Of a stretch of DNA of 64,000 nt, positions 1-64,000 are shown one piece after another. The stretch is taken from contig NC_023065.1 of assembly GCF_000513295.1 (NCBI RefSeq), forward strand, positions 1,798,001 to 1,862,000. Reading direction: 5' to 3'. Under the pieces are notes generated by a model. It saw only the letters and a list, made by a program, of their open reading frames with translations. It did no database searches and had not been told where the DNA came from. Numbering within the stretch: the stretch's first letter is position 1; each line of letters starts with the position of its first letter. This DNA is from Magnetospirillum gryphiswaldense MSR-1 v2 (GTDB lineage: Bacteria > Pseudomonadota > Alphaproteobacteria > Rhodospirillales > Magnetospirillaceae). A program made the position numbers and the translations under genes.

Positions 1-610
1 TTTCCGCCAGTTCGGTGGCCCGCGCCGTCAAATCACGGATAACCAGGGCGATCACCGAGGAAATGCCGCGCGCCGTCACCCCCTCGGCCAACAACGAGCG
101 GGCCAGTTTGGGCAAGGCCGCCATGGCGGCTTCCATGTCCTCGGGACCGTTGGCTTCGTGCACCGAATCACCAATGACCAGGGCGTCGTTGGCACGCACC
201 TTCAACAGCGCCCGCCCGGTGACCATACCCAAAGGCTTGCGGTCGCGGTCGACGACAACCAGATGCCGCAGGCCCAGCCGGGTCATCTTGCCCAGGGCCA
301 CGTAAACGAAGGCATCGCTGGGCACCGCCGCCACCGGTCGGGTCATGATCTGACCCAAGGTGGTGTCCAGACCGGCGGCGCCTTGGGTCGACAACAGCCG
401 CAACAGGTCGCGTTCGGTCAGAATGCCGATGGCGCGTCCCTGACCATCGACGCCGACGATGGACGACGCCCGCGCCTCGTACATGCGATGAATGGCATCG
501 GTCAGCGACAGGTCTTCCGTCCCGGTCAGAACCGGCGTGCTCATCACCTCATGCAGACGATGGCGATAGGGAAAACTGTCGATACGCGCCAGGGCAGCGA
601 TGTCATTCAT
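1..610 (-). CDS. CBS-pair protein, DUF294-type putative nucleotidyltransferase (3' part outside window)
   Basis: The reading frame is open from an ATG at 610 to the left edge, so about 203 N-terminal residues are visible and the C-terminus is missing. Two CBS repeats can be read: one around the segments VMSTPVL and GILTERDLLRLL, the second around IMTRPVAAVPS and LRHLVVVDR. CBS pairs usually bind adenine nucleotides. The following linker (LARSLLAEG, then ISSVIALVIRDLTARATELAE-like helices) resembles the segment that precedes the nucleotidyltransferase domain in DUF294/GlnD-like signalling proteins. That domain would lie beyond base 1. The CBS call is well supported; the DUF294 assignment is an inference from the linker. 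Confidence 0.7.
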   Translation of the reverse strand, partial: MNDIAALARIDSFPYRHRLHEVMSTPVLTGTEDLSLTDAIHRMYEARASSIVGVDGQGRAIGILTERDLLRLLSTQGAAGLDTTLGQIMTRPVAAVPSDAFVYVALGKMTRLGLRHLVVVDRDRKPLGMVTGRALLKVRANDALVIGDSVHEANGPEDMEAAMAALPKLARSLLAEGVTARGISSVIALVIRDLTARATELAE

Positions 611-1092
611 TGCAAATTCATCCAAATTCCGAATAGCTCGGAAGACTATAACTGATGCGGTGGCACAAGGTCACACCAACGCGGCGAAGCCTACCCGAAA
701 GTGTCGCCAGAGAAAACCCGGCATCGAATAATAATAAAATATAAAGCCATTGCCAGTGGCAATCCCAAGTCGACAGCAGCAACCTTGATGGGGTCTTGGA
801 AACTTAGACCAAGATGCACTTGCCGTCTGAAAAGGAAGGAAAATTCTAAACTAGCGCAGCTTTTGGTGCCGGACGCCGCCATGCAAATAATTCAACCCTG
901 ACCCGCAAGCACGGTTGACGGCAATGTAGGCGGATGTTAATGACGTCGGAACCTCCCTGCAAGGGTCGGGGGCATTCCGTGATCGCATGGGTGCCCTTAG
1001 CAACGCGCAGGGTAACAAAAAGCCGACCGGACAACGGTCCAGAAAACAACAAAGCCGACCCCGATGGGGCGGTAAAATAGCGGAGGGTCAAA
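611..1092. other. Intergenic stretch without a recognised gene
   Basis: This 482-base gap separates the CBS gene (minus) from the acetate permease pair (plus), so it should hold promoters for both. It is locally AT-rich around 725-748 and contains a small perfect inverted repeat, ATTGCC-AGT-GGCAAT, at 749-763. A weak plus-strand -35-like TTGACG lies at 915-920, with no convincing -10 partner. Short open frames exist on both strands but show no recognisable protein character. No RNA gene was recognised. Confidence 0.4.
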
Positions 1093-1422
1093 GTGGCAGA
1101 ATCACCCAAAGCGAACATTCATGCCGTCGCGCATGAGCACATTCGCAACAATCCCAAGTTCCAAGAGCTGGTCAGCAAGCGCCGTGCGTTTGCCTGGCTG
1201 CTGTCGGCCGTCATGCTGAGCATTTATTTCGGCTTCATCCTGCTGATCGCCTACGGCAAGACCTTCCTGGGTCAGTCGTTGTCGGGCGGCGTCACCACCG
1301 TCGGCTTCCCCATCGGCGTGGGCGTGATCCTGTCGGCCATCGTGCTGACCGGTATCTATGTCCGTCGCGCCAATACCGAGTTCGACGAACTGAACCGCCA
1401 GATTCTCGAGGAAGCCCGCTGA
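1093..1422 (+). CDS. DUF485 family inner-membrane protein, partner of ActP
   Basis: This 109-residue protein has the DUF485 layout: a soluble N-terminus ([18 protein letters not shown]), then two hydrophobic segments at about residues 32-55 and 68-90, then a charged tail. DUF485 proteins (YjcH in E. coli) are small membrane proteins encoded directly before acetate/cation symporters. The start is GTG at 1093, preceded by GGAGGG-like bases at 1081-1087. Its TGA overlaps the ATG of the next gene by one base, so the two are translationally coupled. The biochemical role of the family is not established; accessory function for the symporter is inferred from the constant pairing. Confidence 0.85.
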
Positions 1423-3104
1423 TGAACATTACCAAGTTCGCACTCGCGGCCGCTCTCGCCATCGGCGGGACCCTGGTCGCCACCGCTGCCTACGCCGCCG
1501 GCGCCGATATGGGCAACGCGGAAAAGCAAGCCACCAACTGGCACGCCATCGTCATGTTCGCCATCTTCGTTGGCGGCACCCTGGGCATCACCTATTGGGC
1601 CGCCCGCAAGAACAAGACCGCCGCTGACTTCTATGCGGCTGGTGGCGGCATCACCGGCTTCCAGAACGGTCTGGCCATCGCCGGTGACTACATGTCGGCC
1701 GCGTCGTTCCTGGGTATTTCCGCCCTGGTGTACGGCTCGGGCTTCGACGGCCTGATCTTCTCGGTCGGTTGGCTGGTCGGTTGGCCGATCATCCTGTTCC
1801 TGATCGCCGAACGTCTGCGTAACCTGGGCAAGTTCACCTTCGCCGACGTTGCCAGCTATCGTCTGGCCCAGGGCCCGGTCCGCATCTTCGCCGCTTCCGG
1901 CGCGCTGATCGTCGTCATCTTCTACCTGATCGGCCAGATGGTCGGCGCCGGCCAGCTGCTCAAGCTGCTGTTCGGTCTCGACTACCTCCTCGCCGTCATC
2001 GTCGTCGGTGCGCTGATGATGGTCTACGTGACCTTCGGTGGCATGACCGCCACCACCTGGGTGCAGATCATCAAGGCCTGCCTGCTGTTGGGCGGCGCCA
2101 CCTTCATCGCTTTGGGCGTGCTGTCGCATTTCGGCTTCTCGTTCGAGGCTTTGTTCGCCAAGGCCATTGAAGTCCACCCGAAGAAGGCCGCCATCATGGC
2201 CCCCGGCTCGCTGGTGACCAACCCGGTCGACGCCATCTCGCTGGGCCTGACCCTGATGTTCGGCACCGCCGGTTTGCCGCACATCCTGATGCGCTTCTTC
2301 ACCGTGCCGAACGCCAAGGAAGCCCGCAAGTCGGTCTTCTACGCCACCGGCTTCATCGGTTACTTCTACATCCTGACCTTCATCATCGGTTTCGGCGCCA
2401 TCACCCTGGTGGCCACCGATCCGCAGTACCTGGACGTCGCCAAGGGCGGCCTGAACCTGAAGGGCGGCGGCAACATGCCCGCCATCTGGCTGGCTCATGC
2501 CATCGGCGGCAACCTGTTCCTGGGCTTCATCTCGGCCGTGGCCTTCGCCACCATCCTCGCGGTGGTGTCGGGTCTGACCCTGGCCGGCGCCTCTGCCATC
2601 TCGCATGATCTCTATGCCAACGTGTTCGCCCGTGGGCGCACCACCGAAGCTGGCGAAGTGCGTGTCTCGAAGTTCGCTTCCTTGGGTCTGGGCGTCATCG
2701 CCGTGATCCTGGGCGTCATCTTCGAAAAGCAGAACGTGGCGTTCATCGTCGCCTTGACCTTCTCCATCGCCGCGTCCGCCACCTTCCCGGTGCTGGTCAT
2801 GGCCATGTTCTCGAAGTCGCTGACCACCAAGGGTGCGGTCATCGGCGGTTACATCGGCCTGTTCGGGTCGGTTGGCTGCGTGATCCTGTCCAAGGTCGTC
2901 TGGGTGTCGAGCTTCGGCTTCGCCGAGCCCATCTTCCCGTTCGTGTACCCGACCCTGTTCACCATGCCGGCCGCTTTCCTCTGCTGCTGGTTGTTCTCCA
3001 TCATGGACAACAGTGACCAGGGCAATGCCGAACGGGCGCAGTACGAAGCCATGGCGATCCGGTCCGAAACCGGTCTGGGCGCCGAAGGTGCCGCCGCCCA
3101 CTAA
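1422..3104 (+). CDS. actP: Cation/acetate symporter ActP
   Basis: This 560-residue protein belongs to the sodium:solute symporter family. It begins with a cleavable-looking hydrophobic segment ([21 protein letters not shown]), followed by about 13 membrane spans. Typical family segments are visible: [16 protein letters not shown] near residue 65, the [11 protein letters not shown] block near 87, and the [14 protein letters not shown] block near 285. The family imports acetate and similar short monocarboxylates with a cation. The upstream DUF485 gene and one-base overlap are the usual context. A clear terminator follows at 3133, so the operon has two genes. Confidence 0.92.
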
Positions 3105-3132
3105 GGGCTGCGACAATACCGTCGAAAAACTT

Positions 3133-3166
3133 GGCCGCCGGGTTCCCCCCGGCGGCCTTTTTCTTT
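3133..3166 (+). terminator. Rho-independent terminator after actP
   Basis: A 10-bp perfect GC stem (GGCCGCCGGG at 3133-3142 with CCCGGCGGCC at 3148-3157, loop TTCCC) is followed by a T-rich run TTTTTCTTTT. It lies 29 bases after the actP stop codon. Confidence 0.9.
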
Positions 3167-3178
3167 TATGCTGTGGCG

Positions 3179-3193
3179 ATGACATGCCAATTA
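3179..3193 (+). pseudogene. Original first five codons of the glyoxalase-like gene, cut off by the IS630 element
   Basis: ATG ACA TGC CAA TTA at 3179-3193 ends exactly at the TA that borders the insertion sequence. Removing the element (3194-4259) plus one of the two flanking TA copies joins these codons in frame to GAT CAT CTG GTC at 4262. The restored N-terminus reads [13 protein letters not shown], the expected start for a glyoxalase-like protein. The ancestral product would have been about 201 residues. No strong ribosome binding site is visible before 3179. Confidence 0.8.
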
Positions 3194-3213
3194 GAGCGGT
3201 TTCACGCCGAGCG
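3194..3213 (+). repeat. Left terminal inverted repeat of the IS630 element
   Basis: The sequence GAGCGGTTTCACGCCGAGCG matches the complement of the right end at 16 of 20 positions. The TA at 3192-3193 immediately outside is the target duplication. Confidence 0.88.
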
Positions 3214-3289
3214 GAATCGGTAGAGGATTCCCCCTGAGGTCATTTTGTGATTCAACATCTTCGGTAACAACGCTCCCGAGGATGATGCG

Positions 3290-3685
3290 ATGACGTGGCG
3301 CTCAGGGCAGTCCTATTCTCAGGACTTGCGCGATAGAGTTTTGGCGGCTGTGGACAGCGGCATGAGCGCCTACGAGGTGGCGCCGCTGTTCCGGGTGAGC
3401 GTTTCGTACATCTACAAGGCCCAAGGCCGCCGCCGGGCCACCGGCGAGACGACGGTGAAGCCACGGCCTGGGCGGCCAGGACAGAAGCTGGCGGCTCACC
3501 TTGAGGCGTTGCAGGCGCAGATCAAGGTCGAGCCCGATGCCACGCTGGCTGAGTTGCGCGCCTGGGTTCTGGCCGAATTGGGCGTGTCGATCAGCGTCGG
3601 CGGCCTGTGGAACACGCTTGAGCGGCTCGACCTCAGTCTGAAAAAAAGAGTGCGCATGCTGCCGAGCAGGAACGTCCCGACGTAG
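3290..3685 (+). CDS. IS630 transposase, N-terminal frame (orfA, helix-turn-helix)
   Basis: This 131-residue frame starts [16 protein letters not shown] and holds a winged/homeodomain-type helix-turn-helix ([19 protein letters not shown]), a basic linker ([12 protein letters not shown]), and a second helical DNA-binding segment ending at SLKKR. This is the N-terminal half of IS630-type transposases, which bind the terminal repeats. The useful sequence ends near the A7 run at 3641; the residues after it ([11 protein letters not shown]) are probably the read-through product when no frameshift occurs. Confidence 0.88.
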
Positions 3686-4251
3686 CCGAAGGACGCATCG
3701 CCTGGCGAGCCGAGCAGCCGGCGCTGGACCCAACCCGCTTGGTCTTCCTTGATGAAACCGGGGCATCGACCAACATGACCCGGCGCTACGGACGGGCGCC
3801 GCGCGGTCAGCGGCTGCTGGCTGCGGTGCCGCACGGTCATTGGAAAATGACCACCTTCGTCGGGGCGCTCCGGCATGACGGAATCTCCGCCCCCTTCGTC
3901 ATCGACAAGGCGATGAATGGCGCGATCTTCCTGGCCTATGTCGAGCAGGTCCTGGCTCCGACCTTGCGGCCCGGCGACATCGTCGTAATGGACAATCTGC
4001 CCGCCCACAAGGTGGCAGGGGTCAAGCAACTCATCGAAGCCCGAGGGGCCACCCTGCGGTATCTGCCGCCCTACTCCCCAGACCTCAATCCCATCGAGCT
4101 CGCCTTCGCCAAGCTCAAGAGCCTGCTGCGAAAGGCGCAAGCCCGCACCATCAACACCTTATGGGACGTGATCGGAAAACTCATCGACCTGTTTCCGCCC
4201 GAGGAATGCGCCAATTTCTTCGCCCACGACGGATATGGACGCTCGATGTGA
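3640..4251 (+). CDS. IS630 transposase, C-terminal frame (orfB, DDE catalytic domain)
   Basis: This frame lies -1 to orfA and is open from the A7 run to the TGA at 4249-4251. The fused product would read ...[21 protein letters not shown], then VFLDETGAS. The three catalytic acidic residues of the DDE superfamily are visible: D in FLDET, D in [10 protein letters not shown], and E in [11 protein letters not shown]. The first in-frame ATG is at 3739, too late to include the start of the domain, so expression by frameshifting is more likely than independent initiation. The stop lies inside the right terminal repeat. Confidence 0.87.
3641..3648 (+). promoter_or_regulatory. Probable -1 frameshift site (A7G) of the IS630 transposase
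   Basis: Seven adenines followed by G sit exactly where orfA and orfB overlap. In the orfA frame the run is read AAA AAA AGA. A -1 slip, by ribosomal or transcriptional slippage, moves into the orfB frame. Such runs are a known fusion device in IS630 elements. Confidence 0.75.
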
Positions 4252-4852
4252 AAATGCTCTAGATCATCTGGTCGTCGCCGCCCGCTCCTTGGGGGAAGGA
4301 ATCGGCCACATCGCCCAACGCCTTGGCGTTGCCCCGACCTTGGGCGGCAAGCACGCCCGCATGGGCACCCACAATGCCTTACTGTCGCTGGGACCGGATT
4401 GCTATCTGGAAGTGATCAGCATCGACCCCGAGGCATCAGCGCCGGAAGGCCCGCGCTGGTTCGGCCTGGATCGCTTTACCGGTATTCCCCGTCTGGTTAA
4501 CTGGGTTGCCCGGACCCAATCCATCGACAGGCTGCGCCAGCCGGATGAACCGGCACTGGACATGCAGCGCGGCGATTTCCGCTGGCGCTTCGCCGCCCCC
4601 TTCGATGGTCAGCCCCGCTTGGGCGGCACGGTGCCGGCGCTGATCCAATGGCAAGATGGCGGCCATCCGTGTAACCGCCTGCCCGATCACGGCCTGCGGC
4701 TCAAACGGCTGACCTTGTCTTATGCCGATAGCGGCCACCTGCATAACGAACTGACCCGGCTGGGTCTGGCCGAGCGGGTGCAACTGGCCGGCAACGGCGC
4801 CGCCTTGCGCGCCGAAATCCTGGTGGCCGGAAAAGTGGTGGAACTGAGCTAG
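4235..4852 (+). CDS. Glyoxalase-like (VOC superfamily) protein whose 5' end is now supplied by the IS
   Basis: The frame is intact from codon 6 of the original gene ([14 protein letters not shown]...) to the stop at 4852. The motif LDHLVVAA followed by [17 protein letters not shown] and YLEVISIDP is typical of Glyoxalase_3-like proteins (PF13468 group). Their enzymatic function is mostly unknown. The present open frame begins at ATG 4235 within the right end of the IS630 element, adding MDARCENA before LDHL. The original start is at 3179. The protein may therefore still be made with a changed N-terminus, if a promoter reads out of the element. It converges on uppP with a 4-base overlap. Confidence 0.75.
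4240..4259 (-). repeat. Right terminal inverted repeat of the IS630 element
   Basis: Read on the minus strand it is GAGCATTTTCACATCGAGCG, differing from the left end at four positions. It contains the orfB stop codon and is bordered by TA at 4260-4261. Confidence 0.88.
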
Positions 4853-5658
4853 CGCCCCAGCAAAAACACCAGCATGGCACCGCCGAAAACGATGCGGTAC
4901 CAGGCGAACGGGGTGAAGCCATAGCGCAGGATCAGGCCGATGGCCGCGCGCACCACCACCAGGGCGGCGATGAAGGCGGCGGCGAAGCCCAGTGCGATCA
5001 GCCCCATATTGTCGAAGGACAACTCGGACCAGTTCTTGTAAAGCGAATAGGCGGTGGCCCCCAGCATGGTGGGAATGGCCAGGAAGAAGGAAAACTCGGC
5101 CGCCGCCTTGCGATCGGCGCCGACCAGCAGCGCTCCCATGATGGTGGCGCCCGAACGCGAGACGCCCGGCACCATGGCCAGACACTGGAACAGGCCGATC
5201 TTGACCGACAGCGACACCGGAAAGTCCTCGACCGCGTGAAAGCGCGGATGCTTGTTGACCCGTTCCAGCACCAGGATCACCACGCCGCCCACCACCAGGG
5301 CGATGGCGACGATGATGGGGGAATCCAAAAGCGCGCGAATATGCTTATAGGCGACCACGCCCACCAGCATGGCCGGAAGAAAGCCGATCAGGATGTTGCG
5401 GACGAAAAACATGTCGCGATCATTGGTGAACATGCCGATGGCCGCCCCCGACAGCCGCCGCCAATACACCACGCAAACCGCCAGGATGGCGCCAAGCTGA
5501 ATGACGATCTCGAAGGTTTTGCCCGGCGGCCCCTGAAACCCCAGCAGATCGCCGAGCAAGATCAGATGCCCAGTGGATGATACTGGCAGGAACTCGGTCA
5601 GACCCTCGACGATTCCCAACAACAAAGCGTGCAGAATGGTTTCCATGATCTCCGCCAT
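4849..5658 (-). CDS. uppP: Undecaprenyl-diphosphatase UppP/BacA
   Basis: This 269-residue polytopic membrane protein carries the hallmark BacA sequence: ALLLGIVEGLTEFLPVSSTGHL near the N-terminus, including the conserved Glu and the S-S-T-G-H element. A second block, VPGVSRSGATIMGALLVG, lies near residue 165 and contains the catalytic Arg/Ser region. The enzyme dephosphorylates undecaprenyl diphosphate to recycle the lipid carrier for peptidoglycan and other surface polymers. Start: ATG at 5658; ATG at 5646 is an alternative that would begin METILHAL. It stands alone, divergent from the methyltransferase gene. Confidence 0.95.
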   Translation of the reverse strand: MAEIMETILHALLLGIVEGLTEFLPVSSTGHLILLGDLLGFQGPPGKTFEIVIQLGAILAVCVVYWRRLSGAAIGMFTNDRDMFFVRNILIGFLPAMLVGVVAYKHIRALLDSPIIVAIALVVGGVVILVLERVNKHPRFHAVEDFPVSLSVKIGLFQCLAMVPGVSRSGATIMGALLVGADRKAAAEFSFFLAIPTMLGATAYSLYKNWSELSFDNMGLIALGFAAAFIAALVVVRAAIGLILRYGFTPFAWYRIVFGGAMLVFLLGR

Positions 5659-5769
5659 TCGGTTCAGGCGGGCGGATCATGCTCCCGTGCCTGAAGCGGC
5701 GCAAGTATTGCCGTCTCTTGCTCTGCGCTCTGCCATGGGTTAAACCCGAACAACACGAGGGAGGCCAGG

Positions 5770-6459
5770 GTGAGCAACGAAGTTCCGGACTTCTACCAAT
5801 CTTATGCCTCATATAAAGGCTACGAGACACCACAGACCGGGCGCAAGCAGATCGCACGTTTCGACGCCGAGGTTTGGTATCCCGCTCAATTCACCCCGGC
5901 CTGCCGGGTATTGGAATTGGGCTGCGGCACCGGCGCCTTTCTCGCCTATCTCGACACTAAGGGAATCCGCGGCAGCATCGGCGTCGATCACGACCCGGCC
6001 CTGGCCGAGATCATCCCCGCCAACGTCCGTGCCAGCTTCGTCTGCACGGATATCTGGTCGGCCCTGGCCGATGACGACTTGGGTCGCTTCGACCGCGTGG
6101 CTCTGTTCGACGTCCTCGAACATTTCAGCCCCGACGAGGCCTTGCGGCTGCTGAAAGCCCTGATTCCGCGTCTCACCCCCGATGCCCGCATCATCCTCAA
6201 GGTGCCCAATGCCGCCTGTCCCTGGGCCTTGCAATATCAGTTCGGCGACCTGACCCATCGCACCGCCTTTACGCCGCAATCCATACGCCAATTGGCCGAC
6301 GCCGCCGGCTATGACGTGCTGCGCGTCTACGCCCAGCGTCAAGGGTCGCGTCGCCGCATGATCACCGATATGCTGGTGCACCGTTTTTTATCCTGGGCCT
6401 TGCTGACACCACCTGAATTCTGGAGCGCCAACATGTACGCCGTCCTGGTCCCGCGATGA
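5770..6459 (+). CDS. Class I SAM-dependent methyltransferase, unknown substrate
   Basis: The 229-residue protein shows the SAM-binding motif I VLELGCGTGAFLAYL at about residue 47, an acidic GVDHD after strand 2, and the post-motif LFDVLEHFSPDEAL near 118. This is a Methyltransf_11/23-like fold. The start is GTG at 5770, with GAGGGAGG upstream at about 5757-5764. Its TGA overlaps the ATG of the next gene by four bases (ATGA), so it is coupled to a large membrane protein resembling glycosyltransferases. Modification of a surface glycan or lipid is a possible joint task, but this is an inference from context. Confidence 0.8.
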   Translation: MSNEVPDFYQSYASYKGYETPQTGRKQIARFDAEVWYPAQFTPACRVLELGCGTGAFLAYLDTKGIRGSIGVDHDPALAEIIPANVRASFVCTDIWSALADDDLGRFDRVALFDVLEHFSPDEALRLLKALIPRLTPDARIILKVPNAACPWALQYQFGDLTHRTAFTPQSIRQLADAAGYDVLRVYAQRQGSRRRMITDMLVHRFLSWALLTPPEFWSANMYAVLVPR

Positions 6460-8036
6460 AGACAGCGTCAATCCTGTGGTTTCTGCCGCTGACCTTTGTC
6501 GCCCTGCTGGGCGCCATGCTGGCGGCCAGCCTGCCATTGTGGCAGGTGTTCAACCTGGACCCCGATTATTATTACCTGTTCAACGGTCTGTTGGTTCTGG
6601 AAGGACGGGCACCGACCGATCTGGGCCATCCGGGCACGCCGGTCCAGGTGTTGATCGGCGCCGTGCTGCGACTGATGCATCCCTTCACCCCGACCGAGCA
6701 GATCATCGATACCGTGCTGCACCAGCCGGAACACCATCTGCTGGTGGCGACCCTGGCCATCTACCCCTTCGTCGCGGCGGCTTTGTTCGTACTGGGGCGC
6801 GCCTTTTATCGGGCCACCGGCTCGCTGTGGCCTGCCCTGCTGGCGCAATCCACGCCGTTTCTGTCCATGATCATCCCCAAGTTTTCCCTGCACCCCAAAC
6901 CCGAGCCATTCCTGATCGTCGCCGCCTGTTTCCTGGTGGCGGCGGCTCTGGCGGTGGCGCGGACCCAAAAGCAGGGCGACCGCCATGCCATCTGGCTAGG
7001 CGTGGCCATGGGCTTCGGCATCGCCATCAAGCTGCAATTCGCCGTCCTTGGCGTGGTGCCGCTGTTACTGCTGGACCGGCGCCGGCTGTTTTTGATCTAT
7101 CCCGCCGCCACCATCGCCGCCTTTTTCGTCTTCGTCGCCCCGGCCTTGCCGTCCTATGAAATCTTCCTCGACTGGTGGACGCGGGTGCTGACCCATTCCG
7201 GCGCCTATGGCACCGGCGAGGCCAGCGTCATCGACCCGGGCAAGTTCCCGCGCACGGTGATGAAGATTTTCGGCTCCAAGATCATCTTCACAATCACCAT
7301 CATCGCCATGCTGGTGGTGCTGGCCGCCTATGTGCGCATGCGCCGGCGCGGCGCGATGGCCGCCAATCCGCTGGCCCGACTGGCCGTGGGCATGGTTTTG
7401 GCGCAGGTGCTGACGGTCATCGTCGTCGCCAAGCAATCCGCCGCCCATTACCTGATCCCGGCGCTGATGCTGACCGGGCCGACCCTGGCGGTGTTGTGGC
7501 ATATCACCGCCCAGGCCACCGATCCATTGTGGCACCGGCGGGCTTGGCAAGGGGTGGCGACGCTGCTGGTCCTCCTGACTATTCCGGCATCATGGTCGCA
7601 GACCATGGAATTGCGGCAATGGACGCGTGAAGCCCAAAGCTTTGACATGAGCCGCTATGGCGGCTGCGCCAAGATCTATTTCGACTCGTCCTCGGCCCTG
7701 TCCTATGCCATGCAACGCGGCGACATGAATTCCCAGGGGCGTTATTCGCCGCTTCTGGCCACCTGGATGCCCAAGGACGAATATACCTGGTTCACCAACA
7801 AGCATTCGTGGTGGGATGAGGGGTTGGTGTGGTGGAATCAGAAGATCGCACTCGCCGAGATTTTGCGCCGCCACGGCGGCTGCGCCGTGTTCCGCGGCAG
7901 CCAACCCTGGACCCTGCCGCCAAGGGTGAAGAAGGAAATTCCCGGCTTCGCCTTTGATGACAATTGCAAGGCGGGCGAGGAAGATGTGTTCACCAAGGGC
8001 ATCTTGTGCGACGGAAGCCCAGTGCAACGGCCCTGA
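6456..8036 (+). CDS. Polytopic membrane protein, possible GT-C type glycosyltransferase
   Basis: This 526-residue protein has an N-terminal hydrophobic anchor, an acidic periplasmic loop beginning NLDPDYYYLFNGL, then about ten further hydrophobic segments and a soluble C-terminal domain of about 130 residues rich in Trp and Cys. An acidic motif in the first outer loop and many spans are the general layout of GT-C enzymes (ArnT/PMT-like), which transfer sugars from polyprenyl phosphates. No decisive family motif was recognised. Coupling to the preceding methyltransferase supports a surface-modification role. It could equally be an uncharacterised membrane protein. Confidence 0.5.
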   Translation: MKTASILWFLPLTFVALLGAMLAASLPLWQVFNLDPDYYYLFNGLLVLEGRAPTDLGHPGTPVQVLIGAVLRLMHPFTPTEQIIDTVLHQPEHHLLVATLAIYPFVAAALFVLGRAFYRATGSLWPALLAQSTPFLSMIIPKFSLHPKPEPFLIVAACFLVAAALAVARTQKQGDRHAIWLGVAMGFGIAIKLQFAVLGVVPLLLLDRRRLFLIYPAATIAAFFVFVAPALPSYEIFLDWWTRVLTHSGAYGTGEASVIDPGKFPRTVMKIFGSKIIFTITIIAMLVVLAAYVRMRRRGAMAANPLARLAVGMVLAQVLTVIVVAKQSAAHYLIPALMLTGPTLAVLWHITAQATDPLWHRRAWQGVATLLVLLTIPASWSQTMELRQWTREAQSFDMSRYGGCAKIYFDSSSALSYAMQRGDMNSQGRYSPLLATWMPKDEYTWFTNKHSWWDEGLVWWNQKIALAEILRRHGGCAVFRGSQPWTLPPRVKKEIPGFAFDDNCKAGEEDVFTKGILCDGSPVQRP

Positions 8037-8109
8037 AACGTTCTCGCTCTTGCAAAATGGCTTAAACCCGATAGCCTGAACCCAAAGCAATTCCAGGGGA
8101 TATAAGCGC

Positions 8110-8751
8110 ATGTCGGCCAAGACCATTACCGTTGCCCAGCAAAAAGGCGGCGCCGGCAAAAGCACCATCACTGCCCAATTGGCGGTCACTTTCGCCCAGG
8201 CCGGCATGCGCGTGGGGGTGGTCGATATCGACCCACAGGGCTCACTGGCCATGTGGTTCGAGGTGCGCAAGATGCTGGTCGATCCCGCCGGCGCCGGCAT
8301 CACCTTCTTGCAGGCCTCGGGCTGGCGCCTGTCCACCGAATTGGACCGCATGAAACGCGATTTGGACGTCATCTTGGTCGACAGCCCGCCGCACGCCGAA
8401 ACCGACGTGCGCATCGCCGTGCGCGCCGCCGATCTGATCCTGGTGCCCATGCAGCCGACACCGTTGGATTTGTGGGCGACCCAGCCCACCTTGGATCTGG
8501 CGAAAAAGGAAAAAAGTACCGCCATCGTCGTCTTCAACCGCACCCCGCCCAAGGGTAAGCTGGTGGACGCGGTGAAAGCCAAAATCCTGCAAGCCGACAT
8601 GCCGGTGGCCGAATCCGTACTGGGCAACCGGGTCGCCTTCGCCGCCTCGATGATGGAAGGCAAAGGCGTGGCGGAAAGCAATCCGCGCCACACCGCCACC
8701 AAGGAAATCAAGGCATTGGCCATCGAAATCGGCGCGAAACTAGGGATTTGA
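8110..8751 (+). CDS. ParA-family P-loop ATPase, orphan
   Basis: The 213-residue protein has a deviant Walker A motif QQKGGAGKST at residues 9-18, with the ParA/MinD signature lysine. Walker A' is at GVVDIDPQGSLAMWF and Walker B at ILVDSPPHAETDV. ParA ATPases position DNA, protein clusters or organelles on the nucleoid or membrane. No ParB or parS-like site is visible nearby, and the protein lacks the N-terminal DNA-binding domain of plasmid ParA proteins, so it is not an obvious partition system. It is followed after 11 bases by a CopD-like gene and then a NUDIX gene. Confidence 0.85.
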   Translation: MSAKTITVAQQKGGAGKSTITAQLAVTFAQAGMRVGVVDIDPQGSLAMWFEVRKMLVDPAGAGITFLQASGWRLSTELDRMKRDLDVILVDSPPHAETDVRIAVRAADLILVPMQPTPLDLWATQPTLDLAKKEKSTAIVVFNRTPPKGKLVDAVKAKILQADMPVAESVLGNRVAFAASMMEGKGVAESNPRHTATKEIKALAIEIGAKLGI

Positions 8752-8762
8752 AGGAAAAGCCC

Positions 8763-9233
8763 ATGCTGTCTTACACGCTTGCCCTGGCCATCCACGCCCT
8801 GGCCACCCTGGCCTGGGTCGGCGGTATGATCTTCGCCCATCTGATCTTGCGCCCGGCCATGGCCGATATGGCCCTGCCCCTGCGTCTGGCTCTGTGGCGC
8901 CGGGTGCTGCCGCGCTTTTTCGCCGTGGTCTGGGGATCGATCATCGCCCTGCTGCTCACCGGTTATGGCGTTTTGTTCCTGGGGTATCGCGGCGGCTTCA
9001 CCGGCGGCGCCGTGCATATCGATATCATGCAGATCACCGGTCTGATCATGATCGCCAATTTCATCTATCTGTATTTCGGTCCGTTCCAGGCATTCAAGCG
9101 CCGCGTCGACACCGAGGATCACGTCAAGGCCGCCGGATCGCTGAACCGCATCCGCCACATCGTCGCCATCAACTTGATCCTGGGTCTGTTCACCACCGCC
9201 ATCGGCGCCACCGGCACCTTGTGGGCTTACTGA
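8763..9233 (+). CDS. CopD-like four-helix membrane protein
   Basis: The protein of about 156 residues consists of four hydrophobic helices. The N-terminal sequence ALAIHALATLAWVGGMIFAHL has the H-x-x-x-x-x-W-x-G-G pattern of the CopD family (PF05425). Its proposed roles include copper or heme handling, without firm proof. ATG at 8763 is chosen because AAGGA at 8751-8755 is well spaced; an upstream TTG at 8748 overlaps the parA-like stop. It ends two bases before the NUDIX start, so the three genes 8110-9846 form one operon ending at the terminator at 9861. Confidence 0.6.
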   Translation: MLSYTLALAIHALATLAWVGGMIFAHLILRPAMADMALPLRLALWRRVLPRFFAVVWGSIIALLLTGYGVLFLGYRGGFTGGAVHIDIMQITGLIMIANFIYLYFGPFQAFKRRVDTEDHVKAAGSLNRIRHIVAINLILGLFTTAIGATGTLWAY

Positions 9234-9234
9234 G

Positions 9235-9846
9235 ATGAAGCGCTTCAGCGACGACGACGTCCAGGTCATCGCCAAGGACACGATGTTCAAGGGCTATTTC
9301 CAGATCGATCGCTATCGGCTGCGCCATCGCCGCTTCGATGGCGGTTGGACCCAGGAAATCGTCCGCGAAATCTTCGAGCGCGGCCATGCCTCGGTGGTGC
9401 TGCTGTATGATCCCGAGCGCGACCGGGTGGCGATGATCGAGCAGTTCCGCCCCGGCGCCCTGGCTGCCGGCTGGTACCCGTGGCTGGTGGAATGCGTCGC
9501 CGGCATCATCGAGGAGGGCGAAACCCCGGAAAGCGTCGCCCGCCGCGAAAGTGCCGAGGAAGCCGGCGCCGAACCCACCGACATGATCGAGGTGGGCAAA
9601 TATCTGGTCACCGCCGGCGGTTCGTCGGAAAGCTGTGCCCTGTTCTGCGCCCGCGTCGATTCGTCGCGGATCGACGGCCTGCATGGGTTGGAGCACGAGG
9701 GCGAGGATATCCGCGTCTTCACCCTGCCCACCGACGACGCCTATGCCATGACCAAGGATGGCCGCATCTGCAATTCCATGGCGGTGCTGGCGGTCCAATG
9801 GCTGATGCTGGAACGCGATCATATCCGCGCCCGCTGGCTGGCTTAA
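9235..9846 (+). CDS. NUDIX hydrolase, ADP-ribose pyrophosphatase type
   Basis: The 203-residue protein contains a complete Nudix box from G in AGIIEEGE through RRESAEEAGA (about residues 91-113), with the catalytic REXXEE. The upstream segment VREIFERGHASVVLLYDPERDRVAMIEQFRPGAL and the downstream YLVTAGGSSESCALFCARVD are characteristic of NudF/ADP-ribose pyrophosphatases, which cleave ADP-ribose to AMP and ribose 5-phosphate. Alternative NDP-sugar substrates cannot be excluded. It starts two bases after the CopD-like gene and ends the operon. Confidence 0.88.
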   Translation: MKRFSDDDVQVIAKDTMFKGYFQIDRYRLRHRRFDGGWTQEIVREIFERGHASVVLLYDPERDRVAMIEQFRPGALAAGWYPWLVECVAGIIEEGETPESVARRESAEEAGAEPTDMIEVGKYLVTAGGSSESCALFCARVDSSRIDGLHGLEHEGEDIRVFTLPTDDAYAMTKDGRICNSMAVLAVQWLMLERDHIRARWLA

Positions 9847-9860
9847 CCCCCCTTTTACAG

Positions 9861-9886
9861 CCCGCCCACCCGGCGGGTTGTTTTTT
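9861..9886 (+). terminator. Rho-independent terminator after the NUDIX gene
   Basis: CCCGCC (9861-9866) pairs with GGCGGG (9872-9877) around the loop CACCC. The run TTGTTTTTT follows. Confidence 0.85.
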
Positions 9887-9976
9887 ACCTTGATTTCACA
9901 CTAAAGAACCATTGATTAAAACGTCATGCGTCATATATGCTTTTCTCAAGTGTTATTTATTCCAGGATGCAAGCAA

Positions 9977-10981
9977 ATGGCCAAGATTCGTGCCGATTTC
10001 AACGACACCATCGGCAACACCCCCCTGATCAAGCTGAAGCGGGCGTCGGAGATCACCGGTTGCACCATCCTGGGCAAGGCGGAATTCCTCAATCCCGGCG
10101 GTTCGGTCAAGGACCGCGCCGCCTTGGCCATCATCACCGACGCCGAGGACAAAGGCCTGCTGAAGCCCGGCGGGGTGATCGTCGAGGGCACGGCGGGCAA
10201 TACCGGCATCGGCCTGGCCCTGGTCGCCAATGCGCGCGGCTATCGCACCGTCATCGTCATGCCGGAAACCCAAAGTCAGGAAAAAAAGGACATGCTGCGG
10301 CTGGTGGGCGCCGATCTGCGGCTGGTCCCCGCCCTGCCCTACGCCAATCCCGGCAATTACGTGCGCTATTCGGAAACCCTGGCCAAGGAACTGGCGGCCA
10401 ATGAGCCGGCGGGGGTGTTGTGGGCCAACCAGTTCGACAACACGGCCAACCGTATGGGCCATTATCGCACGACGGGACCGGAAATCTGGGAGCAGACCGA
10501 CGGCAAGGTCGATGCCTTCACCTGCGCGGTGGGCACCGGCGGCACCCTGGCCGGCATCGGGTTGGCGCTGAAGGAGCGCAACAAGGATATCCGTATCGTT
10601 CTGGCCGACCCCATGGGCTCTGCGCTTTACAATTACTATGCCAATGGCGAATTGAAGGCCGAGGGAACGTCCATCACCGAAGGCATCGGCCAGGGCCGCA
10701 TCACCCAAAATCTGGTGGGTGCCCCCATCGACGGTCAAGTCCAGGTGACCGACGAGGAAGCCTTGCCGGTGATTTTCGACCTGATCAAGGAAGAGGGTTT
10801 GGTGGTCGGCGGGTCGAGCGGCATCAACATCATGGCCGCCATCAAGGTCGCCCGCGACCTCGGTCCGGGGCATACGGTGGTGACAGTGCTGTGCGATTAT
10901 GGTACGCGCTATCAAAGTAAATTGTTCAACCCGGCCTTCCTGCGGGAAAAGAACCTACCCGTACCGGAATGGCTGGCATAA
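9977..10981 (+). CDS. cysK: Cysteine synthase A (O-acetylserine sulfhydrylase)
   Basis: The 334-residue PLP enzyme shows NTPLIKL near residue 13, the PLP-lysine motif GGSVKDRAAL near 41, the substrate loop GTAGNTGIGLA near 69, the phosphate-binding GTGGTLAGIG near 180, and the SSGIN motif near 280. It makes cysteine from O-acetylserine and sulfide. The frame stays open further upstream (an ATG at 9926), but ATG 9977 is the conserved family start (MAKIRADFNDTIGNTP). It is followed 19 bases later by a mercaptopyruvate sulfurtransferase gene, giving a small sulfur-metabolism operon. Close relatives such as cystathionine beta-synthase-like proteins are possible but less likely. Confidence 0.9.
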   Translation: MAKIRADFNDTIGNTPLIKLKRASEITGCTILGKAEFLNPGGSVKDRAALAIITDAEDKGLLKPGGVIVEGTAGNTGIGLALVANARGYRTVIVMPETQSQEKKDMLRLVGADLRLVPALPYANPGNYVRYSETLAKELAANEPAGVLWANQFDNTANRMGHYRTTGPEIWEQTDGKVDAFTCAVGTGGTLAGIGLALKERNKDIRIVLADPMGSALYNYYANGELKAEGTSITEGIGQGRITQNLVGAPIDGQVQVTDEEALPVIFDLIKEEGLVVGGSSGINIMAAIKVARDLGPGHTVVTVLCDYGTRYQSKLFNPAFLREKNLPVPEWLA

Positions 10982-11000
10982 CCATAAGGGAAGCGCCGCC

Positions 11001-11858
11001 ATGACCTACGTTAATCCGGATGCCATCGTCAGCACCCAATGGCTTGCCGATCACTTGAAGGCCCCGGATGTACGTATCGTCGATGCCAGTTGGTATCCGC
11101 CCAGCGCCAACCGCAACGGGCGCGAGGAATACGATAACGAGCACATCCCCGGTGCCGTGTTCTTCGACATCGACGAGGTGGCGGATTCCGCCAACCCGCT
11201 GCCGCATATGCTGCCGGCGCCGGAAAAGTTCGCCAGCAAGGTCCGCAAGATGGGCTTGGGCAACGGCAACAAGATCGTCATCTATGACGGCACCGGCTTC
11301 GGCAGCGCCGCCGCCCGCGTGTGGTGGATGTTCCGCGTGTTCGGCCACCGCGACGTCTGCGTGCTCGATGGCGGCCTGCCCAAATGGCTGCGCGAACAGC
11401 GCGCCACCGAGGATTTGCCGCCGATCCCGCGCGACCGCCACTTCATCCCCCACGTCAACCACTCGCTGGTGCGCGATTTCGACCACATGAAGGCCACTAT
11501 CGAAACGGGCCGCGAACAGATCGTCGATGCCCGCGCCCCCGGCCGTTTCAAGGGCACCGATGGCGAGCCGTGGCCGGTCAAGCAGGTCGGCCATATGCCC
11601 GGCGCGCTGAACGTGCCGGTGCAAAGCCTGATCGACGAACGCGAACGCACCATGAAGCCGGCCGCCGAGCTGAAGGCCATCTTCGACGCGGCGGGCGTGG
11701 ATATGTCCAAGCCCATCGCCACCACCTGCGGCTCGGGCGTCACCGCCTGCGTTGTCGCCCTGGGCCTGTACCTGATGGGGCACAAGGATGTCGCCGTCTA
11801 TGACGGCTCGTGGTCGGAATGGGGCAACCGCGACGACGCGCCGGTGGTGCAGGACTGA
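11001..11858 (+). CDS. sseA: 3-mercaptopyruvate / thiosulfate sulfurtransferase
   Basis: The 285-residue protein has two rhodanese domains. The first contains EYDNEHIPGAVFFDIDEVAD and is inactive-type. The second ends in the active-site loop TTCGSGVTAC (about residue 237), where CG-S-G-V-T is the pattern of 3-mercaptopyruvate sulfurtransferases. The enzyme moves sulfane sulfur from mercaptopyruvate or thiosulfate to an acceptor. ATG 11001 begins MTYVNPDAIVSTQWLA, the usual start. It lies in the same operon as cysK, linking cysteine synthesis with sulfur transfer. Followed by a terminator at 11866. Confidence 0.92.
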   Translation: MTYVNPDAIVSTQWLADHLKAPDVRIVDASWYPPSANRNGREEYDNEHIPGAVFFDIDEVADSANPLPHMLPAPEKFASKVRKMGLGNGNKIVIYDGTGFGSAAARVWWMFRVFGHRDVCVLDGGLPKWLREQRATEDLPPIPRDRHFIPHVNHSLVRDFDHMKATIETGREQIVDARAPGRFKGTDGEPWPVKQVGHMPGALNVPVQSLIDERERTMKPAAELKAIFDAAGVDMSKPIATTCGSGVTACVVALGLYLMGHKDVAVYDGSWSEWGNRDDAPVVQD

Positions 11859-11865
11859 ACGCGAA

Positions 11866-11890
11866 GGGCCGCTGAAAAGCGGCCCTTTTT
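11866..11890 (+). terminator. Rho-independent terminator after sseA
   Basis: GGGCCGCT (11866-11873) pairs perfectly with AGCGGCCC (11878-11885), with loop GAAA and then TTTTT. It lies between convergent sseA and norD and touches the norD stop codon. Confidence 0.92.
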
Positions 11891-13787
11891 ATCCCACCAG
11901 ATGCCGATAGATGCGCGGCAAGGCCGCCGTCAGTTGCGCCAAATGATGGACGATGGCGTAGGAACCGCGCCCGAACAGGCGGGGGAAATAGGCCTGGGCC
12001 TTCTTGTCGATGGTGACGCCGAACACCGCCACCCCCTTGGCCCGCGCCTCGTGGATGGATTTTGCCGTGTCCTCGATGCCGTAGCGGCCCTCGTAATGAT
12101 CGATGTCGTTAGGCTTGCCGTCGGTGATCACCAGCAGCAGGCGGTGGCGATTGGGGCGCTTTTCCAACTCGGCGGTGACATGGCGGATGGCGGTGCCGAT
12201 ACGGGTGTAATAGCCCGGCTTGACCGCGCCGATGCGGCGCATGACCTTATCGCCGAATTCCTCGTCGAAGCTTTTGACCGTGTCCACCTTGACCCAGGCG
12301 CGCTTCCTTGAGGTGAAGGTGTAGATGGCGAAGCTGTCGTCGCAGGCGGCCAAGCCGTGGCTGAACACCGCCAGCGCCTCTTTCTCCACATCCAGCACCC
12401 GGCGGTTCTCGATCCAGGCATCGGTGGACAGACTGGCATCCACCAGCACCGCCACCGCCAGATCGCGCTCCATCGGGCGGCGCTGCATGTACACCCGATC
12501 CGATCCCTGGCCCGAGGCGATCAGGTCCGAGCGTGCCCGCACCAAGGCTTCCATGTCCAATTCACCGCCATCCACCTGGGCGCGCAGGATCTGCGCCTTG
12601 GTCCGCAGCGCCTCGAACTGGCGTTTGACCTGACGGATGCGTCGCTTGGCCTGGGTGTCGGGGCGCCAGATATCGTCACCATCCTCGGCCGCCATCCCCA
12701 CGATCACCTTGCAATGGTCCTTGTGGTAGCAGGCGGCGCGGTGATCCCATTCCGGGTACAGATGGGTGCCGGACAGGCGGGTTACGTCGGTGGCCTCGGG
12801 CGGCAGGTCGAGATCGAATTTAAGCTTGGTCGCCGCCTTCTTGCCGTGACTGGAGATGGTGATCTTGTCCATCTCGTCCGCCGCCTTCTTCGCCTCTTCC
12901 TCGTCCGGGTCATCGGCGCCGCGATTGACGTTGACCATGTCGGCGAAGGCCAAAATCTTCTCGAAGCGGTTGAGGATCAGCGGGTCCTTGCGGTCGGCAT
13001 TGTCCTGTTGCTTGCGCTCGGCCCGGCGACGTTTGTCGGGGTTGTCTTCCTGCTCTTCCTTCTTCGATCCCGCTTGGCTGTCCTCGGCGTCTTCACTGCG
13101 CGGCTGCGGTTCGCGGTGCAACGCCTCGCCCCACAACGGCACCGGCAGGAAGGGGCGATAACCATGCGGCGCCGGACCAGCGGGCAAGGCCGGCAACGGC
13201 TCGCCTTGCAACAGGGCGATGACCATGGCTTCCACTTGGACTTCCGCCCCGTTCAAGGGTCGCTTGGGCCGTGCCGCCAGCAAGGCCGCACAAAGCGCGC
13301 CATGGCGGCGCCTGAGACCGAGGAACAATTCCAACGCCGTCCGGGTGGCAGCATCGGCGCGGCGCAGATAGGCGATGTCGGCCGCCAACGCATCGGTGGG
13401 AAGCTCCCCCACCCCCGGCAACACGGCGAAATAGGCGGCCAGCCAGAAATACAGATCGCGGTTAAGCGTCGCATCGGCGAAGACATCGACCGTATCGGGC
13501 AAGGACAACGACACTTCATCACGGCTGGATACCGCCATGCGCTCGTCATCCATGCCGATGCGTTGTTTCCAGCTCAAGCGATGGGTCGAGGTCTTCAGGC
13601 TGGCGCTGCTGATGCTGATGCCGGCATCCCCCCCAAGACCGCGAAAGAACACCGACAGCGCGCCGCGCACCTGATCCAGCGGCACGGCGGCATCCGGGTA
13701 TCGCGGCCACGAATGCTTGTCGCCGACCAGACGGTGCCACAGGCGCCCGACTTTTTCTTCCAGTTCCAGGTTTTCCAGAATGGACAT
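11889..13787 (-). CDS. norD: Nitric oxide reductase activation protein NorD
   Basis: The 632-residue protein ends in a von Willebrand A domain with the MIDAS motif DASLST (plus strand about 12430-12450) and the later SRKRAW and VITDGKPNDIDHYEGRYG segments typical of NorD/CbbO proteins. The middle is highly charged (EDSQAGSKKEEQEDNPDKRRR). With the AAA+ protein NorQ it is needed to mature active cytochrome c-type NO reductase. ATG 13787 (MSILENLELEEKVGRLWHRL) is chosen; a longer open frame upstream overlaps norQ. It lies five bases after norQ and closes the norCBQD operon. Confidence 0.93.
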   Translation of the reverse strand: MSILENLELEEKVGRLWHRLVGDKHSWPRYPDAAVPLDQVRGALSVFFRGLGGDAGISISSASLKTSTHRLSWKQRIGMDDERMAVSSRDEVSLSLPDTVDVFADATLNRDLYFWLAAYFAVLPGVGELPTDALAADIAYLRRADAATRTALELFLGLRRRHGALCAALLAARPKRPLNGAEVQVEAMVIALLQGEPLPALPAGPAPHGYRPFLPVPLWGEALHREPQPRSEDAEDSQAGSKKEEQEDNPDKRRRAERKQQDNADRKDPLILNRFEKILAFADMVNVNRGADDPDEEEAKKAADEMDKITISSHGKKAATKLKFDLDLPPEATDVTRLSGTHLYPEWDHRAACYHKDHCKVIVGMAAEDGDDIWRPDTQAKRRIRQVKRQFEALRTKAQILRAQVDGGELDMEALVRARSDLIASGQGSDRVYMQRRPMERDLAVAVLVDASLSTDAWIENRRVLDVEKEALAVFSHGLAACDDSFAIYTFTSRKRAWVKVDTVKSFDEEFGDKVMRRIGAVKPGYYTRIGTAIRHVTAELEKRPNRHRLLLVITDGKPNDIDHYEGRYGIEDTAKSIHEARAKGVAVFGVTIDKKAQAYFPRLFGRGSYAIVHHLAQLTAALPRIYRHLVG

Positions 13788-13792
13788 GACTT

Positions 13793-14569
<777 letters not shown>

Positions 14570-14587
14570 GACCATCATCACTCCAAG

Positions 14588-14622
14588 AAAAAGGGGGTGG
14601 CCGCCCGCTGGCAACCACCCCC
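14588..14622 (-). terminator. Intra-operon terminator/attenuator between norB and norQ
   Basis: On the minus strand GGGGGTGG (14622-14615) pairs with CCACCCCC (14600-14593), with partial pairing inside the loop, and TTTTT (14592-14588) follows. This is a rho-independent terminator shape placed after norB and directly before the norQ ribosome binding site. It probably lowers norQD expression relative to norCB. A plus-strand T run at 14631-14636 is also present but no gene needs it. Confidence 0.7.
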
Positions 14623-14640
14623 CCAGGCAGTTTTTTAAAG

Positions 14641-15978
14641 TTATTCAGCAGCCTGATAACCGGCGGCCTGCTTGGCCTTACCGGGAACCACCAGCGACCA
14701 GACGATCAGCACCACACCCAGCAGGGTGAACAGGCCGGCGCCCAGGCGGAACTGGTAGAACAACTGCAACTGGTCCTGAACTTCCATGAAGCTCATGCCC
14801 AGGACGCGTTGCAGATGGGTCTGCACCACGCCGGCGAAGGTGAGCGCGAAGGTCATGAACGACACCGCACCCGAAGTGATCCAGAAGCCCCACATGTTGA
14901 GCAACTGGTTATAGGGTTCGCGCTTCAGGATCAGCGGCATGGCATAGGTGAACATGGCGATGTTCAGCATGACATAGGCGCCGTAGAAGGCCAGGTGACC
15001 ATGGGCGGCGGTGACCTGGGTACCGTGGGTGTAGTAGTTGATGGGGGCCAGGGTGTGCAGGAAACCCCACACGCCGGCACCGAAGAAGGCGAAGGCCGAG
15101 CAGCCCAAGGCCCACAGCAGAGCGGCCTTGTTCGGATGGCTACGACCACCCTTCCACACCATGTAGAAGGTGAACACCACCATGGCGAAGAACGGCAGCA
15201 CTTCCAGCGTCGAGAAGATCGAGCCGATCCACTGCCAATAGGCCGGGGTGCCGATCCAGTAGTAATGGTGGCCGGTGCCCAAGATGCCGGTGAACAGCGA
15301 CATGGCGACGATGACGTACAGCCACTTCTCGACGATTTCACGGTCGACGCCGGTCAGCTTGATCATCAGGAAGGCCAACACCGAGGCCATGACCAGTTCC
15401 CACACGCCTTCGACCCACAGATGGACGACCCACCACCAGAACATCTTGTCGAGGACCAGATTGTTCGGGTTGTAGAGCGAGAACAGGAAGAAGATGGCGA
15501 TGCCCCACAGCCCCAGCAACAAGATGTTGGTGATGGCGGTCTTGCGGCCCTTCAACACCGTCATGGTGACGTTGTAGAGGAACATCAGGGCGACGACGAC
15601 GATGGCCAGCTTGATCCACAAGGGCTGTTCCAGGAATTCACGTCCTTCGTGAATCTTGAACAGATAGCCGACAACGGCGGCGGCGGCCCCGAACAGGAAC
15701 AGCCAGAACTGTATCACCGCCAGCTTGGGGCTGTGCAGCTCGGTTTCCGCTTCTTCCGGGATCAGGTAATAGGCGCAGCCGAAGAAGCCCATCAACAGCC
15801 AGACGATCAGGGCGTTGGTGTGGATCATGCGCAGAATGTTGAAGGGCACCAGATCGGCCAGGAAATTGGGCGCGACCACCACGGTGCCCAGCAGGGTGCC
15901 GAACAGCACCTGGGCGACGAACAAGGCCAGCGCGCCGGCAAAGTAATAAAGCGCGACCTTTTGCGATTGGTATTTCAT
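14641..15978 (-). CDS. norB: Cytochrome c-type nitric oxide reductase large subunit NorB
   Basis: The 445-residue protein with 12 predicted membrane helices is the catalytic subunit of cNOR, which reduces two NO to N2O. Heme-copper superfamily features are visible: RMIHTNALIVWLLMGFFG early on (low-spin heme histidine), HLWVEGVWELVMASVLAF with the conserved His/Glu that bind FeB, the HHYYWIG segment, and HGHLAFYGAYVMLNIAMFTYAMP with the late heme histidines. ATG 15978 (MKYQSQKVALYYF) follows norC by 16 bases. The protein acts in the inner membrane together with NorC. Confidence 0.97.
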   Translation of the reverse strand: MKYQSQKVALYYFAGALALFVAQVLFGTLLGTVVVAPNFLADLVPFNILRMIHTNALIVWLLMGFFGCAYYLIPEEAETELHSPKLAVIQFWLFLFGAAAAVVGYLFKIHEGREFLEQPLWIKLAIVVVALMFLYNVTMTVLKGRKTAITNILLLGLWGIAIFFLFSLYNPNNLVLDKMFWWWVVHLWVEGVWELVMASVLAFLMIKLTGVDREIVEKWLYVIVAMSLFTGILGTGHHYYWIGTPAYWQWIGSIFSTLEVLPFFAMVVFTFYMVWKGGRSHPNKAALLWALGCSAFAFFGAGVWGFLHTLAPINYYTHGTQVTAAHGHLAFYGAYVMLNIAMFTYAMPLILKREPYNQLLNMWGFWITSGAVSFMTFALTFAGVVQTHLQRVLGMSFMEVQDQLQLFYQFRLGAGLFTLLGVVLIVWSLVVPGKAKQAAGYQAAE

Positions 15979-15994
15979 GATGTCACCTTCCCGG

Positions 15995-16444
15995 TTAGCC
16001 GCTGACCTTGGGCGGCCAGTTCTGGGTGTCGACTTCACTGGTCCACTTGAAGAAGTCGGCCAGGTTGTCCAGTTCGGTCTCGGTCAGGTTAAATTGGGGC
16101 ATCTGCCGGCGGCCTTCGACGCCGGACGGCTGGCCCTTCATCCACGCCTTCAGTGCCTCACGGGCACCGCTGGCGTCTTCCTTACCGCCGAAGCGGACCC
16201 AGACATTGCCCAGTTCCGGGGCGTAATAAGCGCCTTCACCCATCAGGGTGTGGCAGTTGATGCAGGAATGCTTTTCCCACACATGCTTGCCCGCCGCCAC
16301 CGATGGGGTGACGGGATTGGCGGCGGCGATGGCGTTGGCTTTGGACACGCTGTGCACGGTCAAGGCAACGAACACCGCGAAGAAAAATGCCGTACCGCCA
16401 TAAAAGATATTGCGGGCAGCGGCTTTCGTCAGTGTCTCGGACAT
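15995..16444 (-). CDS. norC: Nitric oxide reductase cytochrome c subunit NorC
   Basis: The 149-residue protein has one N-terminal membrane anchor (FYGGTAFFFAVFVALTVHSV) and a periplasmic monoheme cytochrome c domain with the heme motif CINCH near residue 60. The axial Met is probably in RRQMPQFNLTE. It passes electrons from periplasmic cytochrome c to NorB. ATG 16444 (MSETLTKAAARNIF) has GGAG-like bases upstream (TTAGGAGCG on the minus strand). An FNR/DNR-type palindrome lies 143 bases upstream at 16587-16600 and is the likely control site for the whole operon. Confidence 0.96.
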   Translation of the reverse strand: MSETLTKAAARNIFYGGTAFFFAVFVALTVHSVSKANAIAAANPVTPSVAAGKHVWEKHSCINCHTLMGEGAYYAPELGNVWVRFGGKEDASGAREALKAWMKGQPSGVEGRRQMPQFNLTETELDNLADFFKWTSEVDTQNWPPKVSG

Positions 16445-16586
16445 GGTCGCTCCTAAGGGTTTCCAAGGGTTTGAGATCAACCCACCGCGGAAACTCCCCC
16501 CGCCGGTGGTCGCACCCTGAACTCACACGCGGGAACCTTGGGCTCCCCCGTCACCCTGACCCTATGACCCAGACGATTGGTCAGCT

Positions 16587-16600
16587 TTAACGTTGGTCAA
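16587..16600 (-). promoter_or_regulatory. FNR/DNR (NnrR)-type binding site upstream of norC
   Basis: TTAAC-GTTG-GTCAA on the plus strand (TTGAC-CAAC-GTTAA on the minus) matches the TTGAC-N4-GTCAA consensus of NO- or anaerobiosis-responsive Crp/Fnr regulators at 9 of 10 half-site bases. If it sits at -41.5, norC transcription would start near 16552, leaving a leader of about 108 bases. It could also serve the divergent gene at 16645. Confidence 0.72.
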
Positions 16601-16644
16601 GCTGGTGTCGAAAGACCGAGACAAAGCGCGCGTCACCGGCGAAA

Positions 16645-17055
16645 ATGCCGCCCATGCGCAAGCCATGGCACAGCCGTACCGGTCAGGACGACAGCGTCAT
16701 CCCGCTGATGGTGGGACCGGCGGGGTTTGGGCTGATGCGATGGCTGCCGCTGGTCATCGTCTATCTGGTGGTGGTGCTGGGATTGGGCGCGTTCGCCGAT
16801 GAGATCGGTTGGGGGCCGGCCAGTCTGGCGGCCAAGATCGGCCCGGCCTGCATCGGCGGCCTGGATTTGATCCGCCGCCTGCGCACCAGCCATTACCGCT
16901 GGGTCAACCCAGCGGGTGGGATCAGCGTCACCCCGGCCAGCCTCCTTGACCGCCTGACCTTTCGCGAATGCGGCTGGTATTTTCCACTGGTCAACGCGCC
17001 CCTGCCGCTATGGCTGCTGGGCGGCATCATCACGCTGATCGCCTGGGGGGATTAA
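16645..17055 (+). CDS. Small membrane protein of unknown function beside norC
   Basis: The 136-residue protein has one strong hydrophobic segment (RWLPLVIVYLVVVLGLGAFA, about residues 32-51), a middle part with basic residues (DLIRRLRTSHYRW), and a second C-terminal hydrophobic segment (LPLWLLGGIITLIAW). No family was recognised. It is divergent from norC, and the FNR/DNR-type box at 16587 lies about 45 bases before its start, so NO or low-oxygen control is plausible. No good ribosome binding site precedes ATG 16645; ATG 16654 is an alternative. Its end overlaps the convergent hemerythrin gene by four bases. Confidence 0.55.
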   Translation: MPPMRKPWHSRTGQDDSVIPLMVGPAGFGLMRWLPLVIVYLVVVLGLGAFADEIGWGPASLAAKIGPACIGGLDLIRRLRTSHYRWVNPAGGISVTPASLLDRLTFRECGWYFPLVNAPLPLWLLGGIITLIAWGD

Positions 17056-17483
17056 CGCCCCGGGTCGCGTACCCGGCGGGTCAGCGCCCAATTGCCCAGG
17101 CGGCGGTCGCATTCGGGGATATGTTCAGACACCCATTGCGCCACCACCTCGCGCACCACCTGACGGTCCAGATCGGCGCAGACATTGGCATCGCGCATGT
17201 GGCGCAATTGCTCGATGATGCGCCAATGTTCGCGGCGATGGTGATCTTCATGGGGATAGGCCGCCTCGGCCATCAGGCTTTCCTGTTGCCGGAAGGTGCG
17301 GTCCATAAACTTGGTCAGCGCCGCCAACCGTGTGCATGCGGTGCGGTCACAATGGCCATTCAGTTGGCGGCGACATTCCACCCCCGGCTCGAACAGCCGG
17401 CCCATGACATAACACAAGCCTTCGGTCCCGCGATCAATGTCGCGCACCCCGGTGGACAGGGTTTGTGGGCTGGCCATGGGCAT
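17052..17483 (-). CDS. Hemerythrin-like domain protein
   Basis: The 143-residue protein shows the hemerythrin pattern of helix motifs: FMDRTFRQQESLMAEAAYPHEDHHRREHWRIIEQL supplies several His and one Glu ligand. WVSEHIPECDRRLG supplies the terminal H-x-x-x-D pair. Bacterial hemerythrins bind O2 or NO at a di-iron site. The expected first histidine is not obvious in the N-terminal third, so the site may be atypical. Placement next to the NO reductase operon fits a role in NO or oxygen sensing or handling (an inference). Start ATG 17483; ATG 17477 is an alternative. Confidence 0.75.
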   Translation of the reverse strand: MPMASPQTLSTGVRDIDRGTEGLCYVMGRLFEPGVECRRQLNGHCDRTACTRLAALTKFMDRTFRQQESLMAEAAYPHEDHHRREHWRIIEQLRHMRDANVCADLDRQVVREVVAQWVSEHIPECDRRLGNWALTRRVRDPGR

Positions 17484-17604
17484 CTTGTTTCGTCCCCGAT
17501 ACGCCGATTGTGTGGCTTTTGTGAACGTTACGGCAGGGGGCGGTGCAACAGCAACGGTTAATAATAGTATCTTTTTTACCGAATTTTTATGGACCGGGAA
17601 ACGG

Positions 17605-17633
17605 TTGACAAGATGGCGCGGCGCCGATTAATT
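17605..17633 (+). promoter_or_regulatory. Sigma-70-type promoter of the PadR-like / irr operon
   Basis: TTGACA (17605-17610), a 17-base spacer and TTAATT (17628-17633) form a near-consensus housekeeping promoter, 35 bases before the first start codon at 17668. Confidence 0.75.
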
Positions 17634-17654
17634 TGCGAATGAGTTTCACTTGCA
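17634..17654 (+). promoter_or_regulatory. Fur-like operator overlapping the predicted transcription start
   Basis: Half-sites TGCGAATGA (17634-17642) and TCACTTGCA (17646-17654) are inverted repeats complementary at 7 of 9 positions, with three bases between. The GCGAATGAG core resembles alphaproteobacterial Fur boxes. Its place directly after the -10 element is that of a repressor site. Confidence 0.5.
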
Positions 17655-17667
17655 TATAAGGTCCATC

Positions 17668-18294
17668 ATGACCCATTCCCGCCCCGCCGCCATCGTCTTT
17701 ACCGGTTCCAGCCGCCCCATGGGGCCGGGAGACTTCATCTGGCTGACCGCGCTGGGCTGCGCCGCACGCGGGGCGACCACGGCGGAAGCGGTGTGCGCCT
17801 GCATCGACACCGTGGCCTCGGGACAATGGGCGCCGTCGCCGCAGCTGATCTGCGACTGCCTGGATGAAATGGCCCGGGCCCGGCATCTTGATTTCAGCCA
17901 TGACGGTCGCTACAGCCTGTTCACCATCACCCCCCAGGGGCGCGGTATCCTGGCCATGATGCTGGCCCTGCCGGTGGACCGCCCGACCACGCCCTTGGGT
18001 CAGGTCGGGTTGCGGCTGAAACTGGCCTTCCTCGATCTGGCGCCGGAAGAGGACCGCGTCAGCCACCTGACCGATCTGATCGAAATTCACGCCCGTGAAC
18101 TGGCCGGGCGCCCGCAGACATGCGCCGCCTGCAACGCCCCGGGCTGCTTTGGCCGCATGTGGAGCGACCATCACACCGACTCGCTGCGCCGCGACCTGGA
18201 CTTGTTGCGACGCATGTTAACCATCAGCAACAGTCAGACACCAGGAGATGGTTGTTCTGCCAATGGAATGCGCATAAACTGCATTTCAAATTAG
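17668..18294 (+). CDS. PadR-like winged-helix protein, possible iron-linked regulator
   Basis: The 208-residue protein has an N-terminal region with PadR-type winged-helix character (FIWLTALGCAARGATTAEAVCACID ... LDEMARARHLDFSHDGRYSLFTITPQGRGIL) and a helical C-terminal part (LKLAFLDLAPEEDRVSHLTDLIEIHARELAG), as in PadR effector domains. Several cysteines cluster at CAACNAPGC. It is preceded by a strong promoter and a Fur-like operator, and followed after 21 bases by the Fur-family gene irr. Regulation by iron is inferred from this context. The ATG at 17650 is in frame; ATG 17668 has AAGG upstream and is preferred. Confidence 0.6.
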   Translation: MTHSRPAAIVFTGSSRPMGPGDFIWLTALGCAARGATTAEAVCACIDTVASGQWAPSPQLICDCLDEMARARHLDFSHDGRYSLFTITPQGRGILAMMLALPVDRPTTPLGQVGLRLKLAFLDLAPEEDRVSHLTDLIEIHARELAGRPQTCAACNAPGCFGRMWSDHHTDSLRRDLDLLRRMLTISNSQTPGDGCSANGMRINCISN

Positions 18295-18315
18295 GGTTTT
18301 TCACGAGGCTTAGAC

Positions 18316-18717
18316 GTGCTGCGTATCGACGAAGCGACGCTGCGAGGCGCCGGAATCCGCCCCACCCGCCAGCGCCTGACCATTGGTCGGCTGATCGAGG
18401 ATGGCGGCAGCCGCCACTTGACCCCGGACAGCCTGCACCAGGAGGCGCTGACCCAGGGCATGCGCCTGTCCCTGGCCACCGTCTACAACACGCTGAACGA
18501 ATTCGCCGCCGCCGGTCTGGTCAAGCGCGTGCCCATGGGCGAACGCAGCTGGTTTTGCACCAACACCGCCGAGCACCACCATTTCTACCATGAAGCCACC
18601 GGCCGCATCGAGGACATCCCCGGCTGCCAGCCGCAGGTGATGGGCCTGCCCGACGCCCCCGAGGGCATGGAAGTGGCCGGCATCGACGTCATCGTCCGCT
18701 TGCGCCGGGCATCGTAA
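18316..18717 (+). CDS. irr: Fur-family iron response regulator, Irr type
   Basis: The 133-residue protein has the Fur winged-helix pattern: LRGAGIRPTRQRLTIGRLI at the start, the SLATVYNTLNEFAAAGLVKRV recognition segment at about residues 52-72, and the HHHFYHEATG motif near 90, which in Irr proteins takes part in heme/metal binding. The C-terminus is GMEVAGIDVIVRLRRA. Irr represses or activates iron and heme genes under iron limitation in alphaproteobacteria. The start is GTG at 18316. The short size and HHH motif favour Irr over classical Fur or Zur. It is probably co-transcribed with the PadR-like gene upstream. Confidence 0.8.
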   Translation: MLRIDEATLRGAGIRPTRQRLTIGRLIEDGGSRHLTPDSLHQEALTQGMRLSLATVYNTLNEFAAAGLVKRVPMGERSWFCTNTAEHHHFYHEATGRIEDIPGCQPQVMGLPDAPEGMEVAGIDVIVRLRRAS

Positions 18718-18754
18718 AATCGCCCAACTACGCCGGGCGGCTTAGGATCGCCAA

Positions 18755-18782
18755 GTTTAGGCGGGGCAAACCCCGCCTAAAC
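18755..18782. other. Perfect 12-bp hairpin between convergent irr and the RTX gene
   Basis: GTTTAGGCGGGG (18755-18766) and CCCCGCCTAAAC (18771-18782) pair perfectly around CAAA. No T run follows on either strand, so it is not a standard terminator. It contains the stop codon of the minus-strand RTX gene. It may protect the 3' end or act with Rho. Confidence 0.7.
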
Positions 18783-21700
18783 CCCCAAATGGAAGCTGGT
18801 GTTATCCAGCGCCGATGTGTTGACGTTGTTGAGCGTCCCCACCAGCACTGAATTGGCCGTCGTCGCCGCCTCCATGGCGGTGGTGCTCCACAATTGCACG
18901 TCCGCACCGCTTTGGATGGCGACCAGACCATCGCCGGTGGCGCCGTAATCAAAAGCGGTGCCCGACATGGCGGTGGCACCTTCCGCATAATCCGACACCG
19001 CCAAAGTCCCGGAACTGCCCAGAGCGAACTCGGTATTGGACAAGGTGACAGTGTCGGTGCCGACGGTGAAGTCGGTGATGGTGGTATTGCTGTTGTCAGC
19101 CAAAACAAAGCTGTCGGTACCGCCATTGCCGGTCAGGCTGTCGCCGCCGAGGGAAGCGATCAGGGTATCGTTGCCGGCACCGCCGACCAGGGTGTCGGTA
19201 CCGGCGGTGCCGCTGATGTTGAAATCCAGATCGGCGGCGGCAATGGCCGTAGGGCTGGCGATGACATAGCCGCCATCGGTGTTGATGTTGGAACTTGAAT
19301 TGCCGACCCAGACGTAAAGCGCCTGATCGACACCCCCGGCATAGAAACAGTCGCCGATGACGCCACCGGTACGGGCCACACCGCCGGTCAGCGAGGCTTG
19401 GCCCAGGTTATAGCTGCCCACCGATTCAAAGCCCGACACATCCACATGCGCGCCACTGACCGAAATCTGTATGTGGTCGGTGCCCGAGGTGAAATCGGTG
19501 ATGGTGTCGCGATTGGCCAGGGCATTGGCCGATTCCGTCGGGGTGGTATAGACGAAGACATCACTGCCGGCCCCGCCGGTCAAGGTGTCGGCCCCGGTAC
19601 CGCCGGTCAGTTTATCGCTACCGGCCCCGCCGACCAGACTGTTGTTCAGGCTGTTGCCGATCAACACCACGTCCGCACTGGTGGCGGCAACCAACGCCAC
19701 CGTTTCGATATTGCTGAACACGCTGGCGCTGACATCCAGGGTTCCCGCCTGGGTTTGGTAAATGATCACCTTATCGCTATCGACCGCACTGGCATCGCCA
19801 TCGACAACGATGCCGATGCTGGGAAAGTTGACATCATCGAAACTGATGGTGTCGTTGCCGGCACCGGTGGAAACGCTGTCGATGGAGGTCAGGACGATGC
19901 CGGTCAAATCCAAGGTGGAACCGCTATCGGCCAGCCGTACCGTGTCCGAACCGGGACCGCCGCCGATGAACTGGAATTGCTGCGGATCGGCCCCGCCGCC
20001 CAGCACGATGGTGGTGGCGCCGGAAGCCTCGATCGCGATGCTCTCGATGCCGGTGACCGAACCGGCGGCCAGATCCACCGTACCCGCCGAAATCACCCTG
20101 ATGACGTCCGCGTCGGCGGGATTGCCGGTATCGATGATGGAATCGCCGGCGGCGAAGGTGCCTGCATCGACCCGATAGGCGTGGTCGCCATCGCCGGCGG
20201 TCAAGGTATCAACCCCCGCCGTGGTTACCATGGCGGCGATGGACACATCGGCGCTGCCAGTGACGGTGCCGCCCTGACCGTCGCTGATGATATAGGCCAA
20301 ACTGGCGGTGCCGTTGTAATCCGCCGGCAACAGCCACGAGTAATTGCCGCCCCCCAGATTGTTGACCGTCCCGGTACTGGGGGTAAACGAAGAGATGGTC
20401 AGGGTGTCGCCGTCCACATCCACCGCATTGGCCAGCAATTGAGTCTCGGTGAAGGTGTACAGCACGTTTTCCACCCCCGCCGTCAGGGTCACCGCACTGG
20501 ACGTGGGTGCGTCGTTGACGGCGTTGACGTCGGTGGACAATTCGGTGGCCGTGGCGGCAATGGCGGAAGAGCCGCCCGGTGATGACGTGTTGGTATAGAC
20601 CGCGCTGCCGGTGCTGGACGACCAGCCGCCGGCATAACTGTTATCCAGGCCGCGCACATAAAGCGACGGTGCCGTACCGTGGAAATCGGGGGCGGCGTTG
20701 AAGCGCAGCTTGGTCGAAGCCGACAAGGCCAGGGCGGAGCTGTTGTCGTTGACGCCGCCCACATCCACCCAGGTGGTGCCACCATCGGAGGAATATTGCC
20801 AAGCGCCATCGGGCGATACGGTGTTGTTGCCGATCACCGCCACGCCGGCCAGGGTGCCAAGGTCGGCGGTATCGCTGAATCCGGTATTGAACAGGGCATA
20901 CACGGTTTCGCCGGGGAACGGCCCATCCTCGTTCGGTGACGACATGCCCACATAGCTGGACATGGTCGGCGCATCGTTGACGGCGTTGACCACCACGCTG
21001 GCGCTGGTGGCGACTTGGTTGCCGGTGCCGTCATCGATGTCATAAGTCAGGCTGATCGTGCCGCTGTAATTGGCCGCCGGAGTGATGGTGAAGGTGCCGT
21101 TGCCGTTGTCGGTGAAGCTGGCGCCATTACTGGCCGACAGATTGGTGATGGCCAAGGGATCGCCATCGGCGTCGGTGGCGCTGCCCAGCAATTGCGCCAA
21201 ACTCAGCACCAGACCGGTATCCTCGCTGGTGGCCGGCAGGGTGACGCTGCCCGCTACCGGAGCATCGGGTGTATTGGCGAAATTGGCCAATGTGGTGGCG
21301 GTGATGGTAACGCTACCGTCGCTGACCCCATAGCTGATGACCATCGGCCCGTGGAAATCGGCATCGGGGGTCAGGGTAAAGGTCCCATCCAGATTGTCGG
21401 TGACGCTGCCGTGATCGGCGGTCACCGGCCCCGTCAAGGTCAGGACGTCGCCATTGGGATCGCTGACCTTGGCCAGCAGCTCGGCGGCGGTGATGGTGTA
21501 TGGCGTCCCTTCCGTCCCCGGAGCGGTCAAAGCCGCGCCCGACCCCACCGGCGGGTCGTTGACGGGCGGCGGCGGCGGCGTCGGTGGCGGCGGTGGTGGC
21601 GGTGGCGGCGGAGGCGGTGGCGGCGGTGGCGGCGGCGGTGGCGGCGGAGGCGGCGGAGGCGGCGGAGGAGGAGGCGGTGGCGGCAGCGTGATGGGATCAA

Positions 21701-22490
21701 CGCCCCCAGCTCCGTTGCCATTGCCAACAGAATCCCCATCGCCGCCGCCGGTATTGGCCGGGCCGTCACCACCGGACGAGGCGCCATTTGCCGCCGGGGC
21801 CGCCGGCAAAGACGGCGCCACCGCAGGCGGCGCCGATGGTGTCGGGGCAACGGCGCTGACCACCGCGCCGGCATTGCTGGATTGGGTGAAGCTGCTGCCG
21901 AAGGTCGCCCCCAGCACACCGGCGCCGGCATCGCTGATCACCAGCGGCGCGTCACCGCTGCCGGGCCGGCTCAAGGCGATTTCACCGACGAAACCGGAAC
22001 CGGGATCGGGTTGCAGCGCCACCGAGGTCTCGCCGCCGCTGCCGACGCTGCCAACCACGGTGGTGCCGCGCACGCCGACGGACATGGCCGGGGTGGCCAG
22101 CCGGGCGGCGCCCGGCGCTGATTTGGCGATGTCGCCGGAGACGAAGGAAAAGGCGCCCTGGGCCACCAGGATGCTTTCCGATCCGGTCTTGGTCGCCGGG
22201 TCATAGCTGAATTCGTCCAGCCCGATCAGACCGCGATCCTTGAGCACGAAGGTGGAGCGGTCGGCGAAGACCAGCGAGATTTCCGCCGCCGGGGCGGTTT
22301 CCACCTCGTCGCCCTTCAGCAACGGCGCATCCTTGGCGGCGACAATCTTTTGGCCGTCGCGGATGATCCAGGCTTCACCCTGGACCTGGGCGACCTTGCC
22401 GATGACCTGGGCGGTCTTGCCTGCGGCGACCTCTATCACCGGCAACTTTGGCGCGGCGACCGGAGCGGTCATGATGGGCATGGCATTCAC
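18777..22490 (-). CDS. Large secreted FecR / cadherin-like / RTX protein, type I secretion substrate
   Basis: The protein has 1237 residues. Residues about 25-150 form a FecR-like domain (VAQVQGEAWIIRDGQ, LLKGDEVETAPAAEISLVFADRSTFVL, MSVGVRGTTVVG). A tract of 34 prolines, one Thr and 5 prolines follows. Then come tandem cadherin/Big-type repeats with D-x-D-G-D-x-L and VNAVNDAPT spacers. The last third has RTX nonapeptides (GGAGSDKLTGGTGADTLTGG and LVGGAGNDTL) that bind calcium. There is no Sec signal. A C-terminal secretion signal and the adjacent HlyD, ABC and TolC genes mark it as the type I substrate. Likely an adhesin or surface protein. AAAGGTGA precedes ATG 22490. Confidence 0.85.
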   Translation of the reverse strand: MNAMPIMTAPVAAPKLPVIEVAAGKTAQVIGKVAQVQGEAWIIRDGQKIVAAKDAPLLKGDEVETAPAAEISLVFADRSTFVLKDRGLIGLDEFSYDPATKTGSESILVAQGAFSFVSGDIAKSAPGAARLATPAMSVGVRGTTVVGSVGSGGETSVALQPDPGSGFVGEIALSRPGSGDAPLVISDAGAGVLGATFGSSFTQSSNAGAVVSAVAPTPSAPPAVAPSLPAAPAANGASSGGDGPANTGGGDGDSVGNGNGAGGVDPITLPPPPPPPPPPPPPPPPPPPPPPPPPPPPPPPPPPTPPPPPVNDPPVGSGAALTAPGTEGTPYTITAAELLAKVSDPNGDVLTLTGPVTADHGSVTDNLDGTFTLTPDADFHGPMVISYGVSDGSVTITATTLANFANTPDAPVAGSVTLPATSEDTGLVLSLAQLLGSATDADGDPLAITNLSASNGASFTDNGNGTFTITPAANYSGTISLTYDIDDGTGNQVATSASVVVNAVNDAPTMSSYVGMSSPNEDGPFPGETVYALFNTGFSDTADLGTLAGVAVIGNNTVSPDGAWQYSSDGGTTWVDVGGVNDNSSALALSASTKLRFNAAPDFHGTAPSLYVRGLDNSYAGGWSSSTGSAVYTNTSSPGGSSAIAATATELSTDVNAVNDAPTSSAVTLTAGVENVLYTFTETQLLANAVDVDGDTLTISSFTPSTGTVNNLGGGNYSWLLPADYNGTASLAYIISDGQGGTVTGSADVSIAAMVTTAGVDTLTAGDGDHAYRVDAGTFAAGDSIIDTGNPADADVIRVISAGTVDLAAGSVTGIESIAIEASGATTIVLGGGADPQQFQFIGGGPGSDTVRLADSGSTLDLTGIVLTSIDSVSTGAGNDTISFDDVNFPSIGIVVDGDASAVDSDKVIIYQTQAGTLDVSASVFSNIETVALVAATSADVVLIGNSLNNSLVGGAGSDKLTGGTGADTLTGGAGSDVFVYTTPTESANALANRDTITDFTSGTDHIQISVSGAHVDVSGFESVGSYNLGQASLTGGVARTGGVIGDCFYAGGVDQALYVWVGNSSSNINTDGGYVIASPTAIAAADLDFNISGTAGTDTLVGGAGNDTLIASLGGDSLTGNGGTDSFVLADNSNTTITDFTVGTDTVTLSNTEFALGSSGTLAVSDYAEGATAMSGTAFDYGATGDGLVAIQSGADVQLWSTTAMEAATTANSVLVGTLNNVNTSALDNTSFHLGV
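21564..21683 (-). repeat. Polyproline-coding CCN tract
   Basis: Forty codons encode 34 Pro, Thr and 5 Pro. The codons are an irregular mix of CCG, CCA and CCT, so the tract is a degenerate GGN trinucleotide run on the plus strand. It probably forms a stiff polyproline II rod between the FecR domain and the repeat region, and is prone to length change. Confidence 0.9.
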
Positions 22491-22508
22491 CTTTCTGGGA
22501 ATGACGGA

Positions 22509-23861
22509 TCAGGATAGTTTGAACCAATTCAGTGAAAAAATCACTTCATTGCGCAACAGCGGATCGAAAACCATGCGCAAGATGGATTTGCGGCCGATGA
22601 TGATGGAGGCGGTGCCGGCCATGCCCGAGCGCACCGCATGGACTTGGCCCTTGCCATCGGTGAGCACCGCCTGATCCGACTGGATCACCACCTTGTAATA
22701 GGTGTTGACGGTATTGCCCTGGGCTTCCTCGATGGAATCGGCGCCCACCGCCAGCACCCGCCCCGGCAATTGACCGTAGCGGAATGGATCATAGGCGGAC
22801 AGGCGGATGCGGGCGGCCAATCCCTCGCGCAGATGGCCGATATCCTGGGGCGGCACCTTGGCTTCCACCACCAGGGCGTCATCCAGGGGGACGATATCCA
22901 TCAAGGTATCGCCGGGCTTGGCCACCTGACCGACGCTGGTGATCGCCGCCATCTTGACCACGCCGCGCACCGGCGAGCGTACTTCCGAGCGCGACTCGCG
23001 ATCGGTGGCCACCTCCATGGTCGCCTTCAGCGCGGCGATTTCCGCCTCGGCCTTGCTGATTTCCTCCAGCACCTCGGTGCGCCAGCCCTTCTCGAACTCG
23101 TTGAGCTTGGCATCGGCTTCCGCCAGTTGCGCCTGCAAGCGCGAGATGGTGTCGCGCGCGGTGGACACCTCGGTATCCAGCATCAGCTGTTCGCGTTCCA
23201 GCTTGACGATTTCCTGATTGCCGACGACGCCGACCTCATAAGCCTTTCTCTTGATGTGCATTTCCTCGGCGCCCTTGGACTGGGCCCGAGCCAGACCGGC
23301 ATGGCGGGTCTCGGTCTCGACCACCTCGCGCCGGCGTCGCTCCATTTCGCGCTGGATCACCGTCACTTGTTGGGCCCGGTGGGCCAAACGCTCGCCGTGA
23401 ATGCTGGTTTCCCGGCGCTTGGTGTCTGCGTCGATATCAACGCCTGCGGGCCAGACGATGTCCTTGGCCCCGGACAAATCGGCTTTCAGTCGTGCCGCGC
23501 GAGCATGAAAGGCCGACCAGCGGGCGCGACGGTCGGCCAGATCCTGCGCCCCTTGCGAATTGACCAGCCGCACCAGCACTTCGCCCTCGGCGACGAAGGC
23601 ACCTTCGCGTACCAGCACTTCCTGGATGGTGCCGCCCTCGAAATGCTGGACCCGACGCACTTGACCCGACGGCTCGATGCGGGCGGGCGCCGTCACCACC
23701 TCGTCCAGTTCCAGCACCGCCGCCGCCGCGGTCAGGCCGACAAAGGCGGTGACGCACCAGCCCAGCAGCCAATTGGCCGAAGGCGGCGTCAGCTTGGGGG
23801 CAATGCCGTGAATAGGGCTGCGAAAGGCGTCCAGGCCGGGATCAAGGGATTTTTCGGCCAT
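22509..23861 (-). CDS. HlyD-family membrane fusion protein of the type I secretion system
   Basis: The 450-residue protein has one membrane span near residue 35 (WCVTAFVGLTAAAAVLEL), then the first half of a biotinyl-lipoyl-like domain (ARIEPSGQVRRVQHFEGGTIQEVLVREG). A long coiled coil (about residues 105-285) and the closing half (EVRSPVRGVVKMAAITSVGQVAKPGD) follow, then a C-terminal beta-barrel (VPPQDIGHLREGLAARIRLSAYDP). This is the PrtE/LapC/HlyD layout. It connects the inner-membrane ABC exporter with the outer-membrane channel. ATG 23861 is three bases after the exporter stop codon. The substrate gene follows after 18 bases. Confidence 0.93.
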   Translation of the reverse strand: MAEKSLDPGLDAFRSPIHGIAPKLTPPSANWLLGWCVTAFVGLTAAAAVLELDEVVTAPARIEPSGQVRRVQHFEGGTIQEVLVREGAFVAEGEVLVRLVNSQGAQDLADRRARWSAFHARAARLKADLSGAKDIVWPAGVDIDADTKRRETSIHGERLAHRAQQVTVIQREMERRRREVVETETRHAGLARAQSKGAEEMHIKRKAYEVGVVGNQEIVKLEREQLMLDTEVSTARDTISRLQAQLAEADAKLNEFEKGWRTEVLEEISKAEAEIAALKATMEVATDRESRSEVRSPVRGVVKMAAITSVGQVAKPGDTLMDIVPLDDALVVEAKVPPQDIGHLREGLAARIRLSAYDPFRYGQLPGRVLAVGADSIEEAQGNTVNTYYKVVIQSDQAVLTDGKGQVHAVRSGMAGTASIIIGRKSILRMVFDPLLRNEVIFSLNWFKLS

Positions 23862-23864
23862 GGC

Positions 23865-25898
23865 TCAGGCCCCCCGGGGCGGAACAGCGGCAGCGGGCTG
23901 CGCCCGTTCGGCCACCCGCACGATCTTGCCGCGATCCATGGTGGCGACGCGCTGGGCCAGGGCGGTCACCGCCGCCCGGTGCGAGATCACCACCAAGGTG
24001 CGCTGGCCGATGCTTTTGTGAATGCCGGCGATGGCCCGGCGCTCGGTCGCCTCGTCCAGGGCGGCGGTGGGTTCATCCAAGATGGTCACCGGTGCCGCTT
24101 GCAACAAGGCGCGGGCCAGGGCGACCAATTGCCGCTGACCGCCGGAAAGATTGCGTCCGCCTTCCATCACCTCGAAATCCAGGCCCATGCCCACCGGCAT
24201 CACCCCACCCGCGCCCAAGCCGTTGAGCATGGCCACCATGTCGTCATCGGACACCAGCCCGTTCAACGACAGATTGGTGCGCAAGGTGCCGGAATAAAGC
24301 GGCGGGTTTTGCGGGCATACCGCCAGATGGCGGCGCAGATCGGCGGGATCGATCAGGGCGATATCGACGCCGTCCAGCATGACCCGTCCGCTTTGCGGGC
24401 GGATGATGCCGGTCAGTACCTTTTCCAAGGTGGTCTTGCCCGATCCCGATGGCCCCACCACCGCCAGACGCTGGCCGGCGGCCACCATCAGATCAATGCC
24501 GTCCAGCACCGGATGGGAGGCACCGGGATAGCGGGCCACCACGCCGTCCACAATCAACTGCCCCTGCGCCACCGGGCGATGAATCAACGCCGCCCCCAGG
24601 GGCCGCTCGGTCGGGCGTCCGGTCACCGTGCGCAAGGCTTCCAGCGAGGCCAGCGCCGCCAGGGTCTGCGGCACCACCGCCACCAATTGCATGGTGGCGC
24701 CGGTAAAGCGGGTGGCCAGCATGGTGGCGGCCAGGATGACACCGGCGCTCATGTCGCCTTCCACCGCCCGCCAGCCGCCCAGGCCGATGGCAATCAGCAT
24801 GGACAGGTTCTGCGCCAGCATGGACAGATTGCCGCGTGCCGCCGCCACGGTGCGGATGGCCCGCGCGGCGGTGGCGTACAACACCGTGCCCTGGCGAAAG
24901 CGCCCCTGCAAATAGGTCTGGGCGCCGACGCGGCGCACGGTTTCCGGGTCGCTGAAGGATTCCTGCGCCGCCTGGGCGCGGAAGCTGGCGGCGCGCGACA
25001 ATTCGCGGTGCAGCAGCTTCTGCCGGTGCAAGGCGATGAAGGTGGACAGACTGACCACGACATTGAGAGCGAAAACGGCCAAGGCGATCATCGGATCGCA
25101 TAAGAACAGGCCGAACAGAAACAATGCCATGAACGGCAGATCGGCCAGCAACGACACGGCGGCAGCGCCGAAGCCGTCGCGGATGGAATCGAAATCCTGC
25201 AACATGCGCATCAAATGGCCCGAGGGCGCTGCGGCGCCATCGAAGCGGGTTTCCAGGATGCGGCGATGCATGTCCATGGCCAGCCGCACATTGCCGTCAT
25301 GCAAGGCATCTTCCACGAACAAGGCGCGCAGGCGGCGAAACACCTGCTCGAACAAGGCGGCGGCCAGGAACAAAGCGGCCAGGGCGGCCAGCGAATCGAG
25401 CAAGCCGTGCGGCAACACCCGGTCGTAAACCTGAGCCGAAAACAACGGTGCCGCCAAGGCCAGCACATTGGCCAAGGCCCCGGCCAGGGCGGCGCGCACC
25501 ACCATGGGTTTCCACGAGGCCAGCAAGGCCGGCCACGAGGTGGGAATGGCGCTTTCCGCCGTATCCAGCCGCGGGCGGATGAACAGGACCGGTGCCGTCT
25601 CGGCCACCGGCGCAGGCAGGTTGAGCGAACGCGAGGACAAGCCGGCCAGCACCACGCAGGGCAACAGATCGGCGGCAAGCACAGCAAGCTTGGTCTGGGG
25701 CTCGAAATGAGCGGCGAAGCCATGGCGGCCCAGGGCGGTGATCCACGGCGCGGCCGCCGCCTCGGCTTCGGCCATGCGCCATGAATCAAGCAGGGCCGAC
25801 GCCGCGACCACATGGCCCATGGCGCGCAGACAGGCGGATATCGCCTTGGCCTCGGCTTCCAGTGCCGCCGGATCAGCGGGTGAGGTGGGCGACGACAC
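23865..25898 (-). CDS. Type I secretion ABC exporter with degenerate N-terminal domain
   Basis: The protein (677 residues) has an N-terminal region of about 145 residues resembling the C39-like domain of LapB/HlyB exporters without a catalytic Cys. A six-span transmembrane domain starts around LFSAQVYDRVLPHGLLDSL, then an ATPase domain follows with Walker A GPSGSGKTT, signature LSGGQRQLVALARALL and Walker B TILDEPTAALDE. It powers export of the RTX protein. The start is GTG 25898, chosen because GGAGGT lies eight bases before it. A longer in-frame ATG at 25973 would extend further into the tolC-like gene. It overlaps that gene by 26 bases. Confidence 0.92.
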   Translation of the reverse strand: MSSPTSPADPAALEAEAKAISACLRAMGHVVAASALLDSWRMAEAEAAAAPWITALGRHGFAAHFEPQTKLAVLAADLLPCVVLAGLSSRSLNLPAPVAETAPVLFIRPRLDTAESAIPTSWPALLASWKPMVVRAALAGALANVLALAAPLFSAQVYDRVLPHGLLDSLAALAALFLAAALFEQVFRRLRALFVEDALHDGNVRLAMDMHRRILETRFDGAAAPSGHLMRMLQDFDSIRDGFGAAAVSLLADLPFMALFLFGLFLCDPMIALAVFALNVVVSLSTFIALHRQKLLHRELSRAASFRAQAAQESFSDPETVRRVGAQTYLQGRFRQGTVLYATAARAIRTVAAARGNLSMLAQNLSMLIAIGLGGWRAVEGDMSAGVILAATMLATRFTGATMQLVAVVPQTLAALASLEALRTVTGRPTERPLGAALIHRPVAQGQLIVDGVVARYPGASHPVLDGIDLMVAAGQRLAVVGPSGSGKTTLEKVLTGIIRPQSGRVMLDGVDIALIDPADLRRHLAVCPQNPPLYSGTLRTNLSLNGLVSDDDMVAMLNGLGAGGVMPVGMGLDFEVMEGGRNLSGGQRQLVALARALLQAAPVTILDEPTAALDEATERRAIAGIHKSIGQRTLVVISHRAAVTALAQRVATMDRGKIVRVAERAQPAAAVPPRGA

Positions 25899-27342
25899 GA
25901 GGAGAGACCTCCAGAGCAGCGGTCGGCCTGGTTTCCGGCATGGGCGGTTGCGGGTCCAGGCCCATGGCCGCATTCAGCCGTGCCTTGGCCGCTTGCAGGT
26001 CGGAATACAGGATGAAGCGGCGCAAGGTGGACAGCATGCCCGCCGCCTCGGCCTTGATTTCCTCCATGGCGCTGCCGCTGCCGGCCGAGCGCGACTTGCC
26101 GGCCAGCGAGGTGATGCGGCGGTCGATACCGGCCATCTGTTCGGTCAGGCGGAATTCCTTCATGGCGTGGCGATACTGGATATCGGCCACCCGCACCTGG
26201 GTGACCACCGCCATGCCCAGGGCCAAGCGGCGGGCACGGGTGACTTCCGCCACGTTCTGGGCTTGGCCGATGCGCTTGGGGGCGCTCAGCACATCCACCA
26301 AATTCCACGCCACCTGCACGCCGGCATCAGCCCAGGCATTGTATTTGAGATACGAATTGGCATCGTAATGGCCACCAATGAAGGGACCGATGCCGGGAAG
26401 AGACTTCAACAGCTCGGTATAGATTTCCTGGACGTCGATGCGAAACTGGGCTTCCTCGACGCGCAGCTCGGGGCGATTGTCCAGGGCGACTTGCTGCAAC
26501 GCCTCGACATCGGCGGCGGGCGGATCGACCACCAGGGTGCCGCCTTCCTTCAACTCGGCCAGTTGGAAGGCGGTGTGGGACTGCACTCCCATCAAACCGG
26601 CCAGATCGGCCCGCGCGGTGGCGGTCTGACGCTGCATCTCGGCGATCTGGCGCATGGTGTCGACGATGGCGCGCTGATGCGCCAGCATCTGCATGGGGTC
26701 GCCGACCTGACTGCGCTCGGCTTCCTCGGCATCCTTGACCGAACGGATCAGACGCAATTCCAGGGCGTTGTATTTTCTCTCGGCGTATTCGTTGATGACC
26801 GCCTTCCAATAGGCGGCCTGCACGTCCTGGATCAGCAGATGCAGCGCCCGGCGGCGCTTTTCCTGAGCCAGCGTGATGCGGTCGGATTCCTGGTCGGCGC
26901 GCAGCATGGCGATGCCGAAATCCATCAGGTTCCAGGTGGCGGTCAAATCGCCGGTCCGGCTGATGACGTCGTCACTGGTGGAATAATTGCCGGTGGTGCC
27001 GGCGGACAAATCCTTGGACGTGGTCGCCTTGCGCGGACCGCGGCGGCTGAGACCACCCTTGGCGGCCATTTCCGGCAACAGGGCGAAGATGGACAGATCG
27101 GCCTTGCCCTGGGCCAACACTTCTTCCAGCAGCTTGACGCGGGAATCCAGATTATGGGCCACCGCCAGGGCGATGGCATCATCCACCGTCAGCGGCTGCG
27201 ACAGGGTTTCCTGGGGCAGGGTTTCGGCGTGACGTTTGAGATCGGCACGGATTTCCCCCAAGGCCTCGGGCTCAAGCGCACAAGCCGACAGCGACACCGC
27301 CACGGTGGCGACGACAAGGCCGGTTTTAAGGGTTTTCCGCAT
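25873..27342 (-). CDS. TolC-like outer-membrane efflux lipoprotein of the type I system
   Basis: The 489-residue protein begins with a lipoprotein signal (MRKTLKTGLVVATVAVSLSACALEP; lipobox LSAC). Long helical segments follow, with the two-fold TolC/OEP pattern (LTVDDAIALAVAHNLDSRVKLLEEVLAQGKADL, and RPELRVEEAQFRIDVQEIYTELLKSLPGIGPFIGG). It should form the outer-membrane channel for the exporter encoded downstream. ATG 27342 is chosen because it gives the lipoprotein signal. It is the first gene of the four-gene secretion operon, which runs tolC-like, ABC, HlyD, substrate. Confidence 0.88.
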   Translation of the reverse strand: MRKTLKTGLVVATVAVSLSACALEPEALGEIRADLKRHAETLPQETLSQPLTVDDAIALAVAHNLDSRVKLLEEVLAQGKADLSIFALLPEMAAKGGLSRRGPRKATTSKDLSAGTTGNYSTSDDVISRTGDLTATWNLMDFGIAMLRADQESDRITLAQEKRRRALHLLIQDVQAAYWKAVINEYAERKYNALELRLIRSVKDAEEAERSQVGDPMQMLAHQRAIVDTMRQIAEMQRQTATARADLAGLMGVQSHTAFQLAELKEGGTLVVDPPAADVEALQQVALDNRPELRVEEAQFRIDVQEIYTELLKSLPGIGPFIGGHYDANSYLKYNAWADAGVQVAWNLVDVLSAPKRIGQAQNVAEVTRARRLALGMAVVTQVRVADIQYRHAMKEFRLTEQMAGIDRRITSLAGKSRSAGSGSAMEEIKAEAAGMLSTLRRFILYSDLQAAKARLNAAMGLDPQPPMPETRPTAALEVSPRVVAHLTR

Positions 27343-27457
27343 GCTCACGCCGATGTCCTTCTGACAACAGCTTTCATTATTTAAATCAAACCGCTTAACG
27401 AGAGGTTTAACCCAACGCACAAAGCATGGGTGGGGAAACCAGGGGGAGGGAGAAAGT

Positions 27458-27534
<77 letters not shown>

Positions 27535-27645
27535 AGGCCGGATGCCGCACAGCGGGGTGCGGAAGGCGGGTTATAGCGTAAGGGCATGGGGCGCGGCAAG
27601 GGGGGAAGTTGCGGGTCCATTCCACCGGCAACCGTCGTGTCCCAC

Positions 27646-28101
27646 CTACCGACCGCGTCTCGGTGATTTGACCACACCACCGATCAGCATCAGGACAATG
27701 CCGCCCAACACCATCAGCAGGCCGGGACCGGCGGCGACAACGCTCCAGGCGGCCAGGGTGCGATCATCGCCCAGCACAAAAGTCCACACCACGGTGGCGA
27801 TATAAGCAAGGCCGGCCAAAACCACCAACAGGCCAAGGGCACTCACCGGGTGGGACGGCAGCGCATCCCCCACCACCCGGCATGCCAGGGCCCGGTTGGC
27901 GCGAAGGTCTTCGAGAAAGCGGGCCAGGGCCACCGTCAGGCCACCGCCGGCCAGCCCGACCAAAGCGTATACGCCAGCCCCCGCCACTTGGTCGAAAGCC
28001 TGGGCCTTCAGCGTCAGAAACACCCGTACGGCGGAAATCAGCATGCCGCCGATAATCACGACCCAGCCGGCAAACTTGAGCCCCTTGAGCACCTTTTGCA
28101 T
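27646..28101 (-). CDS. Small membrane protein of unknown function
   Basis: The 151-residue protein starts MQKVLKGLKFAGWVVIIGGMLIS. It has four hydrophobic segments (about residues 10-28, 40-58, 90-110 and 120-142) separated by short polar loops. The C-terminus is basic (VVKSPRRGR). No conserved motif was recognised. ATG 28101 has AAGGAAG upstream on the minus strand. It follows a zinc-ribbon gene and a periplasmic protein gene on the same strand, probably one transcript. Confidence 0.6.
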   Translation of the reverse strand: MQKVLKGLKFAGWVVIIGGMLISAVRVFLTLKAQAFDQVAGAGVYALVGLAGGGLTVALARFLEDLRANRALACRVVGDALPSHPVSALGLLVVLAGLAYIATVVWTFVLGDDRTLAAWSVVAAGPGLLMVLGGIVLMLIGGVVKSPRRGR

Positions 28102-28132
28102 TTTCTTCCTTTCGTTGCTCGCGCCTGAACAG

Positions 28133-28369
28133 CTACGGCCTTTCCCCCAGCTTGGCCAAGGCAGCGTCCCATTCCTTGCGCATGACCTTGGCGCCACGGG
28201 TGTTGTGGTTGCGCATGTGTTCGCGGTAACGGCGGTCGTAATAGCCGTTGACGCCGACCATGCGGGCGGCGCGGTCCCAGGCGATGCGCTGGCATTCAAG
28301 CTTCAGGCGGCAATGTTCGCTGCAATAATCGGCCTCGTCCGTCACCGCGCCGCAGATTTTACAGGCCAT
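28133..28369 (-). CDS. Small zinc-ribbon-like protein
   Basis: The 78-residue protein begins MACKICGAVTDEADYCSEHC: a C-x-x-C and C-x-x-x-C/H arrangement that could bind one zinc. A basic helical part follows (RLKLECQRIAWDRAARM, RRYREHMRNH). The function is unknown. AGGAGGG lies just before the double ATG at 28372/28369, and the second ATG has better spacing. It starts 13 bases after the stop of the upstream periplasmic protein gene, so the two are likely co-transcribed. Confidence 0.6.
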   Translation of the reverse strand: MACKICGAVTDEADYCSEHCRLKLECQRIAWDRAARMVGVNGYYDRRYREHMRNHNTRGAKVMRKEWDAALAKLGERP

Positions 28370-28382
28370 CATGCCCTCCTCT

Positions 28383-29120
28383 TTATTTGCGCCCGCTGTT
28401 GTCGCGGTAATAATTCTCGACCGTGGCAACGGCTTTGGCAAAGGCGCCATCCCACTGGGCTTGGGGCATGGCCGGCGGCTTCGGGCAGTCTTTTTTGCCT
28501 TCCAGGCCGCACATCATGCGCTGCAAGCCATAAGCGGTGGGCCAGTGTTCGTCGTATTTATCCCCTCTGGCGCGGGCGTTGCGGGCCATGGCGATACCGG
28601 CCTGGACCGCTTGCGCCGCTTGTTGCGGCTGCGTGGTCAGAAAATCCGACAGCAATTGAATTTGCTGCTGCCCGCCCAGGCGATAGGCGCGGTTGAAGAA
28701 GAATTCGTTGTCGATGATTTCCGCCCGCCCGCTGTCATCGGCGAAGCGCAGCGCGTCGTACCAGCCCAAGGTGGTGAAAAAACTGACCATCTGCAGGATT
28801 TGCGGCGTGTGGGTAGCACCTTCACGCGGCACATAGAAGATGCCGTAATAATCCATCGCCTCCATGGGGGTCAGCGACAGCGGGTTCTTCTCGAAATCGG
28901 TCAGCATGCCATCGAAGCGGGCCATGGCGACCGCGTCCTTGCCCTGACTGGCGCCCAGGGCGTCGATGGTATCGGCGAACACAGCTCGACGGGTCTGCCA
29001 CGGCTGAGGCTCGACCTTGACCAGGATTTGCTGCCCCACCGGCTTGGGCGCGTCGGCAGCCGAGACGTAAAGCGGTGTCGCCATCAACGCCACGACCAAA
29101 GGCAGCACATGCATCTTCAT
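28383..29120 (-). CDS. Periplasmic protein of unknown function
   Basis: The 245-residue protein has a Sec signal peptide (MKMHVLPLVVALMATPLYVSAADA; cut likely after VSA). The mature part is mostly helical, with an aromatic-rich centre (AMDYYGIFYVPREGATHTPQILQMVSFFTTLGWYDALRF) and a late Cys pair (MMCGLEGKKDCPKPP), which could form a disulfide. No family was recognised. ATG 29120 is preferred because GGGGGG precedes it; ATG 29138 is also in frame. It leads a minus-strand group of three small unknown genes ending near the tRNA. Confidence 0.6.
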   Translation of the reverse strand: MKMHVLPLVVALMATPLYVSAADAPKPVGQQILVKVEPQPWQTRRAVFADTIDALGASQGKDAVAMARFDGMLTDFEKNPLSLTPMEAMDYYGIFYVPREGATHTPQILQMVSFFTTLGWYDALRFADDSGRAEIIDNEFFFNRAYRLGGQQQIQLLSDFLTTQPQQAAQAVQAGIAMARNARARGDKYDEHWPTAYGLQRMMCGLEGKKDCPKPPAMPQAQWDGAFAKAVATVENYYRDNSGRK

Positions 29121-29287
29121 GATCCCCCCCTTTTTCAACTTCTACTCCGACTAGGAATGGCAGGGACGCAAGCAAATCAAGCGCGGATTTCATCATGCCA
29201 CTTATTTATCAAATACCGAGATCGTGCCTCTTGGCACCCGCCTCGGCTTACGGCAGCATGGACGCCATCATAGCAGCAAGGCGGACC

Positions 29288-29803
29288 ATGTCGCGCAAGC
29301 CCACCCTTTATCTCGCCGGCCCGGCGGTGTTCCATCCGGCGGCCAAGGCGTTGTTCCAATATCTCAAGGAAATCTGCGCTGAAAACGGGCTTGAGGGCGT
29401 CTCGCCCCTGGATGGCGAGGGCAAATGGCAGAACTTGCCGCAAGAGCAGCAGGCGGCGGCCATCCGTCAGGCCAATATCGATCTGATCCGCGCCTGCGAC
29501 GCGGTGATCGCCTGTATCTCGCCGTTTCGCGGCCCCGGTGCCGATGCCGGCACCGCGTGGGAGATGGGCTTCGCCGAAGCCTTGGGCAAGAAGGTGTTTT
29601 CCTGGTGCGAAGAAACCAGACCCTATCTTGAGCGGGTCGAACATCAGCGCGACGACGATGGCCGCTGTTTTTGCCAGCAACACGGCATGATCGTCGAGGA
29701 TTTCGGTCTGGTGGATAATTTGATGCTGACCGCCGGACGTTTCCCGCCGCTGCCCGAGTTCGATCAGGTGATCAAACAGGCGGCGGCTGAATTGAAGGGC
29801 TAA
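29288..29803 (+). CDS. Nucleoside 2-deoxyribosyltransferase family protein
   Basis: The 171-residue protein begins LYLAGPAVFHPAAKAL, the N-terminal P-loop-like motif of the family. It has NIDLIRACDAVIACISPFRGPGADAGTAWEMGFAEALGK near residue 60, where the D-x-G-T-x-x-E-x-G pattern contains the catalytic Glu. These enzymes exchange or remove the base of deoxynucleosides in nucleotide salvage. AAGGCGG lies before ATG 29288; the in-frame ATG at 29258 is a less likely start. It is followed four bases later by a CDF-like transporter gene. Confidence 0.85.
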   Translation: MSRKPTLYLAGPAVFHPAAKALFQYLKEICAENGLEGVSPLDGEGKWQNLPQEQQAAAIRQANIDLIRACDAVIACISPFRGPGADAGTAWEMGFAEALGKKVFSWCEETRPYLERVEHQRDDDGRCFCQQHGMIVEDFGLVDNLMLTAGRFPPLPEFDQVIKQAAAELKG

Positions 29804-29807
29804 GCCC

Positions 29808-30443
29808 ATGTCGGCCTGTTGCAGCGGCGGTTGCACCCCGCCCGCCCCGATGGCGGTGGATGGGCGCTATCGCCGCATCCTGATGGTGGCTTTCGCCATC
29901 AACCTGACCATGTTTTTCGTCGAGATCGTTTCCGGCTGGCTGGCCGGGTCCACCGCCTTGCAGGCTGACGCGCTGGATTTCTTCGGCGACGCCGCCAATT
30001 ACGGCATCAGCCTGTTCGTTCTGGCATCGGGAGTGCGGGTCCGTGCCGGCGCCGCCTTGTTCAAGGGCGGCACCATGGCGATCTTCGGGTTGTGGGTGAT
30101 GGGCAGCACCGCTTGGCACGCCTGGTCGGGCACCCTGCCCCGGGCCGAGATCATGGGCGCTATCGGCCTCTTGGCCCTGGCCGCCAACGGCACCGTCACC
30201 GCCCTGCTTTACGCCTATCGCCAGGGCGATGCCAACATGCGGTCGGTGTGGCTATGCTCGCGCAACGATTCCATCGCCAACATCGCCGTCATCATCGCCG
30301 CCAGCGGCGTTTTCGTCACCGCCACCCATTGGCCCGACATCGCCGTCGCCGCCATCATTGGCGGCCTCAATCTCAGCGGCGCCGTCCAGGTGATCCGCCG
30401 GGCGCGGCAGGAATGGCGAGCCGCCGCCGGCGGAGCGGATTGA
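29808..30443 (+). CDS. Cation diffusion facilitator-like transporter, short form
   Basis: The 211-residue membrane protein has six hydrophobic segments. Helix 2 contains QADALDFFGDAANY, matching the metal-binding D-x-x-x-D pattern of CDF transporters. Helix 5 follows CSRNDSIANIAVI. The N-terminus is Cys-rich (MSACCSGGC), which could bind metal ions. CDF proteins export Zn, Fe, Co or related ions. The soluble C-terminal domain usual in CDF proteins is missing, as in other short single-domain members. The substrate cannot be told from the sequence. Confidence 0.82.
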   Translation: MSACCSGGCTPPAPMAVDGRYRRILMVAFAINLTMFFVEIVSGWLAGSTALQADALDFFGDAANYGISLFVLASGVRVRAGAALFKGGTMAIFGLWVMGSTAWHAWSGTLPRAEIMGAIGLLALAANGTVTALLYAYRQGDANMRSVWLCSRNDSIANIAVIIAASGVFVTATHWPDIAVAAIIGGLNLSGAVQVIRRARQEWRAAAGGAD

Positions 30444-30575
30444 CCCCAAACCGGCGCGTTCTCATCACATCCCGGTCATCGCGACCATCGGCAAACCCTT
30501 TGCCCAGGCGGCCCTCCAATGAGGTACTATGATACCCTTACTGTAACATATTGATTTTAAACGATTTATTTCCTG

Positions 30576-30604
30576 TTGACTCTATCGCTCTCCGTGGCAT
30601 ACTC
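30576..30604 (+). promoter_or_regulatory. Promoter of the rplM-rpsI operon
   Basis: TTGACT (30576-30581), a 16-17-base spacer and CATACT/ATACTC (about 30598-30604) form a good sigma-70 promoter. It gives a leader of about 50 bases before rplM. Confidence 0.7.
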
Positions 30605-30661
30605 CGCCCCCTCGAATGCCGGGGTGTCCCGGTGTTCCCAACTGGTTTTGCCGTGGGTGAC

Positions 30662-31120
30662 ATGAAGACCTTGAACGTCAAACCGTCCGAAGTGCAGAAG
30701 AAGTGGGTCGTGGTCGACGCGGACGGCGTCGTTCTGGGCCGTCTCGCCAGCGTCATCTCGATGCGCTTGCGGGGCAAGCACCTCCCCACCTTCACCCCCA
30801 ATGTCGACATGGGCGACAATGTGATCGTGATCAACGCCGAGAAGGTGAAGTTGACCGGCAACAAGCTGGCCGACAAGACCTTCTACTGGCACACCGGCCA
30901 TCCCGGCGGCATCAAGGGCCGTACCGTGGGCGAGCTGCTTTCGGGCCGCTTCCCCAACCGGGTCATCGAAAAGGCGGTCGAACGCATGATCACCCGTGGT
31001 CCGCTGGGACGCGCTCAGATGAAGAATCTGCGCGTCTATGCCGGCCCGAACCATCCCCATGAAGCGCAGCAGCCTGAAGTGCTGGACGTGGCTTCCATGA
31101 ACCCGAAGAACAAGAGGTAG
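30662..31120 (+). CDS. rplM: 50S ribosomal protein L13
   Basis: The 152-residue protein shows L13 features: [34 protein letters not shown] and the [17 protein letters not shown]-terminus. It is an early assembly protein of the large ribosomal subunit. ATG 30662 gives the standard start [15 protein letters not shown]. rpsI follows after two bases, as in most bacteria. A promoter lies about 60 bases upstream. Confidence 0.98.
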
Positions 31121-31122
31121 TC

Positions 31123-31590
31123 ATGGCCGATCTCTCCAGTCTGGCCGATCTTCAGGCCGCCGTTCCGCAGGTTCGGCCCGTGTACGAGCGTAAGGTTGAC
31201 GCTCAGGGCCGCGCCTACGCCACCGGCAAGCGCAAGAACGCCATTGCTCGCGTCTGGGTCAAGCCCGGCAGCGGCAAGATCGTGGTCAACGGCCGCGACG
31301 TCACCACCTATTTCGCCCGTCCGGTTCTGCGCATGCTGATCAATCAGCCGTTCCAGACCGCCCGTTGCGAAGGCCAGTTCGACGTCATGTGCACCGTCAA
31401 TGGCGGTGGCTTGTCCGGTCAGGCCGGCGCCCTGCGTCACGGCATCAGCCGCGCTTTGACCTTCTTCGACCCGGCCATGCGCCCGGCGCTGAAGGCCGGC
31501 GGCTTCCTGACCCGCGACCCGCGCGTCGTCGAGCGTAAGAAGTACGGCAAGCACAAGGCTCGTCGTTCGACCCAGTTCTCGAAGCGCTAA
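31123..31590 (+). CDS. rpsI: 30S ribosomal protein S9
   Basis: The 155-residue protein contains the S9 sequence [28 protein letters not shown] and ends [17 protein letters not shown], the basic tail that reaches the decoding centre. An N-terminal extension of about 30 residues ([20 protein letters not shown]) is common in alphaproteobacterial S9. The gene is co-transcribed with rplM and followed by a UUCG-loop terminator at 31618. Confidence 0.98.
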
Positions 31591-31617
31591 TCCGCTTTCG
31601 ATGTGGGATTGTGGAGA

Positions 31618-31639
31618 GGGTCGCTTCGGCGGCCCTTTT
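31618..31639 (+). terminator. Rho-independent terminator after rpsI, TTCG loop
   Basis: GGGTCGC (31618-31624) pairs with GCGGCCC (31629-31635) through one G-U pair, around the stable tetraloop TTCG. TTTT follows. Confidence 0.82.
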
Positions 31640-31679
31640 CCATTTGTCCGCCCTCTCCGCCTGTTTTGTGGAATCCATC

Positions 31680-32081
31680 ATGCCGATCATCTATGTCGCC
31701 ACCAGCAAGGCCAACCAGGAATGGGGCGCCGATGTGGGCCTGGGCAAGAACCTGTACAAACTCGGCGTCAGCGCCGACAGCGTGACCGAACAGGATCTGG
31801 CTGGATTGGCCGGGCAAAGCGACTGGAAGATCCTGAAGACGGACGAAACCGAGCTTAGCGAGGACGAGGCGCTGGAGCGTCTGGCCCGCAAGGAAAAGCC
31901 CGTCGACCCCAATTATTATCCCAAGCTGCGCGGCGCCAAGGGCCTGTTCAAGGTGGCCATCAACAGCGTCGAGAATTCCATGCTGGTGGCCCTGGCCCTT
32001 GATGGCAAGGAGCCGCCCAAGAACTTCAAGGTCAAGCCCGTCGACATCGCCAAATACCTGATCAGCAACGCATTGCGGTAA
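31680..32081 (+). CDS. Conserved-looking hypothetical protein
   Basis: The 133-residue soluble protein begins MPIIYVATSKANQEWGADVGLGKNLYKLGVS. It continues with alternating acidic and basic segments (LSEDEALERLARKEKPVDPNYYPKLRGAKGLFKV) and ends VKPVDIAKYLISNALR. No signal peptide, membrane span or known motif is seen. ATG 31680 is selected; an in-frame ATG at 31611 would run through the rpsI terminator. It stands alone between the ribosomal operon and the TPR-methyltransferase gene. Confidence 0.6.
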   Translation: MPIIYVATSKANQEWGADVGLGKNLYKLGVSADSVTEQDLAGLAGQSDWKILKTDETELSEDEALERLARKEKPVDPNYYPKLRGAKGLFKVAINSVENSMLVALALDGKEPPKNFKVKPVDIAKYLISNALR

Positions 32082-32178
32082 TGCGGGCAGCGCCGTTGCC
32101 CGGACCCACCCTTGGGTTTATCATTATCGGCGTGGGGGGTTGCTACGGTATCGTTCAGCGGGGGGGAGCCTGACCCAC

Positions 32179-33810
32179 ATGCGCGCCAAGACGGTTAAAT
32201 CCACTGCCACGGTCTTCACCGAGGCCATGCGCGCCTATGAGGACGGCAAACCCGCCGACGCCCGCCGCCTGGCCCGTCAGTTGGTGGAATCCGCCCCCAG
32301 TTTCGGCGGTGCCCATTACCTGCTTGGCCTGTTGGCCCTGGACCAGGGGCAAGGTAAGCGCGCCGCCGGCTATCTGGCCACCGCCATCGCCATCACCCCC
32401 GGCCAGTCGGCCTTGCATCTGGCCATGGGCCGGGCCCTGGAAATGGGCAACGAGGTGGCCGAGGCCTCCTTGCACTTCCGCACCGTGCTCAACATCCATC
32501 CCCACCATGCCGAGGCTCATGCCCGCCTGGGCCACCTGTTGCGCCAGCAAGGCCGGGTGGACGAGGCGATCAGCCATTGCCGACACGCAGTGACCGCCGA
32601 TCCCGGCCATGCCGAAGCCTGGAACACCCTGGGCGCCCTGTTGCAGCAACAAGGCGACCCGCGCGAGGCGGCACAATGTCTGCGCCGCGCCCTGCAACTG
32701 CGCCCGGTCTGGCCGACCGCCCTCAATAATTTCGGCTTGGCGCTGAAGGAATGCGGCAATCTGGCCGAGGCCGCGGCCATTTTGGAAGGGGCGGTGGATA
32801 TTCGCCCCGACCATGCCGGCACCCGCACCAACTTGGCCTCGGTGCTGCGCGCCATGGGCAAGTTGGATCGGGCACGCGAACAGGCGGAAAAAGCCGTCAA
32901 GCTGGCCCCACGCGATAGCGATTCCTGGGTCGAGTTGGGCCTGATCCGTCAGGCTCAGGGCCACGAGGACGGTGCCGCCTCGGCTTTCGACCGCGCCACC
33001 GCCATTGCCCCCGACCAGATCAAGCCGTGGTTCTGCCTGGCCGAATCCTGCCGGGCCATCGGTCAGACCGACCGCGCCGCCCAGGCCTATCGCCACTGCC
33101 TGACGCTGGACCCCGACGATTCCCACGGCGCCGGCCTGGGGCTGGCCTTGACCGGCGGCGCCGACACGCCGCAACGGGCGCCGCAGGCCTATGTGCGACA
33201 ATTGTTCGACGAATACGCCGACCGCTTCGATTCCGCCCTGGTCGGGGCGCTGGACTATCGCGGTCCGGCGCTGCTGGCCGATGCCCTCAACCGCTGCCTG
33301 GACGAGCGCCGCGATCTGGCTGTCCTTGATGCCGGCTGCGGCACTGGGCTGGCTGCGCCGGTTCTGCGGCCCTTGGCCGCCACCCTGGATGGGCTGGACC
33401 TGTCCCCGGCCATGGTGAGCAAGGCGCGGGACCGCGGCATTTACGACAGCCTGCACGAAGCCGAGTTGGAGCAGTTCCTGGCCGGACGACGGGCCGAATA
33501 CGACCTGATCGCCGCCGCCGACGTCATGGTCTATCTGGGCGACCTGACCCCGGTGCTGAATGCCGCCCGCGGTGCCTTGCGCGACGACGGTATTTTGGCC
33601 TTTACCGTGGAAAAAGCCGAAAACTGCGACAGTTACATGCTGGGAGCCAAGCACCGTTACGCCCATGCCGCCGATTACATCCGCCGTCAGGCCGATTTCG
33701 CCGGTTTCACCGTCGCACTGCTGGAAGACGCGGTGACCCGCAAGGACGGCGGCGTGGACGTTCCCGGTATGGTGGCGGTGTTGCGCAAGCAGGGCCGCAA
33801 GGGCGATTGA
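32179..33810 (+). CDS. TPR-repeat protein fused to a SAM-dependent methyltransferase
   Basis: The 543-residue protein has eight or more TPR units (about residues 10-330; typical lines are AWNTLGALLQQQGDPREAAQCLRRALQLRP and SWVELGLIRQAQGHEDGAASAF). A class I methyltransferase domain follows: FDEYADRFDSALVGALDYRGP, motif I VLDAGCGTGLAAPVL, and GLDLSPAMVSKARDRGIYD. This is the TPR-methyltransferase architecture found in many alphaproteobacteria; the target is unknown. TPRs imply a protein substrate or partner. ATG 32179 is used; an in-frame ATG lies at 32140. Its stop abuts the convergent EAL-GGDEF gene. Confidence 0.85.
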   Translation: MRAKTVKSTATVFTEAMRAYEDGKPADARRLARQLVESAPSFGGAHYLLGLLALDQGQGKRAAGYLATAIAITPGQSALHLAMGRALEMGNEVAEASLHFRTVLNIHPHHAEAHARLGHLLRQQGRVDEAISHCRHAVTADPGHAEAWNTLGALLQQQGDPREAAQCLRRALQLRPVWPTALNNFGLALKECGNLAEAAAILEGAVDIRPDHAGTRTNLASVLRAMGKLDRAREQAEKAVKLAPRDSDSWVELGLIRQAQGHEDGAASAFDRATAIAPDQIKPWFCLAESCRAIGQTDRAAQAYRHCLTLDPDDSHGAGLGLALTGGADTPQRAPQAYVRQLFDEYADRFDSALVGALDYRGPALLADALNRCLDERRDLAVLDAGCGTGLAAPVLRPLAATLDGLDLSPAMVSKARDRGIYDSLHEAELEQFLAGRRAEYDLIAAADVMVYLGDLTPVLNAARGALRDDGILAFTVEKAENCDSYMLGAKHRYAHAADYIRRQADFAGFTVALLEDAVTRKDGGVDVPGMVAVLRKQGRKGD

Positions 33811-35688
33811 TCAGTTACTCGGGCAGATCAACGCCGCCGAGGCCACGTGATCGGGCGACTTTTTGGCCTCTTTCTTCAATTCGGCGATCAACTGACTGAC
33901 ATCATCGACGCTGTAGACGTGGCGCCCCACCGGCAGGTGGACGATGGCCGCCGATACCGTCATCAACGGAAAGCGCACGATATTGCCGACCCGGTCCTGG
34001 CCGACGATATGGCCGAGACGGCGGGTTTCATCGTCGTAGAAGCTTTCCACATCGCGGGAGAACGACGCACACAGATTGGCGGAAACCCGCAGGGCTTCGT
34101 CGAAATCGGTGCGGCGGAAGCCGCCGAAGAAATCGTCGCCGCCCACATGGGCAGGAAAGCAGGTATCGCGCGGCAAGGCCTTGGCCAGCAATTCGGCGAA
34201 CAGCAAGATGGCGCGATCACCCAGGCGGAAGCCGTATTTATCATTGAACGGCTTGAAATTGTCGAAGTCGAAATAGGCCAGCACATATTCGCAATCGGCG
34301 GCGCCCAGAGCTTCCGACACGTATTCGTGGATCAGATTGTTGCCGGCCAGCTTGGTCAGCGGATTCTGGTCGCGCGCGGCGGCCAAATTCTTTTCGTTGA
34401 TGACGCGAAGCAGCGAGTGGGCGGACAGGAAGCCGGCATATTTCATGTCGTCGACGATGATGATGCCTTCCGATTTCTCCACCGCAGAATAGGCCTGCAA
34501 GATATGCTCGGCCCGGGTGTTGATGTCGGCCATGGGGCAGCGGGTGACGAAATCCTTCAGCCGCCGACCCAAGGTCTTGTTTGAAATCAAAGCCTTGCCG
34601 TAAAGCGAATAGGTGTAGTCCTTCAACTCGGTTTCGCGCACGATGCCCACCGGCTCGCCCGCCGCATCGACCACCGGGAAGAAGGTCACCGATTTGTCGG
34701 CACGGAAGCGCTCGAACACCTCTTCCATGGTGCTGTCCAGGTGGATGGGGTCGATGGCGGCGATCTGATCGGCGATCAGCTTTTGGTCCGACACCGCCAC
34801 CCGGCGTTCGCGCCGCGACAGCCGCTCGATATGGTCGTAATGGGGCTGCATCTGGGCCATGTCGCGGTCAGGTCGCTGCACCAGATAGCCCTGAATCAAA
34901 TCGCAGCCGATATCCTTGCAGACGAAATATTCGCGCTCGGTCTCCACCCCCTCGGCCAGCACCACCACCCCCAACAGATGGGCGATGTTGACGATCTGCG
35001 ACAGGAACAGCTTCTTCTTGGAATCGCTGGCGATGTCGGAGACGAAAAAGCGGTCGATCTTGAGGAAGTCGGGGGCGGCGAAATACAGCAATTGCAGGCC
35101 AGAAAAACCGGTGCCGAAATCATCCACCGCCAGGCGGAAATTGTTGCGCTTGTAGTGGTTGAAGATGGCCGCCGCATGGTTGGGCTGACCGATGGGGTGC
35201 TGTTCGGAAATCTCGAACACCACCTGGCTTTCCTCGATGCCATAGCGTTCCAGCATCTTGCGGGTGCGCGCCGGCAGGTCGCCTTCCAGTTCCAGTCCGC
35301 GATTGTCCAGGTTGAGAAACAACTTGGATTGCCGCCAATGTTCCATGTGCAGGAACTTGACCACCGCTTTTTCCCGAAGCGCCATCTCGACGTCGATCAG
35401 CACACCCAAGGCATGGCAGGTATCGAAGAAATCGGCGATGGATTCGAAACCGGCCTCGGTGGTGTTGCGCAGCAAGGCCTCGTAGCCGTAGCAGGCGCCG
35501 GTATGGATGTTGACGATGGGTTGGAAGGCCACATCCAGGGTAAGCAGAATCTCGTTCCAATGATCGTCGGAAGGCTGCGCCGACGGACGCCCGGGCAAGG
35601 GAAAGGGGCGATGATCGCGCAATGCGGCTCGAGCATGCGACGCAGACGGCTTGGGCGTTTCGCCCAGGGCATTGGCCAAGGTGAACAT
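33811..35688 (-). CDS. EAL-CBS-GGDEF protein, c-di-GMP signalling
   Basis: The 625-residue protein has no membrane span. The EAL domain (about residues 45-285) has catalytic motifs EALLR (E70), FEISEQHP, DDFGTGFSG (D189/D190) and LAEGVET, so phosphodiesterase activity is likely. Residues about 305-435 form a CBS pair (VTFFPVVDAAGEPVGIVRE; EGIIIVDDMKYAGFLSAHSL). A GGDEF domain follows (FDFDNFKPFNDKYGFRLGD), but the signature is GGDDF at 516-520. The EAL-first order is unusual. The GGDDF site may be weak or GTP-binding only. No transmembrane sensor is present, so the CBS pair is the probable input. Confidence 0.92.
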   Translation of the reverse strand: MFTLANALGETPKPSASHARAALRDHRPFPLPGRPSAQPSDDHWNEILLTLDVAFQPIVNIHTGACYGYEALLRNTTEAGFESIADFFDTCHALGVLIDVEMALREKAVVKFLHMEHWRQSKLFLNLDNRGLELEGDLPARTRKMLERYGIEESQVVFEISEQHPIGQPNHAAAIFNHYKRNNFRLAVDDFGTGFSGLQLLYFAAPDFLKIDRFFVSDIASDSKKKLFLSQIVNIAHLLGVVVLAEGVETEREYFVCKDIGCDLIQGYLVQRPDRDMAQMQPHYDHIERLSRRERRVAVSDQKLIADQIAAIDPIHLDSTMEEVFERFRADKSVTFFPVVDAAGEPVGIVRETELKDYTYSLYGKALISNKTLGRRLKDFVTRCPMADINTRAEHILQAYSAVEKSEGIIIVDDMKYAGFLSAHSLLRVINEKNLAAARDQNPLTKLAGNNLIHEYVSEALGAADCEYVLAYFDFDNFKPFNDKYGFRLGDRAILLFAELLAKALPRDTCFPAHVGGDDFFGGFRRTDFDEALRVSANLCASFSRDVESFYDDETRRLGHIVGQDRVGNIVRFPLMTVSAAIVHLPVGRHVYSVDDVSQLIAELKKEAKKSPDHVASAALICPSN

Positions 35689-35877
35689 ATGCGTTTTCCC
35701 AAGTCGGTTGCGGCATGGCGGATTGTGCCCATCCCCATCCGCAAGTCAATCAAGCCCACGTTCGGCAACAAAAAATTCACCAAACAACCTTCTGTAATTT
35801 CACGCTTTTTTCATCACCCGTAACCATTCGGCGAAAAGTGGTTTTACCCACACCTCATTACAAGGCATCATCGCTCC

Positions 35878-37560
35878 ATGCGTATCCTCGAGCGTCCCAA
35901 TACATTGCCGGCAAGCCTCGCCGACGATCTTGACCTGATCGCCGAGATGACCGCCGATTTCGCCCGTTCGCTGGACATCGAGGAAACGCTGCGCATCGGG
36001 ATTGCCCATATCAGCACCCGTATGGAGGCCGAGGCTGCCTCCATCTTCCTGATGGAGCCGGAAACCGGCGATCTGGTATGCCGGGCCTGTTGGGGACCGA
36101 CCGACGTCAGCGGTCTGCGCCTGCCCAAGGGTCAGGGCATCGTCTGGCGCGCCGTTAACCGCAATGCCACCGAGTTGGTCAAGGACACCAGCGACGACCC
36201 CGATTTCTCCCACAAGGTGGATGCCAATACCGGCTTCATCACCCGGTCCATCCTGTGCGCCCCCATGTCGGTGCGTGACGAACGCCTGGGCGCCATCGAA
36301 TTGTTCAACAAAAAGGGCGGCGGCTCGTTCGACGGCGACGATCGCCGGGTGTTGCAGGCCCTGGCCGCCTCGGCCGCCCTGGCCCTGATCAACGCCCGCC
36401 AGGCCACCGCCATGGCCGAACAACAGGCGCTGAAGCGCGAACTGGCCCTGGCCGCCGACATCCAACGCGCCATGCTGCCGCCGGCACGACCGCCGGAATT
36501 TCCCATCCACGGCATCAATCTGGCGGCGCGCGGTGTATCGGGCGACTTTTTCGACGTGGTCGAGCTGAAAGACGGCAAGCTGGCCTTCGCCATCGCCGAC
36601 GTGTCGGGCAAGGGCATGAACGCGGCCTTGTTGATGGCCAAGACCGCCAGCCTGTTCCGCTGTCTGGCCAAGCGCCTGGATGGGCCGGGCGCGGTGTTGG
36701 CGGCCATCGATGCCGAACTGGCGGAAACCAGTTCAGCCGGCATGTTCGTCACCATGATCGCCGGCGTGCTGGACCCGGCCACCGGCACCGTCACCTTGGC
36801 CAATGCCGGGCACGAACCACCGCTGTTGTGCTGCGGCGCCAAGATGGACCGCATCGACGACGGCATGCCGCCCTTGGGTATCGTCCCCGAGTTGTTCGCC
36901 CAAGGCTGCCCGGAAACCACGCTTCAGTTGAACGGCGGCGCGCTTTATCTGTTCACCGACGGCCTGACCGAGGCCGGCGGCACCGACAGCATGCTGGGGG
37001 CCGACGGCGTCGCCGCCCGCCTGACTCCGCACCGCATGCGCCCGGCCCCCGACCGCCTGCGCGCCCTGGTTGGCGGCATCGTCGAAGACGGCATGGCGCT
37101 GAAGGACGACCTGACCATGGTGGTGGTCGAGGATTGCCGCACCGCCCCGGTGATGAACCGCCAATACCAAGCCCGCCCGGCCAGTCTGGCGGCCATCCGC
37201 CGCGCCTTGACTCCGGCGTTGGAACGCCTGGGCTGTCCATCGCAGGTGGTGCCCGACGTGGTGCTGGCGGTGGACGAAGCCTGCCAGAACATCATCCGCC
37301 ACGCTTATGGCGGCGGCGAGGGCGAGCTCATCATACAGGTCCGGGGCGATTCCGAGATGCTGGATATCCGGCTGATCGACTTCGCCCCACCGATCAATCC
37401 GGCCATGGTCTGCCCGCGCGACCTTGATGACATCCGGCCCGGCGGATTGGGAACTCATTTCATCCGATCGGTGATGGATGAGGTAGAGTTCTTGGCACCG
37501 CCGCCCGGAGCAGGCAATCTATTAAGACTGGCAAAACGTATGGGTATGGGTGGGCCATGA
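35878..37560 (+). CDS. GAF - PP2C (SpoIIE/RsbU) phosphatase - HATPase (RsbW-like kinase) fusion protein
   Basis: The 560-residue cytoplasmic protein combines three domains. A GAF sensor is at about residues 20-175 and a linker helix at 175-200. The PP2C-type phosphatase (205-418) has its metal aspartates present: GVSGDFFDV, IADVSGKGMNAAL, LFTDGLTEA, KDDLTMVV. A C-terminal GHKL ATPase (430-555) has N-box VDEACQNIIRHAY and glycine motif PGGLGTHFIRSV, as in the anti-sigma kinases RsbW/SpoIIAB. One protein could thus both dephosphorylate and phosphorylate a STAS partner. The next gene, overlapping by four bases, encodes a STAS protein, followed by an Mla-type lipid transporter. No sigma factor gene is nearby. 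Confidence 0.92.
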   Translation: MRILERPNTLPASLADDLDLIAEMTADFARSLDIEETLRIGIAHISTRMEAEAASIFLMEPETGDLVCRACWGPTDVSGLRLPKGQGIVWRAVNRNATELVKDTSDDPDFSHKVDANTGFITRSILCAPMSVRDERLGAIELFNKKGGGSFDGDDRRVLQALAASAALALINARQATAMAEQQALKRELALAADIQRAMLPPARPPEFPIHGINLAARGVSGDFFDVVELKDGKLAFAIADVSGKGMNAALLMAKTASLFRCLAKRLDGPGAVLAAIDAELAETSSAGMFVTMIAGVLDPATGTVTLANAGHEPPLLCCGAKMDRIDDGMPPLGIVPELFAQGCPETTLQLNGGALYLFTDGLTEAGGTDSMLGADGVAARLTPHRMRPAPDRLRALVGGIVEDGMALKDDLTMVVVEDCRTAPVMNRQYQARPASLAAIRRALTPALERLGCPSQVVPDVVLAVDEACQNIIRHAYGGGEGELIIQVRGDSEMLDIRLIDFAPPINPAMVCPRDLDDIRPGGLGTHFIRSVMDEVEFLAPPPGAGNLLRLAKRMGMGGP

Positions 37561-37883
37561 AAATCGAAAGCCGAGAAATCGACGGTGCCGTCGTGGTGGC
37601 GCTGTCCGGGGAAGTGGATTTGCAGCACTCGCCGTCGGTGCGCAAGCACCTGATGGATCTGATGTTCGAGCGCCGCCCGGTGGTGGTCGACATGGCCTCG
37701 GTCGATTACATCGATTCGTCGGGTATCGCGTCGTTGGTCGAGGCCTATCAGATGGCCCGCAAGAACGGCACCCGCTTCATCCTGGCGGCGATCAGCGCTC
37801 CGGCCATGCGGGTCTTGCAACTGGCCCGGCTGGACAAGGTCTTCGCCCTCGCCGACACGGTCGAGGCCGGGTTGCAGGCCTGA
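37557..37883 (+). CDS. STAS-domain protein, RsbV/MlaB-like
   Basis: The 108-residue protein is a single STAS domain: VVVALSGEVDLQHSPSVRKHL, then VVVDMASVDYIDSSGIASLVEAY. The DSSG motif (S55 as the second Ser) matches the phosphorylation site of anti-sigma antagonists. In Mla transporters the STAS subunit MlaB binds the ATPase MlaF. The gene lies between the phosphatase/kinase gene (four-base overlap) and the MlaE-like permease (one-base overlap), so it could serve as MlaB, as a partner-switch target, or both. Confidence 0.88.
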   Translation: MKIESREIDGAVVVALSGEVDLQHSPSVRKHLMDLMFERRPVVVDMASVDYIDSSGIASLVEAYQMARKNGTRFILAAISAPAMRVLQLARLDKVFALADTVEAGLQA

Positions 37884-38686
37884 TGCCCACCCCCAATCCC
37901 TCGGCACTCCTGGAACGCCTGGGCCGCGCCGCCGCCCGCGGCCTGTCCGAGTTCGGCTTCGCCGCCACGCTGCTGGGGCAGTCGCTTTATTGGCTGGTGC
38001 TGGGGCATTGGCGCCGCCAGCCGGTGCGCGCCGCCTCGGTCGCCGCCCAAGCCATGGATATCGGCATCGCCGCCCTGCCCATCATCACCGTGCTGTCCAC
38101 CACCATCGGCCTGATGCTGGCCATCCAGGGCATCTACACGCTGAAAACCTTCGGCGCCGAAAGCCGCGTCACCTTGGGGGTGGCGCTGTCGGTGGTGCGC
38201 GAATTCGCCCCCCTGATCACCGGCATCCTGGTGGCCGGACGGTCCGGCTCGGCCCTGGCGGCACGACTGGGCACCATGCGCATCAACCAGGAAATCGATT
38301 CGCTCACCGTCATGGGCATCAACCCGGTACGGTTCCTGGTGGCGCCGCCCTTGGCCGCCATGATGATCCTGATGCCGCTTCTGACCCTGTGGGCCGATCT
38401 GGTCGGCCTGTTCGCCGCCGGCCTTTACATCTCCATCGAATTGCAAGGCACCATGGCCGGCTATGCCGACGAGGTGTTGTCGCTGCTGAAGCTGAACGAC
38501 CTGCTGCACGGCCTGGCCAAAAGCGCCATCTTCGGCGTCCTGGTGACTATCGTCGGCGTCGTCAACGGCGCCTCGGTGTCGGGCGGGGCCGAGGGCGTCG
38601 GCCGCATGACCACCCGCTCGGTGGTCCATGCCATCTCGGCCATCGTCATCACCGACATGATCTTCGTCTTCCTGGTGACCAGATGA
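37883..38686 (+). CDS. mlaE: MlaE-family lipid ABC transporter permease
   Basis: The 267-residue protein has an N-terminal amphipathic region and five to six membrane helices with MlaE signatures: ITVLSTTIGLMLAIQGIYTL, VREFAPLITGILVAGRSGSALAARLGTMRINQEIDSLTVMGINPVRFLV, and the C-terminal MTTRSVVHAISAIVITDMIFVF. It is the inner-membrane permease that moves phospholipids between the inner membrane and the MCE protein. ATG 37883 overlaps the STAS stop by one base and GTGA/ATGA overlaps couple it to the ATPase gene. Confidence 0.95.
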   Translation: MPTPNPSALLERLGRAAARGLSEFGFAATLLGQSLYWLVLGHWRRQPVRAASVAAQAMDIGIAALPIITVLSTTIGLMLAIQGIYTLKTFGAESRVTLGVALSVVREFAPLITGILVAGRSGSALAARLGTMRINQEIDSLTVMGINPVRFLVAPPLAAMMILMPLLTLWADLVGLFAAGLYISIELQGTMAGYADEVLSLLKLNDLLHGLAKSAIFGVLVTIVGVVNGASVSGGAEGVGRMTTRSVVHAISAIVITDMIFVFLVTR

Positions 38687-39519
38687 GTGAAACTCCCAGC
38701 GTCGAGGTCATCGACCTCAACACCCATTACGGCGACCGTCAGGTGCTGAAGAACGTGTCGCTGACCGTCAAGCCCGGCGAAATCTTCGTCATCATGGGCG
38801 GTTCGGGCTCGGGCAAGACCACGCTTTTGAACCATCTCTTGGGCCTGCTGCGCCCCAGTTCCGGCACCATTCGCATCCTGGGGCAGGAAATCAACGCCCT
38901 GTCGGCGCTGGAAATGCAGGATTTGCGCACCCGCATGGGCGTGGCCTTCCAGTCGGGCGCGTTGTTTTCAAGCATGAGTGTGGGAGACAACATCGCCCTG
39001 CCCCTGCGCGAACATACCAATCTGGATGAAACCACCATCGGCATCGTCACTCGTTTGAAGCTGGAGGTGGTGTCGCTGGCCGGCTTCGAGTACCTGATGC
39101 CGTCGGAACTGTCGGGCGGCATGATCAAGCGCGCCGCCTTCGCCCGCGCCATCGTCATGGACCCGCGCCTGTTGTTCTGCGACGAACCGTCGGCGGGGCT
39201 CGACCCGGTGGTGGCGTCTTCCATCGACGATCTGATCCTGCGTCTGCGCGACGCCATGGGCATGAGCATCATCGTCGTCACCCACGACCTGGACAGCACC
39301 TTCAAGATCGCCGACCGCATCTGCGTGCTGGACAAGGGTGAGGTGCTGGCGCTCGATACGGTCGACGCCATCCGCAATTCGCCCAACGAGCGCATCCAGA
39401 ACCTGCTGAACCGCCGTACCGAAGAGGCGGAAATCGACCCCGACGCCTATTTGCGCCGTCTGTTGGGGGAAAAAGAAAAACTTCGGGACAAGCCGGAAAG
39501 CAGAAGGAACGGGTTATGA
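38683..39519 (+). CDS. mlaF: MlaF-family lipid ABC transporter ATPase
   Basis: The 278-residue ATPase has Walker A GGSGSGKTT near residue 39, Q-loop AFQSGALFSSMSV, signature LSGGMIKRAAFARAI, Walker B LLFCDEPSAGLDP and H-loop VTHDLDS. The SGGMIKRAA signature is characteristic of MlaF rather than other ABC ATPases. The C-terminal extension (EEAEIDPDAYLRRLLGEKEKL) may dock on a partner. It overlaps both neighbours by four bases and would associate with the upstream STAS protein and MlaE. Confidence 0.95.
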   Translation: MSETPSVEVIDLNTHYGDRQVLKNVSLTVKPGEIFVIMGGSGSGKTTLLNHLLGLLRPSSGTIRILGQEINALSALEMQDLRTRMGVAFQSGALFSSMSVGDNIALPLREHTNLDETTIGIVTRLKLEVVSLAGFEYLMPSELSGGMIKRAAFARAIVMDPRLLFCDEPSAGLDPVVASSIDDLILRLRDAMGMSIIVVTHDLDSTFKIADRICVLDKGEVLALDTVDAIRNSPNERIQNLLNRRTEEAEIDPDAYLRRLLGEKEKLRDKPESRRNGL

Positions 39520-40466
39520 GGGACGCACGCACCAATTACATCGTCGTCGGCGCCTTCGTGCTGGCCATGCTGGCGGCCCTGATCGTGTCGGTGGCACTTT
39601 TGACCGGCAAGACCGGATCAAATGATCTCTACACCACCCAATTACCCAACGTCACCGGCATCAAATACGGCAGCAAGGTGACCTATGAAGGCTTTGTCGT
39701 CGGTCAGGTCGAAGGCATCGAAGGCCTGCAAAAGGACAACCGCACCTGGTTCCGTGTCACCATGGGCGTCCAGGAAGGCTGGGCCATCCCGGAAGGGTCG
39801 CTGGCCCGCATCACCGCGCCAGGTATCCTGGCAGCGCCGACGCTCGACATCAAGGGCGGCGCCTCGGACAAGCTGCTGCCGCCCGGATCGGACATTCCCG
39901 GCGGTGCCGCCGCCAACATTTTCGCCACCATGAACGCCATGGCCGGCGAAGTCAGCAAGCTGACCGACCAGGGATTGCTGCCGCTGATGGCCACCGTCAA
40001 CACCCAGGTGGAGGCCTTGGGCCTGATCATGCAAAAGCAGGCGCCGGAACTGATGGCCAATCTGGTCACCCTGTCCAACGATCTGGCCGTCAAGGCCCCG
40101 CGCATCACCAGCGACGTGCAAAAAATCACCGGCACCTTGTCGACCCAGGTAATCAACGACAAGAACGCCGACGCCATCGCCCAATCGCTGGCCAACACCG
40201 CCGACCTCACCGCTGGACTGGTGGAAACCCGCAAGAAACTGGACAACGTGGTCGCCACCATCGACGGCAACAAGGGCCAGATCGACCAATCCATGAAGGA
40301 TCTGCGCCATACCTTGCAGGCCCTGGCCAGAAACATCGATTCCATCGCCTATAACCTTGAAGGCACCAGCCGCAACGTGCATGAATTCAGCCGCCAGATC
40401 CGGGACAATCCCGGTGTGCTGATCGGTGGCACCAAGGGCGCCGAAGACGGGCCGGGACGGCGTTGA
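39516..40466 (+). CDS. mlaD: MCE-domain protein, MlaD type
   Basis: The 316-residue protein has one N-terminal membrane anchor (YIVVGAFVLAMLAALIVSVALL), then an MCE domain (about residues 38-115: LPNVTGIKYGSKVTYEGFVVGQVEGI, and ARITAPGILAAPTLDIKGG). A long helical C-terminus (120-300) follows, of the kind that forms a tube or reaches across the periplasm. It is longer than E. coli MlaD (about 180 residues) and closer to PqiB/Mce-style single-domain proteins with helical tails. It binds lipids in the periplasm. The gene is coupled to mlaF by a four-base overlap. Confidence 0.93.
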   Translation: MRDARTNYIVVGAFVLAMLAALIVSVALLTGKTGSNDLYTTQLPNVTGIKYGSKVTYEGFVVGQVEGIEGLQKDNRTWFRVTMGVQEGWAIPEGSLARITAPGILAAPTLDIKGGASDKLLPPGSDIPGGAAANIFATMNAMAGEVSKLTDQGLLPLMATVNTQVEALGLIMQKQAPELMANLVTLSNDLAVKAPRITSDVQKITGTLSTQVINDKNADAIAQSLANTADLTAGLVETRKKLDNVVATIDGNKGQIDQSMKDLRHTLQALARNIDSIAYNLEGTSRNVHEFSRQIRDNPGVLIGGTKGAEDGPGRR

Positions 40467-40480
40467 GGGGAATTTCAACC

Positions 40481-41065
40481 ATGCGTAACCTGTCGCTTAT
40501 CGCCGCCCTGGCCGTCACCTTGGCCGCCTGCGCCCAGCAAGCACCGCCCAAGGACCGCTTCTATCGCCTGGAAACCCCGCCGGTGGCCGCCCGCTTCGCC
40601 GCCCCAGCCTTGGGCGTGATCGAGGTCAGCCGCCCCACCACCGACGGCGTGTTGTCTGAACGCCCGCTGGCCTATCAGGACGGTGACGGCACTTTGGGCC
40701 GCTATCGTTATGATCTGTGGGCCGAACCGCCGACCGCGCTCTTGCAAAACGCCCTGGTGGACTCGCTGCGCCTGTCGGGCATCTCTCACACCGTCATCAC
40801 CCCGGAGACCCGGGTACCGCCCGATTGGATGGTCCGCGGACGGCTGAACCGGTTCGAGATGCTGGCCGGGGCCGGCAAGGTGGTGGCAAATGTCGAGCTG
40901 GCGGTGGTGTCGTCCCGTGACGGTTCGTTGCTGCTGTTGAAAACCTATCAGGTTGAAGTACCCAGCGCCGCCGGCCCCGAGGCCGAGGCCGCCGCCCTGA
41001 CCCAGGCCAGCGGCGACATCATCACTGCCTTCATCGCCGATCTCGGTCGGGTCGCCAAGCCATGA
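40481..41065 (+). CDS. ABC-transport auxiliary lipoprotein (PqiC/DUF330-like)
   Basis: The 194-residue protein has a lipoprotein signal (MRNLSLIAALAVTLAACAQQ; lipobox LAAC). The mature part, beginning PPKDRFYRLETPPVA and including GVIEVSRPTTDGVLSERPLAYQ and LLQNALVDSLRLSG, resembles the ABC_trans_aux (PF03886) family. These outer-membrane lipoproteins accompany MCE transporters and probably receive the lipid tunnel at the outer membrane. It starts 14 bases after mlaD and overlaps the following RNA methyltransferase gene by four bases. Confidence 0.85.
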   Translation: MRNLSLIAALAVTLAACAQQAPPKDRFYRLETPPVAARFAAPALGVIEVSRPTTDGVLSERPLAYQDGDGTLGRYRYDLWAEPPTALLQNALVDSLRLSGISHTVITPETRVPPDWMVRGRLNRFEMLAGAGKVVANVELAVVSSRDGSLLLLKTYQVEVPSAAGPEAEAAALTQASGDIITAFIADLGRVAKP

Positions 41066-42387
41066 GCTTGCGCAAGCGTCCCTCTTCCGCCGCCGGTCGC
41101 GGCAAGCCGCGCCAAAGCCCGCCGCCGCGCAACGTCGAGGTGGAGATCACCGAAATCGGCGCGCGCGGCGACGGTATCGCCCAATTGGGCGACGATCTGG
41201 TGTTCGTCCCTTTCACCGTGCCCGGCGACCGCGTCGTCGCCCGCATCGAGGGCCGGCGCGGCGACGGTCTGGCCGCCGCCCTGATCGAGGTCACCCGAGA
41301 AGGACCGGGGCGCAGCTTGCCCCCCTGCCCGCATTATGGCCGTTGCGGCGGCTGTTCGCTGCAACACCTGGATGACGACGTCTACGCCCAGTGGAAAAGC
41401 GGCTTGCTGCTGACCCAATTGTCCCGTCACGGCCTGGGCGATGCCCCGGTCGGCGCCATGATCCGCGTCGCCGCCGGTCAGCGCCGCCGCGCCACCTTCG
41501 CCTTTCATCGGCGCAAGGGCTCGACCGTGTTCGGCTTCAACGCCCGCGCCAGTCACACCATCATCGACCTGGATGATTGCCTGCTGCTGGACCGCGCCCT
41601 GGCCGCCATCATCGCGCCCTTGCGGCACATCCTGACCGAAACCGTACCCGACAGCGAAGACGGCGACGTCACCGTCGCCCTGACCGCCGGGGGGCTGGAC
41701 ATCCTGGTGGAAGCCGATGCCCGCCTGGATCTGTTCGACCGGGAAAAACTGGCGGCCTTCGCCGATTCCCACGATCTGGCCCGGCTGTCCTGGCGCCGTC
41801 CCGGTGCCGGCTTCATCGAGCCCATCTCGCGCCGTCGTGGTGCCTTGGTGCATTTCGCCGGCATCGCCGTCGAACCGCCGCCCGGCAATTTCCTGCAACC
41901 CACCGAGGCCGGGGAAAAAGCCATCGCCCAATTGGTGTGCACGGGAATCGGCAAGGTCAAGGCGGTGGCCGACCTTTATTGCGGCTGCGGCAGCTTCACC
42001 TTTCCGCTGGCCGCCAGCGGTGCCGCCGTACACGCGGTGGAAGGCGACGAAGCCCCCATCCGCGCCCTGGAAGCCGCCGCCAACATGGCCGGGCTCAAGA
42101 TCACCACGGAAACCCGCGACCTCGCCCGCCGCCCATTGTTGCCGCAGGAATTGAAGAAATATCAGGCGGTGGTGTTCGACCCGCCGCGCGCCGGCGCCCA
42201 GTCGCAGGCGGAATATCTGGCCCAGGCGGCACCGGCCATTGTGGTGGCGGTGTCATGCAACCCGGCCACCTTGGCCCGCGATCTGCAAATCCTGGTCAAA
42301 GGCGGCTATCGGGTGGAAAGCATCACCCCCATCGACCAATTCCCCCATTCCACCCACCTGGAAGCGGTGGCGGTCTTGCGGAAATAG
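41062..42387 (+). CDS. TrmA/RumA-family RNA (uracil-5)-methyltransferase
   Basis: The 441-residue protein has a TRAM RNA-binding domain (VEVEITEIGARGDGIAQLGDDLVFVPFTVPGDRV), the [4Fe-4S] cysteines CPHYGRCGGCSLQH, SAM motif DLYCGCGSFTFPLA and the catalytic nucleophile in VVAVSCNPATLARDL. The family methylates C5 of specific uridines in 23S rRNA or tRNA; the iron-sulfur cluster suggests an RlmD-type rRNA enzyme. The basic N-terminus (LRKRPSSAAGRGKPRQ) may contact RNA. It overlaps the lipoprotein gene by four bases, so it probably belongs to the same transcript although its job is unrelated. Confidence 0.9.
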   Translation: MSLRKRPSSAAGRGKPRQSPPPRNVEVEITEIGARGDGIAQLGDDLVFVPFTVPGDRVVARIEGRRGDGLAAALIEVTREGPGRSLPPCPHYGRCGGCSLQHLDDDVYAQWKSGLLLTQLSRHGLGDAPVGAMIRVAAGQRRRATFAFHRRKGSTVFGFNARASHTIIDLDDCLLLDRALAAIIAPLRHILTETVPDSEDGDVTVALTAGGLDILVEADARLDLFDREKLAAFADSHDLARLSWRRPGAGFIEPISRRRGALVHFAGIAVEPPPGNFLQPTEAGEKAIAQLVCTGIGKVKAVADLYCGCGSFTFPLAASGAAVHAVEGDEAPIRALEAAANMAGLKITTETRDLARRPLLPQELKKYQAVVFDPPRAGAQSQAEYLAQAAPAIVVAVSCNPATLARDLQILVKGGYRVESITPIDQFPHSTHLEAVAVLRK

Positions 42388-42415
42388 AATAGTCGAAAGT
42401 CGATCCAAGCCGCGA

Positions 42416-42613
42416 TCAGACCCGCGGGCCACCCATGGCCTGACGGATTTTCTCGTCGGTCTTGTATTGCGACAGCGCATAGACCGACCAGATCATCGCC
42501 GGAATCCAGCCGATCAAGGTGATCTGCAAGATCAGGCAGATAAGGCCGGCGAACGGACGACCGATGGTGAAAAACTGCAACCACGGCAGCAGAATAGCCA
42601 GAAGCAGACGCAT
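42416..42613 (-). CDS. YqaE/Pmp3-like small membrane protein
   Basis: The 65-residue protein has two hydrophobic helices (LLLAILLPWLQFFTIG and FAGLICLILQITLIGWIPAMIWSVYAL), resembling the YqaE/Pmp3 proteolipid pattern ending in a G-W-I-P turn. Such proteins affect membrane potential or stress tolerance in some organisms. ATG 42613 has GGGCGGGGATC upstream; a TTG at 42643 is in frame. It follows folC by 13 bases on the same strand. Confidence 0.6.
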   Translation of the reverse strand: MRLLLAILLPWLQFFTIGRPFAGLICLILQITLIGWIPAMIWSVYALSQYKTDEKIRQAMGGPRV

Positions 42614-42626
42614 GTGATCCCCGCCC

Positions 42627-43931
42627 TCAGGAATTGTCGGCAAGCACTGTACCAGCTAGGTACAACGACCCGCAAATCAACACCCGGGCTGGGCCGGCAT
42701 GGCCGCCCACCAAATCGCGCAAAGCCGCCTCGACGCTGGTTACCGCCTTGGCATCCATGCAGAAATGCTTGGTGGCGCACGCCGCCGCCGCTTCCGCTGG
42801 CAAGGCCGACGGCTCACCCGGAATGGTCACCGTGCGCAAGGAATGAAAGCGCGTGGCCATGTGGCCCATATAGCCATCGATGTCCTTGTTGGCGAGGATG
42901 CCGAACACCCCCATCAACGGCATGTCGCGCCACGACCGGGCGTGGCGGGCGATGGCCTCGGCGGCATGGGGGTTGTGGCCGCCGTCCAGGTAAAGTTCCC
43001 AACCGGCGGGCAGCATTTCGACCAACGGGCCTTTGGTCAGGCGTTGCAGCCGTGCCGGCCACTCGACGCTTTTCATACCCAAAGCGAAGGCGGCGGGCGG
43101 GATTTCCGCCAGAACCGGCGGCTTTTCCCCTCGGCTCAACCGTTCCAGTGCCGCCAGGGCCAGGCCAGCATTGCGCATCTGGAACGATCCGGTCAGACCC
43201 GGGGCCGGCAAGGTCAATTCCAGCGACACGCCCTTGTACAAGGTGCCGCCATCGGGAGTAGCGCGGGCGAAGAAATCGTTGCCTTCCTTCAGCAGCGGCA
43301 CGCCCATTTCCAGCGAACGGGCTTCCAGCACCTTGGCCACCTTGCGGCCCTGATCAGCGACGATGCAGGCGATGCCGCGTTTCATGATGCCGGCTTTTTC
43401 CGCCGCGATGGCCTCGATCCGCCCGCCCAGGAAGCTTTCATGATCCATGGCGATGGGGGTGATCACCGTCAACGCCGGGCGTTCCACCACATTGGTGGCG
43501 TCCAGCCGCCCACCCAGGCCGGTTTCCAGAATGACCAGATCGGCGGGGGTACGGGAAAAGGCCAGGAAGGCGGCGGCGGTGGTGATCTCGAAAAAGGTGA
43601 TGGGATCGCTGGCGTTGACCTGCTCGATTTCCTCCAGCAGCGCCAACAGGCTGGCATCGTCGATGATCTGACCGGCCACCCGGATGCGTTCGGCGAAACG
43701 CACCAGATGGGGCGAGGTATAGACATGGGTGCGCAGCCCGGCGGCCTCGGCGAAGGCGCGCAAAAAGGCCACGGTCGAGCCTTTGCCGTTGGTGCCGGCC
43801 ACATGGATGACCGGCGGCAAACGGGTCTGCGGGTGGCCCAGCTTGTCCAGAAGCGTCAGCACCCGGTCCAAGGACAGATCGATGACCTTGGGGTGCAGGC
43901 GGGTCAGACGCTCGAGGACAGCGTCGATCAT
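42627..43931 (-). CDS. folC: Dihydrofolate synthase / folylpolyglutamate synthase
   Basis: The 434-residue protein shows Mur-ligase family motifs: VIHVAGTNGKGSTVAFLRAFAE (ATP site), HVYTSPHLVRFAERIRV, the ILETGLGGRLDATNVV block, ITPIAMDHESFLGG, and LDGGHNPHAAEAI near residue 320. It adds glutamate to dihydropteroate and tetrahydrofolate. The start codon at 43931 is separated by one base from the accD stop, the standard accD-folC arrangement. Confidence 0.95.
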   Translation of the reverse strand: MIDAVLERLTRLHPKVIDLSLDRVLTLLDKLGHPQTRLPPVIHVAGTNGKGSTVAFLRAFAEAAGLRTHVYTSPHLVRFAERIRVAGQIIDDASLLALLEEIEQVNASDPITFFEITTAAAFLAFSRTPADLVILETGLGGRLDATNVVERPALTVITPIAMDHESFLGGRIEAIAAEKAGIMKRGIACIVADQGRKVAKVLEARSLEMGVPLLKEGNDFFARATPDGGTLYKGVSLELTLPAPGLTGSFQMRNAGLALAALERLSRGEKPPVLAEIPPAAFALGMKSVEWPARLQRLTKGPLVEMLPAGWELYLDGGHNPHAAEAIARHARSWRDMPLMGVFGILANKDIDGYMGHMATRFHSLRTVTIPGEPSALPAEAAAACATKHFCMDAKAVTSVEAALRDLVGGHAGPARVLICGSLYLAGTVLADNS

Positions 43932-43932
43932 G

Positions 43933-44853
43933 TCACAGCCGGGCGGCGGATTCGGGGTCGTAATCGGGAATGTCCACCGGCAGCATGACCAGGTCGCCGG
44001 CGGGCGCCCGGTTGCGCAGCATGGAAATGATGCGGCCCAGGGTGTCGCGCAGATCCTTGCGGTGCACGACCATGTCGATCATGCCCTTATCCAGCAGGTA
44101 TTCGGCCCGCTGGAAGCCCTCGGGCAGCTTTTCGCGGATGGTGCTTTCGATGACGCGGGCCCCGGCGAAGCCGATGATGCAACCCGGCTCGGCAATGGCG
44201 ATGTCGCCCAGCATGGCGAAGCTGGCCGAGACGCCGCCGGTGGTGGGATCGGTCAGCAGCACGATATAGGGCAGCCGCTTTTCCTTGACCTTGTCGACGG
44301 CGACGGTGGTGCGCGCCATCTGCATCAAGGACAGGATGCCCTCTTGCATGCGCGCCCCGCCCGAGGCCGGGATGACGATCAGGGGCGCATCCTGCAACAC
44401 CGCCAATTCGGCGGCAGCGACGATGCCTTCACCGACGGCGATGCCCATGGAGCCGCCCTGGAAGTCGAAATTGAAGGCGGCGATGACCACGTTTTGGCCA
44501 CTGCACCGGCCATGGGCGACGATGATGGCATCGTGTTCGCCGGTCTTGGCCCGGGTGTCCTTGAGCCGGTCGGTGTAGCGCTTCTGATCCTTGAACTTAA
44601 GCGGATCGTCAGGGACTTTCGGCAATTCGATGCGGGTGTACTTGCCGTCGTCGAACAGCATTTCCAGCCGCTTCTTGACGGCAAGGCGCATGTGATGACC
44701 GCAATGCTGACAGACGTTCAGCGCCTTTTCCAGATCGCGATGGAAGATCATGTGACCGCAGCTGGGGCATTTGTGCCACAGGTTATCCGGCACTTCCTTC
44801 GGCCGCACCAGGGCCTGGAGCTTGGGACGGACGTAATTGGTCAACCAGTTCAT
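43933..44853 (-). CDS. accD: Acetyl-CoA carboxylase carboxyltransferase subunit beta
   Basis: The 306-residue protein has the N-terminal zinc ribbon [15 protein letters not shown] ... [10 protein letters not shown]. The crotonase-like core has [26 protein letters not shown] and [19 protein letters not shown]. With AccA it transfers CO2 from carboxybiotin to acetyl-CoA, the first step of fatty acid synthesis. It lies between trpA and folC, as in many alphaproteobacteria. The gap to trpA (123 bases) carries an odd 10-base repeat. Confidence 0.96.
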
Positions 44854-44893
44854 GACAGCATTCCTTAGCGCCAGATGGCGGTTTCATCGAGAA

Positions 44894-44964
44894 GACACGG
44901 ATGGAACTTACAGCCAGTTCCGCCAGCAATCCATCATCCGTGTTTATCCGTGTCCATCCGTGTC
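44894..44964. repeat. ATCCGTGT repeats with a 12-bp inverted partner between trpA and accD
   Basis: ATCCGTGT occurs three times with a 10-base period at 44936, 44946 and 44956. The last copy lies within TCCATCCGTGTC (44953-44964), the exact reverse complement of GACACGGATGGA at 44894-44905. The two arms could form a 12-bp stem with a 47-base loop in the trpA-accD transcript. Confidence 0.8.
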
Positions 44965-44976
44965 AAAAAACAATCC

Positions 44977-45789
44977 CTAGCCGCGCGCCCCGCGTACACC
45001 GGCGGCCAATTCACGCACCAGGGCCAAGGCGGCCTGAGCCGGGTTTTCACCGCGTTCCTTGGCCTCGAAGGCGGCGGCGACGATGGCCGAGCCGACCACG
45101 GCACCGTCGGCCAGCCGCGCAACCTCGGCCGCCTGTTGGGGGCTCTTGATACCGAAACCGACGCAAACCGGCAACGCCGTATGACGCTTGATCCGCGTCA
45201 CCGCGTCGCCGATGGCCGAAGCGCTGGCCGAGGCGGTGCCGGTGATGCCGGCGATGGAGACGTAATAGACGAACCCCGACGCATTGCCGACGATGACCGG
45301 CAGGCGGGCGTCATCGCTGGTCGGCGTGGTCAGGAAAATGAAGTCGATGCCGTTGGCCCGGCAATGGGGCAGCAATTCATCGGCCTCTTCCGGCGGCAGA
45401 TCGACCAGGATCAGGCCGTCGATGCCGGCCTTGGCGGCATCGGCACAAAACTTTTCCGGCCCCCAGGAATAGACCGGGTTGTAATAGCCCATCAGGATGA
45501 TCGGGGTTTCATCGTCGGTCCGACGAAATTCCGCCACCATCTCCAGGCAGCCCTTCAGCGTGCCGCCCGAGGCCAAGGCCCGCTGGGCGGCGTACTGGAT
45601 GGCCGGTCCATCGGCCATGGGATCGGTGAACGGCATGCCGAATTCGATGATGTCGGCGCCCGCCGCCGGCAGGCCGTTCAACAATTCCTGGCTGGCCGCC
45701 CGGTCCGGGTCGAAGGCCATGGAATAAGTCACCAGCGCCGCCCGGTTCTCGGCGGCCAGCTTGGCGAAACGCGCAGCCAGACGGCTCAT
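44977..45789 (-). CDS. trpA: Tryptophan synthase alpha subunit
   Basis: The 270-residue TIM barrel has the catalytic Glu in DIIEFGMPFTDPMADGP, with the partner Asp in the same block. YYNPVYSWG, VDLPPEEADEL, SIAGITGTA and VGFGIKSPQQA follow at the expected spacing. It cleaves indole-3-glycerol phosphate to indole, which is channelled to TrpB. ATG 45789 ([14 protein letters not shown]) overlaps the trpB stop by one base. Confidence 0.97.
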   Translation of the reverse strand: MSRLAARFAKLAAENRAALVTYSMAFDPDRAASQELLNGLPAAGADIIEFGMPFTDPMADGPAIQYAAQRALASGGTLKGCLEMVAEFRRTDDETPIILMGYYNPVYSWGPEKFCADAAKAGIDGLILVDLPPEEADELLPHCRANGIDFIFLTTPTSDDARLPVIVGNASGFVYYVSIAGITGTASASASAIGDAVTRIKRHTALPVCVGFGIKSPQQAAEVARLADGAVVGSAIVAAAFEAKERGENPAQAALALVRELAAGVRGARG

Positions 45790-47009
45790 CACAGCGATCC
45801 CCCGAAATCGTCGCCAAGCGCGCGGGCGACGGTGTTGACATCCTTGTCGCCCCGGCCCGACAGGTTCAGCACCATCAGGTGATCCTTGGGCAGGCTGCCT
45901 GCGATCTTGGCGGCATGGGCCATGGCATGGCTGGATTCCAGGGCCGGGATGATGCCTTCCAAACGGGTGCATTGCTGGAACGCGGCCAGGGCCTCGTCAT
46001 CGGTGACCCACACATATTCCACCCGACCGCTGTCGTGCAGCCACGAATGTTCCGGCCCGATGCCGGGATAATCCAGGCCGGCGGAGATGGAATGGGCCTC
46101 TTGAATCTGGCCGTCGGCATCCTGCAACAGATAGGTGCGATTGCCGTGCAGCACGCCGGGGCGACCGCCGGTGAGCGACGCCGCGTGCAGCTTGTCCAGG
46201 CCGTGGCCGCCGGCCTCGACGCCGATGATGCGCACGCTGGGCTCGTCCAGGAACGGATGGAACAGGCCCATGGCGTTGGAACCGCCGCCGATACAGGCGA
46301 CCAGGGAATCGGGCAACCGGCCCTCGGCTTCCAGAATCTGGGCCCGCACTTCCTCGCCGATCACCGACTGAAAATCGCGGACCATGGCCGGAAACGGATG
46401 CGGGCCGGCGACCGTGCCGATCAGATAATAGGTATCGGCGACATTGGTGACCCAGTCGCGCAGCGCATCGTTCATGGCGTCCTTCAAGGTCGCCGCGCCC
46501 GAGGTAACCGGGCGCACTTCGGCGCCCAGAAGCTTCATGCGGTAGACATTGGGGGCTTGGCGCTCGATGTCGGTGGCGCCCATGTAGATGACGCATTTCA
46601 ACCCGAACAGCGCGCACACCGTGGCGGTGGCAACGCCGTGCTGACCGGCGCCGGTCTCGGCGATGATGCGTTTCTTGCCCATGCGTTGGGCCAGCAGAAT
46701 CTGGCCGATGCAATTGTTGATCTTGTGGGCGCCGGTATGGTTCAGATCTTCCCGCTTCAGGAAAATCTTGGCGCCGCCCCAGGTCTCGGTCAGGCGCGGG
46801 GCGAAGTAAAGCGGATTGGGCCGCCCCACATATTGCTTGAGCCACGAGCGGAACTCAGCCTGAAAGGCTGGGTCGTCCTTGGCCTGATTATAGGCCTGTT
46901 CCACCGACAGGATCAGCGGCATCAGGGTCTCGGCCACATAGCGGCCACCGAAAATACCGAAATGTCCGCGCTCGTCCGGGCCGGCGCGATAGGTGTTCAA
47001 GCTGGTCAT
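45789..47009 (-). CDS. trpB: Tryptophan synthase beta subunit
   Basis: The 406-residue PLP enzyme has the lysine motif [15 protein letters not shown] (K in the HTGAHK), [16 protein letters not shown] at the N-terminus, [13 protein letters not shown], and [13 protein letters not shown] with the phosphate-binding GGGSN. It condenses indole with serine to tryptophan. ATG 47009 gives [18 protein letters not shown]; the earlier in-frame codon at 47027 is less likely. trpF, often just upstream, is absent from this window. Confidence 0.97.
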
Positions 47010-47191
47010 CCCAATCCATCCAACCAAGGCAGGGCGGCTAATAAAGCATGAAGTGTCCTCGGGGGGGAGGATTTTCTAGCCCCGCTCCCATGCCCGTCCA
47101 GCATTGCCGCATTGCCGCGACCGGGGACTTGAACTTGGGAATTTAAGCCCCCATGGTTGCTTTGCCCCGCGACGAGGTCAACAATCTGGGC

Positions 47192-47197
47192 TATACT
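47192..47197 (+). promoter_or_regulatory. Candidate -10 element for the cytochrome c gene
   Basis: GGGCTATACT contains a near-consensus -10 hexamer TATACT, about 50 bases before the start codon at 47248. The region 17 bases upstream lacks a good -35, so an activator may be needed. Confidence 0.4.
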
Positions 47198-47247
47198 CAC
47201 GGCAAGGGATCGTAATTCACTGAATGAAGTACAGGGGAGTTTCCACG

Positions 47248-47622
47248 ATGAAAATCAATGTGTTCGCCGCCGCTATCCTGGCGCTGGGCTTGGCCTCGCC
47301 CGCTTTCGCCAAGGAAGAGCCGGTCAGCTTTGCCGAAGACATCCAACCGATCCTGCAAATCCGTTGCGGTACCTGCCATCAGGCCGGCGGCGCCGGTCTG
47401 GAACAAAGCGGCCTCGACCTGACCACCTATGAAGGCCTGATGAAGGGCACCAAGCACGGCGCGATGATCGTCGCCGGCGACCCGGTCACCAGCAACCTGA
47501 TGGTGCTGATCGACGGCAAGGCCGACAAGTCGCTGCAGATGCCCCACGGCAAGAAGAAGCTGAGCTCGTGCGACCGCGACCTGATCCGCAAGTGGATCAA
47601 GCAAGGCGCCAAGAAGAACTGA
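47248..47622 (+). CDS. Small periplasmic c-type cytochrome (cytochrome c domain of Planctomycete/PSCyt1 type)
   Basis: The 124-residue protein has a Sec signal (MKINVFAAAILALGLASPAFAK) and one heme motif CGTCH at about residue 40. The sequence around it, VSFAEDIQPILQIRCGTCHQAGGAGLEQSGLDLTTYEGLMKGTKHG, and MPHGKKKLSSCDRDLIRKWIKQGAKK near the end fit the PSCyt1-type cytochrome pattern (PF07635). The methionine of QMPHG is a likely axial ligand. A periplasmic electron carrier role is inferred. The gene is monocistronic, with a strong terminator. Confidence 0.85.
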   Translation: MKINVFAAAILALGLASPAFAKEEPVSFAEDIQPILQIRCGTCHQAGGAGLEQSGLDLTTYEGLMKGTKHGAMIVAGDPVTSNLMVLIDGKADKSLQMPHGKKKLSSCDRDLIRKWIKQGAKKN

Positions 47623-47666
47623 CGCCCCGCGCCCGTCGCCAGCCGACGGGCTTTGGCAAGGATAAG

Positions 47667-47702
47667 CCCCGCAGCCGGCAGACCGCCGGCTGCGGGGTTT
47701 TT
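47667..47702 (+). terminator. Strong rho-independent terminator after the cytochrome c gene
   Basis: A 13-bp perfect stem, CCCCGCAGCCGGC (47667-47679) with GCCGGCTGCGGGG (47685-47697), has loop AGACC and is followed by TTTTT. It separates the gene from the convergent histidine kinase gene. Confidence 0.95.
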
Positions 47703-47705
47703 CGT

Positions 47706-50468
47706 TCAGCCCTTGATGGCGTTCAGACTGGCGGCCAGGACGTCGTGCAGATCGGCGGCCAACGGGGCGTAACCGCCGGCTCCGGCCTTGGCTTCACGTT
47801 CCAGCGTCGCGGCGCTGGCCGATAGGCGGGCAAACCCCATATTGGCCGCCGCCCCCTTCAGGGAATGGGCGGTACTGGCGATGGCGGCATCGCCATCACC
47901 GGCCAGGGCGGTATCGATGGCCGCCATGTAATCGGGCAGCTTGGCGACGAAGGAGGCCCGTAATTCGTCATAGCTTTCATCGCCCAAGGCGTCGCGCAGA
48001 TCATCCACCGCCTCGAGGTCGATCAAGGGCGGCAGGTCGACGGGTTCGGATGGGCGGGCGCGCAAGGCACGGCTTTCCAGCAGACACGCGCTCCAACGAT
48101 GAAGAATGGCCGACAAACGGCGGCGATCGATGGGTTTGGCGAGGAAATCATCCATGCCGGCAGCCAGACAGGCCTGACGGTCCGCCTCCATGGCGTTGGC
48201 GGTCATGGCGATGATGGCGATTCTGTTCTTGGGCTCGGCCAATTGGCGGATCAGCCGGGTGGCGGCCAAGCCATCCACCCGAGGCATCTGCATGTCCATC
48301 AGCACCAGATCATAATCACCGGCGCGGACCAGTTCCACCGCCTCGGCGCCGTCATCAGCGACGTCGGCGCGATGCCCCAGCTTGTTCAGCAGACCCACCG
48401 CCACCTGCTGGTTGATGGCGTTGTCCTCGGCCACCAGAATACGCAGCGGCATGGCTGGCGGCGTTTCATCGTCAACCAACCCCGCGCCCAAAACATGGGG
48501 CGAAGTGTCATCGCCCTTCCCCAGCAAGGCCAGTAGCGCGTGCAGCAACGCGCTTTGCCGCACCGGCTTCAGCAATACCGAACCGATGCCCACCGCCTGG
48601 GCCTGCTGCATCACCTCAGGGCCACCCACCGACGTGGCCATCAGGATGGGCAGATGGGCCAATGCGGTGTCACCACGAAGGATGGCAGCCAGATCGACGC
48701 CCGACAGACCGGGCATCAGATGATCAAGCACCATCACATGGAAGCGGGTACCGGCACGCAAGGCTTCCAGAGCTTCCATACCATTGAAGGCGGTGGAGAC
48801 CTGGGCACCCCAGGACTGGAGCTGGCGCTGAAAAATCTCGCGGTTGATGGAATTGTCGTCCACCACCAGGATGTGGACTTCGGCCAAAGGCATGGACGGG
48901 GCCGGATCGGCGGGGATTTCGTCGGTGCGCGGCAACGGTACCTGGAACCAGAAGGTGCTGCCCTTACCTTCGTTGCTGTCGAAGCCGATGTCGCCGCCCA
49001 TCATGGTGACGATGCGCTTGCAGATGGCCAGCCCCAGTCCACTGCCGCCGAAGCGCCGTGCGGTCGAGGCCTCGGCCTGGGTGAAGGTACCGAACAGCTT
49101 GCCCTTGGCCGCCTCGGGGATGCCGATGCCGGTATCGGTAATGGTAAAGCGCAACAGCGCTCGAGCGGGATCGCCGTCATCCACCATCACTTCCAGCACC
49201 ACGCCGCCTTGGTTGGTGAACTTGACGGCATTGCCGGCCAGATTGAGCAGCACCTGCCGCAACCGCCCGGCATCGCCGCGAAAGACGCCATGGGCGGCGG
49301 GCGGGATGAAACAGGACAAATCCAGATTCTTGTCACGCAGACGCGGCCCCAAGATATCGACCACGCCTTCGATCAGCGGTACCAGCTCGAACGAGGTTTC
49401 CTCGAATTCCAGCTTGCCGGCCTCCATCTTGGAGAAATCAAGGATATCGTTGATGATGGTCAGCAACGATTCCGCCGACACCCGCACGGTATTGGCGAAA
49501 TGGGCTTGGTCGCGCTCAAGTCGGGTGTCCAGCAGCAGGCTGGTCATGCCGATGATGCCGTTCATGGGGGTGCGGATTTCGTGGCTCATGGTCGCCAGGA
49601 ATTCCGACTTGGCCTGGTTGGCGGCATCGGCCCCGGTCTTGGCCTGGCGTAAATCCTCGACCATGGCCTGCAGCAGGGCCGAGCCGGCCAATATCTGCTT
49701 GGCGACCAGGACGGCGAAGGTCAGCACCGACAGCACGGTGACCACCGCCAGGGCAATCTGAATGGCCTGATAGCGGCTTTTGCGCTCGTCGATCTCGCTT
49801 TCCAACGCCTGCATGCGCTGGGTGGCGTGATAAAACAGCCGCCCGGCGTTTTCCCGCATACGCTCCATCAGCGACGAGAACTTGCGCAAACTCATCTGCA
49901 CATCCGCCGTCACCAGCTTGCCCGGTTCGACGGCGTTGATGTCGTACAGACGGTTGCGCTCCACCAGCAAGGCATTGAGCTGATTGATCTTGAGATCGAT
50001 CTCGAACAGCTTGGGCCGAAGCTCGATGATTTCCAGCAAAAATTCCTGGCGATCCGCCGGCGGATGATAGGCGATGGACCGCACCATCTCTTCGCGGTCT
50101 TCCAGGTTCAGGCGGATGACCTCATCCACCGTACCGCCGTCTTCCAACACGTCCAGGCGTCGCCCCAAGGCCAGCACGTGCCGCTTGGCCTCGTCGCGCA
50201 CCAGTTCCAGCCCGCGCGGATTGCGGGTGGCGGCCATCTGATAGAGCGTCGATTCGATCCGCCCGATATCCTGGATGATCAACTCGCCGATGGCGAGGCG
50301 AGCCTTTTCATTGTCGGTGGACCGATCCAGTTCCTCGATCAGATGGGAAAACAACAGGTCAAGCCCGACCAGCAGGAGAAAGCCTGCCAGAAACGAGGTC
50401 AGCAACAGCCCCATGCGGGCCAGCGGATGAATACCGGCAAGGGATTTAAGGCGGATTTCAGCGCTCAT
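47706..50468 (-). CDS. Hybrid sensor histidine kinase with two receivers and an Hpt domain
   Basis: The 920-residue protein is BarA/TorS-like. It has TM1 ([21 protein letters not shown]), a helical periplasmic sensor of about 190 residues, and TM2 ([20 protein letters not shown]). HisKA follows with [11 protein letters not shown], then HATPase ([46 protein letters not shown]). Receiver 1 has [11 protein letters not shown] and Asp in VLDHLMPG; receiver 2 has [11 protein letters not shown] and Asp in [12 protein letters not shown]. The Hpt has [12 protein letters not shown]. All phosphorelay residues are present. ATG 50468 follows a binding-protein gene by seven bases, so that protein is the likely sensory partner. 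No response regulator gene is adjacent. Confidence 0.93.
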
Positions 50469-50475
50469 CGGCGCA

Positions 50476-51267
50476 TCAGTAATCGCCGCGCATGGCGGCA
50501 TCAAGGAAACCATGCTTGCGGAAAATCGCCTGCCCTTCGCTCGATGCGGCCAGATCGGCGAACGTGCGGGCCGCTTGGGCCTGCTTCGAGAAGGTCAGCA
50601 GGTTGAGTTCAAGCTTGGCCGGCTGCGACACCGACGGGTCGAGATCGATGATATCGACGATGTCGCGGTTTTCCGGGAAAAAGCCGGTGGCCCGCCAGTT
50701 CAGGGTCAGATCGGCCTGCTGCGCCTTCATGGCTTGGACCAGTGAACGGGAATCGGTAGCCAGGAAAACCGAGCGCGCCAGAACCGGCGCCGTCAACCCG
50801 GCACGATCCAGGATTTTCTTGGTTTCGGCGCCGATGCTGCCGGTTTCCGGGTTGCACACCACCATGGACAGATCGGGCCGCAGCAATTCCTTGATATCGG
50901 CCCCCACCTTCTTGGGATTGCCCTTGGCCACGAACAAGGCGGCGACGTTGTAACCCACCGGCACCGCGTCGCCCAACAGCCCTTCGGCCAGATGCTGCTG
51001 GCGATAGCTGGACGAACCGGGGAAATAGATGTCGCCGACCTTGGACAGTTTCAGCGCCTCGTACAAATCCTCGGACCCGCCCTGGCTGACGGTCACCTTG
51101 ACGCCGTGGCGGCTTTCCATCAGGACAGCGATGTCCTTGATCGGCTTGACCATGGTGATGCCGCAATAGATCAGCAGTTCGCTCTTGGCTTGGGCGGCAG
51201 CCAGCGACGGCAACAGCGGCGTGACGGCCAGACCGGCAAGCAAGGCGCGGCGGGACAGCATAGTCAT
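50476..51267 (-). CDS. Periplasmic substrate-binding protein (ModA-like) paired with the kinase
   Basis: The 263-residue protein has a twin-arginine-like signal ([27 protein letters not shown]). The mature part resembles extracellular solute-binding family 11 (molybdate/tungstate or phosphate-type): [55 protein letters not shown] and [17 protein letters not shown]. No transporter genes are nearby. The gene lies immediately upstream of a hybrid histidine kinase in one transcript, suggesting ligand sensing rather than uptake. The ligand cannot be told. ATG 51267 gives the signal peptide. Confidence 0.82.
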
Positions 51268-51368
51268 GAACGAAACCCCTTGGAGCGGCGGAACGGGTGG
51301 CGGGCATTCAACCACCGCGCCACGGAAAAGTCCATGCGGACGCGCTTTGTTCCGCCTATAGTAGGGCC

Positions 51369-54139
<2,771 letters not shown>

Positions 54140-54140
<1 letters not shown>

Positions 54141-54168
54141 AAAGGGCCGCCCGAAGATCGGGCGGCCC
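54140..54168 (-). terminator. Terminator of the formate operon (minus strand)
   Basis: GGGCCGCCCG (54144-54153) and CGGGCGGCCC (54159-54168) form a perfect 10-bp stem with loop AAGAT. On the minus strand it is followed by TTTTCATT. It lies between the helicase stop and the transporter stop and may serve both strands weakly. Confidence 0.7.
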
Positions 54169-54193
54169 AGTCGCAGCAGCGGGTCAACCGCGA

Positions 54194-55852
54194 TCACCGA
54201 AACAGCAGCAGGGTCTTTTGCAGGGTGATCCAGATGCCCCAGCCCAGCGGAATCCACACCGCCGCCCAGGCCAGGGTGACTTTCCAGGAATGCCGGGCCT
54301 CGTCCGCCAGCGCTTCCACGTCGGCGACGAAATGCTGGTGGGTATCGTCGGCGATCTTCTTTTCCTCGGCCAGTTCGGAATCGGACATGTGGTGTTCTTC
54401 CGCCACCGAGGTGACCAGCCAGTTGCAGACGAAACCCAAGGCCAACAGACCGGCCAGGATGTACATGGTCATGGAATAGGCGTCGGCACGGGCAACGCCC
54501 TGCTCGAGCTGATATTCGCGGATGTAATTGACCAGCACCGGCCCCAGCACGCCCGCCGTCGACCACGCGGTCAGCAGCCGACCATGGATGGCACCGACCA
54601 TCTTGGTGCCGAACATGTCGGCCAGATAGGCCGGAACGGTGGCGAAGCCGCCGCCATACATGGACAGAATGACGCAGAAGATGGCGACGAACAGCACCAG
54701 CGCACCGGTCGAGGCCGTCCACGGCACCAGGGCGTACAGCAGCAGCCCCAGGGCGAAGAAGACGAAATAGGTGTTCTTACGCCCCAGCTTGTCCGACAGC
54801 GAGGCCCAGAAGAAACGGCCACCGATGTTGAACAGCGACAGCAGACCGGTGAAGCCGGCGGCGACGGCGGCGATCTGGCCCTTTTGCGCGGCGGTCAATT
54901 CATTGAAGGTGGCGTCGATGCCGATCAGCTTGCCGGCGAACACTTCCTGCAACAACGGCGAGGCCATGCCCAGGATGCCGATACCGGCGGTGACGTTCAG
55001 GCACAGCACCCCCCATACCAGCCAGAATTGCTTGGTCCGCCACGCCACATCCAGATGCACATGCTTGCTGGTGATCAGCGAATTGCCCTGCTTGGACGGG
55101 TCGGGCGCGGTCCAGCCGGCGGGCTTCCAGTTTTCCGAGGGCACGCGATAGCCCAAGGCGCCGGCCATCATGAAGACGAAATAGATCACCGCCAGACAGA
55201 CGAAGGTTTCCCAAACGCCGACCGAGGCGGGGGTGGCGAAGAACTTCATCAGCTTGTCGGCCAGGGGGGCGCCGATCATGGCACCGCCGCCGAAGCCCAT
55301 GATGGCCATGCCGGTGGCCATGCCACGACGGTCGGGGAACCACTTGATCAGGGTCGACACCGGCGAGATATAGCCCAAGCCCAGACCGATGCCGCCGATA
55401 ACGCCCGAACCCAGCCACATCAGCCAGATCTGGTGGGTATAGACGCCCAGGGCGGAAACCAGCAGGCCGCCGCACCAGCAGCAGGCGGAGACGACGCCGG
55501 CCTTGCGCGGACCGGCCTTTTCCAGCCAGCCGCCCCAGATGGCCGCCGATGACCCCAGGAAGACGAAGAACAGGGTGTACATCCACCCCAGCATGGAAAT
55601 CTTCCAGTCGCAATGGGTGGCGAAGATTTCCTGGAAGAAGGTCAGTTCCTTCGAACAGGCCACGGTTTCGGTGATGCCGATCGCGCGCGACAGCGGCAAC
55701 CAGAACACGGAAAAGCCATAGGCCATGCCGATGCATAGATGGATGGCCAGCGCCGCCGGCGGAACCAGCCAGCGATTAAAACCGGGCCGGGCGATGATGC
55801 GCTCGCGCGACAGCAGACCTCCCGGCGACAGGGCAATGGACGCAGTACTCAT
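54194..55852 (-). CDS. OFA-family major facilitator (oxalate/formate antiporter-like)
   Basis: The 552-residue protein has 12 predicted helices. Features of the OFA family: RWLVPPAALAIHLCIGMAYGFSVFWLPLSRAIG at the start, WMYTLFFVFLGSSAAIWGGWLEKAGPRKAG, and YISPVSTLIKWFPDRRGMATGMAIMGFGGGAMIGAPLA. The family exchanges small monocarboxylates. A charged cytoplasmic loop and an unusual C-terminal helix pair follow. It is the last gene of the formate dehydrogenase operon, 42 bases after fdhD, so formate or a related acid is the probable substrate. Confidence 0.85.
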   Translation of the reverse strand: MSTASIALSPGGLLSRERIIARPGFNRWLVPPAALAIHLCIGMAYGFSVFWLPLSRAIGITETVACSKELTFFQEIFATHCDWKISMLGWMYTLFFVFLGSSAAIWGGWLEKAGPRKAGVVSACCWCGGLLVSALGVYTHQIWLMWLGSGVIGGIGLGLGYISPVSTLIKWFPDRRGMATGMAIMGFGGGAMIGAPLADKLMKFFATPASVGVWETFVCLAVIYFVFMMAGALGYRVPSENWKPAGWTAPDPSKQGNSLITSKHVHLDVAWRTKQFWLVWGVLCLNVTAGIGILGMASPLLQEVFAGKLIGIDATFNELTAAQKGQIAAVAAGFTGLLSLFNIGGRFFWASLSDKLGRKNTYFVFFALGLLLYALVPWTASTGALVLFVAIFCVILSMYGGGFATVPAYLADMFGTKMVGAIHGRLLTAWSTAGVLGPVLVNYIREYQLEQGVARADAYSMTMYILAGLLALGFVCNWLVTSVAEEHHMSDSELAEEKKIADDTHQHFVADVEALADEARHSWKVTLAWAAVWIPLGWGIWITLQKTLLLFR

Positions 55853-55894
55853 GCCTATAACCTCCCCTAAGGGCCGCTCATGCCGACGGCCTTG

Positions 55895-56725
55895 TCACTC
55901 CAACACCACAACCGCGCTTCCCTGGGCGGAAACCGCCAGGGACATACCCGCCTGCCGGGCCATGGACAACGCCATGGTGGTAGGGGCGGACACCGACGCC
56001 AGCAGGCCGATGCCCACCGCCGCCGCTTTCTGAACCAGTTCGAAACCGCAGCGGCTGGACAGAACAACGAAACCGTCAGTTCTGTCCACCCCGGCGCGGG
56101 ACATGGCACCTATCAATTTATCGAGGGCGGAATGCCGCCCCACATCCTCGCGCGACAACACGATGGTGCCGTTGCGGTCACTCCAGGCGGCGCCGTGGAC
56201 GGAAAAATTACGCGCCCGCATGGGCTGATGATCGCGCAGGGAACCAAGGGCGCGGGCGATGGCGGCGGGGGCCACCTCGGGGGCTGTGACCGGGGCAAGC
56301 GGCTGGCGCAGCGCCTCCAGGCTTTCGATGCCGCAGATGCCGCAGCCCGAGCGGCCTTCGATGGCGCGGCGGCGGCCCAGCAATTGGGCGGCACGCCCGT
56401 TGGGGATGGTCATCTGCACCGACAATCCGGCCTCCAGGCGCTGGACCGTCAGCTCCTGCATTTCAGATTCCTGGGTGATGATGCGTTCCGACAACGAGAA
56501 GCCCAGGCCGAAATCTTCCAGATCGGCGGGGCTGGTCAGCATGACGGCGAAGGAGCGGCGGTTATAGACCAACGCCGTCGGCTCCTCTTCCGGCAAGTGC
56601 CATTCCACGCTTTCGGCTACCGACAACGTGCGGTGGCTGGTGCCGCGCACCGAGACCGAGCAATCGCGCGGCCCGGCTTCCGCCGCCGGGGCTTGGTCGG
56701 GATCGGGGACGGGGCGGGTGCTCAT
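55895..56725 (-). CDS. fdhD: Formate dehydrogenase accessory sulfurtransferase FdhD
   Basis: The 276-residue protein carries FdhD motifs: EEEPTALVYNRRSFAVMLTSPADLEDFGLGFSLSERII, the sulfur-carrying cysteines SGCGICGIESLEAL, and LSREDVGRHSALDKLIG. It passes sulfur from a cysteine desulfurase to the bis-MGD cofactor of formate dehydrogenase. ATG 56725 is nine bases after the fdsA stop. In fds operons the equivalent gene is called fdsC. Confidence 0.95.
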   Translation of the reverse strand: MSTRPVPDPDQAPAAEAGPRDCSVSVRGTSHRTLSVAESVEWHLPEEEPTALVYNRRSFAVMLTSPADLEDFGLGFSLSERIITQESEMQELTVQRLEAGLSVQMTIPNGRAAQLLGRRRAIEGRSGCGICGIESLEALRQPLAPVTAPEVAPAAIARALGSLRDHQPMRARNFSVHGAAWSDRNGTIVLSREDVGRHSALDKLIGAMSRAGVDRTDGFVVLSSRCGFELVQKAAAVGIGLLASVSAPTTMALSMARQAGMSLAVSAQGSAVVVLE

Positions 56726-56734
56726 GCGGCGCTC

Positions 56735-59521
56735 CTATTCGGCCACCAGAGTGTGCACCGCGTTGGCGATGCTGACCTGGACGGCGGTGACCTTGTATTC
56801 GGGGCAATTGGTCGCCCAGTCGGAATTGTCGGTGGTGACCACGTTGGCCCCGGTCACCGGGTGGTGGAAGGTGGTGTAGACCACGCCTTGCGGCACCCGT
56901 TCGGTGATTTCGGCCCGCAACGACGTCGCCCCCATGCGGCTGGCCAGCGACACCATGTCGCCGCAGGCGATGCCGCGCAATTCAGCGTCATGAGGGTGGA
57001 TTTCCAACACGTCCTCGGGGTGCCAGGCGACGTTGTCGGTGCGCCGGGTCTGGGCGCCGACATTGTATTGCGACAAAATCCGCCCGGTGGTCAGGATCAG
57101 CGGGAAGAAGCGCGAGGTCTGCTCGGTCGTCGGCACGAACTCGGTCAAGACGAAATTACCCTTGCCACGGACGAAGCCGTCCACATGCATGATCGGAGTA
57201 CCATCGGGGGCCTGATCGGTAACCGGCCATTGCAGGCTGCCCACCTTATCCAGCCGGTCGAAGCTGACGCCCTTGAAGCTGGGGGTGACGCGGGCGATTT
57301 CCGCCATGATGTCAGCGCCCGATTGCCAATGCATGGGATAGCCCATGGCGGTAGCGATGGCAGCCGCCACCTGCCATTCATGCCAGCCGGTGCGCGGCGC
57401 CATGGCCGGGCGCACCCGGTTGATGCGCCGCTCGGCATTGGTGAAGGTGCCGTCTTTCTCCAAAAACGAGGTGCCGGGCAGGAAGACGTGGGCGTAGGCG
57501 GCGGTCTCGTTCAGGAACAGATCCTGCACCACCAGGAAATCCAAGGCCTCCAGCGCCGCCGTCACGTGATTTGTGTTGGGGTCGGATTGGGCGATGTCCT
57601 CGCCATGGACGAACATGCCCTTGTACTGGCCGTGCAAGGCCTGATCGAACATGTTGGGGATGCGCAAGCCCGGCTCGGCATCCAACTCGCGCCCCCACAC
57701 CACCTCGAACAAGGCGCGGACGGCATCGTCCTTGACCTCGCGGTAGCCGGAAAATTCATGCGGGAACGAGCCCATGTCGCACGAGCCCTGGACGTTGTTC
57801 TGACCGCGCAGCGGGTTCACGCCGACGCCGTCGCGGCCCACATTGCCGGTGGCCATGGCCAGATTGGCGATGCCCATGACGGTGGTCGAACCCTGGCTGT
57901 GCTCGGTGACGCCAAGACCGTAATAGATGGCGGCATTGCCGCCGGTGGCGTAAAGCCGGGCGGCTTGGCGGACCAGGACCGCCGGCACCCCGGTGACGTT
58001 TTCCAAGGCTTCGGGCGAATGGCGGTCTTGGGCGACGAAATCGGCCCATTGGCGGAAATTGGCGGGGTCGCAGCGCTGGGCGACGAAATCGGTCTTCACC
58101 AACCCTTCGGTGACCACCACATGGGCCAGGGCGTTGACCATGGCCACATTGGTGCCGGGCTGCAATTGCAGATGATAATCAGCGGAAACGTGCGGGCTTT
58201 TGACCAGATCGATGGCGCGCGGGTCGATGACCACCAGCTTGGCCCCCTGGCGCACCCGGCGCTTGAGGCGCGAGGCGAACACCGGATGGCCGGCGGTGGG
58301 ATTGGCGCCCATGACGATGATGACGTCGGCCTTGTCGACGCTTTTGAAATCCTGGGTACCGGCGGAGGTGCCGTAGGTCTGCTTCAGGCCATAGCCGGTG
58401 GGCGAATGGCAGACACGGGCGCAGGTATCGACATTGTTGTTACCGAAACCGGCGCGGATCATCTTTTGCACCGCGTAGATTTCTTCGTTGGTGCAACGCG
58501 ACGAGGTGATGCCGCCGATGGCGCGCGGCCCATGCTTTTCCTGCACCTCGCGGAAGCGCCGGGCGGTATGGGCAATGGCCTCGTCCCACTCCACCACCCG
58601 CCACGGATCGGTGATTTGATCTCGGATCATCGGCTGCAACTGCCGGTCCTTGTGGCTGGCATAGCCCCAGGCGAAGCGGCCCTTGACGCAAGAATGACCG
58701 GCATTGGCGCCGCCTTGCTTGGAAGGCACCATGCGCACCACGGTATCGCCCTGCATCTCGGCCCGCAGCGAGCAGCCGACGCCGCAATAGGCGCAGGTGG
58801 TTTCCACCGCGTGTTCGGGTTGGCCCAGGCGCACCACCGACTTTTCGATCAAGGTGGCGGTGGGACAGGCCTGGACGCAGGCGCCGCACGACACGCATTC
58901 CGAGCCCATGAAATCAGGCGCCGCGCCAGGCTTGATGCGGGACTCGAAGCCCCGCCCGGCCACATTCAGGGCAAAGGTGCCCTGAACCTCGGCGCAGGCG
59001 CGCACACAGCGCGAGCAGACGATACATTTGGCCGGATCGTACTGGAAATAGGGGTTGCTGGTGTCCTTGGCCTCGGCCAGATGGTTGTCGCCGGCGAAAC
59101 CATAGCGCACCTGGCGCAGCCCCACCGCCCCGGCCATGTCCTGAAGCTCGCAATCACCATTGGCCGGACAGGTCAGGCAATCGAGCGGGTGGTCGGAGAT
59201 GTAAAGCTCCATCACCCCCTTGCGCAACGCGGCCAGACGCGGATTGTTGGTGCACACGCTCATGCCCTCGGCCACCGGGGTAGTGCACGAGGCCGGGGTG
59301 CCCTTGCGCCCGCTGATTTCCACCAGGCACAGCCGACACGAGCCGAAGGCTTCCAGATGGTCGGTGGCGCATAATTTGGGGATCATGATGCCGGCTTGGG
59401 CCGCGGCGCGCATGACCGAGGTGCCCGCCGGCACGCTGATCGTGTGACCGTCGATGGTGACGCTGACCGAGGCTGCGTCCGAGCGCGCCGGGGTTCCGAA
59501 ATCCTTGCTTCGCAGGGTCAT
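56735..59521 (-). CDS. fdsA: NAD-dependent formate dehydrogenase alpha subunit (molybdenum/tungsten)
   Basis: The 928-residue protein has N-terminal iron-sulfur domains in NuoG order: a [2Fe-2S] region (CATDHLEAFGSCRLC), the His-Cys3 cluster (HPLDCLTCPANGDC), and two [4Fe-4S] ferredoxin repeats (CIVCSRCVRAC; CVSCGACVQACP). The molybdopterin part starts with CAYCGVGCSLRAEM. The metal ligand is Cys in ARVCHSPTGYGL, so no selenocysteine is needed. Family: cytoplasmic FdsA/FdhA, which oxidises formate to CO2 or runs in reverse. It follows fdsB by 15 bases and precedes fdhD by nine. Confidence 0.96.
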   Translation of the reverse strand: MTLRSKDFGTPARSDAASVSVTIDGHTISVPAGTSVMRAAAQAGIMIPKLCATDHLEAFGSCRLCLVEISGRKGTPASCTTPVAEGMSVCTNNPRLAALRKGVMELYISDHPLDCLTCPANGDCELQDMAGAVGLRQVRYGFAGDNHLAEAKDTSNPYFQYDPAKCIVCSRCVRACAEVQGTFALNVAGRGFESRIKPGAAPDFMGSECVSCGACVQACPTATLIEKSVVRLGQPEHAVETTCAYCGVGCSLRAEMQGDTVVRMVPSKQGGANAGHSCVKGRFAWGYASHKDRQLQPMIRDQITDPWRVVEWDEAIAHTARRFREVQEKHGPRAIGGITSSRCTNEEIYAVQKMIRAGFGNNNVDTCARVCHSPTGYGLKQTYGTSAGTQDFKSVDKADVIIVMGANPTAGHPVFASRLKRRVRQGAKLVVIDPRAIDLVKSPHVSADYHLQLQPGTNVAMVNALAHVVVTEGLVKTDFVAQRCDPANFRQWADFVAQDRHSPEALENVTGVPAVLVRQAARLYATGGNAAIYYGLGVTEHSQGSTTVMGIANLAMATGNVGRDGVGVNPLRGQNNVQGSCDMGSFPHEFSGYREVKDDAVRALFEVVWGRELDAEPGLRIPNMFDQALHGQYKGMFVHGEDIAQSDPNTNHVTAALEALDFLVVQDLFLNETAAYAHVFLPGTSFLEKDGTFTNAERRINRVRPAMAPRTGWHEWQVAAAIATAMGYPMHWQSGADIMAEIARVTPSFKGVSFDRLDKVGSLQWPVTDQAPDGTPIMHVDGFVRGKGNFVLTEFVPTTEQTSRFFPLILTTGRILSQYNVGAQTRRTDNVAWHPEDVLEIHPHDAELRGIACGDMVSLASRMGATSLRAEITERVPQGVVYTTFHHPVTGANVVTTDNSDWATNCPEYKVTAVQVSIANAVHTLVAE

Positions 59522-59536
59522 GGCTGCCTCCGGGGC

Positions 59537-61072
59537 TCAGGCGAAATCTTCGGGGAAATGGCGGATGGCGCTTTGCACCGGCAACGGCGTCAGCCCGCCC
59601 ATGGCGCATAACGAGCCATCACTCATCACCGTGCACAAATCGTCGAGCAGGGCCATGTTGTCGGCGACGTTTTCACCGGCGACGATCTTGTCGAGCACCT
59701 CGCGCCCACGGGTGCTGCCGATACGGCACGGCGTGCATTTGCCGCAGGATTCGACGGCGCAGAAATCCATGGCGAAACGGGCCATGCGGGCCATGCGCAC
59801 GCTATCGTCAAAGACGACGATGCCGCCATGGCCGAGCATGGCCCCGGCCTCCGCCATGGATTCGTAATCCGCCGACAGCCCCAGCATGGATTCGGGGACA
59901 TAGGCACCCAGGGGGCCGCCCACCTGCACGGCGCGCAACGGACGGCCCGAGGCGGTGCCGCCGCCATAGCGATAGATCAAATCGTGCAAACTGACGCCGA
60001 AAGCCAGTTCCACCAACCCGCCGCGCTGGATGTTGCCGGCCAGTTGGAACGGTTGGGTTCCGTGCGAACGCCCGGCGCCGAAATCGCGGTAAAACGCCGC
60101 CCCCTTGGCCAGCACCACCGGCACCGAGGTCAGGGTAAGGACGTTGTTGACGATGGTCGGCTGGCCGAACAAGCCCTGCAAGGCCGGAATCGGCGGCTTG
60201 GCCCGGACCATGCCACGCTTGCCTTCCAGGCTTTCCAGCATGGCGGTTTCCTCGCCGCAGACGTAAGAGCCGGCGCCGACCCGCACTTCCAGGTGGAAGT
60301 CGTGGCCCGAGCCATGGATGTTGGTGCCCAGCCAATCCTGTTCATAGGCGCGGCGGATGGCTTCGCGCAGGGTCGCCACCGCGTGCGGATATTCCGAGCG
60401 CAGATAGACGTAACCCTGGCGCGCCCCCACCGCCAGGGCGGCGATGGTCATGCCCTCGATCAGCAGGAAGGGGTCGCCCTCGATGATCATGCGGTCGGCG
60501 AAGGTGCCGCTGTCGCCCTCGTCAGCGTTGCAGCAGACGAATTTTTCCGCCGCGCTGGCGTTCAACACCGTGTTCCACTTGATGCCGGTGGGAAAGCCGG
60601 CGCCGCCGCGCCCGCGCAGGCCCGATTGCGTTACTTCCTCGACGATCTCGGAGGGGCTCAGGGTCAGGGCGCGCTCTAATCCGGCAAAGCCGCCATGGGC
60701 GCGGTAATCCGCCACCGACAGCGGATCGATCAGGCCACAACGGGCGAAGGTCAGCCGCTGCTGGTGCTTGAAATAGAAAATCTCCTCGGTCAAGCCGTGA
60801 CCCAGCGGATGGGGCTGACCGTCGAGGAAACCGGCGTCGAACAGCTCCGCCACCTGATCGGGCGCGACCGGGCCATAGGCGACGCGGCCTTGATTGGTGA
60901 CCACCTCGACCAGCGGTTCCAACCACAGCATGCCGCGTGAGCCGTTGCGGATGATCTGCACCGGCAGACGGCGGGCTTCTGCCTCGGCGGCGATGGCGGC
61001 GGCCACCGCATCGGCGCCCACCGACAAGGCGGCGGCATCGCAGGGGACATAGAGGGTGACGGGCTTGCTCAT
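59537..61072 (-). CDS. fdsB: Formate dehydrogenase beta subunit (NuoF-like, FMN/NADH)
   Basis: The 511-residue protein has an N-terminal thioredoxin-like [2Fe-2S]-type domain and a NuoF core. FMN/NADH-binding motifs are GLRGRGGAGFPTGIKW and NADEGDSGTFADR, then GAGSYVCGEETAMLESLEGKRGMVRAKPP, and the [4Fe-4S] ligands ESCGKCTPCRIG near the C-terminus. It transfers electrons from FdsA to NAD. It overlaps fdsG by four bases (ATGA). Confidence 0.96.
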   Translation of the reverse strand: MSKPVTLYVPCDAAALSVGADAVAAAIAAEAEARRLPVQIIRNGSRGMLWLEPLVEVVTNQGRVAYGPVAPDQVAELFDAGFLDGQPHPLGHGLTEEIFYFKHQQRLTFARCGLIDPLSVADYRAHGGFAGLERALTLSPSEIVEEVTQSGLRGRGGAGFPTGIKWNTVLNASAAEKFVCCNADEGDSGTFADRMIIEGDPFLLIEGMTIAALAVGARQGYVYLRSEYPHAVATLREAIRRAYEQDWLGTNIHGSGHDFHLEVRVGAGSYVCGEETAMLESLEGKRGMVRAKPPIPALQGLFGQPTIVNNVLTLTSVPVVLAKGAAFYRDFGAGRSHGTQPFQLAGNIQRGGLVELAFGVSLHDLIYRYGGGTASGRPLRAVQVGGPLGAYVPESMLGLSADYESMAEAGAMLGHGGIVVFDDSVRMARMARFAMDFCAVESCGKCTPCRIGSTRGREVLDKIVAGENVADNMALLDDLCTVMSDGSLCAMGGLTPLPVQSAIRHFPEDFA

Positions 61073-61527
61073 GCCAGGGCTCCGTCCAGACGGGCTGGGC
61101 TCAGGCGGCCCAACAGACGGTCGTCAACCAGGGCCGACGGCCCCAGGGCGCAATTGCCCAGGCAATAGACCGCCTCCAGGGTGAAGGCGCCGTCACCGCC
61201 GCTCTGGCCCAGATCAAGGCCCAGCTTGGCTTTCAGATGTTCGACCAAAGTGTCGGAGCCACGGGCCTGACAGGCCTCGGCGACGCAGACCTTGACCACA
61301 TGGCGACCGGAGCGCGACTGGCGGAATTCGTGGTAGAAGCTGATCACTCCGTGGATTTCCGCCTGCGACAGGTTCAACGCCGCGGCCAGCAGCGGCACCG
61401 CCGCCTGATCCACGTAGCCGAACTCTTCTTGCAAGGCGTGCAGCATGGGCAACAGCGCACCGCGCAAGGCCCGATGGCTCTCAATGATGGCGCGGGCACG
61501 CTCGGCGTTCCAGTCGATGGCTGTCAT
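61069..61527 (-). CDS. fdsG: Formate dehydrogenase gamma subunit (NuoE-like)
   Basis: The 152-residue protein resembles NuoE: LPMLHALQEEFGYVDQAAVPLLAAALNLSQAEIHGVISFYHEFR. The [2Fe-2S] cysteines are in VCVAEACQARGSD and VYCLGNCALGPSALVDDR. It is an electron-transfer subunit of the NAD-linked formate dehydrogenase. ATG 61527 (MTAIDWNAERARAI) is chosen over the in-frame start at 61572. It is the first gene of the fds operon. No fdsD (small delta subunit) follows fdhD. Confidence 0.94.
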   Translation of the reverse strand: MTAIDWNAERARAIIESHRALRGALLPMLHALQEEFGYVDQAAVPLLAAALNLSQAEIHGVISFYHEFRQSRSGRHVVKVCVAEACQARGSDTLVEHLKAKLGLDLGQSGGDGAFTLEAVYCLGNCALGPSALVDDRLLGRLSPARLDGALA

Positions 61528-61653
61528 CGCGCGGGGGACTCCCTGTCGGTGCTTTGGTTGTGTCGGGCGCACCTTCAGGCGTCGCCAAACTATCGTTGGC
61601 GTTACCCTGAAACATTCATGGCAGGGGTTTCAAATACAAAATCCCCATGCTGC

Positions 61654-61670
61654 GATAGCAAATAGCTATC
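61654..61670 (-). promoter_or_regulatory. LysR-type binding site upstream of fdsG
   Basis: GATAGC (61654-61659) and GCTATC (61665-61670) form an inverted repeat with five bases between, which fits T-N11-A (T at 61656, A at 61668). It lies 127 bases before fdsG and overlaps the stop of the LysR gene. A -35-like TTGAAA is at 61633-61628, minus strand; the matching -10 is weak, as is common for activated promoters. Confidence 0.65.
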
Positions 61671-62640
61671 AAACCCTGCCCGACCGGGTGGCCTGAGTGG
61701 CGGTCCAGACGATGCCGTTGCGGGCCAGCGCCTCCTTGACCAGCAGGGGAATGCGCGACGCCAGCTTTTCCGCCGAGGCAATGGCAGCAAGGGCTTTGGC
61801 CGCCGGCACCACCGGCGAGCGGTCGGCATAGACAATACCGACGACATAAGTGACGTCCGGCGTTACCAAGGGAAAAGCTATCAACTCTTCCGGCAGCCGC
61901 ATCAGCCCCAGCAACTGGCCGGGGACGATGGACGACCATGGCCCATGCTGGACGGCGGTGAAGATGTTGATCATGGAATTGGTTTCCACCGCCGGGGCCA
62001 CCTTGTGCCCGGCCATCAGGAAGGCGGCATCGGCGATGCGGCGGTTTTGCATGTCCGGGGTCAGCAGGCACAACGGCATCTGCGCCGCCTCGCCCCAGGT
62101 GATGTCGACCCGGCCCTGGGGGGCCTTTTGCTTGTGGGTCAGCAGAAAATAGCGCTCGGAATAAAGCGGCTGCATACGCACGCCGGTGAGTGGCTCGTTG
62201 TCCAGATAGGTGATACCGGCATCGAGCTCGAAATTATCCAGGCCGCGCTGGATTTGCCGCGACGACAGCGACAGGATGGAGACGCGGATACCGGGATGAC
62301 GGGCGGTGAACGGCGAGACCAGATGGGCGACCATGGGCAGCGCCGTGGGAATGACGCCCAGGCGCAATTGCCCCGACAATTCCTGCCCCGGCGCCCCCAG
62401 ATCCTGCACCAGGGACTCGAAATCGCCGCAGATGCGGCGGGCGTATTCCAGCACCTTCTCCCCTTCCGGGGTGAATTTGAGGAAACGGTGGCCGCGCTCG
62501 ACGATGGGAACGCGCAACTCCTCTTCCAACTGGCGGATGGCGTTGGAAAGCGTCGGCTGGGCGACGTTGCAAAACGTGGCGGCACGACCGAAATGCCGCT
62601 CCCGCGCCAGGGCCATCAGATATTGGAATTTGCGCAGCAT
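61669..62640 (-). CDS. LysR-family regulator of the formate operon
   Basis: The 323-residue protein has a LysR winged helix (LRKFQYLMALARERHFGRAATFCNVAQPTLSNAIRQLEEELRVPIVERG). An effector domain follows (LRLGVIPTALPMVAHLVSPFTARHPGIRVSIL), resembling LysR proteins found beside fds operons. It lies on the same strand and just upstream of fdsG, with a T-N11-A site in the gap, so it is the likely activator of fdsGBA. ATG 62640 is used; a TTG at 62646 is in frame. Formate as effector is inferred from context. Confidence 0.88.
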   Translation of the reverse strand: MLRKFQYLMALARERHFGRAATFCNVAQPTLSNAIRQLEEELRVPIVERGHRFLKFTPEGEKVLEYARRICGDFESLVQDLGAPGQELSGQLRLGVIPTALPMVAHLVSPFTARHPGIRVSILSLSSRQIQRGLDNFELDAGITYLDNEPLTGVRMQPLYSERYFLLTHKQKAPQGRVDITWGEAAQMPLCLLTPDMQNRRIADAAFLMAGHKVAPAVETNSMINIFTAVQHGPWSSIVPGQLLGLMRLPEELIAFPLVTPDVTYVVGIVYADRSPVVPAAKALAAIASAEKLASRIPLLVKEALARNGIVWTATQATRSGRV

Positions 62641-62656
62641 CGCCAATCCCCAGGGT

Positions 62657-63163
62657 TCAGCGTCCCAGCAAGCCGTCGATTTCCGCCTGGGCCATGGCCC
62701 GGTCGCCGCCGTGGATGATGCCCGAGGCGCAATCCATCAGCAATTGGGCGGCGCGCGATATGGCTCGGCAGTTCTCCTGCAACAACTCGGCTTCGGCACC
62801 ATCGGCGATCAGGTGGTCCAGACGATCAAGGCCGTCCAACAGCAGGTCGTTGATCTGGCCGATGGTAGCCTCGAACGGCTGGCGGTACTTGGACGGCACC
62901 CGGTCATAGGCCTCGATGGCCAGCTGCTTATCGGAAAAGGTGGAATCGGCAAAGTGGGACTTATAGTCCTTGGGCGCCCAGGCCTTGCACTCCTCGATCA
63001 TGTCCGGCATATCCGGCAGCATGTCGAGCAGCATGACGATCTCGTTGAAGTGATTGAGATAATCGGTCGCCAACAAAGTCTGGCAACTGATATTGGTGCC
63101 CGCGACCTTGACTCGGTATTCCTCGAACCCCGTCAATTCATCCGGCGGAATTTCACTGTCCAC
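62657..63163 (-). CDS. Conserved-looking cytoplasmic protein of unknown function
   Basis: The 168-residue helical protein (VDSEIPPDELTGFEEYRVKVAGTNISCQTLLATDYLNHFNEIVMLLDMLPDMPDMIEECKAWAP...) has no signal or membrane segment and no recognised domain. The GTG at 63163 is preferred because GGGAGAGG lies seven bases before it. ATG 63199 would add 12 residues. The C-terminus (AISRAAQLLMDCASGIIHGGDRAMAQAEIDGLL) is a helical pair. It is followed by the LysR gene on the same strand 16 bases later; a link to formate metabolism is not established. Confidence 0.6.
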   Translation of the reverse strand: MDSEIPPDELTGFEEYRVKVAGTNISCQTLLATDYLNHFNEIVMLLDMLPDMPDMIEECKAWAPKDYKSHFADSTFSDKQLAIEAYDRVPSKYRQPFEATIGQINDLLLDGLDRLDHLIADGAEAELLQENCRAISRAAQLLMDCASGIIHGGDRAMAQAEIDGLLGR

Positions 63164-63244
63164 CTTATACCCTCTCCCAGCGCTCCCCGTGGGGGTCATC
63201 CTGGCCTGTTGTCGGTCACAATTCAAGCAATCTGGTTGTTTGGT

Positions 63245-63703
63245 CTAGGCCCGATGGTAGGGGTGGCCCGACAAGATGGCTTGGGCCCGCCACAATTGTT
63301 CCGCCACCATGGCCCGGACCAGCATGTGCGGCCAAGTCATGGCGCCGAACGACAGCAGCAGGGCGGCACGGTCGCGCACCGCTTGGCCGTGGCCGTCGGC
63401 GCCGCCGATGACAAAAGCCAGATCGGCGGTTCCGTCGTCGCGCCAGCGCCCCACCCGGGTGGCGAAATCCACCGACCCCATGGCCTTGCCGCGCTCGTCC
63501 AGCGCCACCACCACCGCCTGAGGCGGCAGGGTGGCCAGCAACAAATCCGCCTCGCGCGCCATGCGCTCGGGCGTGGGCAGCGGGCGTTTTTCCTCGACCT
63601 CGCGCACGGCGATGGGCACGCTCAGGCGTTTGGAATATTGGTTGAACAGGTCAAGCTCGGGACCGGGCTTGACCCGGCCCACGGCAGCCAGCCACAGACG
63701 CAA
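63245..63703 (-). CDS. rlmH: 23S rRNA pseudouridine-1915 N3-methyltransferase RlmH
   Basis: The 152-residue SPOUT methyltransferase begins MRLWLAAVGRVKPGPELDLFNQYSKRL. It has the LDERGKAMGSVDFA segment and the SAM-binding knot sequence FVIGGADGHGQAVRDRA, with the C-terminal QLWRAQAILSGHPYHR. It methylates pseudouridine 1915 in helix 69 of 23S rRNA. It follows rsfS by nine bases, the usual gene order. Confidence 0.96.
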   Translation of the reverse strand: MRLWLAAVGRVKPGPELDLFNQYSKRLSVPIAVREVEEKRPLPTPERMAREADLLLATLPPQAVVVALDERGKAMGSVDFATRVGRWRDDGTADLAFVIGGADGHGQAVRDRAALLLSFGAMTWPHMLVRAMVAEQLWRAQAILSGHPYHRA

Positions 63704-63712
63704 GACCGTGCC

Positions 63713-64000
63713 CTAAAGCGGACGCGCTTCCGGCCGGGCGACGCCCCACATCTTTTCCAGATTGTAGAAGGCGCGAACCTCGGGGCGGAACAGGTGGATG
63801 ATGATGTCACCGGCGTCGATCAGCACCCAATCGCACTGGGGCATGCCCTCGACCGCGACCGGTTGGCCGGCATGTTTCAGCTTTTCCATCAGGTGATCGG
63901 CCATGGCTCCCACTTGGCGGCTGGAATTGCCGGTGGCGATGACCATATGGTCGGCCATGCTGGTCTTGCCGCGCAGGTCCACTACCGAGATATCCTCGGC
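63713..64000 (-). CDS. rsfS: Ribosome silencing factor RsfS (5' end outside window)
   Basis: The frame is open to the right edge, so the N-terminus is missing. Visible residues EDISVVDLRGKTSMADHMVIATGNSSRQVGAMADHLMEKLK, then CDWVLIDAGDIIIHLFRPEVRAFYNLEKMWG, are typical of the RsfS/Iojap family, which binds ribosomal protein L14 and blocks subunit joining during starvation. The complete protein is normally 105-120 residues, so only a short part is cut off. Confidence 0.93.
   Translation of the reverse strand, partial: AEDISVVDLRGKTSMADHMVIATGNSSRQVGAMADHLMEKLKHAGQPVAVEGMPQCDWVLIDAGDIIIHLFRPEVRAFYNLEKMWGVARPEARPL

Follow-up and report, generated by a model that had tools for sequence, protein, structure and literature searches.

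On balance, the operon described here appears to encode an MCE lipid transporter together with a partner-switching system that controls it, in which a protein with GAF, phosphatase and kinase domains (GPH) would set the phosphorylation of a STAS protein and the STAS protein would in turn switch the MlaF ATPase. The parts of this operon and their linkage are firmly established. Sequence comparison gives good support to an intact kinase, phosphatase and acceptor residue and to a functional link between the enzyme and the STAS protein, and the functional link of this pair to the transporter is supported indirectly. The sign of the effect, the ligand of the GAF domain and the lipid that is moved are parts of the best model that we only infer.

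Results

The window is a stretch of 64,000 nucleotides from Magnetospirillum gryphiswaldense MSR-1, whose genome is a single 4.37-Mb contig; the nearest records found were Magnetospirillum. The original prediction had named genes for GPH, a STAS protein, MlaE, MlaF, an MCE protein and a lipoprotein in this region, and all six were confirmed in place on the + strand. The first of these (35878..37560) encodes the 560-aa GPH, in which Pfam and NCBIfam models match a GAF domain, a SpoIIE-type PP2C phosphatase domain (E 5e-37) and an HATPase_c_2 domain of the RsbW kinase type (E 1e-24). It is followed by a 108-aa STAS protein of the RsbV/SpoIIAA type (37557..37883; E 4e-22) with the motif D53-S54-S55-G56 and S54 as the predicted acceptor, and by a 267-aa MlaE permease that has no N-terminal STAS fusion (37883..38686; Pfam PF02405, E 3e-66). 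The next genes encode a 278-aa MlaF-type ATPase (38683..39519) with the C-terminal extension DPDAYLRRLLGE, a tail that is conserved in the operon type, and a 316-aa MCE protein (39516..40466; Pfam PF02470, E 2e-11) with an MlaD domain and a long C-terminal helical region. These first five genes had been described as joined by overlaps of 1-4 bases, and the overlaps measure, in order, 4, 1, 4 and 4 bases. The sixth gene (40481..41065; Pfam PF03886, E 2e-17) encodes a PqiC-like ABC-type transport auxiliary lipoprotein (ABC_trans_aux) with the lipobox LAAC; by sequence its start is more likely the ATG at 40481 than the TTG at 40463. A Pfam-assigned RlmD/TrmA-like RNA uracil methyltransferase gene (41062..42387, +) overlaps the lipoprotein gene and is probably a bystander, often linked (about 65 loci).

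The operon holds all the parts of an Mla/MCE transporter, namely the MlaE permease, the MlaF-type ATPase and the MCE protein, and by analogy with this family the transporter would move phospholipids between membranes. The curated equivalog cut-offs for the E. coli-type Mla proteins are not reached by MlaE (158.9/315), MlaF (209/441) or MlaD (55.8/135).

The STAS protein had been described as MlaB-like, and this description did not hold. Its score against the anti-sigma factor antagonist family TIGR00377 is 81.8 bits (cut-off 53.45), and its score against the MlaB family NF033618 is 23.5 bits versus a cut-off of 90. Profile matches to solved structures returned RsbV/SpoIIAA types first (E 2e-24 to 6e-13) and MlaB only at 2e-4. 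In the AlphaFold2 model, a strand at 97-99 and a helix at 102-107, both with pLDDT of about 95, supply the fifth strand and the final helix missing from MlaB, and VIA-align of this model gave Z of about 18 to RsbV/SpoIIAA types versus 13 to Pseudomonas MlaB. An MlaB ortholog is ruled out by the sequence scores and the predicted fold. Judged by sequence, length and model, the STAS protein is an RsbV-type protein at the position where MlaB would be.

The proposed phosphosite also had to be moved by one residue, from S55 to S54. By homology the relevant residue is the one directly after Asp53, which we take to be the equivalent of SpoIIAA S58, RsbV S56 and MlaB T52. This acceptor is Ser in all STAS proteins of GPH loci (178/178). 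Such invariance alone is no proof of phosphorylation and was rejected as such, because the hydroxyl is also conserved in STAS-MlaE fusions that lack GPH: among 38 of these from other alphaproteobacteria and some other bacteria, read by eye, about 29 have Thr (DTxG), about 7 have Ser and 2 have no hydroxyl, and in E. coli the MlaB T52A substitution abolishes ATPase activity (PMC5016091). By analogy with that substitution, conservation of the hydroxyl probably has a structural reason as well. The difference between Thr and Ser fits recruitment of an RsbV-type STAS protein together with its enzyme.

The idea that one protein carries both activities agrees with the motifs, from which the PP2C and RsbW-type kinase domains are both predicted to be intact. 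The metal-binding Asp columns of the PP2C domain are invariant among GPH homologues (174/174, 175/175 and 177/177), as are the Glu and Asn of the kinase N-box (179/179), and the glycine-rich box GxLG is conserved. A PP2C domain with its Asp residues, an HATPase_c_2 kinase with intact boxes and a STAS protein with Ser after Asp are together what is expected of an RsbU/RsbW/RsbV module. The GAF domain was considered as a possible cGMP-type domain; of its NKFDE motif, N-K-F-D is conserved but not the last Glu. A single chain carries all GPH domains in 132 loci, GAF-PP2C and HATPase are encoded by two genes in 40, and in one locus (L074) the two halves are in exchanged order.

In two close relatives (L066:1740-2495 and L071:7724-8479), the kinase domain and the STAS protein form one 252-aa protein with no stop between them. 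The kinase half of this fusion matches RsbW/SpoIIAB and the STAS half RsbV/SpoIIAA. Its AlphaFold2 model had a pLDDT of 95.2 and a pTM of 0.78, which was the sole interdomain measure used, came from an alignment in which some rows were unpaired and some ran through stop codons, and exceeds the value that we expect of two domains that move freely. Of the steps in the proposed mechanism, the kinase-STAS relationship has the best support, owing to this fusion with its model and matches. Taken with the motifs, the sequences make it very likely that GPH acts on the STAS protein as kinase and phosphatase, and the adjacent STAS protein remains its likely substrate, as originally predicted.

The GPH protein as query returned 79 loci, and more members of the order were then fetched to give a set of 180 GPH loci in which some genomes appear twice. 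Downstream of GPH, a STAS gene is present in 178 of these loci, MlaE in 166, MlaF in 161, the MCE protein in 156 and the lipoprotein in 148, with missing genes mostly explained by contig ends; the order GPH-STAS-MlaE-MlaF-MCE-lipoprotein is found in nearly all loci of sufficient length. Comparison with relatives had been proposed as a check, with a gene order conserved in no relative as a refutation; the same gene order clearly recurs in them. Since it does so with median intergenic gaps of 5 nt or less, the arrangement is more than chance.

Among 150 sampled genomes of the order, in which operon-type MlaE was defined by E below 1e-80 (the paralogue gives about 1e-40), 97 have both this MlaE type and GPH, 4 have GPH only, none has the MlaE type only and 49 have neither. 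Three of the 97 (G002, G117 and G145) were counted from GPH pieces beside MlaE at contig ends, and no p-value was attached to these counts because the sampled genomes are related and not independent. The GPH-only genomes are G018, G019, G146 and G077, in the last of which the contig stops just past the STAS gene. The predicted linkage to the transporter is conserved across an order. Phylum-wide, both are rare: GPH was found in 5 of 398 genomes (E below 1e-60) and the MlaE type in 6 of 398. In this phylum sample, one genome with the MlaE type (G297) also has HATPase-STAS upstream and another (G205) has its locus cut by a contig end; in G248 the MlaE type comes with no STAS or kinase match in the 1.4 kb upstream, which makes this genome a possible exception to the pairing. 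Nevskia-like genomes retain both the GPH-STAS pair and the MlaE-MlaF-MCE-lipoprotein genes, but at separate sites.

MlaB binds and stabilises MlaF, and the regulation of MlaB activity has been called open; phosphorylation of MlaB T52 was proposed in two structural and biochemical studies of the E. coli protein, without experimental evidence or a kinase (PMC5016091, PMC7367683). In the C-terminal extension of E. coli MlaF, Tyr261, Leu265 and Leu266 lie between MlaB and the partner MlaF (PMC7367683). Operon-type MlaF proteins have a C-terminal Y-x-x-x-L with the spacing of these residues, which in the window reads Y-L-R-R-L-L. This element occurs in 157 of 158 operon-type tails (156 with the strict pattern, and L075 with YLRRL in another flank), and the sole tail without it (L013) is cut by a contig end; in Nevskia-like MlaF, which is outside this count, Phe replaces Tyr. 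It is absent from the tails of paralogous, STAS-less MlaF proteins in MSR-1 and in GPH-less genomes of the order. The gene for the paralogous MlaF of MSR-1 is linked to an alanine racemase gene and has no STAS gene beside it. The tail sequence gives indirect support to an MlaF that may be fitted for a STAS partner. Mutual information with APC, computed over 116 non-redundant operons with an effective number of 69, picks out the known MlaE-MlaF contact with a residual of +0.44 but does not single out STAS-MlaF (+0.24), which scores no higher than GAF-MlaF (+0.24). We infer that the STAS protein binds MlaF.

Some lineages have kept the GPH-STAS pair without this transporter. In the Phaeospirillum-type loci (L014, L015, L018 and L272), GPH-STAS is followed directly by the RlmD-like gene with no transporter genes, and in L300 it is kept with a remnant of the lipoprotein gene while the transporter genes are gone. 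The pair is intact in these loci. Its dN/dS among L014, L015 and L018 is 0.14-0.23, with similar values (0.11-0.12) for their RlmD-like gene, and by this measure GPH-STAS without the transporter is under purifying selection in the Phaeospirillum group. The MlaE genes left in this group are the paralogue and a STAS-MlaE fusion. Retention of the pair after loss of the transporter indicates that, at least in these lineages, the pair has one or more other targets, and is the strongest point against a reading in which transport is the only output.

Discussion

In the proposed mechanism, the GAF domain of GPH would sense a signal, the HATPase domain would phosphorylate the STAS protein on S54 and the PP2C domain would take the phosphate off. 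Unphosphorylated STAS protein would occupy the MlaB site on MlaF, so that the ATPase would stay assembled and active, and phosphorylated STAS protein would release MlaF and lipid transport would be turned down. Of the outputs the module could have, control of MlaF by the STAS protein is the most likely and has a somewhat better than even chance of being correct.

The original prediction had favored a transport target over a transcriptional one. The conserved transporter linkage supports this, and the claim that a sigma factor is absent can be extended, as no SigB/F/G-type sigma factor over the family cut-off is present anywhere in the genome. However, GPH-STAS outlives the transporter in some lineages, so the claim as made is too narrow. 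A sigma-factor target was rejected, the best SigBFG match being 134.9 bits versus a cut-off of 234 and presumably a housekeeping or heat-shock sigma factor. There is still an appreciable, if minor, chance that GPH and the STAS protein are a true kinase-phosphatase and substrate pair whose target is a separate regulator, of transcription, biofilm or the cell envelope, and that the transporter is merely co-expressed. The five transporter-less loci, with the low dN/dS of three of them, speak for this, as does the RsbV type of the STAS protein, and there are STAS proteins with other targets, such as SypA and BtrV (PMC8256260). However, the transporter type without GPH was found in 0 of 97 cases in the sampled order, MlaF bears an MlaB-type tail, no SigB/F/G-type sigma factor reaches its cut-off, and Nevskia keeps both the pair and the transporter although they are unlinked.

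The wiring within the operon could also differ from that proposed above. In classical partner switching the final target is bound by the kinase and not by the STAS protein. The HATPase domain might itself bind and restrain MlaF until unphosphorylated STAS protein pulls it off, as with anti-sigma factors, or phosphorylated STAS protein might be the active form; an RsbV-type STAS protein suits such schemes as well as it suits the role of MlaB, and a reversal of sign has been reported for BtrV (PMC8256260). We consider these schemes improbable, as the STAS protein MlaB binds MlaF directly, with binding weakened by T52E (PMC7367683), and the MlaF tail matches the STAS-binding arrangement. That GPH is catalytically irrelevant, with the STAS protein an MlaB-like stabilising subunit and its Ser purely structural, would account for the Thr or Ser kept in most of the GPH-less fusions read by eye but is very improbable given the invariant kinase and phosphatase motifs in about 180 loci, the low dN/dS and the invariant co-occurrence.

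The favored reading, in which GPH sets the state of the STAS protein and the STAS protein switches MlaF, combines features of several known systems. As in MlaFEDB of E. coli and Pseudomonas, MlaE, MlaF, an MCE protein and a STAS protein belong to one system, the MlaF tail has an aromatic-x-x-x-Leu element and a hydroxyl residue follows the Asp of the STAS motif. However, MlaB is a minimal STAS protein with Thr whereas a full RsbV/SpoIIAA-type STAS protein with Ser is present here, E. coli has no known dedicated kinase or phosphatase whereas GPH is in the operon, and a PqiC-like lipoprotein is present with no MlaC in the operon. The PP2C phosphatase, GHKL kinase and DSSG STAS protein resemble RsbU-RsbW-RsbV and SpoIIE-SpoIIAB-SpoIIAA in domain folds and motifs, but phosphatase and kinase are usually one polypeptide behind a GAF domain here, and the genes beside them in the operon encode an ABC lipid transporter and no sigma factor. 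Rv1364c of M. tuberculosis likewise has sensor, phosphatase and kinase on one chain together with STAS; it differs in its PAS sensor, in having STAS in the same chain, in its proposed sigma-factor regulation and in lying outside a transporter operon. SypE of V. fischeri is one protein that is both serine kinase and phosphatase on the STAS protein SypA, whose target is no known sigma factor (PMC8256260), but this pair governs biofilm formation and no ABC transporter target is known for it. The STAS-MlaE fusion permeases of other alphaproteobacteria also tie a STAS domain to MlaE, but by fusion to the permease, usually with a DTxG motif, and with no GPH in the sampled cases. An early survey of mce operons described STAS and DUF330 neighbours and its text gives no phosphatase or kinase for the Gram-negative clusters (PMC1810536). 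Published open-licence papers yielded no earlier report of a GPH-type module in an MCE transporter operon.

The data presented here suggest, by a modest balance of the evidence, that phosphorylation of a STAS subunit directly gates an ABC lipid transporter. Such a dedicated switch would turn retrograde or anterograde lipid transport on and off in response to a signal, and it would be conserved across Rhodospirillales, with scattered occurrences in other proteobacteria. A transporter of the Mla kind is found here together with an intact kinase and phosphatase and with Ser replacing Thr, in bacteria of which laboratory strains exist, so that post-translational control of MCE lipid transport can be tested directly. 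If true, a membrane transporter would join the targets of partner switching, and the pairing of the kinase-phosphatase with its STAS protein would offer a testable answer to what turns this type of pump on and off.

The GAF-PP2C-HATPase enzyme (GPH; 35878-37560, plus strand) carries in its GAF part four conserved positions of NKFDE, a motif of cyclic-nucleotide GAF domains (N 98%, K 87%, F 100% and D 98%), and comparison of homologues showed that the final Glu is not conserved. Divergent from GPH lies a gene for an EAL-CBS-GGDEF protein (33811-35688, minus strand), and the locus comparison found such a gene again 5' of GPH in many Magnetospirillum-type loci. This neighbour makes a connection to c-di-GMP possible.

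At the other end, the operon is overlapped by an RlmD/TrmA-like methyltransferase gene (41062-42387, plus strand), an overlap found in about 65 loci. In loci without the transporter genes, this methyltransferase gene lies immediately 3' of the STAS gene. A remnant of the auxiliary lipoprotein gene adjoins an intact GPH-STAS pair in one related locus (L300:5356-5661), a sign that a transporter was lost there.

The genome's second MlaE-MlaF pair (L001, L167) adjoins an alanine racemase gene; it is without STAS and its MlaF tail is short. Two tandem MCE genes (C1:865919-866658) lie apart from this pair. Among the STAS-MlaE fusions, those of L154, L155, L224 and L239 have WDSG or WDSA in place of DTAG and possibly form a subtype of their own.

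Elsewhere in the window, genes of HlyD-like, ABC and outer-membrane efflux type accompany one for a Cadherin/RTX-repeat protein, and together they make up a type I secretion cluster (18780-27465, minus strand). The organism's own genome also holds further clusters of STAS with PP2C/HATPase genes (L162, L164, L165 and L166), and therefore has several partner-switching modules.
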